This document shows, piece by piece, positions 1 to 64,000 of a DNA stretch of 64,000 nucleotides; position 1 is the first letter of the stretch; every line of letters begins with the position of its first letter. Made by a program: the position numbers and the translations under genes. The notes under the pieces are model-generated. The model searched no databases and was not told where the DNA came from. It worked only from the letters and a program-made list of their open reading frames with translations. This DNA comes from Protonemura montana (taxonomy: Eukaryota > Arthropoda > Insecta > Plecoptera > Nemouridae). Where the stretch lies: contig OX387603.1 of the NCBI GenBank assembly GCA_947568835.1, forward strand, positions 6,794,701 to 6,858,700, written 5' to 3'.

Positions 1-3000
1 CAAAAATCGCCGCTAGATCGTGCTGACATGCAAGGTACCAAACGTATGGTCAAAATATCACTATGCTGTGACATTTTCGAACAACATTTAAAAAATGAAA
101 CTTCCAAAGTTCTCAAAACTTTTTTTCCAGTGTTTTAATGATAGTTGACGTATAAGCAGCCAGTTTTTATAGTAAATATTGATATTGGAAGTTGCTAGCA
201 CTCGATCGAGTTCTAATGGCGAGAAATTATATAGGTGGTTCTCCGGTTCCTGTCCCAGCTGTGCTAGTCCTTGTCTGGGAGAGCAAATGGCCGATGATCG
301 TATAGTGAGGCTATTGCTGCTAACACCCAAACTAAATCACCCACGCCCCTGCTGGAGTCCCCAGGGATCTGTCAGGAGCGTAATTTTTGGAGCCCCTTTA
401 CTCGATAAGGGGCACACAAGCTCAATAAGTTAACTGGCAATTTGAGGAACGAAAATTGCCAGTTTCTTACTAATGATTTGAGTAATCTGATGTTGTAAAC
501 CTTAAAATAAAAACAGACTCCTTTTTGGATCCGTTTGGCCAAAAATCTGCCAAATACCTAAAGTTCAATGCACTAAAAATTGCTAGGGGACTCTATTTAT
601 ATGCTACCCTTGTGTTTTCCTCTCTAAACCCAAAAAATATTCGAACAGAAAAGGAAAAACGACTAAAATATTTTGCATCCAAACGTTGGGTGTCAACCAA
701 ATACTTTAAATTTCTCCGAAATTATAGATTTGGTTCTATATTGGAGTTTTTTATTTTATTTCAATTTTGTTTCTTCCATTAAATAGGAAACCGTAAAGAC
801 GTATAGTATTTTTGTTTTTAGAAAAACCCAGTTCAAATAGTTTTTCTAAAAACTTGTGCTAAGGATAAATCAAGTAGACATGAGTCTAAAAACCATCATA
901 AAGTATTTTGTTATTTTGCCCAGTCTTTATTTGTTCTTATATCTAAATGAATTAACATCTGCTGCATGCCAGGCGATTAAATTGTGAATTGTGAAACATT
1001 CTAACAAAGCTCCCAGGTCTCACCAGTGAAGTGATGAAGTAGCTGAAGTAATCGGTGAGCATGTTGACCTGCTTGGCCTGTCGCAGGACGTCCAGGATGT
1101 TTTCAGGCTCACAGTCCAGGACGATGTGCGTCTCGGTACTAGTCTGGATCTCCTTCAGCAGCGGCCTGAAAGGATGGATTGCTTAACGACGCACTCGTTT
1201 AAATGATCGACAAATCAGAGGTTTAGTTAACCTCCGAAGTTACAAATTAAAAACCAATCACATATGGCGTTTCCAGATTTTTAGGGGTTGCTACCATAGT
1301 AATTATAACTGTACCCTCAAACTCTTAAAAACTTAACTCTTAAACACTGCTTTGTGGATCCGGATGTACTATATAAAGCGAATCTGTATTCATACTTTTG
1401 AATGTTTTAGTGGTTAGATTATCACATGACAATTTAAAGGTGAAGTGAGGTTATATAATTTCGCTACCTGTCGCTACCCCTTGCTAATATAGAAATGTAT
1501 CTATGAGTAAGCAAATTAACATGGGTGTTAGCTCTAAAGAGAAGTAAATGTTCGTGGATTGGGGCCTGGTTGTTGCTCTCACTGACCGGTTATCCTTGCC
1601 GGGCGCCAGTTGTCGCACGGTGACTGGGCTGTCTGCGGGCCCGTGAGCTTTGAGCAGTTCCTGCACGCGCATCAGACCCTCGTCGTGCTCGTAGAGTACC
1701 ACGAACGAGCGCCAGTGCAGAAGATGCTGGACCACGTCGTGGACGGCCTGCGACGCCGTGCGTAAAACATGGTTAGGTTAGTCGGGGGTTGAGGCAAGGG
1801 TCTGCAACGTCCGAAGAAAGCCAGACTAGTGAGACATGGATGTTGATTTTGATTCAAACTTTGCTCCTGAAAACGGATTATGAATAAGTGTTAAGATGGC
1901 GAGATTTTCTCTTTGTTCTTCTTATGTCCTCCTTATTCTTTCCATCAGAACTATGACCTAACCTCAAAAATCACAAATTAACAGGACTGCTACCGCAAGA
2001 TTAGATTTGTTTCCAAATCCACTTTAACGGCAACGTGATGCACCTGCAGTGGCTCCAGAATGTCAATATTCCTGAGTACTAGAAACCCTAATTCCTTATC
2101 TCTCTCAGTTTTTATGCGAAAGCAACTCATTAGCTTTCTCTTCTTGTTTTTAGCTCTTTAGCCTTTAAATGTATTTCACAAAAGCTGCCTGTTCGCCCTT
2201 AATTTCCTTAATTTCCTCTAGGCCCGATTTCACAATTTCCACAACTCCTGAGTAAAAGTGAAAATAATTGCCATGGCGACTTCCAATCACATGCAACGAA
2301 ATTCAGATGTCTCTGTGAGAAACCAGAGTTACAGAAATGGGCCCTAAGTAGCTGACGCACCCTAGCGAGCGACCTAGCGTCAGGGTGCAGATTGAGAAGA
2401 CAGCGCGCCGGCGCCGGCTCTGCCACCCAGTGAGTCTCGAGGTTGGGTATCTCGAGGGTGTCACAGATGCTCTTGACGATGCCGGCCGTCGCCTCGGACT
2501 TCGGGCCGAATATGGCGGCGACCCCCTCGGCAGTCAGGTTGCACACGCGTCGACCCGTCGTAAAGGAGTCTGTCTCGGACACGTTCACCACGTACGGGAC
2601 GAGCGTGGAATGCGGCAGCACCGTGTTGTCCATGTTAATCCGGTCTACGGCGTACTTGAAAGCGATGTGCTGGTGGAGGTGGTTCTCGGGGTGGAACAGA
2701 CCCCCTGGAAGATGGATTCGTTAGTAGGCGGGCTTTCTACATGAAAATGCATTTGCTATAGTATTTTCAGGTTTAGAACCACCAACAAAAATGGCCAATA
2801 CACGACCTCCTTGGCTATTAGCTCTTATGGATGAATTTTGTTAGAAGGCTACGTGCCAGCCATTTTTGTTGGTGGTTCTTATCCTAAAAATACTGTGTTA
2901 TAGTTTAAAGTTACCATAAGGGTGCCATCATCGACAATTTTGACTTACGACATTTTCATGGTAAATAAGCCCAGTAAAAATGGTCAGCTGCAGACTTGTC

Positions 3001-5311
3001 CCAAGACCTATGGCCTATTAAAACGTGGTTTTTTTCTCAGCCTTGCCCTAAAGATGCCAAAACAAACTGTGTCCAAAATTCGGGATAACAATTCCAGAAC
3101 GCAACTATCATCGATTCAAAGTGGCGCAGCTGACATCGCTTCATAGAGAACTGTTTTCATGTTCTCTGAACGCTTAAACAAACTACGACCGTCTGATTTG
3201 CTGCTACGACAAAAACCTGTGTCCCTACGCTGGCTCTCATAACTAGACATAGGAACATTCTTATGGTGCAAAAGGCAGTCGGAATAAAATATGTTTGCCT
3301 GAAAGCTCGATAAACATTTCAGATATCTTCTGTGAAGATTTAATGTATATCATGTTGAAATTAATATTCAGTATTTGCTTCATGTTTTCATGGATATTTT
3401 CCGGGTCCTTGTTGACATTCATAGTTTCACTACAAAGAAACTTTGACATTTTTATTAATATTGCTCGTTGGTAGATGGAATTATTTTACTCTACAATTTT
3501 AAATGAGCGTGGAATAACTGTTTCCTATCACATTATCTTTGTAACTGTGATTAGTATTTGCACCAAAAAACGTCTCAGAGAAGATTGCGACATTTTGGAA
3601 GTGTTGCAGTTCATGCAATTGTATATGTGACTGGAAGACAAACATTTCAACCGAACGGCCAAGACATTCCGCTGTTCAGTTTGCTCTTCAGAATGATCAT
3701 AGCACGGGTTCAGATCCGAGCAGATTTCTCATAGCTATATAGAAACGACATTAGAAACTGTCACGACGACGCCAGTGTGTGCTGTTAAATTTGGGACGTC
3801 TGCTGACAGAGAGCAAGCGACGTCTGCGTCGGCCTAGGGCGTCTATTTATACGTCCCGACGGCTGATTGCGCCACGACGCCAGCCCGAGGGGACGCCGGC
3901 CCGACACCAAGTCCTGATTCGACGACGCTACAACAATTATGATCATAACGCAATCCGCAGACACCAATTGCGTCATTAATATTTTATATAAACTGTACCG
4001 ACACCATCATTTTGAACTATAAGCTGATGCGCGTGATTTCATTGAGTTCATGAAAATTGACCCGGAACGGCAGAAATAATTTCTGAGAAATCATCTACGT
4101 CTGATTAATCGTATCAAAATCAAGACGATCCCATGCACGACCTTTGCTAACATCAACAAGTTCCATCTAGTTACAAAACCATTAAATTGTGTACAGAAAG
4201 GCAGGGAATTAAACGTTTATTTGTTGTCAATTAACGCTTATATAATCAGCGATAAACATTGACGTTTATGTTATTGCAGCCAAGACTCACTGCTGGCCCT
4301 ATAAAACTAACTACTCAATGAAACTGACGCCAGTAAATAGAGCTTTAGCCACGCGGCCAGCTCCTGTCTATCAACACTCTTGAAGGTAGGTACATCTCAC
4401 TCTAATCGAATCAAGCTGCAAAGTGCCGATCGGCTAATACAGCAAACAACTGCAGCTGCTGCCTAACGCTAAAACATTTGTGTATTTGTGCCAAGACAAT
4501 CTATTTTTAGGAAATTTCCGCGTGTTTTTTTTTTTTTCCGCGCCGTACGATTTCCACGTGGATCAATTCGCGATCGATAACAATTCGACTGGATTTAGAT
4601 TTAACTGTGGCCATTTGGTTAGTGCCATTCGTCGTGGTATTAATCTCAGTTAAAAAAATCACGCTAGCCTTACTTTTAAGTCGTTATATTTTGCTTGAGA
4701 CGGCAGAATTTCTTTACATCAGAATAGAATCGATTGTCATCATTCTTTCAGAACTTTTCATTTATTTCTGGCAGAAAATTATACTGTCCTGATGAAACTT
4801 CTCGTTATTAATGCAGCGTAGGCCACAGGTTGGCCAAGTATTTTATTTGTAAAAACAACCCGACTCGCAATAGAGTTGCGTTTATCAAAGATGTCTCAAA
4901 TTCTCACCAAACTGTGATGGGAAATATAGTTTGATAGAAGACAGATTCTGAGTTGTCTACTTATTTACACGTGCTCCCAGAGACTAACGGTGAGTTTTAC
5001 AAAAGTTCGCTAAAAAGAAAACTGCTCGTTAATCATTCATCTCCACGGTCTCAGCCATGATCAGATTCTTCTATTGTCATCTTAAAATTGTAGACATTTA
5101 TTTGTAAATTGAAAAACAGTCCCTAAAGGGCGCTGAGGGTCGCGTTAAATTGCAAACAAAACAAAATGGTTGTTAAATCATCGTACAGTTAGTGAAAAGT
5201 CGGGTTAAGCGGCGAGTTATCATTAAACATACCAATTGGTATCACGAGAGGCACCGCTGTTGCCATAGCGATGAGAAGGACGCTCAGCGCCGCGACGCCG
5301 GAGAGACGCAT
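1..5311 (-). CDS. GluR-A: kainate-type ionotropic glutamate receptor, 5' part only
   Basis: Four coding exons on the minus strand: 5233-5311 (signal peptide, starting MRLSGVAALSVLLIA and ending PIG), 2361-2704, 1587-1747 and 1024-1165, all with GT-AG borders and matching phases (726 nt, 242 codons). They encode the beginning of the bilobed amino-terminal domain, including GLFHPENH, VAAIFGPKSEA, ICDTLEIPNLETHW and [19 protein letters not shown], closely similar to GluR-B. The rest of the domain, the ligand-binding core and the membrane segments must lie left of position 1; I see no further exon in 1-1023. Exon 2 here is a fusion of what are exons 2 and 3 in GluR-B. The gene is divergent from GluR-B, with about 1.2 kb between start codons. 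The family forms tetrameric glutamate-gated cation channels at the plasma membrane. The subtype (kainate-like) comes from overall similarity of the amino-terminal domain. Confidence 0.85.
2756..2903. mobile_element. MITE-like inverted-repeat element, copy 1
   Basis: About 148 bp with terminal inverted repeats of roughly 40 bp, both containing AACCACCAACAAAAATGGC or its complement, and an internal AGCTCTTATGGATG. It lies in GluR-A intron 1, about 50 nt upstream of exon 2. There is no coding capacity, which fits a non-autonomous DNA transposon. Confidence 0.7.
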
Positions 5312-6511
5312 TGTGAACGACGTGGTCTCCGAACGACGGCGGGGTTTGCACTGGCCGACGCCGCCAGCGACGCCGACGCCGGCGACGTCTGGCGGCGACG
5401 ACGTTTTGGACTTTGTACCGTACTGGTACAAAACTGGTTCGAACGTCAATTTGCTCCAGACAGCTGGACGTCATGGGGGGTGGGGGGGGGGGGGTGGGGT
5501 GGGAGAAGGGGGTGTAAACAAGACCCCCTGGTCTACACTGGACCAGTGTTTTGTATGACAGGACTCTCTGGGTCTGTTTGTCGAGCTACGTAAATAAACA
5601 TGTGCCTGCCGGACGCAAGGCAGCCGTGGACATTTCTATAGATTCAGAATTGAGAGGAATGCTTGCGATTAATTTTGAATTCTGAAAATTAATTTACTTG
5701 AAGGAAATTGAGCGGAATGAACCAACTTGATGTTTGGATGAATGTTTGAACAAGCCAAGTTGACCTATATTTCATTAGCCAAAAGCGATCGGCATTTTTC
5801 TTGTTTGTTTATCCGCGCTCTATTCTGTGCAGATTTGATTAAATACCGAAGCGGTTCAAAAAGCTTACGCCAAAAATGAAGCCACGAAAGAAGTAAAAAG
5901 TAAGCGTCTTTGTCTGCATGGCTTGTCGGAGCGGAGAGTTCTCGGCGAAATGACGCGAAACCTCTGCAGCCCAATTATTTATCTTGGCATTATCGTCTTG
6001 GTCTCTTTTTAACTGAATCAAACCTGCATCGAGGAAAAAAAAACATTTTTTTTTTTTTTTTTAATAAAACGCCGTCCGCAAATATTCTAACTTAGTAACC
6101 CCCATTACCATAAGGAACTAATCATTTTTCATTAACCACTGCTCACTGCCGTGGAAAGCTTAAGTGTTGAAGTCGATTATAGGGGAGTCAAAGAAAATTT
6201 AACCACAAGAAAAGACGCAAAAAAAACTAAAGAAGGTCCCCACCATAAGAAAGGTCCCAAAGAAAGTCAACGAAAGTCAAGGAAAGTCAATGGAAGTCAA
6301 GGAAAGTCACCGCCTGTTACGTGTGTGGTTTGTACAGGCTCCGCGCTTCGACTACAAGTGAGCGCTGGGATCGATCTCCAGTGGTGCACAGAGCGCATTC
6401 TCCACCCCATCGATCGTACCCGACGCATCGCACCCGGTCCAAGGGAGGCTGCCTGTGTCGCCGCGCACAGGACGCGGCCAGTGTCTCGTCTCGCTAGGGG
6501 CGCCCAGCATC
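5312..6511. promoter_or_regulatory. Shared upstream region of the divergent GluR-A/GluR-B pair
   Basis: About 1.2 kb separate the start codons of GluR-A (minus) and GluR-B (plus), so both 5' untranslated regions and promoters should lie here. It contains a G-rich tract at 5475-5513, next to the GluR-A side, that could fold as a quadruplex. There is an A/T homopolymer at 6034-6062. A 10-bp tandem repeat at 6261-6310 lies just upstream of GluR-B. No clear TATA box was recognised. Promoter function is inferred from gene layout only. Confidence 0.45.
6261..6310. repeat. Five tandem 10-bp units (consensus GGAAAGTCAA)
   Basis: Five consecutive decamers vary only in their first few bases and keep AAGTCA in register. 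The array lies about 200 bp upstream of the GluR-B start codon, probably in or near its 5' untranslated region. Confidence 0.85.
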
Positions 6512-9500
6512 ATGCGGATCGCGTTCGTGGTCGCCCTCTTCGCCGTCGCCGCGGTGCGACGCGTCATGCCGCTGCCGGAAACCATCCGCATAGGTGAGAC
6601 TGTCGATGGTCGTCGACACTCGACGCAGAGGAGTGCTGATGGATGGCCTGTCCTGTGACGGCTTGATTTGATTGCAATTCGGACGCGTGGAATGTTTTGG
6701 ACGGGTTTTCTAGTGGATCAGCCTTTTGTCACGTTGTGGATGCGAGCTGTATTTTGCTTTTTGTCTTGTTGATGGGGGCTCCAATTTTGTTTGTATGGAT
6801 CATTTGATCCTTTATAACGTTCCTAAATCTCCTTTGTTTTATCGCTCTTTTTTCATGAACACGTAACAGCGCTGTTTTCTTCATTTAACTAAAGCGGCGG
6901 GATGGGATTTGTCACGCAGGAAAATATTCCCTCTCTGTGCATCTCTTCTCTCTTCCTCTCATCTCTCTCGACGTTCCCATTTCTTTCCGTTTTTCCCATT
7001 TTACGCATATTTTTTATCGACTTCCTTCCATTACGCGCACAGAAGTGTTCCCATTCGTATCTCTCTCACGCACGGCATACAAAATGCACAAAAAACCAGG
7101 GTTTCTTAAGTTTCCTCGTCTGGAGTTTCCATTCTTTCTAAAATCCACTTTCCGGAAATGATTTCCCGTTGGTTTTCTCATCGTAGTTTGCCGCTTTTGT
7201 TTTGACATCGAGTATATCACGTTGCTTTATCGCCGTCGCCACTGAGTCCATAAAGACTGGATTGCTATCCAGCTTCCACGATCCCAGGACAAGAAGTTCG
7301 AACTAGGGCACACCAATCAGGGGACATTTCGGAAAATATAAATCTAACTCGAGCAAACACAGTTTTATCAAGCTTTATGTTGTGTCAGATTAAGAAGGTG
7401 CCGAGTTTGCAGAGGAGCTTATTGAACTTTATCGTCTCTACACATTGGGGTTGAGGTGTTGGGGGTGTACGGCAGGTGTATTTTCTTGGAGTCATACGAG
7501 GTCACGGGAAATGCTCCCGCGAGGAGAGTATCAGATTTCCCAGGCCTTCACTCCAGCGCCCAGAGCGGTTTTCAATCAGTTGGTAACCCAATTAGGCGCT
7601 GCATTATATATCGGGACCCTTTAGTGTAAAATATGCCATCAGGAGTCCATGTTGTTACACGTTTCAGCGTACATACACACAATCATCGTTTTAATTGCAT
7701 TAAAGATTTCGGATTAATTAATTCCAACTCGGTGATTACATTAACTTAATTAGCACTTAATCATTATAAGTTTTCGAATTAATTGCGATAACGAAGTGAA
7801 GGGAAATATAAACACCAACCCGGTCACAGCTGAGCCGAGCCGATGGCAATTCATAGACTGTTTTGTTTATCACCAATTTTAAGGTACAAAGAATCTTATC
7901 AACACCTCCTTGGAGGATTCTGCTTGTGAGAGTTATAAACACACCAGTTTTGGAAACCATTTTAATGCGAAAAAATTGAACCAAGAGAGCAAAAATATTA
8001 CGCGTTTCGTCAGAGAAGTTTGTTTGAATAACTTTTCTGAAACAAACTTCGAATCATGTAAATTTTTGTTCTCTTTGTGGAAAATTGAATGTTCTCAAAC
8101 GTGAAGATTAGGTTGCTAACAGAGATTTAAGTTTTTAACAGATTTAACGGTTAAATCTGTCACTCGACCCCGAGATTTCGCTGCCATTCCTCCACTTCTG
8201 TGCCACTACAAGTGGTTGCGTCTTAAATGGTAGCTCCTGAAGTATCTTAAACAACAAACCATTGACGCTTCCCTGATTTGACTCCTACAGGAGGACTGTT
8301 CAATCCTACTGACGACCGCCAAGAAGTTGCCTTCCGGTACGCCGTAGAGAGGATCAACGCCGACCGGTCCATCTTGCCCCGGTCAAAGCTGCAGGCGCAG
8401 ATTGAGCAGATCTCCCCTCAAGACAGCTTCCACGCTACCAAGAAGGGTGAGTTTTCTAGATGGGTTCATCTGGCCCCGTAGTGGAATGAGTTAGGTTCCT
8501 TGCTGGTTGCTGGCTTTCCGTGGGGGTTCTGGCTTTCCCAACGGACCAGAAAAATCCCTCATTCTTCCCTTCATTAGCCACTTCTATTCCTTTGAGACAA
8601 GCCGGGTCTTAGCGTTTAGTGTGTATTTATACGGAATTTTTTAACCATCTGGCCTCGCAGACGCAGAACCCCAATTTGCGTACATCATGTTTATATTAAC
8701 AACGCGTTAGATTGTCCAAGCAAACTAGTTTTGAAATTCTATAGATATTAGCATCATCGAATTTAAAACTTATTTCAGTCAAACCAATTTTGGCCAGAAG
8801 GTTTCTTAGAAATTAGCAGTAAGAGGGCAACACCTTCCCTAGCATTCGCAAAGTAAATTGATGGTATTTTTTAGACTTTTCAGTCCAGATACGGTGCTTT
8901 TATTACGAGATTGAGTTCACAAATGAAAATTGTGAAACTTCACGGATAACTTGAAAAAATCAAGCCAAACGTATTCGAGTATCGTTTCGACCTAGTCGAA
9001 TGATTTCCCGTTTGAAACCAGCCTTTAACTGTCGCTAAAACCATCGTGTGTCTGTCAATTCTGCGTACAGTAAACTTTAACCACTTAACGAGAAGTTCCC
9101 GACACATTAATTGATGAGAGGACGACGCCAAACCAAGACAAAGCAATTGCAGTTCAGAACTAGCCTCTGTTTGTTTCACATCAGCAGTAATGTAGTACAG
9201 TTTCGCGCCCTCGTCCATTGAATATTTACTACTTTACTGACTTCTACGGGGCAAATGATTGATGAGCGGCATAAATGTTCTCGGCATTGAGAATCGCCGC
9301 TCTCACATATATAATAAATGTAAATCGACGAAGCAGCTAGATAAATAACTCTTGGGCAGAGATGCTGCTCCGGCTGGTAGCTGCGAGATCTTGCCCCATT
9401 AAAGCACCCTGCTCGAGCAAATGTGATTCCACTGTAAGTAATCTTCATTGAGTGACTTCCGCGCAGTCGATGAAAACGTCCATATTTTCCTGCGGAATTC

Positions 9501-12500
9501 TCGTGATTAATGACCTCGGATGGGACGCGAAAGAACTCACCCGCCCAGACGTAAATAAACGACTACAAAGGAGGATAGTGGTTTTTGGCTGAAGCGACGA
9601 ACAATGGCAAAGTCATCAAGACACTTCACTTCACCGCGCGGAGACGGATCTAGAACAAAAGGCATAGTTTTCCCCAAAGTCTAACTACCGTAAAAGTGCT
9701 TGTCGTGTAATAATCTTCACTAGTTTCATTAATTAACTTTGTCTCTAGTTATTCTTAGCTAGAAGTTTGCTCAAGAAAGCCGCACACGCTGACAGAATGG
9801 AAGGTTTAATACGAGATAGTTTCTAAACTATTTTACACTGCGTACACACAGAGAGATGTAAATTAATAAAACGGAGGAAGAGCTTGCCAATGAGATTCAG
9901 TAAACCAACCCGGTCTGTGTCTATATATATATTACTATTAACGCGTGTATATAAGCATTATTAGGCACTGAAAGCCCCTGAGGAGGCATAAATCAAGTCC
10001 ATTCTATGAGGATAATTGCATTTATATCGGTGATTTTGCTACCCAATCCAGTTTAGATAGTGACCTATTCTATATGTACTTCCTATAGACACTTTGTAAA
10101 CGTGGTTCAATACGGTCCAGAAAAAGTTCCATGTGGTCTTTTAAAACGGAATTATAAAATGTCTTGGGTCGCTGATTCGACATTTTTTCCGTATATGAAA
10201 GTTCCGTATATAATTTACAAAGCCGAGTTTTGCAATGGGTCACACAAGACAATGGTATGTTAATCTTGCTCACCAAAAACCGCAGGAATCTTCCCTGATG
10301 CAAATTTTTTAATCAAATCCGAGGTTTGCATACTCTCATCTGCCTTTTCGGGGTTTTCCTTGAATCGTCCCATAGGTTCAGCCGACATTTCTTTCTTGCG
10401 CCCAACTAACAAAGGTAAAGTCGTCCATTGGAACTGGTAATTCATTTAAAAATCACGCTGTCTTAAGAATGAATTGATGACAGTATAATGACAAAGAAGT
10501 CAGTCTGAAACTCATCGGATATGCTCAAAGGGATAAAACATGACAGGAGTCTCCCTTCCTAAACCTACTTTGAGCATTCAGAAACTCCTGCTGAAATCTA
10601 TGCATCAACCCACTTATAAATACGCTTTGTTAACCCTTTGTTCGATTGTTGTTGGAAAATTCTGCCAATTTTTCTGGTACCAAATAGTTTTTTTTGTCGA
10701 TACATATCCAAGCTGAATAATTCTGTGTAAGAATCGTTCCAGATCTGCCTTCGTTCCTTACTGTTATGCTTGACCGCCATTTTTTGGGCCCTAGGTTGAC
10801 TTATCTGACAGCCACACTTGCGTTCTATCTCACTACGTTTGCGTGCTTTCAGTGTGTGGTCTTCTGCGCCTGGGCGTAGCGGCTATCTTTGGGCCCCAGG
10901 CCAGCCAAACTGCCAGCCATGTCCAGTCCATCTGCGACAACATGGAGATTCCACATCTGGAGACGCGTTGGGACTTCCGGATGCGCAGACAGAGTTGCCT
11001 CGTGAACCTCTACCCGCACCCCAGCGCCATCTCTAAGGTACGCAAGTTGTAGGCGACATGATTTCCCCATGAGGTCGGATTTAGTGCCCCCGCACAGGAC
11101 AGATTGCCACTCCACGGATTGGATCCATCGCCTTGCTATCCGTCTTCAATGTCGTACCACTGTCTTCTATATACTAAATTGACGTACAGAGAATTCAAAC
11201 CACCAGCTGGAAATCCGTAGTCCCGTTTATCTGCACTAAAATTTAGTAAAAAGCGCTGCCTTGTTTCCTTTTGAATGAATAATTTTACATCAGCTCTAAT
11301 TTATCAAAATTGTAACGGATGCTGAGCTAGACTTACTCTGAACTGAGTATAGCACTGCCTCCTAGATACGTGCTGCTTTCTGCAGGCACCTGGCCGACAT
11401 GGAACGGACTCTAATAACATGAGCACGATTTTACTGTCCAACGCGTGCCTCTGGACTAATGGCCCACCCCCACTAACCCTACCACGGACTTGGCACGGAG
11501 TGGCGAGACGCCCATATAACCGACATTTTCTGGAACCGATATCCCCTTAACAGCATGATATATGCTAGGCCAGAGGTGGAGAATTGAACAGGGTTGTTGA
11601 AGCTTTTAATAGGGAAAACAGTTTGTGTAGAGACAGATTTTTGCCAGCGGGAACGGAAACAGCATTGCCCTTGTCCCTCACGCCGCTGCGTTAACGTGAA
11701 AGGATTGACCATGGACTCACAGGATACAAATGATCTTGTGAAGAAACGATTCCTTCTTCGAGGAACAAACGTTTCTTTGAAGTCGTTGGGGTTGGCGGGA
11801 AAGAATGGAGCCACATAGGCCCTAGTGACCTGAAAACAAAGAGTGTGTTGCTGAAAAATCTATCTTTTTTCTTAAACCAATATGGCCGCTAAGTACGAAA
11901 ACCACTCTCAGGCTCCAAGCCGCTCGTCCATTTTCACGCTTTGGGTGAGTTGTAGACATGGTAACCTTCTCAAAGAGGGACGGAACTAGATTCCGGAAAC
12001 TCGTGCGCTTCGATGTGCTCGTGTCCCATTAGTCATCAAACTTGTGCCAACATAGTTTTATGCAGAATTCTTTTTGAGCGCTCGCCAATGAAATCAAACT
12101 AATAATTTCCACAATCGTGAAAGTCGTTGTTCCGCCTTTAGGTCCAAACGTATAACAAAGCATCGTCACATTCTCTTTCCCCGAATAAAGTTCGAGTGAA
12201 CCTCAAAACAAACCAGACAAAATAGGAATAATATTTTTCTGTGGTTCGGAACCGTAGTACTACTCGAGCGGTATTAAAAAAAATAACGATTTCGAATTCC
12301 TATTTCCTACTGTTGTATTTATTCATGCTCGAGGCGGGAATGAATACCTTCAATCCTGCACAGACTTTTCAACGAGCAATACTTTATATTTCTAGCAAAG
12401 CCCGTAATGCATATAGGTATGCATATATGCTTTTTAAAATACCTGCTACACCACATAGAAAAATAAGCGTCAGGATATTGAAATCCAAATCCCTCCGATT

Positions 12501-15500
12501 CAAAATGTAATATAGAATTGTGTCGCTGTACAAAGTGGATTTTGCTGTAAAATTACTGAAACCGACTGTCGAAAGACGCAGTGAGGTGGTTCTTTTGCTC
12601 GCACATTGCACCACAACATAAGTTGGATCTTTAGATATTCCTCCACATCAAAACAGATATAGAACCAAGCTTGAAATTTCTTTTGAAAGGCAATAATATA
12701 TAAGCAAGAGACAAGAAAAAAATTAAAACTGGGTTTTTGAAACTAACTAAATTTTCCTACGTCAACTGTTACTTCATCAAGGGTGAATGCTGAAGTGACT
12801 TTTCCCCGAAAACAAAACAACCAAAATAAACTATAATGTTAGAAAAAGCAGGTCAGCTTTGAGCTTTCACAGGTATGAGTTACGAAACGCAGGGAAAATG
12901 TATTTGGTTTTTACTCAGAAATCAAATCCTGTGTTCGAAGTAGTTTTTAGACTCATGCCTAAACCCCTGTTCGAAAGTTCAAAACCCTGTTCTAAACCCC
13001 TGTTCAAAACCCTGTTCGAAGTAGTTTATGCGTAAAACAAGTGCTATAATAGACAGATTTTCTGACAAAAATAGCCTTGAACTTCCAAAAAAAATTTACT
13101 GCGCCTCAAGCCCCCTCTTGTGTGCGTCTTTCAACGCCAATGTGGTATGAATAAGTCTAAGTTCGACTCGTTTCCACAGCCCCCCCCCCCCCCCCTCTCT
13201 CTCCGCACCAAAAAATAAAGAGGCTCAAACCCAGTCCTATGAGCCCTCCTATACACAAAGATTACATTTTACAATTGTCTGATCTGTCAAACAAAAGTTG
13301 TTCTTTTTATAAACATTTCCCATGAGCTCTCAATTCTATGAAAAACCCGAGTACGTTCCTCAATGGCCTCATCCATACCCACCTCTGGTACACACAGTAA
13401 ACTATCCCAAATAAGTAATGAATGAATTGCACGTACAGAGTAAGCTTTGGACGGATCGCATCTTTATAGCTATTACTAACAGTGTGCAATCCGATTTAGA
13501 GGGTCGTGACTCTAACAGTGTTCTCGTTCGACAGGCGTACGTGGATCTGGTGAAGGCGTGGGGCTGGAAGACGTTCACGATCGTGTACGAGACGGACGAG
13601 GGATTGGTACGCATCCAAGAGCTTCTCAAGGCGCACGGCCCCACCGAGTTCCCCATCGCCGTCAGACAGCTCAGCGAGGGCAACGACTACAGGTATACTA
13701 ATTCAATGTATGATGGTCAACCATCCAATACCTGACCTAGTGCAGTGTTGCTTAACTTCGGTGATCGATTGATTTGTGGTGTTTAACGACGCTCTGTTTT
13801 GACAACTGGCCCTGTGGTCTAATGGCGCAGGTGAATGAGTGGATGATGATGAGGATGATGATGAACCTCACCTAGCCTAAAACAAAGGAGGGGAAACCCG
13901 GTGCCGGCACGTAGCCTACTCGTGTCGAAGAGCACCAAGGGGACCACTGGCTTAACTCCCTTCCGAAGGACGGTACAACGCGAACAACATGATTCCTCCA
14001 CAAATCCATGTTGTCGAGAGGTTGATAAGCAAGGCGAATGAAGTTGCTGTACTAACTTTCATCCCTCCAACCTCTCTTCTGAACAGAACTGGTCATGTGT
14101 ATGATGGTCACCATCCAATACCTGACTCAGCGCAGTGTTGCTTAACTTTCATCCCTCCAACCTCTCTCCCGAACAGAACTGGTCATGTGTATGATGGTCA
14201 CCCAACGTCGGTGATCTCACGAGGACCGGTGTTTCCAAAACGCCAAACCGTTCTGTTACAAGTATATCAAGAAGTCTCTGCTAGAAGGGTGATATGTGGT
14301 GTTTAACGACGCATTGTTTTTGCAATGGGTCTTATGAAGCCAGTTTAATGGCGTCGATGTATGATAAAGATGAATCTAACCTAGTCTAGAAGGGAAGTGG
14401 GAAACCCCGGTACAGGCCTTACTTCTGCAATACAACTCTAGCTACACGATTCCTCTACTAATCCATACTGCTGAGAGGTTGAACATTTCTGTTGAAATAT
14501 TCTAAAAGCTCACAAATTAATCAATCTGTGTTTACAGGCCACTGCTGAAGCAAATCAAGAACTCGGCCGAGTCCCATATCGTGCTAGACTGCAGCACCGA
14601 ACGCATCTACGACGTCCTCAAGCAAGCCCAGCAGATCGGCATGATGAGCGACTATCACAGCTACCTCATCACCTCCCTGGTCAGTGAAATGCCCCATTGC
14701 AGCACGGTACCCGTAAAAAGATGACGGTCAAAGCATGGGGGATAAAGTTCACTCCAAAATTGTGTGGAAAGTGTGTTAGCTTGGGCCGAAAGATTGCAGG
14801 TAAATCGAAAAATAGCGCGATATAAAAATCAATCCATGCAATTAGGATGTAAATCAAGTTAGGGTAGGTACTCTTGGATTAGCGATGATCGACTTGAAAT
14901 TTTCTCGGAGCCAATTCTTGAGGAAGTTATGAATCAGCCGGCACAGTTGCAAAACAACGATCGATGCAACAAAATGAAAATCAACAAAATCTTCGCGAAT
15001 ATGTCTTTTTTCTATCACTTCCTTGCTATTGTTTAAAATTGGGCTCGTGAAATGTGCCCAATGTGTAATGGTATTTTCGTAATTAAACCTCCATTGCACA
15101 CACCCTATAAATACACTTTGCAAGTAAACTCTTTGGCCAACTGTCATTTCGCTCGGCTCTCCGACAAATTAAGGGCGGCTTCCGGATGGTGCACGCGACA
15201 GTGTCGCCAACCTTGGACTCTGAATAGGGCTGGTCGTAACACACTGCCCTAGACCAGTACGCTCAGTGCGTGGGTCACACGTTCTCGATCACGCACGCAC
15301 GAGCTGCGTCGAAAATAGCTGCATTTCACTTTTGTGCACCCTCCAGAGACATTGGTGTAGAGGGAACTGCGTAAAACTAATTCACGTACTACGCTGTTGC
15401 ATGTTAATATTGTAGTGTGGAATGCACTCGGTGCATGTCATTACTGATGTTTCATTGAGTGGATTTGTAATTATAATTTCAAATAAAAAAAAACAAGAAC

Positions 15501-18500
15501 TTTAAAAATGCGGAAGGAAGAAACGTCGGTGGTGCTCAACGCAGCTTTGACATTTCGAATACAGTTGTTTATTTTTCCATGAATTCGCAGCTGTCAGGTT
15601 CGATTAAGTTTAACATTTTCAGAATTAGAACCACTTACAAAATTTACCCGCTTTATAAAGACACGTCACTCTGCCTTTTTCTGCAGTCAGTCGGCCATAT
15701 TTGTTAGAATTTCTTATTCTGAAAATACGACAACCATCCCAAAGCTAGGTAAACGCATTTTAAAGATCATTTGGCATTCAAACTCAGTTTGGGATAAAAA
15801 AACACAATCATGTTTCGAGTTGATTCCGGCACCTAACCCTCTTTCGGCGAGCGAACGCTGCAAATGGCCTACGCCGTTTAGGGTTTCGCGACGTCCCACC
15901 GAATCAAAAGAGTCCTGCCGTGACCCGGATTCGAACCGGGGTTTCTGCGGCCACAACGCAGGGTACTAACCACTATACGATCACGGCTACCAGGACATTA
16001 TATCTGAGGTAATGAAAGCAATTCTTTAGTAGTTGCCAGCAGCAAGCGTTTTTTCACTCAACTCCGCCAACAAGTGGGTCAGTTTGGGCATGGCATGTCA
16101 GGCTTGGACGGTGATCACTCTACTTGGACCAGTCGACCGGAGCAGGGGAAAGGTGTGACGAGCTCGACGTGAACGTTAGCCTGAGGAATATCTTCGAAGA
16201 CAAACGAGTCTTAGCTTGATTTTAGTCATAGTCCCAACGAGCACGTTGAGAAAATTTCCAAAAATGTTGGCGAAATAAGTTATTGACTGACCTTCACTGC
16301 GAAACGTATGAACTATTCCCCAATCTGAATCGGTCAATTATCTTGTTATTTTCAATGTTAGACTATTTATATAACTTGCGTATCATAATTGATCTCGGGC
16401 TGGAGTCCAATTTTAAAGCAAATGATAAACACTTTTTGTCTCCCAAATTGGTAAACAGAGTGCATCAATTATGCAATCTGTACGTATATCACAATTTATT
16501 TTCAATAACGTGAGTGATATTCAAGGCATTCCCTCCCTGCACTCAATATATGAGTATAAAATGATATGATATGATACAGGATGAGATGTCTAGATATCTT
16601 ATTAAAACTGAGCGCACGGCGAGTTAGCACAGGCATCAGCTGAAAGTAAAACTCTGTACCACTCTGTACTATGTATGACGTGCATGCCCTGCTGTCAGTG
16701 AGCGAAACTTCTGATCGATTACACGAGTTACTTGAAGTGTTCATGTTAAGTCATACAAAAATATATTTTTATCAAAATTACCCTCGAGGTGCCAAAGCTT
16801 GGAATTCTCTGGAAAAAAACGGGGTAGTTATTTAGAAAAATGTCAGATACCTACCACTTGAAGAAGCTTCAACATTTTGAGATTGTTCAACAATTGCCTC
16901 TTCCACGACAAACCTCGTTCTCTTCTTGGCAGCTCTTTCTGCCCGTCTTTTAACCGCATCACCTTTTCTTTCTTCTGACATTCAAATTTATGTAGAGTGG
17001 TTCCAGGTTTTAATTTAATTGGTCCTCTGACCAATGAATATCCGACCCAATTGTCAACATCTTCTGACAGCTAGTAAAAAACGCATACGTATTATTATGA
17101 ATGCTTTAAATCTGACTAGACTTGATCAATAATAATATCTCAGATAAATTAAATTAATGCTATTATACAAGTAGTAATAGTTTTTACAATGGTATTACAT
17201 GTTACCTACATCAAAGTGGTCCTCACTGCAAAACACATTACTGACAGGAGAGAACTTCCCGACTCGCTTAGCAGCCGTCAACCACTTATTCCGGTAATTC
17301 CCTTTAGGAAAAGAAATAAATAACTTTTCTGGCGTTGTAATAATTGTGTTTGTGCACTTGGGCACAAAACACCACTTGTAGATTTTACTTTTCTCTCCGA
17401 TATCCAATGACAGCTACTTGCTGTTCTTGCACCGGCAGCCATGACACCATTGATGACGTCATGTGCTGCTAATTCAGATTTGCCGCGCTAGAGTGCACTT
17501 TTAAAAATGTGATTTTTCAATTAATTAATACGTGGACGATTGGGGAAATATTGAGTTTCAATAATTTTTTTACTACAATAGTAACGCAGACTGATGTTAA
17601 AGAAATATTTTTTAAAATCTTGCAAAAACCCTATTGTCACTTTTTGCCAACCGTACCAACTGTTATCAAAACCGTAACAGCTTTTTTGGCCATTTGAACC
17701 GGTGTTGCTCTTTTGTAATACACGTGAAATGGTCATCTATTTCGGCTAACGCAAGTTCCTGCTGCCAGTGGTGTATTGGCATTTGGCGGGTATAAGCGAG
17801 TATACCCACTTGTTTCTGGTTGTTCCCACTTTTTTATTCAAGAAATACGGCAAACGTTTGCAAGTTTGCTGTAAAAATTTACATTTGGTAGTAAATTGCT
17901 AGTATTACTAGAAATTTAAGATGAAACCGATTTGTAGATATCGAAACCTAAGAACGGAATCGCAAATTGACTAGAAATGTGGAGTTGTAATTTTAAAATA
18001 ACTACAAACAGCTGTGAACATTGTGTGAGACGAAATTGGCAGTTGAGTTCCCTGCCTTTATGAGAATTCTCGCAGAATTCTCGCATTTGAGAATGGTTTA
18101 CGCTAAATAATAATCTTCATTAATGCCTACCTTATTATAATTGTTATAAGCATACATTAATTAATATTGTTGATAATTTATTGTATAATTTTAAAATTGT
18201 TTAATTTTTTTTGTTATAATTTAGCTTACAAGGGATCCTCACCCCGCAAATCTTTTGTTCCCGGATGGTAGAGCACCCGACCGGCAATTGACAGATTCCG
18301 GTTTCGTATCCCGATTCGGTCGCGCATTTTTTCCAGTCCAGTTTCCTTTCCATCCTTCGCTTGCTGGTTTCAGCTCCCAGGTGTAAACAACAGAAAAACC
18401 AAAAAAAAACCTGGATTGTTTTAACGTTTTGCAAACGCCTCAAGTGGCACTGACATATCAGCTCGTTTGACTCTCACAACGCTTGACCCTCATAACCCTA

Positions 18501-21500
18501 AAAACCGAATGTTATTGCGTTCCAGGACCTGCACAGCGTGGACCTCGAGGAGTTCAAGTACGGGGGTACCAACATCACAGCACTGCGTCTTGTGGACCCC
18601 GAGATGCCCGAGCTGCTCAAGGTAATCAAGGACTGGCAGTACGGAGACTCGCGCTACGGCCGCAAGACTGACGCCCCGGTAACTACACCTTGCCTGTCTA
18701 CAACCGTCACTCCCTAGAAGAACCATGCACGTATCGACTGGCATGGAACAAATCTTGTACCGAAGACGTCTTGCTAATTCCGTACGGATGGCTAATGAGC
18801 GTAGCGAGCGAAGTAAAATCTTCAATTCCATATACCCAAGAAAACAAGCACTTCTATGTGTTTGTTTGTTCGCGGCCTAGCGGTCAAACGCCTGTTCTGA
18901 TTTAAACCAAATTTGCAGAGCACATTTGTTCTGAACTTAGACATGTGGTGTTTTTGAGAAAAAACTGTCGTGTAGTTTTGGAGCTATTCAAAATTTACAG
19001 ACAATTTTCATGTTTTTTAAATAAACTTTTCGGAGTTTTTAAAGTATGGACACACTTTTGTTAAAATTTGCAGAAATGGTTATCATGAAAACTAATTTTT
19101 TTAGATTTTATTTACCCTTTTCGTAATTCTGTGACACTTTTCATGACAACGGTTTTAGCAATTTTAACGGAAATACCGAAAGACGTATGCGGCGCTCCAA
19201 AGAAAAATACATGATTTATGATCAAAATAAGCTACGCTCGTCTGTAACGCAACTCAAGTTGCTCTGCGAAGCCCTAGTATGACAATAAGGCGTGTTGTGG
19301 CACGGCAGCAAATCTTAGAAGAAACATTTGCGAGCGAGTGACATTGCCATCATTGTACGCACCAAAGCAGCCAGTCGGAAACAAAATTTGTGTAGCACTC
19401 ATAGTATGTTTGTTACGAACTCAATGGGCGTGTTAACGCTTGGAAAGCTACATTTGCATGATTTTTCTTTGGTTATATTTAGTTATAAGCAGTAAAATTA
19501 CAGCAAATTACGGCATGTTCTGCATTTATCTATGTCTTGCATGTTTTACATTTTTGAAAGAGGGTGGAACCAAACTTTGGGGGTTACAGATCGAATATGA
19601 AACAGAGAAGAGGTAGAGAGTTAGTTTTCACAAATAAGTCTTGCAGGCAAAATGGCTACAGCACATGATATCTAAGTGGGAGGTGGTATCATATTTTCGT
19701 GACCCTATGTCAAAGTTTCGAAGCTCATTGTTTAGAATGTCTTGCTTGGTTATTTGTTGCATTCTATAGCGAAGTGTCGAGAAACTTTCTGTTTGCATAG
19801 TGGTGGCAAAGTTTATTTTCCCTTTAGATCTGCAGTGTGCACCAACAGTGTGATGTGGGCTTTTTGGTCATCAGCTGACGTACTTGATTACAAAATTACT
19901 GGCATTAATCGGATGTTTCATTTTGTTTCATGTCTGCTGTCTCTGCGTTGCAGAAGGATAATGTCACGTTCATTAAGGTAAAGTGCGACGATATTATTTG
20001 ACCAGATGAAATGATTTGTGTTCAAGGAAAGTGTTTTTGACGAGGACGCGGTATACATGACGCCGTTGACGCGAGCCCGTTCGAAATCTTAGTGATTTGA
20101 TTGATAAGTAGGGTTTCACGACGAACTGTTTTGCCAGTGTGCGTCGTTAAACCTCACTGATGTGCAGTTTTAGTGATAAAGTTTGGGGGAGTAATGACTG
20201 TGTGGTAACTGGTAAGTTTGGAAGTACAAATAATCGCCATGGACTTACTTAATCAAAAAATGTTTGGCGTTTGAAAACTTTGAAAGCGTTGCAGGTGGCG
20301 GTCACCCAACCGTCAAATTGCGCCGTGTTGTTGCTTAACTTGAGAACTACGGGATCGGAGTTGTATATGGTTCGTAGAAATTAGCAAACAAGCGGTGACC
20401 GAAATCTTGACTTGGTACCGTACCACCTCATTTCGAACCATGAACCCTTCTAAAGCGTTTTGAAACATATTCCATCCTACAGCGTCCACTTGTCAGATAT
20501 TTGTCACTCATGTCTCTACACGTCTTGTAACCGACACCGCGACGCCTTGCAGACGGAGACGGCGCTGATCTACGACGCCGTCCACCTGTTCGCGAAGGCG
20601 TTGCACGACCTTGACGCCAGCCAAAGGATCGACATCAAGCCGTTGAGCTGCGACGCCTCCGACACTTGGCCGCACGGCTACAGCCTCATCAACTACATGA
20701 AGATTGTAAGCATTTCACTGTGTAATTTCTACACTCTACTTCATTTAAGATGCTGAGATCGGCTTTCTGAAGTGCAGTCGGTTGAGACACTTGCATTAAA
20801 TCTGGCCTAATGTCCGGGCAAAATGTCCGGGCAAAATGTCCGGGCAAAATGTCCATGCTCAAACTATGAAAAATCACGGATGCCACGCCAGCGGGTAGTC
20901 AGTGGGATTCCTAAGTGTTCATGTCGTCTCCAAACACTTGCAGTGAAATTCAGATGTTTCTATATGCCCAACTCGGAGTTTATCTTACATCAGAAGTAGA
21001 TTTCTTGCCAAGTAAATAACAATTTGGTGAACTGCTATGGTAGCCAGCCCCACATGACAGTCAGATACAGAGCAACGGCTAATGTCCAGTTTTACAATTT
21101 TCCTAACTCGTTGATAAAGTGGGAGTTAAATCAATTGCCATGGCAGTGAAAAGCAGTACAAAGAGTTGAAAAATATTGTAGTACCGAGCCTAAGCAAACA
21201 ACAAGCCATGATGTATGATGTAAATAATGATTATGCGTTTGGTACGAGTAATTGAGTATCCACCACTCCTCATGAGTGCCTTGTGCATCGTGCATTTTGA
21301 GCGGATACTTTTGTTTCTGAAATCGCTTCTCCCTGTTTTTTTTTAGGTGGAGATGAAGGGCCTGACCGGAGTGATCAAGTTTGACAACCAAGGGTTCCGG
21401 TCCAACTTCCTCCTGGACATCGTCGAGCTTAGCAAGGACGGTCTGCGCAAGATCGGCACGTGGAACTCGACCGAGGGAGTCAACTTCACCCGGACGTACG

Positions 21501-24500
21501 GCGAGGTTTACACACAGGTGGTCGAGTCAATGCAGAATAAGACCTTCGTCGTCACCACAATACTGGTGAGCAAACCGTAGTCTGCACCATCTTTAGCCAG
21601 GAATATTTACCTGTTGGTGCTCTCCCCTTGTAGGTAGTTAACACTGCATATTAGTTATGTGCAACATCGTCATAAATGTTGCGTTTCCAAAAAGTTAGCT
21701 AAATTCACTACTTCCTGGTTTAAAATAGAATTAATCCTACAGATCTAATCAAATTTTTTACAAAATATATTCTAAAACTGTAATAGAATCGGCTATTTAT
21801 GTAGCAGAACGTTCACATATTTTTCAGGTAACATTTTTCAAATATTTAAATGAACGCTCCTGAAAATGTGATCAAATTGAACAGCGTTACAGTTACTACT
21901 AGCTAGCCGCCTACTTTCCAATTAGTTACATTTTTGTTACTTTTTAGTTCATTAAGGTGAATTTGCGCGTGCGCTCAAGGCACTAGAAGAGCTAATTATA
22001 GAGAGTAAACGTTAATGAAACTAGATCTTTTATATGAAAATATCATAGAGCACATTTAGTTCGCTAAAACTTCCATAGGAGGCCAGGACCAACTCACCCT
22101 TGAAGAAAAACCTCCTATATTAGGTTCTAAATGCATCTAGCTAACAACGAAATGTTGCCCTCTAAACGCCCCCGCCCTCTGGTTGCAGAGCTCGCCGTAC
22201 TGCATGCGCAAAGACTCCAGCGAGAAGTTGACTGGGAACGCGCAGTTCGAGGGGTACAGCGTCGACCTGATCCATGAGATCTCGCGCATCCTGGGATTCA
22301 ACTACACGTTCAAGCTGGTCCCCGATGGACGATACGGTTCGCTGAACAGGGAGACCAAGGAGTGGGACGGAATGATGAAGGAGCTCCTCGACCAGGTAAG
22401 GATGACTCTCCGTCTTTTCCAGTGTACAATTGTGTGATCACCGAAGTTAAGCATCACTGCGCTAGGTCGGGTTTTGAATGGGTGACCATCATGTACATGA
22501 CCGCTTCTATTTGCGAGAAAGGTTGGAGGGATAAAAGTTAGTACAGCAACTTTATTCACCTTGCTTCTTAACCGCTCGACAGCATGGATTTGTAGAGGAA
22601 TCCTGTTGTTAGAGTTGTACCGTCCTTCGGAAGGACTTTAAGGCCGGTGTTATTTGGTAGCAGGCACCGAGTTTCCCTACTCCCTCTTGTCTCATCAATT
22701 AGGTTAAGTTCATTAGCATCCTCATCATCACCACTCAGGAACAGACGTTACTTGTCCAGTGCCATAGGATCCGTTATCAAATGCCCACCTTCTCTTCTTC
22801 TTTGCCTGAATTGGAGAATAGTTCTGTTCAGAATGACAACTTTCTGGACTGGGTGTCAGTGTTGTGTTGACAGTCTTTGTGTAAAGCACAAAATGCTTAT
22901 AGGGAAAATTAAAAAACCCTTGCCGTAGCCCTAAGTAAAGACGTAAAAACATATCATGATAGACACGTTCAGAATTAAGACACCACGATTTTTTTGAGCC
23001 GAAAATAAGGAAGTAAAACCACTGTCAGGATTTTGTTTGAATTGCATTTAGTGCTTATTGTAGTATCGCAATTTTGTGTGCTTACTGCTTTAACTTCCTC
23101 CCGCCAACTAGAAGCATCTCTCAAAGAAGGGCAGACCCTCAGTATTTTTAAAACTTCCCATACTTTATTGCCAGCCTGGGGCAGGACTGTGATAGTCAAG
23201 GGGACTTTTTTCACGCGTCTAGAGTATCCTGCCTGGGTAGACAACCAGTCGTACATTGATGTATTGCTAAATGCATCTCTCCAGTTATCCAGGTATCCGT
23301 GTGATTTTCAGGTACCCAAAATGTTTCGATTGTTATTTCTGGTGTTTTGTTTTCTTGTCGCTATGTCTAAAGCTATGACAATGAAGTGCGCAACAATGGG
23401 TTTACTTTGCTTTATTGTTTTGTTTACTTTACACACATTTTAGGAAAAATGCCGAACACGATTCTTCAAATAAAAATGTGTGAAAATATATTTTCGTAAC
23501 ACTTCTCCATTCCATACGTAAGTTTGGCAAAAATTTCTGTTTTGTGACAAATTTCTGGGTAATGGGATGATACTAAAGGCAAGATTTACAATTTTGGTCG
23601 TACCTATCTCATTTTAATTTCATTGATAGAAGTAAATATCCCGTTTTGAAAAGTATATATTTTTTGGCAAATTTAATATGAATCTATCCCTAAATTATCA
23701 GAAAATTAGCCAGTGATCTAGAGTGATAAATAAAAGTCATCAAATAACTCGCCGAAACAGGTTTTCATGTGTCGAAAAAGGCAAGGTCCACAGCGGTTTT
23801 GTAGCGACTGCCGCATGGCGCTAGTGAATGCTTATATCTGACGCACCCAACACAAGCCTCCTTAGCTCAGTGGCTAGAGCACTGGTCTAGTAAACCAGGG
23901 GTCGTGAGTTCAATTCTCACAGGAGGCATGTTTTTTGTTTTTGAATCTCCTGTTTCATTGCATTCTTCATTCGATTATGACTTGCCAATGCGTTTACAAT
24001 TATTTTTTTCGATCATTTTTATCAAAATTATTTCAAATTTTGTCTCGCTTTAATTTTTTTGTGTAATAAGTCTTTTTTTTTTTAACAATCGTGATTTCTT
24101 GTACGCGATCGCTTTTAACGGAGGCAGATTAGAAAATTTAAAAACTTCGTGAAATTATCTTCTCAAAGATAACCCTCTTGGCCCTTCCGCGATTTGTTGG
24201 TTAAAATTGTAGAAATGTAATTTATCTTGGATTCCTAACCACGCCGCCATTGGCCATTGCGATCAATATAAAAGTAAGCAAAAATAATTAGCCTGCGTTG
24301 GTTTTATTCAAACTCAACTTTATAATTGTGATGAAACATGAACACAAAAACGTCCAATCGACTCCAACGTTTTCAGCGTGGTCAATACAGCTAGGATACC
24401 GAGATCGACCGCGGCAGCGCCCGAAACAGCCAACTCAGATTTTGCTCGATATTGCGACAACCGACTATCACACGGGAAAAAGACAAGGCTTGCCAAGAAG

Positions 24501-27500
24501 ACAATTTTGATTCGCTCTCGATGACCGTTTCCAAAATATATGCCCCCTATGAGAATTGAACTCATGACCCCTGGTTTACAAGACCAGTGCTCTGCCACTG
24601 AGCTAAGGAGGCAGATGTACTGCCGGGCGATAATGTACAGCTAGGAACCGAGTCGCCATTACGTCACGCTGAAACATATCATGAGCGTGGTGTGCAAATG
24701 GCCAATCGTAAGAATTATATTAGTTGCATTTACAATATAGTTCGGAAATGTAATATTATTTGTATTTTCGTGTCTTTATTGACATTTTTTTCATTTTACA
24801 GAAATGTAGTATCCTAGCTTTGATCCTAGCCACATCTATTCGATGCATTGTATATACCTACGCCGTTTTTTGTTTGCTTTTCTATTATCTAATGCGAACT
24901 CGTCTCAAATCCCAACTGATTAACAATCTTCTTGATGGGACGTGTTTTTAAAACTAGCTTACCTTCCATCTACCTCCGCCCATTGCCGTGCAGGAGTCTA
25001 CAACTACAAGGACAAAGGGGAATTTAGCTGTCCTAGCAGCAAAACGAGAGAATTGAAATTGTCACCGAACAATCGTTATTCGCTTGTTTATGAGAATTAC
25101 ATTGTTTTAATTGTTATTACAACAATTGTGCATTTGTTATTGGCTACCAAAGGCCGAAGTGGCTCGAGGAAATTAGCACAATTTGGTGACAGATTTTGTC
25201 GATGCCCTGGTCCGGAGTTATGATGTAACTTTCTTGAACCAGTGATAGAAGATGCGGTGAGAATAAGATGCCTACATTTGTTCAATTTCACTGTTTTTTT
25301 TCCATCGGCAACAATTAGCTATCTCACCTTAACTGTTTAACTGATAAAAACTTAAGTAGATTTTCACTGCAGTTATATATTTGAAAAACATGGCAAGTAA
25401 TTTAAAGTTTAAACCCCCCTTTCCAACCCCAAAAGTCGTCAATGTAGGCAATGATTGAAACATCTGCCCAAAATCGAGAGCGACATTGAATGAAATGGTG
25501 CACCGTTGTCAAATCGGCCATAAAATATGTTCAGATTGCTTATTAAATTTGCATATCCACTGCTCCATTGGTTATGTCTAAACCAGGTCAACTGATGGAC
25601 ACTTCAAATATTAAAAAATATTATCTCTTTCCCACATTTGGAATAATGCCAAAACGATATGCAACAACACTTTCTTGATAGCGACAGCATTAACATAACT
25701 CTCAGAACCAGATTGCTGGCCATGATAAGGATGCTCAACGCGACCAACCACATACAATTTTTGAATCGATGTTAAAAATATGCCTCCTGTGAGAATTGAA
25801 CTCACGACCCCTGGTTTACGAGACCAGTGCTCTGCCACTGAGCTAAGGAGGCCCATGATAACGATGAGGTAACTGTACGACCTGAGCTTTCAGCCGCAAA
25901 TGGCTTGGCACTTGGCATGCCATAGACAACAATATTGATACGCGTTTGTACAGCTGCTCTCCGACATTTGTTACAAGAATAAAATATGGTATTAGCACAG
26001 AGTATTGCCTAGTTAGGTTCGTACTGCGAAATGCTAGCAGAGTTACCCAAATCGCTCAAGCCAGGAAGTCAAACTGACTGCATTTCGCCATCCCTAATAT
26101 TGTTTCAATCTATTTTGAAAAATTAATATAAATATTTTAAGGTTTGAAATCACCTTTAACCCTTCTTAATTACCTCGATTAAAATAATTTGTTTTTTTTG
26201 CGTCATTATGGATATCAGATATCTTGTAATGCCCTACAGTTAATTTGGGTTTCTTCAAATTAGTTATAAATTTCATTCCCTTACACATTTGTTAGGTTAT
26301 GATGGAAAAGCAACAATAGAAAAGCAGGCTTAGTAACAGGATCTTGACAAAATGACCAACCTTGATGACCGAATTATTTGTTTCGCAGCGTGCAGATCTG
26401 GCCATCGCCGACCTAACAATCACCTACGACCGCGAGCAAGCCGTCGACTTCACGATGCCGTTCATGAACCTGGGCATCAGCATCCTCTACCGGAAACCAC
26501 TCAAGCAGCCACCCAACCTCTTCTCCTTCCTGTCACCGCTCTCGCTGGATGTCTGGATCTACATGGCCACCGCCTACCTCGGCGTATCGGTGCTGCTCTT
26601 CATTCTGGCCAGGTAGGCGTCAGACATGTTTCCTGCTGCCTCAGAAATCTAGTTAAAATAGCCGAGTAGATTGACTAGCAACAGCTTATGGGTTATTGTT
26701 GTGAGAACACTGTGTTATCAGCCATTTTTGTTGGTGGTACCCTGACATTATTATAAAAAAAATCCTTAATTATGGCCATTGGTGACACGTGCTTCGATTT
26801 TAATTGAGCTGTGCTCTCCTTTATGGCCGGAACCAATACATAATAATCAAACACCCTAAATTAGCTCTTTTTAGCTCCTGCTTTGCACGATATTGAAAAC
26901 CGTATCTGCTCTTCAAGTATGTGTATATGTGTGACTCACAAGGAGAGAAGCGTTTGGTACGAACCACTCCTCCCACCCTTACTTTCTTGGAGTTTAGCTT
27001 TTCTGTTCTGCAGGAATGTCAACCAGTAGCATAAATACGAGGGTATGGAATTGGAAAGTAGAATTCAAACAAAAGTCACTGGCTATATTATTTCCTTTTA
27101 TTCAACAGTAAATAATTAATTGATTTCCCCCATGCCTACTAACGCATGGTCAAAATGTGTGGCTGCTAATCAAACATCTTGCATTTCTCAGAAGAACGGT
27201 TCAGTCATAGTTAATAATCGTGTGTGCTGGAGATATGTTCAATCTTGATCTTTCATAGCATAAGGAGGTAAGGTTGGTAATCCCCCCCCCCCCCCCCAAA
27301 CGGAACTGACTTTCATCCCTCCAACCTCTCTCCCAAACAGAACTGGTCATGTGTATGATGGTCAACCATTCAATATCTGACTCAGCGCAGTGTTGCTTAA
27401 CTTCGATGAACTCATAAGAACCGGTGTTTCCAACAAGCCAAACCGTTCTGTCTTGGGTGATCTTCTAAAGGAAGAGGAAGACCGTTATCTGAGATGCGTT

Positions 27501-30500
27501 CCAACGCAATGACAAGTGATGTTACTATCTGATGGTGTTACATTCCAAAGATAACTTTGTCAGTTCCGCTTTGTTCGTGAGTTATTTATGGATCACAGAC
27601 ATTCCTCAATAATGAGACTTCTTTCCGAAAAATAATGGTATTTGCACCATAGCCGATGTTTCTAATAATTAAACAAATATCCTGAAGTATTTTGTGAATA
27701 GAATCATAAATGTACCTTTATTACATTTTGATAACGCTGTTTATTTGATGCAATGTCAGTCCGTGGCTGAAATTGACCTGTCCATTCACCCGTGACCGGT
27801 GACCAAATTTATTAGAAATTGACAAATGAATGCCGAACTGGCGGTGGGGGACAATACACTCTCCTAACGCCCCCCCCCCCCCCCCCCCTGCAGTCAGTGG
27901 CTCTTGGAATAGTATGGAAATGATGTGTGTTAATGTGTCAGATTATTGTTTTATTGCTCAGTTTTACCGTCATCTTTGAGTCTTGCCCTCCTGGTCATCT
28001 GAAGTCCTTTGCCTTTGCCCGCCGCACGCCACCCACACACGCTAACCGACCGGCGCCCACCTTGTAGGTTCACGCCTTATGAATGGCAGAACCCGCACCC
28101 TTGCGATCCGGAACCGACACGACTCGAGAACCAGTTCACGTTGCTCAACTGTTTGTGGTTCGCCATAGGCTCTCTGATGCAACAGGGATGCGACTTCTTG
28201 CCCAAGTGAGTGAGCAAAACTTGACTCCTTGCTGGTTACTTGTCCACAGGTTTAGCCCGTATGAGTGGGACAACCCCCATCCGTGTCTTGATGAACCGGA
28301 TGTGCTGGAGAATCAGTTCAGTTTGTTGAATTCGTTGTGGTTTACGATCGGCTCCCTAATGCAGCAGGGGTCTGATATTGCACCAAAGTGAGTTCTCCTC
28401 AGATCTACGTACAATAAGTAGCTAGTCGATGTCACTTATGCTCGTGCAATTACGAGACCCAGTAAGATAATTTCTGCTGCGTAAGTCTCCCTGGAAAAAT
28501 TTAGTTTCACAATTATCACTTTACTACATTGTTCTAATTTTAATAATATCCTATCAGATTACCTGCACATCGGCCTGTTGGTCTAGGGGTATGATTCTCG
28601 CTTCGGGTGCGAGAGGTCCCGGGTTCAAATCCCGGACAGGCCCAATCTTTTTTTTTTTATACTTGTGACCTCATCTCCTGATTGGATTTTCAGGGCCGTA
28701 TCGACGCGCATGGTGGCGGGTATGTGGTGGTTCTTCACCTTGATCATGATCTCGTCGTACACCGCCAACTTGGCCGCGTTCTTGACCGTCGAACGCATGG
28801 ACTCACCCATTGAGTCGGCGGAGGACCTCGCCAAGCAGACCAAGATCAAGTATGGCGCTCTCGGGGGCGGCTCGACGGCCTCCTTCTTCAGAGTGAGTTT
28901 CTCATCCGAATGAAACGATATCGCCTACATAATTGATCAATTGTTGATCTGGGTTGGGGTAAACTTTGCAATGTTCAAACTGAAGGGATAGACACTATCT
29001 TTTAATAACAGACTTCTTGCTTAATTTGTGTCTAACTTATAATTCAACCAAAATTCAATTTCAAACTTTAACTTCAAACTACATGTTGGGATACGAGAAC
29101 TCTACTGATTTTGTTAACATAATTTCCCTAGACATAAAGGAGCAGTAAAATTAAACTAGGTGCTATCATGCATCGGCCTGTTGGTCTAGGGGTATGATTC
29201 TCGCTTCGGGTGCGAGAGGTCCCGGGTTCAATTCCCGGACAGGCCCTATTTAACTTTTGGAGAGAAATCACTTGACTGGTCCGATTTCTACCTTTTTTCC
29301 GGGAGTACCGTTGATACTATATGCATTGGGGAGGGATCGCAACTTTTTTGAGGTAGTCTCAAAAACTTGACGACTATTCACAAATATCGGATATCATTTA
29401 AACAACTTTTAAAGCAATCGCTAAAATGTAAAAGTTTAGATGAAACTTTCAAAGATGTTTGATATTACTAAAGGTCGATTCTGTCTAACCACTGAATCCC
29501 AACCCCCGCGATGCGCAGGACTCGAACTTCTCGACGTACCAGCGCATGTGGTCGTTCATGGAGTCAGCGCGGCCCACAGTGTTCGCCGGCTCTAACGTGG
29601 AGGGCGTCGACCGTGTACAGAAGGGCAAGGGCAGCTATGCGTTCCTCATGGAGTCTACCTCCATCGAGTATGTCATCGAACGCAACTGTCAGCTCACCCA
29701 AGTCGGCGGCTTGCTTGACTCCAAGGGATACGGGATCGCCATGCCGCCAAGTGAGTACACCGACGGGCAGTGAGGGATCTTGATGGCACTGTTCGGGCGA
29801 AGTTAGTATAGATTCACTTGTCTTGCTAATCACTCTCTCGACAACAGTTGAGGATATATTGTGGGGAAATTCGCTAGGAAATATTCCCCTTGCTCCTCGA
29901 TAGGAGTAGGTTACGAGCCGGCACTACATTTCTAAATCAACCCACTCCCTTGTAGATGGGCTTGATTTATCATAATCCTTATCATCACACACTCATTCAC
30001 CAAAGCCGTTAAACAAATGCCTCAGGGTCATTTGAAAAAAAAACAATGCGTCGTAAGTGTTTAAATTTAGGGTAGCAGAAAAGAAAATGCATCACAGGAA
30101 GGAATGATAGCGATATATGGTGTAGAAGAACGGAAACTTAATCCACCCTTGCCTTGCAGACTCTCCGTACAGGACGGCCATCAGCGGTGCAGTCCTGAAG
30201 TTGCAGGAGGAAGGCAAGCTGCACATCCTGAAGACGCGTTGGTGGAAAGAAAAGCGAGGAGGCGGCTCGTGTAGGGTGAGTGTTACATCAGAAACTACGT
30301 GGCCTTGGGAGGCATTTTCTGTACCAAGAGAGGCCGTTTTACAATCTTGTACAATGAAAATCTCCAATCATTAAAGATTCAAAACTTGAAATGAGTGAAA
30401 GCAATCCAGAACGGCAACTAAGATATCTTTCCTAGTGCCCACGATACGAGAGACTGTGGTTCAGCCACCCATCAACCGTTGTTCTCAACTTTGGCACCTC

Positions 30501-30738
30501 TTCTTTCCCTCAGGACGACACCTCTAAGAGCAGCTCAGCCGCCAACGAACTGGGACTCGCCAACGTCGGAGGGGTGTTCGTGGTACTGCTGGGTGGCATG
30601 GGAGTCGCCTGCGTCATCGCCGTCTGCGAATTCGTGTGGAAATCACGCAAGGTAGCCGTTGACGAGAGGGTCAGTAGCTCCTCTCCCAACTCCAACTCAA
30701 AGACAATATACAAGCGGAAGATTGCCTTCTGGGAGTGA
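6512..30738 (+). CDS. GluR-B: kainate-type ionotropic glutamate receptor with alternative pore exons
   Basis: Exons: 6512-6593, 8291-8446, 10853-11037, 13535-13692, 14538-14679, 18526-18678, 20553-20705, 21347-21565, 22189-22395, 26389-26612, then 28068-28205 or 28250-28387, then 28694-28892, 29519-29750, 30160-30275, 30514-30738. With one pore exon the CDS is 2589 nt (862 aa). Order: signal peptide (1-28), amino-terminal domain (to about 400), S1 ligand-binding half (417-535), TM1 (about 539-559), pore loop with MQQG, TM3 with [17 protein letters not shown]2, and TM4 (about 805-830). Canonical glutamate-contact residues are present: Arg in TYDREQ (about 500), the GGGST turn, and Glu in LMEST (about 717). 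The order and motifs match GluK subunits, so a glutamate-gated cation channel is expected. The tail is uncertain: a good donor after 30669 (AGG|GTCAGT) lies at the position where GluR-C has its last intron, so another C-terminus may exist. Introns host tRNAs, SINEs and a THAP fragment. Confidence 0.9.
12935..13030. repeat. Degenerate tandem repeat around AACCCCTGTTC
   Basis: The units AAACCCCTGTTCGAAAG, AAACCCTGTTCTAAACC and similar alternate about five times, flanked by TTCGAAGTAGTTT on both sides. It lies in GluR-B intron 3. Confidence 0.6.
13183..13201. repeat. C homopolymer tract
   Basis: A run of C followed by CTCTCTCTCC in GluR-B intron 3. Similar tracts are at 27283-27297 and 27872-27889. 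Length may be unreliable in the assembly. Confidence 0.7.
13697..14490 (-). mobile_element. Cluster of overlapping 5S-rRNA-headed SINE copies
   Basis: At least four partial or near-full copies of one repeat are joined head to tail in minus orientation, starting 5 nt after the GluR-B exon 4 donor. Read on the minus strand, the head has CACCGG(T/A)CCTCGTGAG, then GATCACCGA(A/C)GTT, TTAAGCAACACTGCGC, and GGATGGTGACCATCATAC. These correspond to the internal control region of metazoan 5S rRNA. The body contains GGTTGGAGGGATGAAAG, ATCCTGTTG-type and CCGTCCTTCGGAAGG segments. The tail ends in CGTCGTTAAACACCACA. There is no coding capacity. Confidence 0.75.
15916..15987 (-). tRNA. tRNA-His(GTG)
   Basis: 72 nt. 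The acceptor stem pairs GCCGTGA with TCACGGC. The anticodon loop is TTGTGGC (GTG), and the T-arm carries GGTTCGAATCC. A TTTT terminator follows on the minus strand. It lies inside GluR-B intron 5, opposite to the host gene. Confidence 0.95.
16855..17407 (-). CDS. THAP-domain protein, partial or decaying gene antisense in GluR-B intron 5
   Basis: Two minus-strand exon-like blocks. Block 1 (about 17220-17407) encodes [25 protein letters not shown] and [10 protein letters not shown], which is the C2CH zinc-binding pattern (C-x4-C ... C-x3-H) of a THAP DNA-binding domain. A donor (GAT|GTAGGT) follows. Block 2 (16855-17070, acceptor TTTACTAG) continues in phase with [17 protein letters not shown] and LKPGTT, the usual end of the domain, then a lysine/arginine-rich stretch. 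I found no in-frame ATG before block 1 (a TAG lies just upstream), and no clear exon after 16855. A missing upstream exon or a pseudogene are both possible. THAP proteins are often derived from P-element transposases, and no transposase domain is visible here. Confidence 0.5.
18258..18365 (+). mobile_element. tRNA-headed SINE, family 1, copy 1
   Basis: It has a box A-like ATGGTAGAGCACCCGACC, the shared CGGCAATTG, a box B-like GGTTTCGTATCCC, and the tail CATTTTTTCCAGTCCAGTTTC. It is related to the copy at 59553-59662 and lies in GluR-B intron 5. It is too diverged to fold as a functional tRNA. Confidence 0.6.
20809..20856. repeat. 13-bp minisatellite, about 3.5 units
   Basis: Perfect tandem copies of AATGTCCGGGCAA in GluR-B intron 7. 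Confidence 0.85.
22430..22740 (+). mobile_element. 5S-rRNA-headed SINE copy in GluR-B intron 9
   Basis: Begins with TGATCACCGAAGTTAAGCA and TTTGAATGGGTGACCATCAT, the clearest 5S-rRNA-like head in the window, followed by the shared body with CGTCCTTCGGAAGGAC and a CATCCTCATCATCACC stretch. It starts about 35 nt after the exon 9 donor. Confidence 0.8.
23856..23928 (+). tRNA. tRNA-Thr(AGT)
   Basis: 73 nt. The acceptor stem pairs GCCTCCT with AGGAGGC, the anticodon loop is CTAGTAA, and the T-loop is AGTTCAATTC. A T6 terminator follows directly. It lies in GluR-B intron 9. Confidence 0.95.
24541..24612 (-). tRNA. tRNA-Thr(TGT)
   Basis: 72 nt on the minus strand. The acceptor stem pairs GCCTCCT with AGGGGGC with a G:T wobble, and the anticodon loop is CTTGTAA. 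A TTTT terminator lies downstream. It lies in GluR-B intron 9. Confidence 0.93.
25781..25852 (-). tRNA. tRNA-Thr(CGT)
   Basis: 72 nt on the minus strand. The acceptor stem pairs GCCTCCT with AGGAGGC and the anticodon loop is CTCGTAA. A T5 terminator lies downstream. It is the third threonine isoacceptor in the same intron. Confidence 0.94.
26704..26752. mobile_element. Fragment of the same MITE family
   Basis: One end only: ACTGTGTTATCAGCC followed by ATTTTTGTTGGTGGTA, matching the right end of copy 1. It lies at the start of GluR-B intron 10. Confidence 0.45.
27307..27465 (-). mobile_element. 5S-rRNA-headed SINE, 5' half, GluR-B intron 10
   Basis: Minus orientation. It contains the TTTCATCCCTCCAACCTCTC body segment and the GAACCGGTGTTTCC / GTTGCTTAACTTCG head signatures. 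It is preceded directly by a C-homopolymer at 27283-27297. Confidence 0.7.
28068..28205 (+). CDS. GluR-B alternative pore-loop exon 11a (MQQGCD form)
   Basis: The exon is 138 nt with acceptor CTTGTAG|G and donor CCCAA|GTGAGT. It enters with one base (completing Arg with exon 10) and leaves two bases of a Lys codon. It encodes the TM1-pore linker ([12 protein letters not shown]) and the whole re-entrant loop, [19 protein letters not shown]. The Q/R-editing-site position is genomically Gln, and the +3/+4 residues are Cys-Asp, as in AMPA subunits. It shares 33 of 45 residues with exon 11b, has identical length and phase, and is intact. It is spliced to the shared exon at 28694. Confidence 0.88.
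28250..28387 (+). CDS. GluR-B alternative pore-loop exon 11b (MQQGSD form)
   Basis: The exon is 138 nt with acceptor TGTCCACAG|G and donor CCAAA|GTGAGT, in the same phases as 11a. It encodes [12 protein letters not shown] and [19 protein letters not shown]. The +3 residue is Ser, as in kainate subunits. Only 44 nt (28206-28249) separate it from 11a, which probably makes splicing 11a directly to 11b difficult. GluR-C has a single counterpart fused to its preceding exon and most like 11b. Confidence 0.88.
28572..28643 (+). tRNA. tRNA-Pro(CGG), copy 1
   Basis: 72 nt. The acceptor stem pairs GGCCTGT with ACAGGCC, the anticodon loop is TTCGGGT, and the T-arm is GGTTCAAATCC. A long T-run follows. 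It lies in the intron between the alternative pore exons and exon 12 of GluR-B. Confidence 0.95.
29175..29246 (+). tRNA. tRNA-Pro(CGG), copy 2
   Basis: 72 nt, identical to copy 1 except for one T-loop base (TTCAATTCC instead of TTCAAATCC). A TTTT terminator is close downstream. It lies in GluR-B intron 12, on the same strand as its host. Confidence 0.94.
29865..30030 (+). mobile_element. Diverged fragment of the 5S-headed SINE 3' part
   Basis: GAGTAGGTTACGAGCCGGCA, TTATCATCACACACTCATTC and CCGTTAAACAAATGCC resemble the 3' half of the family. It lies in GluR-B intron 13. Confidence 0.4.
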
Positions 30739-33700
30739 ATAGTCTGAGCGGCGAACTGGATTACCCGGAAGGTACGTTAAGGATGAATTTTCTTCCTGAA
30801 TTATTAATCTTGAATGTTTTCTAGTGTTTCAGAGGCTGAAAGAGATTGTCGCCGACGGAACAGTTTATGACGAATCTGCCTTTATTACCGGGAAAAAATA
30901 TGATGTCGACCCTTCTTTTTCTGGGGAACCAATTTCCTGCACTTACTCATTTTATTGCTGCAATAACCGATTAAAATCAACTATTGAGTTCATTCTATTG
31001 TTTACTTTCTATTGTGTTTTTATTGTTTATCACTCTTTGTATTTTCCAATTAGCCTTATCTAACGTTCATATTCATTTGAATTTTGTTTCTACTTCTTCA
31101 AATATACGTTTGCTATCAAATGATTTCTTTCTATCTCTCTGCACTATTTTTTTCCATCCCTGCATGCTTGTGTATTGCATGGATTCCGTCAGTCCTGTAA
31201 TGTAGACCCTGACCACAGATCCCTGACTACGTCCAATCCCGTCCCGCATCGTAGACCCTGTCGTACCCTAACGTGGTCCAACATGGGACCCCTTATCCAA
31301 CGCTCTACGAATAGGAATGACAATCTCGTACGATTGCCTTTCAATGGTCGGCATTCCAATCGCTTGGTTGACTCACATTTCGTCAAAGATAAGACATTGA
31401 CAAGCGCACAGGAAATTGTTGCGCTATCTTTAGCTGTTGGTGCCTATAATTATAAACAATGTGACTGTAATGTGTTTCCTAGTAGAAGCTTTTGTCATAT
31501 CTCTTATAGTAGGAATCAACGCACCTTTTAATTAATTGCTTTTTCGTAAATCGTAAGTAACTGGTACGTACTTTGTCACAAGATGGTTTTTTGTGATTAA
31601 TACTTACAATCCTTCTGCTGTTTTCGCCAAGCGACGTGTGCCTATTTTTGGATCTTTGTCAGTCCAATTACCTTGTGTAATTATCAATTAGTGCAGCAAG
31701 ATGTTAAAACAGACGTACATATGTTTATTAGGTGCACAATTTTCCCTTAAAAATATGCTCATTATCACCCACCAATAACGAGTAACCGTGATTCAATCAA
31801 CATGAAGCGAGAACGGACTCTTCGAAAAAAAAACGGTTTTGTTAATATCACGGATGTTGAAGTTTGAACAACTGCATGGCCAGGCAACGTAGCTATTGTT
31901 TGTTCATAACTGCTCTGAACATTGCAGAGTTCGCAGTGCGCCGGCGTAGCGTCGCGACGTCTGGCCCTGGAGCTGGACGAGTGGCGTCCATCGCTGATCG
32001 ACGTCGCACATGCGCCCGTTATCGTGGCGCCTAGCATCGTGGCGCCTCTTTTGCAATGGAACGGTGGTCGTGTGTTTTTGGCTTTTTGTGTCTAATGTTT
32101 CTCATAGATCTTTTCGAAACTATTATAAACTTCTTCGTACATGTTTCGAAGTGATGCGTTAGTGCTATCGTAATTTATTTTATGACTGACAATACCAATA
32201 TTTGTAATCTTGACAAAAAATCGAATGGTAGCTTATAGGATCTTTGGTATTGTACCGGTTTGAAGTGGCATTTACTAAGTGACAATTGCGTGCTCATTGC
32301 TGGCATCTCGATTGATTTATAAGTTAATCCAAGATTGTTTTTAAATTCTATTGTAAGCCAAGCATGCTTGTTAATGAACTATACTGTCTATTCAAGATAA
32401 GACCAACAACAAAAAGCCTACACGCCTGTCTTACCTATGAGCTCTTATGGGTGCATATTACCAGAAAGCTTTTTTTCACCTGAGTTTTTTTTGTGGATCT
32501 TATCCTGAAAAGACAGTATTTGTAACTTCTAATCTCACATCTTATCCGATACGATCAGGATTCACATAATAAGCTTGTAATGTATTTTCACGATGTTTAA
32601 TTTTAATTTGGAGATGTATCAACTGAGAACTAGTTGCATTGGCATTTGCAATTTTCTGCACCCACCTTGAAATTGAGCAAGTCTGTACTACAACCTGATT
32701 CCTCTAGTCGCGGTTCAAGTATCTCGGTGTAAGGAAGGAGGGGAGGAGGGGCGTTAATTGTGCATTACCGCAGAGCTCCATGAGCTGGCTGTCAGTTCGA
32801 TTATGACCACGAGGAAGTCGAAGTTAACACGAAACAATGTGAGGCAGATCGAGGCTTCATAGACAGCGGCAAGGACCACTGGATATATTTCTTAATATTA
32901 GGTGAGTCCAATGCGTTTTTATCAAGTTACTGTTTCAATGGTGTTTGTTTTCTGAGCTTTTGCCAGAAGAGCAACATAATTTGCGGGTAAAATAGCGATG
33001 ACTCCAGATTCTGTCATCGGCGAATGATTCATCGCAAAGTCGGCTCTCTGTCATACTATACCTAACCTGTTTACCCAATGCGGTCGGAAACTTTAATGGT
33101 ACATTTATATTGTTTATAAGAGGCTAACCATGCGTATCAAGCAATAGAAGTAATTATTGTTTACAATGAAATCAAAACAATGAAAATTATTACAAGTGCA
33201 TGAAATGAGGTCAACAAATTTGGAGTGGATTTAAAAATGCCGTTAAAATTACTTGCCAACACAGAGTTACGTCTAAATCTGAACACATTTGATTCGTATC
33301 TAATAGTGATTCACATATCTCCAATATCATATTTGACGTCATAATGCTGATGCCGTATTTTTTTTTAGTTGTACTTGCGTATGCCTAAGTAATGAATGTT
33401 TTCTTGCGGTGCTCATATCTGTACGGTAAAACTGACGAGGTATTGTTCTTATCACTTTAACCGGCCGCGCTGTGGTGTCTATAGTTTTTCAAACCTTTTC
33501 TAGGTTTTTAAATCGCATGAAAAGTTCACCGGTTTTTTGTGTAATTGCACGATAAGCAAGTGTGCATACGTAATTGTCATTAGAGAAAACTTTCTTTTGT
33601 GGAATCAGTATTCGCGAAACTAAGCCATAAAATGGAAACACGTATCGATTGCGAGTGCGATGTAAGTAATGCTGATTGTGCAATTACACCTCGTCGAGCT

Positions 33701-34165
33701 GGCCTATAGGACGTATTATGTAAATAGTCAACATATGATTATAGTCTTCTCGATAAATTTGTACATGGATATTAATTAGACGTAAGAATGTGAATGGTAA
33801 TAAAATATGGATACTTTTCAATGAGCTGCAGTAACATGATATTGATGACTGGTATTGCATGTCAACAGTGGTCGAACATTTCACATGGTTTCGCTAGGTT
33901 TCTGAACAAACGCATGGCCACTTACCTTTGACAGCTAGATAGACGCACCACAAGTTGGTGGAAGCTAGATATGATATTTTAAATAAGTCCCGCCCTTTTT
34001 CCCTATGACCTTGCTCTAGTTTAATAAGAAAGTGTTTCTAATTTTCTTTGAATAACAATGGGTCTTAAGTTAGTTGAAACCTTTGGTAAACGAAATGTTC
34101 GACATACATTGTCAGTCTCGGTCCCTTCTCCAAGCACCAACTATCCTAGGCATTTTCCGTTCAAG
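30739..34165. other. Interval between GluR-B stop and galectin start
   Basis: This is the 3' untranslated region of GluR-B and upstream region of galectin. Close to the GluR-B stop there is a strong donor-like site at 30769/30770 (GGAAG|GTACGT) and an acceptor-like TTTCTAG/TTTCAG near 30825-30833 that opens a frame to 31063. A MITE lies at 32381-32520. A donor-like TTAG|GTGAGT at 32901 could end a 5' untranslated exon of the galectin gene. I see no other gene. Confidence 0.4.
32381..32520. mobile_element. MITE-like inverted-repeat element, copy 2
   Basis: The ends ATACTGTCTATTCAAGATAAG and, inverted, AATACTGTCTTTTCAGGATAAG match each other and copy 1. The internal AGCTCTTATGGGTGCAT is shared with copy 1. 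It lies between GluR-B and the galectin gene. Confidence 0.6.
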
Positions 34166-35948
34166 ATGTTCTATGAGCAGCTGCCCTGCTTCCGTGACTG
34201 CTCGTCCGCGCCCACCGAGGGCAAGCCGGTGGGCAGGTCAGTATTCTACTGCTGCGACGGCCACCCTGACCTGATGGCCAACGCCTCTATCACCAACGCC
34301 GTCCTGCCATACACGGGAACGCTTCCAAGTGCACTGGGGCCCGGCCGGCTCGTCACCATCACCGGCCACATCTCTCCAACCGCTAAACACTTCACCATTG
34401 AACTATCATGCGGTACGGACGCCAACGCCGACGTCGCTCTTCGCCTCGAAGTCCACCTGTTCCCCAACAGCTACGTGGACCGGAACTCCCGACTATCTAA
34501 CAAGTGGGGACGCGAAGAGAGCGCGATGGGACAACGAAACAGATTCCATCGCGACACGGACGTGCACATTGACATCTTGACATTGAGCTCTGGGTTTTAT
34601 GTGGCCGTAAACGGGCGGCACTTCGTGAAGTACCGGCATCGCTTGCGTACTTCACAGGTGGACACGCTGCGCATCTCGGGGGATCTGCGCGTGCTCGGGA
34701 TCAATCACGGTGTGGAGACGAGTTACCCGGCGTTGTGCGCGGGTAATCTCCTGCCTTACGACAGGCTGGTTGGGCTAGGCGACGATGAAGTAGGAGCTGT
34801 TAGTCCGGTTGCCGGCACTGACGGCGCTCTCGAGGGCGACCATGGGGACCACGTCGTGGGTGACATCGCCGTGCCGTTCATCGGGAAGCTGGCTAACGGA
34901 CACCTGGCGTCCGGCAAGGAGCTGGTCGTCGAGGGGAAAGTGGAGCTGCTGCCGTGCATGTAAGGTGCTAGCCTCTTTGCGCGGGACGTGCGCACCTTTT
35001 AGGGGACGATGACGGACACTCTCTCCTGAGATTGCGAATGTGTTCATGCCGATTGTGCCAACTTCAGTAGAAATTGTTTCTCGGTGACAAAATGTATCTG
35101 TTCCAATCTTTACGCCAGAAGGACACCGAAGAAATCAGGTGCCCAGATTTACCAGCTCGGTGGCCACTGGCCAGACATATCTTCAGGCTTTGGAGGCTAG
35201 AAATTGATTGGGGGGGGGAGGGGGGGCTCAGGGCGTCGATCCTCATTGGCCACCCTCTAAAGGGTCCTTCCTGATCTTGGATCACAACAAATAGCTGACT
35301 CCCAAGTTAGGCACTGCTGTAGAATTGGAGTATCAGTGCAGTCCTTCGCGTGTAATGACGTGTGATGGCTTGGAGCTTCACTTATCTTTCTCGCTCCAGC
35401 TTGTTTGGTAACTTCCTTTTTACTGGAATTTGATGATTTTTTTATGAAAGCACCAAATGAGCACGCAGAAACCATCTAAATTTTCTGAACCAACGAAAGT
35501 GGTATCGAGTATTTCATTATAAAATACCCCAAAATACCCACACCCTGTTAATCGTATCCCTATTTTGCTCCCCATCAGGCTCTACGTGCGTCTTCAAAGT
35601 GGCCAGCAGCACTGGCCACCTCCCGACGTGTCGCTCGCGCTCCAAGCTCGTTACATGGAAACGCCGTCGGGTGAACCTGATCTGACTCTGCGCTCGCGGG
35701 CCGCTGGCGTGTGGGGCGCCGCGATGATTGTCCCCAAGTACCCGTTCAAGCCGGGCACGCGGTTCCGCCTGGCCATCTCCGTCGTCGGCGACACCTACCA
35801 GATCCTGATCGACGGGAAGCTCTTGGCATACGTCGAACACTCGTTGCCACCTGAAAAGATGGCTCTCATAGACACAGTTACCATCAAAGGATGCGTCTTC
35901 ATTTACAAAGTTTACTTCAAGGAACAAAGCAGTGCTGTGCCACTGTGA
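34166..35948 (+). CDS. Two-domain (tandem-repeat) galectin
   Basis: Two exons: 34166-34959 and 35579-35948, donor TGCAT|GTAAGG, acceptor CCCATCAG|G, phase matching (about 387 aa). Domain 1 has the galectin core LRLEVHLFPNSYVDRNS followed by KWGREES and HIDILTLSSGFYVAVNG: the Asn, Trp and Glu of the sugar site are kept, though the usual H-x-N-P-R is altered. Domain 2 (ARYMETPSGE, GVWGAAMIVPKYPF, FRLAISVVGDTYQILIDGK) keeps the fold and WG, but the His, Asn and Glu ligands are lost. It therefore may not bind beta-galactosides in the usual way. No signal peptide is visible, as is normal for galectins. The frame stays open to an ATG at 34058. I prefer the ATG at 34166 because a pyrimidine tract and CCTAG acceptor end at 34149. 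It is placed between two receptor genes, which implies no functional link. Confidence 0.85.
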
Positions 35949-37386
35949 CACATAAAAGTGATACATTACTTTTACAAAAACATTTTTATTACCATCTTAT
36001 TCGCTTGTCTAATATAATCCAAGCACCTTGGATAGAAATTCAACGGACGTCTCTTCACAAGAAAGCAGCAAATTAAAAGTTCGCGGTCAATTGTGTAACT
36101 TTCAAAGCCATCTCTAACGCCCCTACGCTTATAGATCTCAGTCCCCTGAGCTTTTCGATGGTGGAGATGGACCCCGCTGTCTGTAAGGAACTCGCCGATT
36201 GCGCAACAGCCCGGCTAAATTTACACGGTAGACTCCGGCCGTTGACTAAGGTGCGCATGTGTATGAGATGGGGGGCAAGGAGCCAAAACGGAGATGCTTT
36301 TTGACACAGTTGACACGGTCGTGGGTCTTGAACTCCACGTTCTGCGTTGTCGTCTTCTTCGCCGTCGTCGATGCTGTTGTTGTGAGTAACTCAAAGACTG
36401 AACCATATGGCGTGTTAGTTGTGCACAAAAATGGTGTGATTTTAGCGTTTTAATGGCGTGTGGTATCGAATGGATGCCATAGTTACTCGTTGGTGATGTT
36501 TGAAAGTGAGGGAGTTGTTAGCGTTGGTATTTAACAGATTAAAATATGTTTTTGAAGTTAGTGCACCTTTGTATTATAAATTTGGGCTCCTTCCCAGGGC
36601 CCAGTAAGCGTTAATATGTCTGCTAACCAAATTCCTTCGCACATTCATTCCCCTATACCAGGCAAAAGCTGATGACTTATGTCCAATCTTGTATATTACT
36701 ATGTTGCTTTATGGTCTCAAACTTCAGAAATACCCACATTATTTTGTTTCCTCGTGGAAAGTCCTCGCCCTGTGTGTTTGATCTGAGAAGTTGTGATGTT
36801 TCTGCGCTCGAGTGAATATTTTCCAGTTCAATCATACTGGAAACAAAATTCACGAGACGTTTGAATTAATTTGTAAATTTGTTTGTAATTGAGCACTAGA
36901 AACCAAATGATAACTGTGTAAACGATGTTTTGAAAATGTTTACATTAAATTTTATAAAATTTTACATTTTATTTGGTTAGACATTAGGTAGTATTTAGTT
37001 CCCAAAAAAAGAAGGCAGTACAGTTGTAACCCATTACAACAGAGTATGTATGACTTCAGTTGTCTACACGAAGCTGGCAGTTAATTTTAATGAACAGAGT
37101 ATGTCATTAAAAAATACAAACGTACTCAGACTAAAGTCCGAGGCCAACAGCTGGGAAGTCGTAGCCATAGAGCACGAGCTGCCGTACATGTGTGGGCCAT
37201 ATTAGCTCTGGTTCTCAGGTGCATGAGAAACAACCCAGCTAAATTACTTTTCAAAATCGCGGTTCGCAATTCAAGAGCCGCCAATTTTATGAATCGCATT
37301 GCGTGTCCCCCAAGGTTAACCTTGTATACTTGACAACCTGTGGTTAACCGCTCGGTCCCAGTCCCACGAGTGGCGAACGACGCCCC
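35949..37386. other. Interval between galectin and GluR-C
   Basis: Mostly AT-rich non-coding sequence. The one exon-like item is listed separately at 36268-36381. The GluR-C promoter should lie toward the right end. Confidence 0.4.
36268..36381 (+). other. Possible signal-peptide-like exon, unassigned
   Basis: An ATG opens 38 codons ending in a strong hydrophobic stretch (STFCVVVFFAVVDAVV), immediately followed by a consensus donor (GTT|GTGAGT). It lies about 1 kb upstream of GluR-C, which has its own signal peptide. It could be an alternative first exon, the first exon of a short unseen gene, or chance. Confidence 0.25.
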
Positions 37387-40300
37387 ATGACGCCGATCCT
37401 GAGCGTCGCGACGCTCCTGACCCTGTGTGCGGTCGGCGCCCTGGGCTTGCAAGATGTGATCAGGATTGGCGGGCTGTTCCATACGATGGAGGCGTCGCAG
37501 GAGCTGGCCTTCCGTTATGCTGCAGAGATGATCAACGCCGACCGCGCGATCCTTGCTAATCACACGCTGATGACGCACTACGAGAAGGTGCCCGAGCACG
37601 ACAGCTTTCAGGTGTCGCGGACCGGTACGTACGAATAGCCAGACAGAGTACTTTTTTTTTGACGCTCCCAAAAAAAAATCCGGTTTACTCTGACATAGGG
37701 CTGGACTGCAACGGAGGTTGTCCTGCCTATACTCACATTTTCTCACCCCGAATAAAATTAAAATAAAACCAGAGGCAAGTATCTTGTCCGAGATCCTAAG
37801 CTATCAAAGGACAAAGTATACAACCATATTATTCTTACGGTTCTGCTTTCAATGCAGCACACAGATGTTTCTGAAATAGGTTTGCATTTTTTTTGTTATC
37901 ATGAAAATAAGACGAATAGAAAATACCCTAAAGTTAAAAAAACTTTCATTTTGGTCGGTGCTTTATGCATAAAAACGTTGATATGCTGTAAGTCCAACCC
38001 GTGTGGTTTATAACTAATCAGCCCTATTATTGAAAAGTTGATCCCGAGCAGAGCTTGCCCCGCATGGCGAGCCGCGCTGGTGGCGAACCTTTAAGGGCGC
38101 TGATTGACAATTGATTTGTTCTGTTTAACAACGTACTTTTTTGACAACTGGCCGAGTGGTACTGATCTAATGACATCTGTATGATGATGAGGATGATGAT
38201 GAACGATGCACGATCACCTGCGCAGTGTGCAAGCTGCTGAGCGTGGGCGTGGCAGGCATCTTCGGACCGCAGTCGGGAGACACTTCAGACCACGTGCAGT
38301 CGATGTGCGACACCATGGACGTACCCCACGTGGAAACGCGCTGGGACGTGCGCCGGCGCAGGCAGCATTTCCTCGTCAACCTCTACCCACATCCCGCCAC
38401 CTTGTCACGGGTACGTGTTTTCTCTTGATTGCTTGATTTGTTGAGTTTAACGACGCACTGTTTTGATAACGTGCCTTGCACTGGAAAATTGACGTCTGTG
38501 AATGAGTGGGTGATGATGGGGGTGGACATGAACCTAACCTAGTTTAAAAGGGAGGAGGCGAAACCCGGCGCCGGCACGTAGACTATTCCTGTCGCAGAGC
38601 ACCTAGTACTTCTCCTATGATGAACGGTACAACTCGAACAACAGGACTCCTCCACAGATCCATGCTGTTGAGAGTTGATGAGTAAGGCGAATAAAGTTGA
38701 TGAACAACTTTCATCCTTTCAACCTCTCTTCCAAATAACCATTACAATGCCTGACTCAGCGCAGTGTTAAGAACCGGTGTTTCCACAACGCCAAACCGAT
38801 CGGTATGTGTTTTGGTAATGATCCAATAGATATGACTTCAGCGAATATTACTCGACGACGCTTAGCAGTGACATTTGATCGGTATGTATTCTTTGCGGAG
38901 ACTGTTTCAACATTGGCAACAAACTTCAATGCCTCACAGGTATTTGCCGACTTGGTGTCTGCGTGGGGCTGGAAGAGTTTCACTGTGCTGTACGAGGACG
39001 GCGAGGGTCTGGTTCGCCTAGCCGATTTGCTCAAGTTCTACTCGCCCAAGGGGCACACGGTCACCGTTCGTCAACTCCATCCGGAAGCCGTCAACCACCG
39101 GCCCACCCTACGCCAAGTGCGCGACTCTGGCGAGAAGAACATCGTGCTCGACTGCGCAGTCGACAGGCTGCCCGAGATTCTCAAGCAGGCGCAGCAGGTG
39201 AGCGCGCAGTCACGAGTTTTCCACAACCCTGACCTCCCGTAACTCCTATTGATCGGTTAAAAGTGGGAGGAAACTTGGAAAAAACAAAGTTCACTTCAAG
39301 GTCGAGATGAGTGTGCTGAGCATACTGACATAGATTTTTTTCAATCTTTATTCGTTTACCAGGTGCAATAATCTAAGTCTCTTGGAGCTAGCACATATTA
39401 CAGAAACACCTCGTGAAAAAATGTGTGCTCATATGTCAAAATTCAGTTTTATAAGCCGCTTAAATTTTTTCTTTATTTTTACATTACTGGTAAGAACTCC
39501 TGACGCCTGTGACTTCGCTAAAAATGGACGTATTCCCGTCGAGTTCATATTCAAATCACAAAATACAATCCATAGAATCTTTGATAATCTAACGCGAAAA
39601 ACTGTGAAACATGAACCTTTAGCTAACCTTAGCTTAAACCTTTAGCTAGCATCTGCGCCTTACAGAACGCAAGATGTCATCTTCCAAGAGATCCTAACGG
39701 TGACTAATTTCTGGTGCAGGTGGGCCTGATGGTGTCGGACATGAACTACATAATTACCAACCTGGACATGCACACCGTGGACCTGGAGCCGTTCCAGTGG
39801 GGCGACACAAACATCACAGGAGTGCGCCTCGTGGACCCACAGAGCATGGACGTTCAGCTGGCCGTAAGGGCGTGGTCGGACCGTGAGATGCGCCGTGGAG
39901 TCATCCTCGACATCACGCCCGACTCGCTGAGGGTGAGCAACGCCCTGCCCTGCCCTGCCCTATTAACCCACCCCATGCCCTGACACTTTAGAACAGCTGC
40001 CATTTAGATCAAATAAAAGTATAAGATGCACTGAAGCCAAATCTGCCGGAGTACAGGCAAGAATGGTTAGAACAATAGGAATAAATTCAAGCGTTCGTGT
40101 CATTTTTTTTCATCGGGTTGCTTTCCTGAGTGAGTATCGGGCCAGGCAAGACGCACCAATTGTCTTAGAAAATGTGTCATTACAGCTGAGCACGGCGCTG
40201 GTCTACGACGCCGTCTACTTGTTCGCGAAGGCGCTTGCGCGGCTAGACAGTCCCTCTGTAGAGATTACCCCACTGGACTGCAGCACTGACGCCACCTGGC

Positions 40301-43300
40301 ACCACGGTTCTTCACTCATCAACTTCATGAAGGACGTGAGTTCAAAGGGAATAGGATAAATTATTCCAATAACGAATTACTTATTTTGTATTGGGTACCA
40401 TCGCTGTTCGCCGGTAAGTAATTGCGATAAACCCAGTTGTAACCTGAATGGGCATCGCTACTACAAATGTGTGCCGTGTCCGCCTTTGCAGGGACAGAGC
40501 GCCCACCGTGGATTGACAGGCCTGATCCAGTTCGACAACGAGGGATTCCGGTCCAAGTTCGAGCTGGACATCGTGGAGATGACAACCGACGGCTTACAAA
40601 AGGTTGGCACGTGGAACGCCTCCGAGGGACTGAATCTGACGCGCGCGCAGCCAAACAACGATCTCGGTGGGAAGGATCAACTTCATAACATGACATTCAT
40701 CGTGCTGACAGCACTGGTAAGAAGTCTTGCTTGACTCGACCTGATCTACAACATCTTGCCCTCTAAACACCCCCGTCCTGGTTGCAGAGCTCGCCGTACG
40801 GCATGTTGAAGGAGTCTAGCGAGTCGCTGACCGGTAACGACCGATTCGAGGGTTTCGGTATTGACCTGATCCGCGAGATCTCAATGATGCTGGGCTTCAA
40901 CTACACGTTTGAGCTGCAGCATGACCTCAAGAACGGCGCGTTCAACAACGTGACCAAGGAGTGGGATGGCATGGTCCGCGCACTCATCGACCGGGTATGG
41001 TCGCAATCTGTCTACCTACGAAGTTATTAAACATCCTTGTTATAACAATTGAGTCATCGCTATAGTGAGCACCGCAGTAGAACCATGCGGTCCAAGAGAC
41101 AACGAGTCTGCAGAGAGATTTAGAGTTGATTCAATTTGTAACCAAAAGGAAAACACTGTTTTTTAAGGGGTTTCAATTTTGTTACCCGATTCCTCCTATT
41201 AGGTTTTCGTGGAGAAAATTAATTTACAAGCATTGTGAACTTTTTTCTCTTTCACCCTTTGCAGGGTCTTAAAAGGTTTTCAGAAAATAATCTTGATGAA
41301 TTCTTACTTTTTGTACAAATTCAATTTAATTAGTATTAATTACTCGTCAAAAAAAGAAAAACAAAAAAAACGGAGAAAATGTTCCTTTGCTTTGTAATGT
41401 CACATGTCAGCGGAAGATTATTTCTGAACTCATTGACTAGTTACATGAGGAGCAACTGATTTAGCGGAGAAATGGACCAGATTATGGCATCGCCTAATTC
41501 TCTATATAATCTAATTGCCGTTTCTTCGATCTACAGAAGGCTGATCTGGCCATCACTGACCTGACGATTACCGCTGATCGTGAGAGCGCCGTCGACTTCA
41601 CGATGCCGTTCATGAACCTGGGCATCAGCATTCTCTACAAGAAGCCGACCAAGGAGGCGCCAAAGCTGTTCTCATTCCTCTCCACCTTCTCGTCGGGCGT
41701 TTGGATCTACATGTTGTTCGCGTACACGGGAGTGTCGCTGGTGATGTTCATCACGGGCCGGATATCACCCAAGGAGTGGAACAACCCTTACCCGTGTATC
41801 CAGGACCCCGACGAGCTCGAGAACCAATTCAATCTAAAGAACGCGTTCTGGTTCACAATCGGCTCGCTCATGCAGCAAGGCTCTGAAATCGCCCCGATGT
41901 GAGTATACGATTCTGTGTTGTTACTTGCTTGTCTTGAGAGAACTAACGTTTGAAACTGTGAAGCGAATTGCAAACAAACCGCTAAGCTTTATGTACACAT
42001 TTACAATGAGAGTTTCGAGCAAACGCAGAATTGGGAACTTAGCCTAACAGGCCGAAGTGCTTTGAAACGCCGAGCCCGAAGCGCCCTGATCGCACCAACG
42101 CCGACTTCAAACACGCTTTACTTCTCGGTATTGCTGATGTTTTTGAGTTGATTTCAGCGCCATCTCCACACGTATGGTGGCAGGCATCTGGTGGTTCTTC
42201 ACCCTCATCATGGTCTCGTCTTACACGGCGAACCTGGCGGCTGTACTGACGGTTGAGTCGATGAATTCACCGTTCCGCACCGCCGAGGAGATGGCCAATC
42301 AGAACGTTATCAAGTACGGCGCTAAGAAAGGCGGCTCCACGGCCGGCTTCTTCAGGGTGAGTCCCCTGGAATTAGCCACCGCAAGATAAGGAACATTCCA
42401 TTCCAAAATCAATCATCTTGCGTACCGTTCTAGTACAGTTTGTCCTAACCCTTACGGCTAAAGCCCTTTAAGTCAAATCCAAGGCCACTGGTTCAGTTCG
42501 TTAATGATTTCAATGTAACTGTCAAATTATAAATAATTTAACCGCACAGCCGTCCGTTGCCACTGAAGTTGCGCCTAACTTCTGACCCCATTGTCCTCGC
42601 AGGACTCCGGCAACGAGGTATACCAACGCATGTGGACGTTCATGTCGTCCAACCCGGACGTTTGGACCGACTCCAACGACCAGGGACTGAACTGGGTGAA
42701 GACCAAGAACTACGCGTACCTGATGGAGTCAACTTCTATAGAGTACATCATCGAGCGCGACTGCGGGGTCACGCAGATCGGAGGGCAGCTCGACGCCAAG
42801 GGTTACGGGATCGCCATGCGAAAGAGTACGCTCGCAGTTAAACGTCTTCTCAGATATTGTTTTCGCCAACTAAAAATAATCACTTGTAACAGTTTCTGAA
42901 ATTGGTACAAACCTCATTTTTATCACATGATTATCTAACAGCGGTGGACAACAGTTTCCTGGGGAGTGAGTGAGTAAAACGGTGGCTGCAGGATTAACGT
43001 AAATGATATGCATTTCGAAAACTGAAAGGCTGTTTTTTTTTAGCTTAAATGCATGTGTTGATACACTTAAGCGGTGATTTCAGTTATATTACCCTCGAGG
43101 CTGAGGCAGGATGATGGGATAGCTGGTATCAATCACGGCGGACACCGATTCTGTTGCAGACTCGACTTACAGGAATGCCATGAGCACGGCCGTGTTGAAG
43201 CTGCAGGAGACAGGCAAGCTGACAAAGCTGAAGAACCGTTGGTGGAAGGAGGAGCGCGGCGGCGGCGCCTGTGACGTAAGTCAGTTGACAGTCGACAGTC

Positions 43301-44713
43301 TTGCGTGGAACAGCCTCTTTTGGCCATCGTTCAATATCTATGGCTTCCATGCTAGACGCATAAATTAGATTTAAGATTAATTATGATGCCTTCGTATGAG
43401 ACGTCGCCATTCAAAAGCATAGAAAATACCATTGCAATTTTGGTCATCCATTAAATACCGCGTGCCAGAAATCTGATTTACATTCCAAATTCTTGTAATG
43501 GGCAAAGTATTTTATTATTAGAGGCACTAAAATCAGCTCAAAAATTACATGTCAAAGAAGCTCAATTGGTTAGAGCAACACCCGCGACAGGTTAAGATCG
43601 GGGTTGGAGTCCCCGTTTCGGCATCAATATTTTAGAGGGTTTTAGTGTTTCTAATAATAAAACCGCGTACTAAACTTCGGTGATCTTGCTTTTATTGGTG
43701 TTTCTAATTCTCCTAAACACCCGGCCAGGCTCTAGATTCGAAAAGTTTGCTGATTTAAGCCGCAAATAGCACCGGAAAGTACCGGAAGTTGCAGTACTTA
43801 TCGCGGAGACCGAAGACTCTCCCACCTGAACAATACGTGGTTTTAACAAGGGGGTTTCTGTATTCGAGCAGAATGCCGGCGGCGGTGGCGCTGCGTCGCA
43901 GCTGAGTTTGGGCCACGTGGGCGGCGTCTTCGTTGTACTCGTATCCGGGGTCTGTCTTGCCATCGTCTTCACCTTCATCGAGCTGATCTACGACGTCAGC
44001 AGTACAGCTTTCCGCGAAAAGGTGCGCTACCATTGTGCACCTTTCGTGCAGTTAGTGAGTGAAGTTGGTGCAGTCAGTGTAGTGGTCAATGTTTACAGCG
44101 ACTACACTTGTTGTTAGTTTTAACCTTAGATGAGACGAACGCTGACCCTGTTCATTGTTGCTAGCCTTTTTTTCCAACCTCAATTGACATGTTTTGTTGC
44201 TGTAACTGCAATTTTTAACAGTTTCGCTGGTGTCTATCTGTAATGTGCCGACTAGGCCTGTGGGCTTAAATGCGAATGCCTCTTCTTCTCAAGATGGTTC
44301 AAAGACGACGAGTAGGTTTTTACAGTACGTTGCTTAAAAGAAACTTGATATTGTTGGTTAACTCAGCTACCGGTGTGGTTTCACTGGGACACGGAATTAT
44401 TTTAGCAGAAAATATGATGGAATACTACTTGTTTTGAGCGGTTATAACGATATCGTCCACTCAAATGAATCTTATTTGAATTTGATTGCAACGTCTTGGG
44501 CATCGTCAGGTGTCTTTCCGCCAGCTGATCATGGAGGAGTTGAAATTTGTGGCGCGATGCCGCGGTTCCACCAAGCCGGTACGCAAATACAACAGCAGTG
44601 ACGACGGCGACGCTGATGCCGACGGCGAAGGCGACGCGCGCGATGACTTTGCTCCCATGACCTCCTACGATGCTGGCTTCCGCGCTGAGGCCATGAAGGA
44701 TAGGTTGAAATAA
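37387..44713 (+). CDS. GluR-C: kainate-type ionotropic glutamate receptor, complete
   Basis: Exons: 37387-37624, 38226-38410, 38940-39197, 39720-39932, 40186-40335, 40492-40716, 40788-40994, 41537-41898, 42158-42356, 42603-42825, 43160-43275, 43872-44021, 44510-44713 (2730 nt, 909 aa). Signal peptide about 1-20 ([20 protein letters not shown]), amino-terminal domain, S1 with Arg in TADRES (about 507), TM1, pore loop MQQGSE (Gln about 605), [17 protein letters not shown]2 with GGSTAGFF and Glu in LMEST, and TM4 ([19 protein letters not shown]). The tail [16 protein letters not shown] resembles the membrane-proximal tail of vertebrate GluK subunits. It ends with an acidic low-complexity run of Asp, Ala, Glu and Gly. 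The pore exon is fused to the TM1 exon, so this paralog cannot use alternative pore exons. Expected product: a glutamate-gated cation channel subunit. Confidence 0.92.
38110..38206 (-). mobile_element. 3' fragment of the 5S-headed SINE in GluR-C intron 1
   Basis: TGTTTAACAACGTACTTT and GATGATGATGAAC match the 3' part of the family. It ends about 20 nt before the exon 2 acceptor of GluR-C. Confidence 0.55.
38428..38803 (-). mobile_element. 5S-rRNA-headed SINE, near-complete, GluR-C intron 2
   Basis: Minus orientation. It begins 17 nt after the exon 2 donor with TTTAACGACGCACTG, contains the body (GAACGGTACAACTCGAACAA, CTTTCAACCTCTCTTCC) and ends with the 5S-like CAGTGTTAAGAACCGGTGTT. It has a small deletion in the head. 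Confidence 0.7.
43551..43662 (+). mobile_element. tRNA-headed SINE, family 2, copy 1
   Basis: It has a box A-like AGCTCAATTGGTTAGAGC and a box B-like GGGTTGGAGTCCCCG, followed by a tail ending in TAATAATAAAA. It lies in GluR-C intron 11. The acceptor ends do not pair well, so it is not called as a tRNA. Confidence 0.55.
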
Positions 44714-45872
44714 CAAGCTACAAACGTATGTGTGCACGAAGGGTGTACGAATAACACGCCTTTAGTTTCATACCTGTTGCCCAAAGATCAGAAGGTGCTC
44801 AATCATGACCGTTGGAGGAACTGTTCCATTCTAATACCAATTTTAGCATGCATATATTCCTTGTAATCGAAATATGTTTCATTTGAGAGAAAACTACAGG
44901 GCTATTTGATGTATTTGATGAGGACGCATTCACAAAAGGTAGCTATAGACAAACCAAAAAGTAAATGCCTTCCAAACTGTTGTAAAAATTATTTGTCTGA
45001 AGTGTTGTTGCTTATAACGTCAATTTGCAAACCTCCAATGATTTGTGAAAATTACACTTAGTGACGAGGAAATAACTTTGCAGAAGCAAAAAAGTCGAGT
45101 AGAGCCACTGATCTAGGTAATTAATAACGACACAGTCGTGCATTAATGAGTAGTACATGTTGTTTGTAGTGAAATTGCTATGATATTATTGAAGAATGAG
45201 TAAAAGCAAGAATTGTTAATTTGTATTTTGGCAATTATCGATAAGTTAGTGACTGACCAGTACAACATGTCAAATGGATTTCATGTTTTATTTTTAAACA
45301 GTATTGCCCCAGAACCATATGTACCCCTTTTATGAATAAAAGGAACATACCCCAAGAGTCTTAACTCTTTTATAATTATAGATTTTAGGGACTCAATGTA
45401 CAAAATGTAATAATATACTGCTATTTATAAATGACTATGCCGGACGCCAAATGATTTATTTCTTGTGAATCGCCACCTCCTTGCACGGTGCATTTTTTAG
45501 TCGAGGCCCAGTGGCCTAGAGAGATACCTATTAACATTGTATTCCATGTGCAGCTCCGACATAAAATTACGAAAGGTCAGGCATATCTTCCTCACTGGTC
45601 TCGGCGATGTATGATTTAGATGATCCATTAATCGCAAGTCACTACTAACATCTTACTACCATCAACCTTACTAAACACTGGGATGCACTATTTGATTTTT
45701 AGTAAAGTTATTAGTTAACTTTTTCTAAACAAAAATAAATTAAAACTGACACCAACAAGTTGCATTTATTTCTTTAAAAAACAAACATTTATACAGATCA
45801 CAATTCCATCATCAGCTCGGCCGGCAATGGTGTACCCAAACAGGGTGAGAACCGGGTAGTGTTGCAGCACGA
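44714..45872. other. Convergent interval between GluR-C and the LanC-like gene
   Basis: The 3' ends of two convergent genes face each other. AATAAA signals occur on the plus strand (for example near 45345), and the minus-strand polyadenylation region should lie near 45700-45870. I see no further gene. Confidence 0.4.
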
Positions 45873-48800
45873 TTACAGTGCGAATGCCGGGAAGCGTGCT
45901 TCTTGCGGCTGGCTAAGATCAGTCAAGAAGTACAGCACCCCTGCCAGACCTGCAAAAATTAAATATCCATCTCGTTTTACAAAATGCTCACCTCTCCATT
46001 CAGTAAAAAGCTTTAGCACAGCGCTATTTTTTAAATATATATATTACCCTTGCATCAGATCTACAAAGCAGAGTTTAGTTTTACCCCAGAGTTTAAAGAT
46101 AATCAGCCAATCACAGACGGTATTTCCAGATTTTTAGGTGTTGTTACCATGGTGATAACAACTTTAATGGCCCTTATACCCAAATATTTGCTCACCCTCA
46201 AAGAGCGACAATGGTCGGTCGGGCTGACGATTCTGCTTGCTCGGGAGCGTCAGGCACCAGTGTGCGAACTGGCAGGTGCGGTACAGTTGCTCCACGTCCT
46301 GCAAGCACCGATAGAAACCCCACTAGCCATAAAACCATGTGGCCTGACCAAACGGTTGTAAACAATGGTTCTCATGGGATTTCTTAAATTAAGCACCACT
46401 GCGCTGGGTAATGGATGGGTCACCATCATATACATGACCAGTTTTGTTTGGAAGAGAGGTTGGAGGGGTTATAGTAGTACAGCAACTTCATTCGCCTTGC
46501 TTATCAACCTCTCGACAACATGGCTTTGTGGAAGAATCCTGTTTTTCGTATTGTACCGTCCTTTGGAAGGGATTTTAAGCCGGCGGTCCTCTTGGTGCTC
46601 TTTGACAAGAGAAGGCTATGTGCCGGCACCGGGTTTCCCCTCCTCCCTTCTACGGTACGTTAGGTTGATCATCATCCTCATCATGATTCATTCATTCACC
46701 AAAGGGCCACATGGCCTGTTGGAACAGAGTGTTGATAAACCCTATTAAGGAATCAATTGACCATTTGCCCTGCCTGGTAGCTGCAAAAACTACAAATCAG
46801 TAAAACTGAAAGTGGGTAGCTGCTCACCCCGGTGGCTTGGTAGAGCTGCAGGAAGGCGTATGCATTGCCGGCGACTCCGTGGCAGATGCTGTACCCCTTG
46901 GTGAGCAATCCGCGGCGCCACACCACTTCCCCACATTCCCGCGCAGCGGTCAGGTATCGCGGCTCATCCAGCACCTGCGGTGTACAGTGATTAGGACCTG
47001 AACTTTGGCTTAACCCTGTCTTTGGCATGTCTCTAGGTACCCATTGACACTGCCAAACTAGCTAGCTACATGCACAATTACACATAGATGTTGACTCAAT
47101 TACAGCATACTTTAATTACTATATACCTACCTAATCATAATATTTTTTTTATATTTGCATTATGTGACTACTACCTTTTTTTTTCTGTTATTTTTTTTTT
47201 AAATAATATATAGGAGCAAGGAATATATAAGGAGCAAAACTGAACAGGCAATAGGGCTCTTAAAATGTGTGCATTCAAACTACTAACAATAAAAATATTT
47301 CTAAGCTTATGTTTATTTCAAAGCCATGTCAAAGCCCCCCAGGATCATTTTTGCCATAAGAACAAGTGGATGAAAACTTATGCAGAGGTCATTGATATGT
47401 CATCTTCTCTCATGGGCTAGACTATATGAATATCCTTGTTTCATGCCTCAATGATAGTGTCCCTGTACTCCCCTTTGAAGCTCCGAAACTAGATTTATTA
47501 ACATATCTACGCTTTTACTACGCATACCTTGTGGGCGAGACAGAGCAATGAAACGAGGCCTGCGTCACCATGACACCACTGCACGAGCCTATCATCTCGG
47601 CTGCTCAGAGACGAGGGCAGGTTGCCGATGGGATCGCGGAGACTCAGCAAGAAATCCACGCTTGGTCGAACAAGCGTGTCTAGCTCGGTGTGGCTCACGT
47701 GCTCCGAAGCCTGATGGAACAAGGTAAGCAAGGTTAACTGTCACGACTCAATATTCAGCTAGGCTTATAAAGATATTTAGACATCTATAATAAAATCATA
47801 ATACCACGGATAATATTTTAGTTTGTAGGCAAGGGGAATGCTGAAAGGCCTTGAAAATTTCCCTTACCCCAAGGTTTTGTGTAGCAATTTTGACCAAGGA
47901 TGGAATATCTGTATAAATCTGTGATAATACTACCTATATCCTAATAAAAAATTTATCTATTTTTAAAAAAGGGAGTTAAAAAAAGGTGTATGCTCGTAGT
48001 TTTTTATATAACGCACTCCCATGATACCTACAAGAAAAAAATGAAAAGAGTTCAAATGATCTATGGAGTAATGATGTAATGATGTAATGATGTATGGTAT
48101 TGATATCTAATCGAACATTGTTTTGTTTAGTATAAATGCATTTTTGTACACTTGACTTTCAAGTATGACAACTTTATGCTCTTGTGGAAAAATAAAATGA
48201 AACGTGGGGTTTCAATAATAATACATTTTTTCGTTCAGCTTACTTGCAAAAGGATGAAGAGTATCCCTGCCAGGCCATGGGCAGCCCCGAGGTAGTGCTT
48301 GCCATGCCAAGTGTACGATAGTGGCGCTTTGCTTTTCTCCTCACGAGCGAGTTTCTGTCCGGAGTACAAGATGGCTGTCACCACCTGGCAACCAAACGGC
48401 ATTTTAACTATAGATAAAGATTGCGGCAACCCAAAAAGACATTTGGTTGAAGAGCCTTAAAACGTCATTATAAAATTGGCGGTAAAAGAAACCCGTATGG
48501 ACGGTTCGAAGGAAGGAAAGCAAGGAGGAAAATCGAATTAGAGTTCTTATGTCACTTTTGAGTTTTTACCAATGTCAATTTATGATGCTTTTTTTATGGT
48601 TATCATAGGTATGGAATTTTTAAAAGACTAAATAAATCTTCTATGTTCTATGATCATTTGGATAACCAAAGGTTATAAACTAGTATCTTTGACGTCGATG
48701 CTCCACAATAATTAAGGTGTTCAGGGAGGGAAATTTCAAAGCCCTAACAACAACTGGTGTTAACTGATGACTACCAACCTGCTGGATGATCTGAGTCTGG

Positions 48801-51317
48801 ATCGTTTTGGGTCCGATATGCTTATTTACAAACAGCAAGGCGTAAAGGTAGCCCGCTCTGCCGTAGAGAACCTCGTCATTTTCTAGTTCCAAGACATCTT
48901 TCAGCAACGATGTCAACCTGTGTGGGAAAGCCAGAGTAGTCATTTGTAGGCTTTGCATTTTCCGTTATAGATTCGTAACGCCAAAGATAATTTTATGATA
49001 CATGTGAATTTTAATTTGCCATTAAACATATCGAAATTTTAATGGCTACACCAATTACCTACAACAGATCCTACCTTTGGCTGATTACCATAATATATCT
49101 TCCAATCCGTAATTGAGCATGTGTTGGTTCCCAAAATCCTAAATTGATATAAAAGACACGTCGATATGTTTACTTTCCTGAATTTTAATTTAAAAATTAC
49201 CAGATTTAGGTACCTTAATTCTCTTGGCATCCACAATCCACACTCCTCACTCCACCACTCCACCACACCACAAGTAGTGTTGAAATTCCCTACTTGATAC
49301 CTCCAAGCTTTATCAGCAAACACTGCATACCTTGTGGCCAGCTGACCGGCACGGTCCCGGTTGCCTTGCCGGTGGTGCAGGACGGCGGCGACAGCAAGTG
49401 GCCCAGCATCGCCCAGCATGAAGCTGAAGTCACGGCCTTTCAGTCGGGCCAACGCAGCATCAGCCAGCTGCACTGCTCGCTGCCGAAGACCACTCGGTTA
49501 CTCATGTGCTGCTGTTAATTATTTTACTAACCGGTCTATTGCTACCACTAATCACAACTTTAGGTAGGAAGCTGCTGCGTTCAACTTTCCATTACATTTT
49601 TCTGCAAATACTTTAAATATTGAGTGGTTAGTAGGTTTGGACTGAATCTCAGAGCTATTGTTTAACTGTTGTGAAATCTGATTTTAAATTGTAAATGCTT
49701 GCAAAGGGCAATTAGCGTTCCTAATAATAAAATGTTAATAAAATGTTAAGCTGTCCTCGTATGAAATACCAACCAATTAACTTCTGCACCAGCAAAAATG
49801 GCCGTTAGTAATACTTATAGGTGGAGTTAAATTTAATTGTTTTAATTCACTCAATTTAATTTTGTTATTTCTTGCACGTAACTCACGTTATTGAGATTGA
49901 ATTATTCTCAAATAATCTATGATTATTAAACCATATTATTATGGGTAATTATTTAACCATACAGGTTTGAAGGACAGCCACAAAAGTCATCAGCAGCAGC
50001 CACCGTTACCACATGCTGCCGGCTCATTGGCAAAGCATTTAACACTAGCCACAACTCTTGACCAAACCTCTAAACCCAATAGTATTTCTTTATCGAGTCT
50101 TAGACAAATTTTACCCAACTTTGGCAGGGTAATAAAATTACAGGATTAGCAATGGAAATATGCCAAAGAACGTAAACTTAAGTTATGTGCCTTTTGCTAC
50201 CAAACTGACTCGTACAAAGAACACATACCAGTACCGACTATGTTTTAGAGTCCAATATACCCTAACTCTACCTGTGAATATTGCTGTTTGTGGTGCCGCT
50301 CGCCGAGCAAGCTGTAAACGAGCGCTAGGCCTGTGGTGCCAGTGTAAACGGTGACGTCGCGGCAGTCACCATCCGTTACGCCCTCATTCAGCTGCGGGAT
50401 CAACGTGCTGCTGCAAAATCGATCCACTAGCTCCAGGAACTCGGGTAAAATCTGCAAAATGCAGGCAAACAGGGTTGTTTACAGTTAAAAAGTGTAAACA
50501 GTATGCAGGAACTTTACTCACATGGCAACTTGTGGTACTAAATATTACTTCAATTTTTGCTTAATTTAATCTTATTTTATCTGGTTCTATCTTTTTTAAA
50601 AATAAGTGTTCCTACCCCTACCTTTCTTGATCCCAGTATTACCTACTATAACAATGAGTGGGGTTCCAGGTCTGGTCTAATACAATTATATTTTTTGAGG
50701 TGTTGCATCATTACATTCACCTTTACAATACTCACAGACTCTTGGTTCTACTCCTAGCAGATCTGTCATTCTCATCGAATACACTAAAATCGTCTCTAAA
50801 AGGATGTCTCCAAGTAGCTTTATGGGTTAGAGTCCCCGTTTGGACATTACTTTTTGAGACGGTAGTAGCACACTTAATGGTAGTAGTGTTCATAATAATA
50901 ATAAAAAAAACAGTTATTAGTTTTTCTATTAGGTATGAGGTTTTATTTCAGAATAACTCTTGACATATTATAAAATTAGCCAATACACACATTATATGTA
51001 TTACCAAAGTTAGTAACAACAACAATTGAATCTTTGAGTAGTTGGGAGGAATATTTTAATTTATTTATTAATCAGTTTATTTCTGTAAGCAATCGCAAGA
51101 AAAATATCGCTTGCCTACAAAAAAATGCTGCATTTTTAAACTTGAACAAATTTTGGAAACAAAACTGAAACTAAGAATATGAAAATAATGCTCTGATCAG
51201 AGAGGTGATAACGACTCTCACCTTTTTGTCCTTCAGATCTACCAGGCCATTTGCTTGATGTGAAAAGCTCTCATAAGGATTTTCATACTCTCGGCTGTGC
51301 CGACGACTTTCAGACAT
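45873..51317 (-). CDS. LANCL1: LanC-like protein (LANCL family)
   Basis: Nine coding exons on the minus strand, in order: 51222-51317, 50272-50451, 49331-49479, 48779-48917, 48244-48384, 47528-47710, 46828-46974, 46196-46298, 45873-45949 (1215 nt, 404 aa, the usual family length). All have GT-AG borders and compatible phases. Motifs of the double alpha-barrel: TVYTGTTGLALVYSLLG, FMLGDAGPLAVAAVL, YGRAGYLYALLFVNK, YLGAAHGLAGILFILLQ, WCHGDAG, YSICHGVAGNAYAFLQLY, and SLFEG then LAGVLYFL, ending RFPAFAL. The Cys of WCHG and the Cys-His of ICHG match the three zinc ligands. LANCL proteins bind glutathione and, by established work, add it to dehydroamino acids formed in proteins. The cytosolic or membrane-associated site is inferred. 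The C-terminus is most like LANCL1, but the exact member is uncertain. The gene is divergent from RABL3. Confidence 0.93.
46345..46740 (+). mobile_element. 5S-rRNA-headed SINE, near-complete, in a LanC-like intron
   Basis: Plus orientation. The degraded 5S-like head (AAATTAAGCACCACTGCGC, GGATGGGTCACCATCAT) is followed by the body with AGAGGTTGGAGGGG and TTGTACCGTCCTTTGGAAGG and the tail CATCCTCATCATGATTC. It lies about 50 nt beyond the LanC-like exon at 46196-46298. Confidence 0.7.
50825..50910 (+). mobile_element. tRNA-headed SINE, family 2, 3' fragment
   Basis: GGGTTAGAGTCCCCGTTTGG and an ATAATAATAATAAAA tail match the 3' half of the copy at 43551. It lies in LanC-like intron 1. Confidence 0.45.
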
Positions 51318-51977
51318 GCTTTCAGGGCTTGGGATTATTTCAGTGTGTAGTTGACACGATAAGCACTTGTGCCCAACGCGTAGGAATCCTTGGTTTATAA
51401 CGGCATTCCTGAAAATGTGTAATAAACGATTTGGTAACATTTTCAACAATACTGAGCAAAAGCTGAGCCAAAGCGAGAGATATGCAACAATAGCAGTATG
51501 CAAACCCCAAAATATGATAACAAAAATAGATTCGATTTCTGATAGTGACTTATGCAATACTCTTCAAAAATTCAACTTGTTATTAATATCCATCATTTAA
51601 ACAATTCTCATGCTACTTAACCGCTACCCACCGAAAATATCAGCCGGTAAAACAAACGCACGTTAGGAGTCGATTGATTGAAGAAGGGATATTTCCCTAC
51701 TGTTTAGAGAGAAACTCAGAGGGAAATTATCTTGGCCGCATTTGTACGAGTTTCAATATTTTTCTAAAAATTAAAACCACCCGCTAGGAGCAAAATTAGT
51801 AGCGAACCATGCATTGTGTAATTTATTAAGCGTAATTTAACAATTTGCAAAAAAAAATTAGTTTGGGATATTTTCTTGAAGGGATTAAACATTTTTAAGT
51901 TTGGCATCACTGAGAGTTTGGCAATTCCGATCCGTGTGCTAAGCGGCTGCGACCATGGTCCCGGACTTCGTTCATTC
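51318..51977. promoter_or_regulatory. Probable bidirectional promoter, LanC-like / RABL3
   Basis: 660 bp separate the divergent start codons. No TATA box or CpG cluster is obvious, and promoter function is inferred from layout. Confidence 0.45.
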
Positions 51978-54900
51978 ATGGCAGCTGCAATAGACAAAGT
52001 TCGGGTCATTCTAGTAGGAGATTCGGGTAAGCTGATATATTCCGAGACCACATTATTAACGCTAATTACCATCTAATTTCTTTTTGAGATAAGGCTTTCA
52101 TTATCGGGATTAACTTAGTCGATGATTCCCATAACCCTAATGATTAAGGAACCTAATCTACAATTGGTACTGGCAGGTACTGGATGGTACTGGCGTAGAA
52201 AAAAGTTAGGTACTGGTTAGATCTTTTCCTGTACCATTAAGTACAACAACCATATATGAAGTCACACACGTGTAAGTGAGAAGTTAATTATTTTGAATCT
52301 CTGTTCAATTTGAGAGGTATAAGTATTGCAACTTGTGTAACACGATGGTGCAACCCTAAAATTGCGGAAATGCTCAGACATGCACGATTATGCAAACTAT
52401 AAACCTCTTAAAAGGTACCAATTTTGATAGTCAGGAACGTATTGACCTGACTGACGTACCATTAGAAATTTAATTAGTTTAGTGGCTTGATATGTTGACT
52501 TTGATATGAAAGCTTAAATTATAATGATTGTGACGATGTAAGCACACTTCATTATTGAATCACTCGAACAGAGAAATTTCGCGGCAGAGATGTATTAGCT
52601 CAAGACTTTTATCTGAGTCATACCTAAACACAAAATTCAATTGGATTTATATGTTTGGGTCTGCTGAACCAAAGTTGTGAGGTATATCTACAAGAATGAG
52701 TTAATGATCTCAATTATTTCATTTGTTTGTTTTTTATATATTCTAATATATAGCAGTAGGTAATAATAATTAGCAGATTAAATTAATTTTAATATGAATG
52801 ATCATGAGTTGCCAATAACTGTCCATTGGAACCATTGTAGTATGTTACGGTTAAAACAGACCTCATTACATTTGACAGGTGTTGGCAAATCATCGTTGAC
52901 GCATCTGATCGCTCATAGCAAGCCCATCGCCAACCCATCGTGGACAGTTGGTTGCTCTGTGGAGGTGAAACTTCACGAGTACAAGGACGGGACTCCTCAG
53001 CAGAAGCCGTTCTTCATTGAGCTTTGGGATATAGGAGGGAGTAGTAGCCATCGAAACACTAGATCCGTTTTCTATAATCCTGTGCATGGTAAGTAGGATG
53101 TCTGTTGTAGAATGGTTATTGCAGTTAAAGAAAAGAGAACCTTAATATTTTTCTTTCATTCAAGGAATCATCTTGGTCCATGACCTGACCAATCGGAAAT
53201 CTCAAATCAATCTTCAGAAGTGGCTTGCTGAAGTGTTGAACAGAGACGGAAGTTCAAAATCAAGACAATCTAGTTTTGACGACTTTGACCCAGAACAATT
53301 TGTGGGTTCTACACAAATCCCAATTCTTGTCATCGGAACTAAATTAGACCAAGCTTCTCAAGTTCGTTCTAATACGCAACGAAAGACCTCCACAATAGCT
53401 GAAGAGTGTGGTGCGGAAGAAATTGTGCTTGTAAGTTAGAGTAGAATTTCAAGAGAACTATAAATAGGTACTTTATGTTCATATGTGTAGGTATTGATCT
53501 ACCTACTCCTATCATTAAAAGATTGTCTTTAGTTATTGAGGTAGTTACTGAAAGTGACCACTATTTTCAAAATGATAAACGCATCAGTGAGCGTTCTCAA
53601 TTCCAACGGCAGCAAAGCAAAACCCGAAGCCTTGGATGTAAAGTCTTCGGCTTTAACACCGCCACACTTTTTGTCGCACGTAAAATACGAGTATTTGGCA
53701 GCCGGGATGCTCGGTGGCATAACCTCAACAATAATACTTCACCCGCTAGACTTGATCAAGATCCGTTTCGCCGTCAACGACGGGCACACTGCAGGCACGA
53801 AGCACTATCACGGCATACGTAACGCATTCTCAACAATTGCACGCGAAGAAGGCTGGCGGGGGCTGTACCGTGGAGTGACGCCCAACGTGTGGGGGGCTGG
53901 CCTATCTTGGGGATTCTACTTTCTCTTCTACAACGCCCTAAAGGCCCGGCTCCAGGGCGGTGATGCCGCGAAGCCATTGGGCCCGCACCTCCACTTGGTA
54001 GCTGCAGCACAGGCCGGTGTCATGACCCTTGCCATGACAAACCCTGTTTGGGTCGTCAAGACGCGCCTTTGTCTACAACACGGAGACAATTTGGCCGTAC
54101 CTGTTGAAAAGCGATACTCTGGGATGACAGATGCGCTCACCAAAATCTACAAGCAAGAAGGGATCCGAGGACTGTACAAAGGCTTTGTGCCTGGAATATT
54201 CGGGGTTTCGCACGGAGCGATACAGTTCATGGCTTACGAGGAAATGAAAAATAGGTTCAATGTTTACCAAGGTCTACCGATCAACACAAAGCTAGCGAGC
54301 GTGGATTACCTGGTGTTTGCGGCAGGCTCGAAGCTGCTGGCGGCTGCGTTGACTTATCCCTACCAGGTGGTCCGTGCGCGATTGCAAGACCAACTTCATG
54401 CGTATAACGGTTCGTTGGATTGCATCGCAAGGACGTACCGCCACGAAGGAGTTCGTGGCTTCTACAAGGGACTCAGCGCCAATCTTACGCGTGTCGTGCC
54501 GGCAACGATGCTCACTTTCCTAGTCTACGAAAAGTCATCACATTTCTTACTGAGTCTTAGGAATAGCCCAATGATTCCAGCTAATGAATGAATGACCGTG
54601 TTAGGTTGATTGGATTATGTTAGGGCAAATTGACGCTTTCAAAAACGTGTAGTTACCTGATATAGATGGGAATCATCATATTATTTTCTTTTACATCTTT
54701 AACATTGTTGAAACTTTTATGTGCTTGACCAGTTACCAAATAGTTCCTTAAAGTCAGTCATTTCTTTCAATGTTACCACTATGTTAGTCTATGTTTAGGG
54801 GATCGTTAAATATTAAATGAAATGTCATTTACTTTGTTCTTAGCACTTTTTTCTGATGAGACCTGCTCTAAAAGTTATCACTAATAGATTATCGAACAAA

Positions 54901-55255
54901 AAAACGCATAATTTAACACATCCTGCAGTAAATATTTCAAATATCAAAGTCAATTCTTCAAAGTCAATTGGTTTTAAGGATGAATAACTTGGGTTAAATA
55001 GTGACACAGCATTGCAAAGTGTAGTTTTATGATTGACCACTTTCATACAGGATGGGTTACTTTACGTGTGCTTTTGTTTGGCTGCAGGATTGCCGAGACG
55101 CGCGCTCCCTTCCCGCAGGCTGCAGCTCATCGGTCAAACTCAGCCGCTTCTTCGACAAGGTCATCCAACGCCGATACTTTTCCCGAGAGGCTGCCAGCCC
55201 TTACAAGCCTAACAAATCCTTTGCTTACAGCCCCAAATATTACCACAACGACTGA
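51978..55255 (+). CDS. RABL3: RABL3, atypical Rab-like small GTPase
   Basis: Exons: 51978-52026, 52879-53088, 53165-53430, 55088-55255 (693 nt, 230 aa; the human protein is similar in length). The P-loop VGDSGVGKSS is split by intron 1. Switch-II-type [14 protein letters not shown] follows, then [10 protein letters not shown] and the guanine motif IGTKLD. The last exon encodes [19 protein letters not shown], diagnostic of RABL3. There is no C-terminal prenylation cysteine, as expected for this family. Intron 3 (53431-55087) contains a complete, separate gene for a mitochondrial carrier on the same strand. The stop codon is 84 bp before the POLR3K start codon. Confidence 0.93.
53572..54591 (+). 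CDS. SLC25A32: SLC25A32-like mitochondrial folate/FAD carrier, intronless
   Basis: A single open frame of 339 aa with three mitochondrial-carrier repeats. Their signature sequences are [18 protein letters not shown] and YPYQVVRAR; the Trp in the second repeat is typical of the folate/FAD/pyrimidine-nucleotide branch. The segments [17 protein letters not shown] and [13 protein letters not shown] closely match SLC25A32. The product should be an inner-membrane transporter of folate or FAD. The frame is open upstream of the first ATG (53572), but no other ATG precedes it closely. The gene lies wholly within RABL3 intron 3, same strand. The absence of introns, where vertebrate orthologs have several, suggests origin as a retrocopy or complete intron loss. 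The frame is fully intact. Confidence 0.93.
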   Translation: MINASVSVLNSNGSKAKPEALDVKSSALTPPHFLSHVKYEYLAAGMLGGITSTIILHPLDLIKIRFAVNDGHTAGTKHYHGIRNAFSTIAREEGWRGLYRGVTPNVWGAGLSWGFYFLFYNALKARLQGGDAAKPLGPHLHLVAAAQAGVMTLAMTNPVWVVKTRLCLQHGDNLAVPVEKRYSGMTDALTKIYKQEGIRGLYKGFVPGIFGVSHGAIQFMAYEEMKNRFNVYQGLPINTKLASVDYLVFAAGSKLLAAALTYPYQVVRARLQDQLHAYNGSLDCIARTYRHEGVRGFYKGLSANLTRVVPATMLTFLVYEKSSHFLLSLRNSPMIPANE

Positions 55256-55339
55256 GCTTTTTCATACCGCCTCAATTATCATCCCAGCTTTTAGCCCATT
55301 GTCAAAAACATCCGAAACTGATTGATACAGCGAAATAGG

Positions 55340-55666
55340 ATGCTTCGATTTTGCCCAACATGCCACAACATGGTTTCGATTGGCGAGGGCCCGCAGTGCC
55401 GGCGCTTTGCCTGCCAGGCGTGTCCCTATGTGTTCAATGTGAGCCGGCGACTTCACCAGCGGCGGTTCCCGCGGCTAAAGGAACTGGACGACGTCATGGG
55501 CGGTGCACAGGCGTGGGAGAACGTTGATTCGACAGCGGAGCGGTGCCCTAAGTGCGAGCACCCACGTGCCTACTTCATGCAAATACAGACTCGGTCGGCA
55601 GACGAGCCGATGACAACTTTCTACAAGTGTTGTAATCATCAGTGCTGTCACCAGTGGAGAGAGTAG
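55340..55666 (+). CDS. POLR3K: RNA polymerase III subunit RPC10/RPC11 (POLR3K)
   Basis: 108 aa in one exon, the same length as the human protein. The N-terminal zinc ribbon is CPTCHN ... CQACPY. The centre is GGAQAWENVDSTAERCPKC. The C-terminal TFIIS-like zinc ribbon carries the catalytic-loop QTRSADEPMTTFYKC, with Asp-Glu needed for RNA cleavage, ending CCHQWRE. The subunit acts in Pol III RNA cleavage, termination and reinitiation in the nucleus. The CDS starts 84 bp after the RABL3 stop with no AATAAA between, and a CATCCCAG/CTTTTAG acceptor-like site precedes it. Confidence 0.96.
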   Translation: MLRFCPTCHNMVSIGEGPQCRRFACQACPYVFNVSRRLHQRRFPRLKELDDVMGGAQAWENVDSTAERCPKCEHPRAYFMQIQTRSADEPMTTFYKCCNHQCCHQWRE

Positions 55667-56675
55667 TGCTGGATATTGTTGATGAGTTATGTACACGAGG
55701 CTGTATTTGCAAGATTTGCAAGATTTAATTAAACTGTTGTGTTATTTTATTTTACAAAAGGATTATTTGTTTCCTATTGCAACACCAAGACATTTTCCAG
55801 CCCATGTATTTGTTTTCAGGCCAGATTACAGAAGAGTTGGAAACAAAGAAGAAACTCGACTGATTGAGAGCCATGAAAGCCACTTTAAAGCAAAGGTCCA
55901 ACCAATATTCCAAACAAAAGAATCTGTTTTCAGGCTCTACAGCCCCTTTTGTCGCTAGCAACTCGCCCCAGTAAGGGCGAGCAATCTTCATGAGCCTAAT
56001 TACAAAAAAGTGTGTGTAGTCTACTCAAGTTGCCTAATTATTCTACCGTGGGAACATTAAGCCCAACTGTTTTCGGCATGAACCAATAATTATTAATTGG
56101 TACATTAACCATTTTGTGCATACCTTAAGGAATTTGGGCATTTTCTTCACTTAAGCAATGAGGGACTATTTATGAAAAGTGCAGTACTGTACTTATAACA
56201 TACTTTAGCAGACAGCTTCGCTCAAGCAATTTTCTGAGAAATAAATTAAAAAAGGAACTTTGTTTCTTTTACACTTAAATACAAGCATTAAATTTACTAT
56301 GAAGGTGTGTTACTCTGGGTTCCTTATTTTCCCATTAACATATTTATTTGCTTATCTACCATCCTAGTCAAGGACGAAATTAATTTAATCTGTAAGATTG
56401 TCCTGTCATCACACTTTGTAATTACCAAGGACAGCTGGCATGTACTTGATATGTTCTGAACACATGCTTCATGCACAATGAACTTGAAGTGAGCTCATGT
56501 GGCAGACTTGTTCCAATAGATAGGTTAGTTCTTGAATTCTGTGATAAGTTGTGATAAAATTGAATTTTTTTTAGTATATTATCTGTGGTAGGCATTTATA
56601 AATAATTTCAATTGTCGTCTTGCTGTAGCAGGAAGCTCATCAACAATTGGACAGTGAGATCTGAAAGTAGATGCG
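55667..56675. other. Non-coding interval POLR3K to nucleoside hydrolase
   Basis: This holds the POLR3K 3' end and the promoter region of the nucleoside hydrolase gene. I see no other gene or repeat. Confidence 0.4.
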
Positions 56676-58677
56676 ATGGCGGAAAAACCTAGGCTTGTGA
56701 TCGATACCGACGTAGGTTCCGATGATGCGATGGCTCTCATTCTGTGCGTGGCTGCAGAGATGCTGGGAGAGGTGGATATTCTTGGCATTACTTGTGTCCA
56801 TGGAAACACCTCTCTCAGCAATGTCTGTATCAACACTCTAAAGACCCTCGACACAATGAACAGACTTGACGTGAGTTTACCAAAAGGGTACCAACCCTCC
56901 CCTACCAACCCTGGCTGAGAAGTTGTAGGTACGCTTTGCTAACTTGTCCCAATGGAGTATCTTTGGTTTGCTAAGAGTCTGAGTCTTCCTTGTTGGCTAA
57001 AAGCAGTAGTACAAGGAAGAGTTGCCCGACCTTCATTAAAATATTTAGCTAAGATTCGACACGACTACCTAAAATTAACAATTATTCATATCAACTTTTT
57101 CTTATGGCAAAACGTCAACGTAATGCCACACTACACTGCCCACCAGTCAATATAGGTGCCATAATTGATGTTTTGTCTTCTTTTCACTGCCTAGTACGAC
57201 TGGAACAAATAAAAACAATGATTCTTTTAATGCATTTCCGTTTTATAGATCCCAGTGTACAGAGGAGCTAAAAAATCCATAGTTCAGTCATTTGAGAGAG
57301 CAAGTAATGTTCACGGAAAGGATGGCTTTGGGGACTTCTCTTATCCCAATCCTCCAGACGTGGAGAGTACCCTAAAGAAAATGCACGCTGTTAATTATTT
57401 AATCAATATTGCAGCTGAGCTTCCAGGTAAACAACGATTTGGACGGGAAATGAGAGATTCAATTTAGGCACCATGGTGATTAAACTGTCAAAATTCTTTT
57501 TTTTTTCTTTACTAGTAGTTTTGATAATATTTATGTTTTTTCTTTCTAATTTTTTCTTTCTAGGTGAAATAACTCTCCTAACGCTAGGTCCGCTCACTAA
57601 CATCGCCTTGGCGATCAGAATGGACCCGAACTTTGCATCAAACATCAAGCACATAATCATAATGGGTGGCAACAACGAAGGTTGTACCAAGCGGCACCAC
57701 TTCTCCGTGCCTTCCTGAATTCCAGCGCTATGCAAGGAAAGCAAAAATAATGCATCTGACTGTCCTTGCAGGTGTGGGAAACATAACTGCTGCCGCCGAG
57801 TTCAACTTCTACTGCGACCCGGAAGCCGCCCACATAGTGATTCACAACATGTCATGCCCTATCACTCTATTCCCATGGGAAACTGCTTATAGGCACGGAA
57901 GGATCTCTTATGTGAGTGAAGGTTATTTTTAAGTAAGATGTGATTTAGCATTAGCTTGGGGTAGCTGTAGTAGGTGGGCCATGTAGGTTTATGCCTGTGG
58001 CACTTGCCCTTCGGCCATTCCTAATGTTGATCTACCTATGATGATAAAATGCCCAGAGCATGACTCTTGAAAAAATATAATGAACTTCTAATGTGCTGAA
58101 TGGGAAGACTCCTGCATCTTTATATACCTTCATAGCTTGTAACTTTATTTTTGATATTTTGATAATAACACAAATGTATTGTAAATTATGTAATCTCGAC
58201 TTGGGATAACAAAGATCAAGGGTCAATTCATTTGTGGATAGTACTCATGGTTAAACCTGGGGCTTTACTGTAAGTAATAATAAAACACTTTTCACATTAC
58301 ACTTTTCATCCTTGGCATGCTCATCTCAGGATTGGCGCAAGAATATTCTGGGCAAATCCACCAGTCCGCAGAGCCAGTTGATGGCCAAGGTTGAACGCGT
58401 TATCCTCGAGTCTGAGATGTATGGCGCATGGCACCGCTGCGACCCCATGGCAGCCGCTTTGGCCATCAAGCCCGATATTGTCATCAAGTCTGAGCGACGC
58501 TATGCTACTGTCGAGCTACGCGGGCATGATACACGAGGCGCTCTTGTCGTCGACCACCTCGACAAGCTTGGACGACCGCACAATGTTACCATCGCTCAGA
58601 AGCTGGACCTTGAGCGGTACAAAGTCATGCTACTCAAGGCGTTCTCGCTCGACATGAAAGGGAATAGAAATGCTTAA
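56676..58677 (+). CDS. Inosine-uridine preferring nucleoside hydrolase family protein
   Basis: Five exons: 56676-56870, 57249-57426, 57564-57680, 57772-57911, 58330-58677 (978 nt, 325 aa, the typical length). The N-terminal calcium-binding motif is [15 protein letters not shown] (family DTDxGxDDA). [40 protein letters not shown] and [12 protein letters not shown] are the other family signatures, including the active-site Asp of the last segment. Family enzymes hydrolyse the N-glycosidic bond of ribonucleosides, and substrate preference cannot be read here. Intron 3 (57681-57771) is only 91 bp and has a weak donor (GAAG|GTTGTA), but skipping it restores the conserved GGNNEGVGN join. ATG 56676 was chosen because an ATG at 56671 is out of frame. 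Confidence 0.9.
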
Positions 58678-61600
58678 AGTGAAATGGACAAAGATTTTGG
58701 TGGGTAAATTTATATGTAACTTTTGTTGTGAACTCCAGAAATGTTTGCTAAATGACAATGCAGACCCTCCTAGTTTTCCTGAGAAGAAATAAAATAAAAT
58801 AAATATTATTATTACGCATGAGTTAAAATGTATTTTGTTACATTGATTGTCAGGGACAAAAATCAACTAATGATTTTTAGTGTGCGTGGAATCTCTAGAT
58901 AATATTACCAAACGACCTGATGCAATCAAATATCTTTGTTGGACATATTGACAATATGTTTTGTTGGTGGCATATTTCCTTTCGTTACTTTGAATGGAGT
59001 GTGGTGCACTTGAATTTTAATTTTATTGCTATTTTTATATGCTTTAGAGTATTCTAAGAACTCAGGTGCATCAATTTCTAACTATAGGTCTCTGTCCATA
59101 CATTTGTAGAGTCTGAAAGGTGTCAAAAATAGCTGCGTTGTCAAATTTTGACACCTTCAACAGCGTCCTCTTGAAAATGGGAGACTCCCTGGGTCTGCTA
59201 CTGAGTATAAATTGCGAGTGTCTCACCCTTGTCAGGGTTGCCGTCAAACTTATATGTCAGGGAGATCCCTTTGGGGTTGTCTCCTTCAATGGCATCCTCT
59301 GGATACTGGAATAATCTTCCTGGGGCTTCTGCTAGCTGGACATTCGAGTTTACCCATGGCATAGGTAAGTAGTTTGCCATTGTTCCAACTACCAATCTTG
59401 TAAGGACGTCGTTAAACGCTTGCTGTTGGGTTCACACCTTCAACGACAAACTTTTAGTAAATTATTTTGATATAGGTAAATAAATAATTAGTTAACAGTA
59501 AATGGAGTTCAAAAGTTAGAAAAATAACTGTATAAATAAATAAACGTATCAGTAAGTGGAAATGAAGCTAGACTGGAAAAATGTGCAACCGAACCAAGAT
59601 ACGAACCCGGGACCTCCCAATTGCCGGTCGGGTGCTCTACCAACTGACCTATCTGGGCACACGTATTCCAGCTTTCATGGGGTGGGATAAGGGATCCCCT
59701 CAATGGGGGAAGAGGCTGAGGCGACTCATATGGACGAGTTTTTAGCAACTTTAGAATAGGATGCTAATTCAACGGCTACATGGACAGAATGGCCTATCAC
59801 TTTTCCTCGAATCCCGTGTTATTTCGAAAGATTTACAGTCGTTGTAGGGTTGCTCCAAAAACTTTCTATTATTGGAATTATCCAGCATTACTTTACAGCG
59901 AAGATATCATGGATTGACTTGGCCCCAGAGGAACGAATGCCTTCCGGGGCATAGAAGTTGCCTTGCCTGTTGCAGCACTCAAAGGTCTCCATCTCGTGAA
60001 GAATGCCTGGCACGGGATATTAGGAAGAATTGCTAAAAGAGAGTATCTTCCCCAACGACAATAATTAAATCTCATTTTGTAACGTCATGTTTGTCTCATA
60101 AATCTCCTTGGTTTCTGACTTCAACTCAGCCGTTGTTCATTTATATTTTGGAATGAGCGACTGTTGGTGTGTTGTCGTTGGGCCCCCACACCCCCTGTGA
60201 TTTGTTTTCTTTAAAAAAAATTGTGTAGAAACAAATTTACGCTTGTTGAGTTGGTGGTGATGAAAATTACAGTGATGGGATTAGCCAAGTTTTGTTTCAG
60301 TTTGTTTCAGTGTATTTACAATAATCTCAGCTAACCAGTTACCACACTATTTCTGTTTCACTTGATTAACTAGGCATGTATGCATTCCTCTGCATACGGT
60401 CAACATTTTATCATGTTTATTACTTAAATTAGCGGAACAAAAAGTTGCATAAAGTTAATTAATTGATTATTAAAAAAACTGCGCTTTGAGATTTAAGTTT
60501 GTAGGTACATAATAAATTGGGCCACGGCCACTTGCCGGTTACATTGGTTGAAACCCATTAACATTACTTCAAAGTCGTTACCACGATGAGCTAACTAGTG
60601 AAAGCTTCTTGGTTGAAACTGGAGAGTGTGTCGCCTTCGGTTTTCCGAGAAGTAATAGAGTTGAGTGATTTGCAATTTTTCATTATATCATCAATACTAA
60701 TCTTGAGAGAATAATTAGTCAGACATTTCTTATCTAATTCCAAATAAAATAATTGTTTTTAATAATGTTAAAATGAGTAAAAAAACTCCACTCGTGTTTT
60801 AATGCCAAAATCTCACCAGTAAATACAATTTTGAAAGCGATAATTTGTTATTCTATACTCTAAAGCATGACGATTCCAGAAAAGTTAGTCTCATCTCGAT
60901 CAGACAAATAGTTTTAATGAAACCGAAGTCCGTGTAAGTCGGTGCGCAGCGCTATATTATCTACTATGATAGCTACCGAAGGGCGAGTCGCTCAGATGCG
61001 CTGTCAGTTGATCCTCCCAATAGCGGAGTGGGGCGACCTATGAATCGGCTTAAGACATGCCCAAAGAGATACAACCAAGTTAGTACCAAAAATGGTCTAC
61101 CAATGACCATTGGTCCCCGAAGAAGATAGCCTGGTTAACGAATTTGGTCCTCCAATAACTACTCCCATGGATGCAGATGGACTTGTTAACCCTCTTGGTC
61201 CGTCGATACCACCAATACTATCCGTACACTGTCCGTAGCAGTTCGTGGAATAGTCCGTCTGTTAGTCCCATGGTCCCACTATAGAGTGTCAGACCATCCG
61301 ACCATGGTCCCTCCGTGATCCCACCAAAGCTGACCCTGCACACCAAACCCTTTGTGTGGCTCGCAGCCACCTACAGAGACTGCAGACGATGTAAGACAGT
61401 ACACTGGTCCAAACTCTGTGTCAGCCAATGTTCACCCTCACGGTCAACAACTACCGGCAAACGGGGTCCTCCTGCTTGCTCCTGCACGACTTCGACTCTC
61501 TCAACAAGAAGTTCCCTGATAAAATAACAAATATACCCCAATTCCCATAAATAAAGATAAACAGTGGGAAAAATGTCTGCAAAGTTGATATCTTTAGATT

Positions 61601-61826
61601 AAATAGCCATATTTAATTTAAATAGCCACGCATAGTAAAATGAGTGGTCCCATAGTTGCAAGGATATAAGCGTATATAAGCTTTTGATTTAAGCATAGAA
61701 AATCTTTTTTCTATGATGTAAGCCAATTTTAGTGTCATCAGAAAACTGTCATATCGTGTGAATAGTCAATCACCAGTAAAGAAAGATGGCAGCCATGGTC
61801 TGAGCTAGTTGGAGAACAACAATAAA
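58678..61826. other. Interval nucleoside hydrolase to Sel1-repeat gene
   Basis: This 3.1-kb stretch holds a tRNA-headed SINE (59553-59662) and three coding-like but unassigned pieces. Two are on the minus strand: 59198-59380 (from ATG: MANYLPMPWVNSNVQLAEAP, then LFQYPEDAIEGDNP) and 59835-59960 (HEMETFECCNRQGNFYAPEG, then IFAVK and stop). One is on the plus strand at 61429-61550 (TVNNYRQTGSSCLLLHDFDS). Each is short, unsupported by recognisable homology, and not joined by clear splice sites. They may be remnants or exons of an unrecognised gene. Confidence 0.3.
59553..59662 (-). mobile_element. tRNA-headed SINE, family 1, copy 2
   Basis: On the minus strand: AGATAGGTCAGTTGGTAGAG, CACCCGACCGGCAATTG, CCCGGGTTCGTATC, then the non-tRNA tail CACATTTTTCCAGTCTAGC. 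It shares head and tail with copy 1. The head is close to a tRNA, but the shared tail marks it as a SINE. Confidence 0.6.
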
Positions 61827-62927
61827 ATGTGGAGGTTTGTTTCAAGATATAGTAGGGAATTATGTTGGAACAATAATAAACGCTCGTGTTCCTCTAAATT
61901 GAGAACCGAGCAGCAGAGACAGATCTGCTGTTTCACCCAGGATGGACATTGCAAAGGGAAGAAAGACGACTCGAAAGAAAAACAAGGAAAGCGACCAACT
62001 TGGGACACAAGTCAAATTCAACAACACAGCTGGCTTGGAGCTCTAGGATGGGTAATTTCCTTTAGCTTGATCAGTATTGCTTAATGGAAAACTAGGGATC
62101 GTCTTAATCCAAATATCTATTTTATCATTCAGAGCGGGGTACTGGTTGTTGGCTGGTACCTCAGTCAGCCAACTCGACTGCGGACACTTCTTGGCAAACC
62201 TTCACCACGGGATGAGCTAAAATATGAAAGCCTTTCAAACGTTTTGCTGTACTCTGTGCTTGCACAACCAGTAAACAATATTTTGCCAAAAGCATTGACT
62301 CCAAAGGAGGAAACCCTGTGCTTTGAACCAAAAGAAGACTCCAGCAGAAATTTGAAAGCTGAGACTTTGGATCAAGCTGCTGAAAACTTGGGACAAGTCC
62401 ATGGGTCAGTTGAAAACCGACTCGCAATGGAATTATCCAGGCGCAAACACCATAAGGAAGCAGCCATTTTATTTCAAAAAGCAGCGGAGAGAGGAAATGC
62501 TTCCGCGGCCTTCAATTTAGGCCTCTGTTACGAACAGGGGCTGGGAACAGTGCAAGACTTTCGTAAAGTAAGTAATACTTAAATATCCTTACCGAATATG
62601 TGTGAAAGATTTAATTTCTTTATCTCTTACTTATTTCCTCTTGGTACATAGGCAGCAGAATGCTACGAAATGGCAGCAAACGGTGGGCATGCATCCGCCA
62701 TTTACAACTTGGGTGTTTTCTACGTCCATGGCTGGGGAGGCAAGAAAGCTGATCGAGCTCGTGCTCGGCAGCTATTTGTCGCTGCTGCTCGTTTGGGTCA
62801 GGTAGAGGCTAGGAAAGCTCTGGGAATTGCAGACAAGAAGTCCAGTATACCGGAAAATGATCTCACTGCGCATCATAACGCAGTGCAAGACTCGATCACT
62901 AACTATGCTAAATTGCTCCAGGTTTGA
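61827..62927 (+). CDS. Sel1-repeat protein, probable DELE1-like mitochondrial stress factor
   Basis: Three exons: 61827-62051, 62133-62567, 62652-62927 (936 nt, 311 aa), phases all 0. The N-terminus (MWRFVSRYSRELCW) is basic and lacks acids, like a mitochondrial presequence. A short hydrophobic stretch (SGVLVVGWYLS) follows around residue 76. About three Sel1 repeats lie at 205-300: EAAILFQKAAERGNASAAF, NLGLCYEQGLGTVQDFRKA, AECYEMAANGGHASAIYNLG, ARQLFVAAARLGQVEARKAL. The MWR start plus presequence, hydrophobic segment and C-terminal Sel1 repeats recall DELE1, which relays mitochondrial stress to the integrated stress response. It is shorter, with fewer repeats than the human protein, so the assignment is tentative. 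An AATAAA at about 63484 could be its polyadenylation signal. Confidence 0.7.
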
Positions 62928-64000
62928 GAGTTGCCAAGTCACTTGATAATCGTCACAATAATAGCTTGTTTCGAGTGTTAATGTGGCCTGGTCTAGTTGC
63001 TTGGTTGTAAATATAAAAATATGTATGTTTTAGATACAAAGCCTACCTGTCACAGAAGCAAATCCAATTTTGTTAATTTCTTATTATTTTTATATCGGCA
63101 TGTCAACTGTTGACCTTGATATATATTTTTTGTTGGTACACTTGAATTACAAAAAAGTACTTTTCTTGAAAAGGGGAAAAATGAAGGCTAACATTTTTTT
63201 ACCCTCAAAAGTTACAATGTGCTCATCGTTTGGTCCTTAAGGATTTGGTATGCTTTTTACTGAGCAAAGGTATAAAGAGCAGCCTGATGGTACTTTTTAT
63301 TGCTTCTATTTGCTTTTTATTTGGCTATTTATTGTTGACCGTAGAAATTGAAGACTTCAAATTGTGCTCAAAAGTCTTCCTAAAGGTCATTCAGTTATCA
63401 AACCACTGAAGTTGTCAATTTTCTGATCGACTGGCAATTGTATTTTTGGTGTACTTTCTATTACCGTACTGTGCTCCAGTAAAAATAAAAAACTTTTAAA
63501 GTTAATGAAACAGTGTTATTATGTGATAAATCCCAGATGCCATCCGAAGACTTGTTATATCCCTTATGACATCATTCAGAACAGCCCTTTAAACAAAGAT
63601 GAAAGAAACAATTTCAGAGAAGAAAATAATTTAACAGCAACTTGAAGCATGCAACAACTTTGCTTATAACAAGGGGAACTGACATCATTAGAACTAAAAA
63701 CTTGCCAAAAACTAAAAAAAAGTTCCCAATTATTCTTGTGAATGGGAAAGCTATTAGTAGGATTTGAATTCACTTACAAGGGTAAGAATCAGGATAGTTT
63801 TTTTGGAAAATATTCAGGCAAAGTTAGTACAAAGTTATTTGAACAATGACTATACATTGTGGGCAATAATTTGAGTTATATACATTGGCAACAAATAAAT
63901 CTAAGGTGTTTCCACGGAAAATTCCCTCTTTACCCAGTTAGATTCGTTCGCCGACGTAGACAGTTGCGTGTGCTATTTGCTCTTAAAAAAACCAATGATT
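62928..64000. other. 3' end of the Sel1-repeat gene and flank
   Basis: AT-rich sequence with a polyadenylation-like AAAATAAAAA at 63482-63491. I see no other gene before the window ends. Confidence 0.4.

Follow-up and report, generated by a model that had tools for sequence, protein, structure and literature searches.

In vertebrates, the residue at the Q/R site of glutamate receptor pores is recoded by RNA editing, which in GluA2, GluK1 and GluK2 alters the pore loop while the ligand-binding domain stays unchanged. The pore loop fixes which ions are passed and which blockers are bound. Of the residues that set Ca2+ permeability, the best known are a Gln at the Q/R site and an Asp four residues on (+4). 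The Q/R substitution is reported to abolish Ca2+ permeability in vertebrates (PMC8257547). The same source gives the flip/flop exons of the AMPA receptors (GluA1-4) as 115 nt long and places them at the end of S2 in the ligand-binding domain; joined flop-flip products amount to as much as 12% there and are expected to be lost through decay (PMC8257547). Tandem homologous exons are also found in the arthropod muscle myosin heavy chain clusters, and the exclusive use of such exons is already known from insect Mhc (PMC2257972). The genome analysed here has a muscle-type Mhc gene on contig C1 (6015301-6018763, minus strand; L063) with six tandem relay-exon matches, the four measured being 171 nt each.

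We analysed a window of 64,000 nt of Protonemura montana DNA (all positions without a contig name refer to this whole stretch) in which the gene here called GluR-B carries two alternative exons for the pore loop. Two markers in the genome, a TTAGG-type telomere repeat at one of nine contig ends inspected and the COX1 sequence, agree with a place among the arthropods. The pair resembles flip/flop in that two adjacent homologous exons stand in a non-NMDA receptor gene and one of them would be used per mRNA. Unlike flip/flop, however, the GluR-B exons are 138 nt long, code for the pore loop and keep the reading frame, and they lie between M1 and M3 rather than at the end of S2. As in Q/R editing, the pore loop would be altered beside an unchanged ligand-binding domain, but the choice would lie in alternative exons and not in the editing of a base. 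From the myosin heavy chain clusters the locus differs in that myosin is a motor protein, whereas the product here is an ion channel. A pore loop swapped by splicing would keep transmitter sensing and change ion flow in a single step, and could do so in individual cells; arthropods with the genes described below can probably change the ion pore of a receptor in this way.

Mutually exclusive exons are a known kind; it is their place in the pore loop of this receptor family that provisionally appears new. Among the literature matches listed, which do not take in Hatje and Kollmar 2013, the principal survey for Drosophila, none describes a pore-loop exon pair in any glutamate receptor in its title or the opening of its abstract. 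With the same scope, we found no description of a pore-exon pair in KaiR1D or in GluK1-3. Further, the word "glutamate" is absent from the main text of three papers on exon clusters (PMC3228551, PMC3303723, PMC3923563).

The GluR-B gene and its two pore exons

GluR-B runs on the plus strand from the amino-terminal domain to M4 (10873..30666), which is a minimum span since these are tblastn ends and the outer ends are not fixed. Exons were found for the amino-terminal domain, S1, M1, the pore, M3, S2 and M4, with both the Lig_chan and the Lig_chan-Glu_bd domain. The best solved-structure match of the S1 part is the Drosophila kainate receptor CG3822 (KaiR1D; E = 4.7e-50) and those of the channel part are kainate-type chains (best E = 1.3e-88); the closest known receptors are thus of the kainate type, such as KaiR1D and vertebrate GluK1-3. 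Because of these matches the gene is classed by sequence as kainate-type, and the name GluR-B does not stand for vertebrate GluA2.

The exon for the end of S1 and M1 (26389..26612, plus strand; acceptor TTTCGCAG, donor CAG/GTAGGC) is the upstream partner common to both pore exons, and the M3 exon (28694..28892, plus strand) is their common downstream partner. Between them, on the same strand, lie pore exon A (138 nt, 28068..28205; acceptor TTGTAG, donor AA/GTGAGT) and pore exon B (138 nt, 28250..28387; acceptor CCACAG, donor AA/GTGAGT), separated by a gap of 44 nt (28206..28249) that starts with GT, ends with AG and holds a branch-point-like A at nt 19. Each pore exon is made up of 1 nt, 45 codons and 2 nt, has phase 2 at both ends, and codes for the M1-M2 linker together with all of the pore loop in a receptor of the kainate type. 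The donor is GTGAGT in both cases and agrees with the consensus at 8/9 positions each. The reading frame continued past exon A runs into TGA immediately. A preliminary description of this DNA had proposed two adjacent 138-nt exons of equal phase with intact splice sites, and the GT-AG borders confirm this arrangement along with all the junction positions it had given (26612, 28068, 28205, 28250, 28387 and 28694).

Codon alignment of A and B also reproduces the 33 identical residues among 45 whole codons that had been counted before (35/47 with the two split codons) and the residue differences then named, that is, GCD versus GSD, Ala versus Thr before IGSLM, and FLP versus IAP. Homology between the two exons is beyond chance (tblastn E = 1.6e-22 in a set of seven genomic regions). 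At the nucleotide level 90/138 positions are identical and, because the other 48 differ, the pair is not an assembly duplicate; we therefore reject this origin of the second pore exon, which the preliminary description had named as a possible artefact. A and B are thus adjacent internal exons of similar length and the same phase that code for homologous protein, as expected of a mutually exclusive pair.

Neither GluR-B pore exon looks decayed, because the two fit the family equally well and differ mostly at third codon positions. Against the Lig_chan profile, the joined S1-to-M4 exon pieces scored 173 bits with A and 172.2 bits with B. The differences between A and B fall 9/9/30 on the three codon positions, so that third positions hold 30/48, more than equal thirds would give (binomial p = 3e-5). 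Synonymous change is saturated to the point where dS is not estimable, and the A/B duplication is therefore old. The equal family score and the third-position bias, together with the 44-nt gap and the same pair in a paralogue, lend partial support to the earlier reading of the two exons as intact, alternative cassettes for the pore.

By alignment to GluK2, the M1-M2 linker or the start of M2 contains seven of the 12 residues that differ between A and B (positions 3, 8, 14, 15, 18, 19 and 25, numbered over 47), and the other five lie in or beside the pore loop (29 C/S, 33 A/T, 42 C/S, 44 F/I and 45 L/A). Both forms have Gln at the Q/R site and Asp at +4, and for this reason the functional difference between the two pores may be modest. 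Unlike the products of Q/R editing, then, the two GluR-B forms do not differ at the Q/R site, and the choice between them would be expected to alter conductance or block rather than to act as a full Ca2+ switch.

Several small RNA elements share the introns of GluR-B. Two tRNA-Pro (CGG) genes, alike at 71/72 bases, lie on the sense strand in the introns flanking the M3 exon (28572-28643 and 29175-29246); the first, with a T run behind it, ends 50 nt before the M3 exon, and the second lacks such a run. Three tRNA-Thr genes (at 23856, 24540 and 25781, with anticodons AGT, TGT and CGT) sit in a single intron. A 5S-rRNA-like element (27336-27451, minus strand) is found in the intron before exon A, and related pieces occur elsewhere in the window and at 9/12 loci (L042-L053). 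These pieces (33 in blastn, including the query) seem to belong to a repeat family derived from 5S, with some of the members in tandem.

Probable splicing of exons A and B

We consider it probable that A and B are an old mutually exclusive exon pair, of which one enters each mRNA to give two pore forms, and that steric interference is what makes the choice exclusive in GluR-B. It is from sequence that we infer the usage of the two exons, their exclusivity, a choice between them by tissue, and an altered permeation or block. The GluR-B mRNA would lead from the M1 exon to either A or B and on to the M3 exon, and the products would be subunits that share their ligand-binding domain and have either of two forms of the M1-M2 linker and pore loop. 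Exclusivity by steric interference would follow from the position of the only branch-point-like A, roughly 19 nt beyond the donor of exon A, a distance that would be too short for an intron. Work on human exon pairs takes less than 50 bp from donor to branch point as the mark of steric interference (PMC5740500), and of the four receptor pairs found in this genome only that of GluR-B has a distance below about 50 nt.

A and B could also be cassette exons that are not exclusive, in which case A, B, both or neither would be included, and as 138 nt is a multiple of three, skipping or double inclusion would keep the frame. Whether the 44-nt gap could serve as an intron bears directly on this reading. 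As a yardstick, we used all 103 myosin match rows and estimated the gap lengths from the match ends: the 58 gaps between successive myosin-exon matches have a median of 400 nt and a shortest value of about 77 nt, with none below 60 nt, although introns divisible by three may be read through inside a myosin match. One GluR-C intron is 71 nt. Four of the 103 myosin matches are longer than the profile stretch (by 45, 84, 216 and 354 nt) and, because in-frame introns could hide inside such over-long matches, very short introns are possible in this genome, in keeping with non-exclusive cassettes. A 44-nt intron would nevertheless undercut the shortest of the 58 estimated myosin gaps, and the A-B gap is probably too short for use as an intron. 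Double inclusion would moreover give a receptor with two pore loops and skipping one with none, neither of which should fit the receptor fold. Taken together, we regard non-exclusive inclusion as very unlikely.

For the mutually exclusive reading, a gap that seems too short as an intron means that steric interference would enforce exclusivity in GluR-B. The joining of A to B would be in frame, so mRNA decay would not remove it, and in this respect GluR-B is unlike flip/flop; the gap itself is therefore the likely guard against A+B joining. We found no RNA pairing placed to enforce the A/B choice in GluR-B. Two inverted repeats were considered as an exclusivity device and rejected for their unsuited placement, one lying wholly in the intron before A and the other being an A/T run that flanks both exons.

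The pore exon pair in the neighbouring paralogues

Genome searches with each GluR-B pore peptide returned 10 matches for A and 9 for B. Among the genes with such pore exons is the neighbouring paralogue GluR-A on the minus strand, which reaches into the window with three 5' exon matches (1024..2525). Its pore exons lie to the left of the window, first an A-type exon ending in ...MGQGCDILPK (138 nt, C2:6789675-6789538, minus strand) and then, at a distance of 1,258 nt, a B-type exon (138 nt, C2:6788279-6788142, minus strand). Their order is as in GluR-B (Cys/LPK, then Ser/IAP), the phases are the same, and one M3 exon follows; all four pore exons of the two genes are 138 nt long. At the Q/R site GluR-A has G in the A type and Q in the B type. 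Between two GluR-A exons, on the opposite strand to the gene, there is also a match to the U4atac minor spliceosomal RNA (264-394, plus strand).

Across GluR-A and GluR-B, three sites separate A from B types (14 D/L, 42 C/S and 45 L/A), one (position 24) groups by gene, and none crosses. In the best tree the two A forms group together (70/77) and the B forms group with GluR-C (55/81), while a wider tree of 11 rows leaves the A forms without resolved placement. One A/B duplication before the split of GluR-A and GluR-B is likely from these patterns. Alternatively, the pairs arose by separate duplications in the two genes and came to be alike by convergence or gene conversion, and both the gene-wise grouping at position 24 and the forced gene-wise pairing of the pore exons, which is not rejected (p-AU 0.31 and 0.22), would agree with this. 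The same order, length and phase and the three type-defining residues shared across the two genes speak against it, however, and we think separate duplications unlikely; they would in any case concern only the origin of the pairs and be compatible with exclusive splicing.

The third paralogue, GluR-C (approximately 37348..44018, plus strand), has a single B-like pore (41759-41896) that shares an exon with M1, and the pore peptide searches found no A-type pore in this gene. With 12 non-pore exon queries at an E-value of 0.05 we found no second copies of non-pore exons in GluR-A, GluR-B or GluR-C; one of the queries splits into two pieces in GluR-A with an intron between them, and the S2 queries gave one match per gene.

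The single pore form of GluR-C would suit a history in which only one pore exon is used and the other is a duplicate heading for decay, as would the GluR-A exons, which are quite diverged. Their differences by codon position are 18/16/22, and because they differ without a third-position bias (p = 0.21) the GluR-A pair may be under weak constraint. With 28.3 bits, the A-type exon of GluR-A misses the Lig_chan cut-off of 30.8, and the B-type exon of this gene is absent from the genome match list for this profile (63 rows, several from these genes). However, both exon types persist in GluR-A, and both GluR-B exons keep their frame, length, phases, donors and equal family scores despite the synonymous saturation, which makes the use of a single exon distinctly improbable.

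If A and B are mutually exclusive in GluR-A as well, steric interference cannot act there across the 1,258-nt gap between the exons. We searched for intronic sequence common to GluR-A and GluR-B and found none that was significant, the only significant matches being exonic.

M1 and pore cassettes on contig C15

Two more kainate-type genes lie on contig C15, gene a on the minus strand at 5.48 Mb and gene b on the plus strand at 5.77 Mb, each with one S1 (in two exons), two tandem exons that code for M1 together with the pore, and one M3 exon. The first copy in C15a is a K exon (aK; 252 nt, C15:5480796-5480545, minus strand, LLKQGTGVNP), followed after 668 nt by a Q exon (aQ; 258 nt, C15:5479876-5479619, minus strand). 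In C15b an R exon (bR; 258 nt, C15:5767712-5767969, plus strand, FLRQGSGLNP) is followed after 3,985 nt by a Q exon (bQ; 276 nt, C15:5771955-5772230, plus strand), and all four cassettes are in phase 0. Joined to M3, the Q exon of C15a or the R exon of C15b has GluK2 as its best match among solved chains, which places both genes with the kainate type. No S2 or M4 exon of C15b was found up to 5780000, the end of the stretch searched. Our searches of this genome thus recovered pore-cassette pairs in 4/5 kainate-type genes (GluR-A, GluR-B, C15a and C15b; not GluR-C).

The R of the bR exon aligns with the first Q of GluK2 MQQGS, which we take to be the Q/R site. At this site the first copy has K (C15a) or R (C15b) and the second has Q in both genes, so that the C15 cassettes, when compared with Q/R editing, differ at the aligned site by Q versus R or K. 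Among the kainate subunits already present in insect databases there may be some whose pore is of the R type as well as some of the Q type. The K and R exons group together in our trees (96/96 with 47 columns and 86/91 with 86 columns), and a pairing of aK with the Q exon of its own gene is rejected (p-AU 0.0285), while neither a pairing of bR with its own Q exon (p-AU 0.134) nor one with aQ (p-AU 0.13) is. The aK exon may be decaying, because it has a long branch, an arginine run in the linker and a low Lig_chan score (32.9 bits versus 67.1-70.8 for the other three C15 cassettes).

The pairs on C2 and C15 look like separate duplications because their cassette borders and phases differ. We see an even chance that duplication of a pore cassette was repeated in this arthropod lineage, taking in M2 in GluR-A/GluR-B and, separately, M1+M2 in C15, and that the choice of exon in the C15 genes sets the Q/R site and so switches Ca2+ permeability with the ligand-binding domain unchanged. 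Provided that it acts as in vertebrates, the swap of Q for R or K would amount to a strong switch, and splicing would then do what vertebrates do by RNA editing. The C15 pairs permit a direct test of whether exon choice sets a residue that vertebrates set by editing, with a bearing on the reasons why control of the Q/R site arose and on how Ca2+ entry is tuned in the muscle and nerve of arthropods. Steric interference is absent as a guard in C15a and C15b, and with gaps of 0.67-4 kb in GluR-A, C15a and C15b another mechanism of exclusivity would be needed in these three genes.

A further receptor gene, on contig C4, is AMPA-type by its best matches and has one pore match. The same contig contains matches to mitochondrial COX1 (C4:5760925-5777755), one of which equals in score the copy in contig C34 (15.9 kb); either COX1 was recently inserted into the nuclear genome here, or the assembly is at fault.
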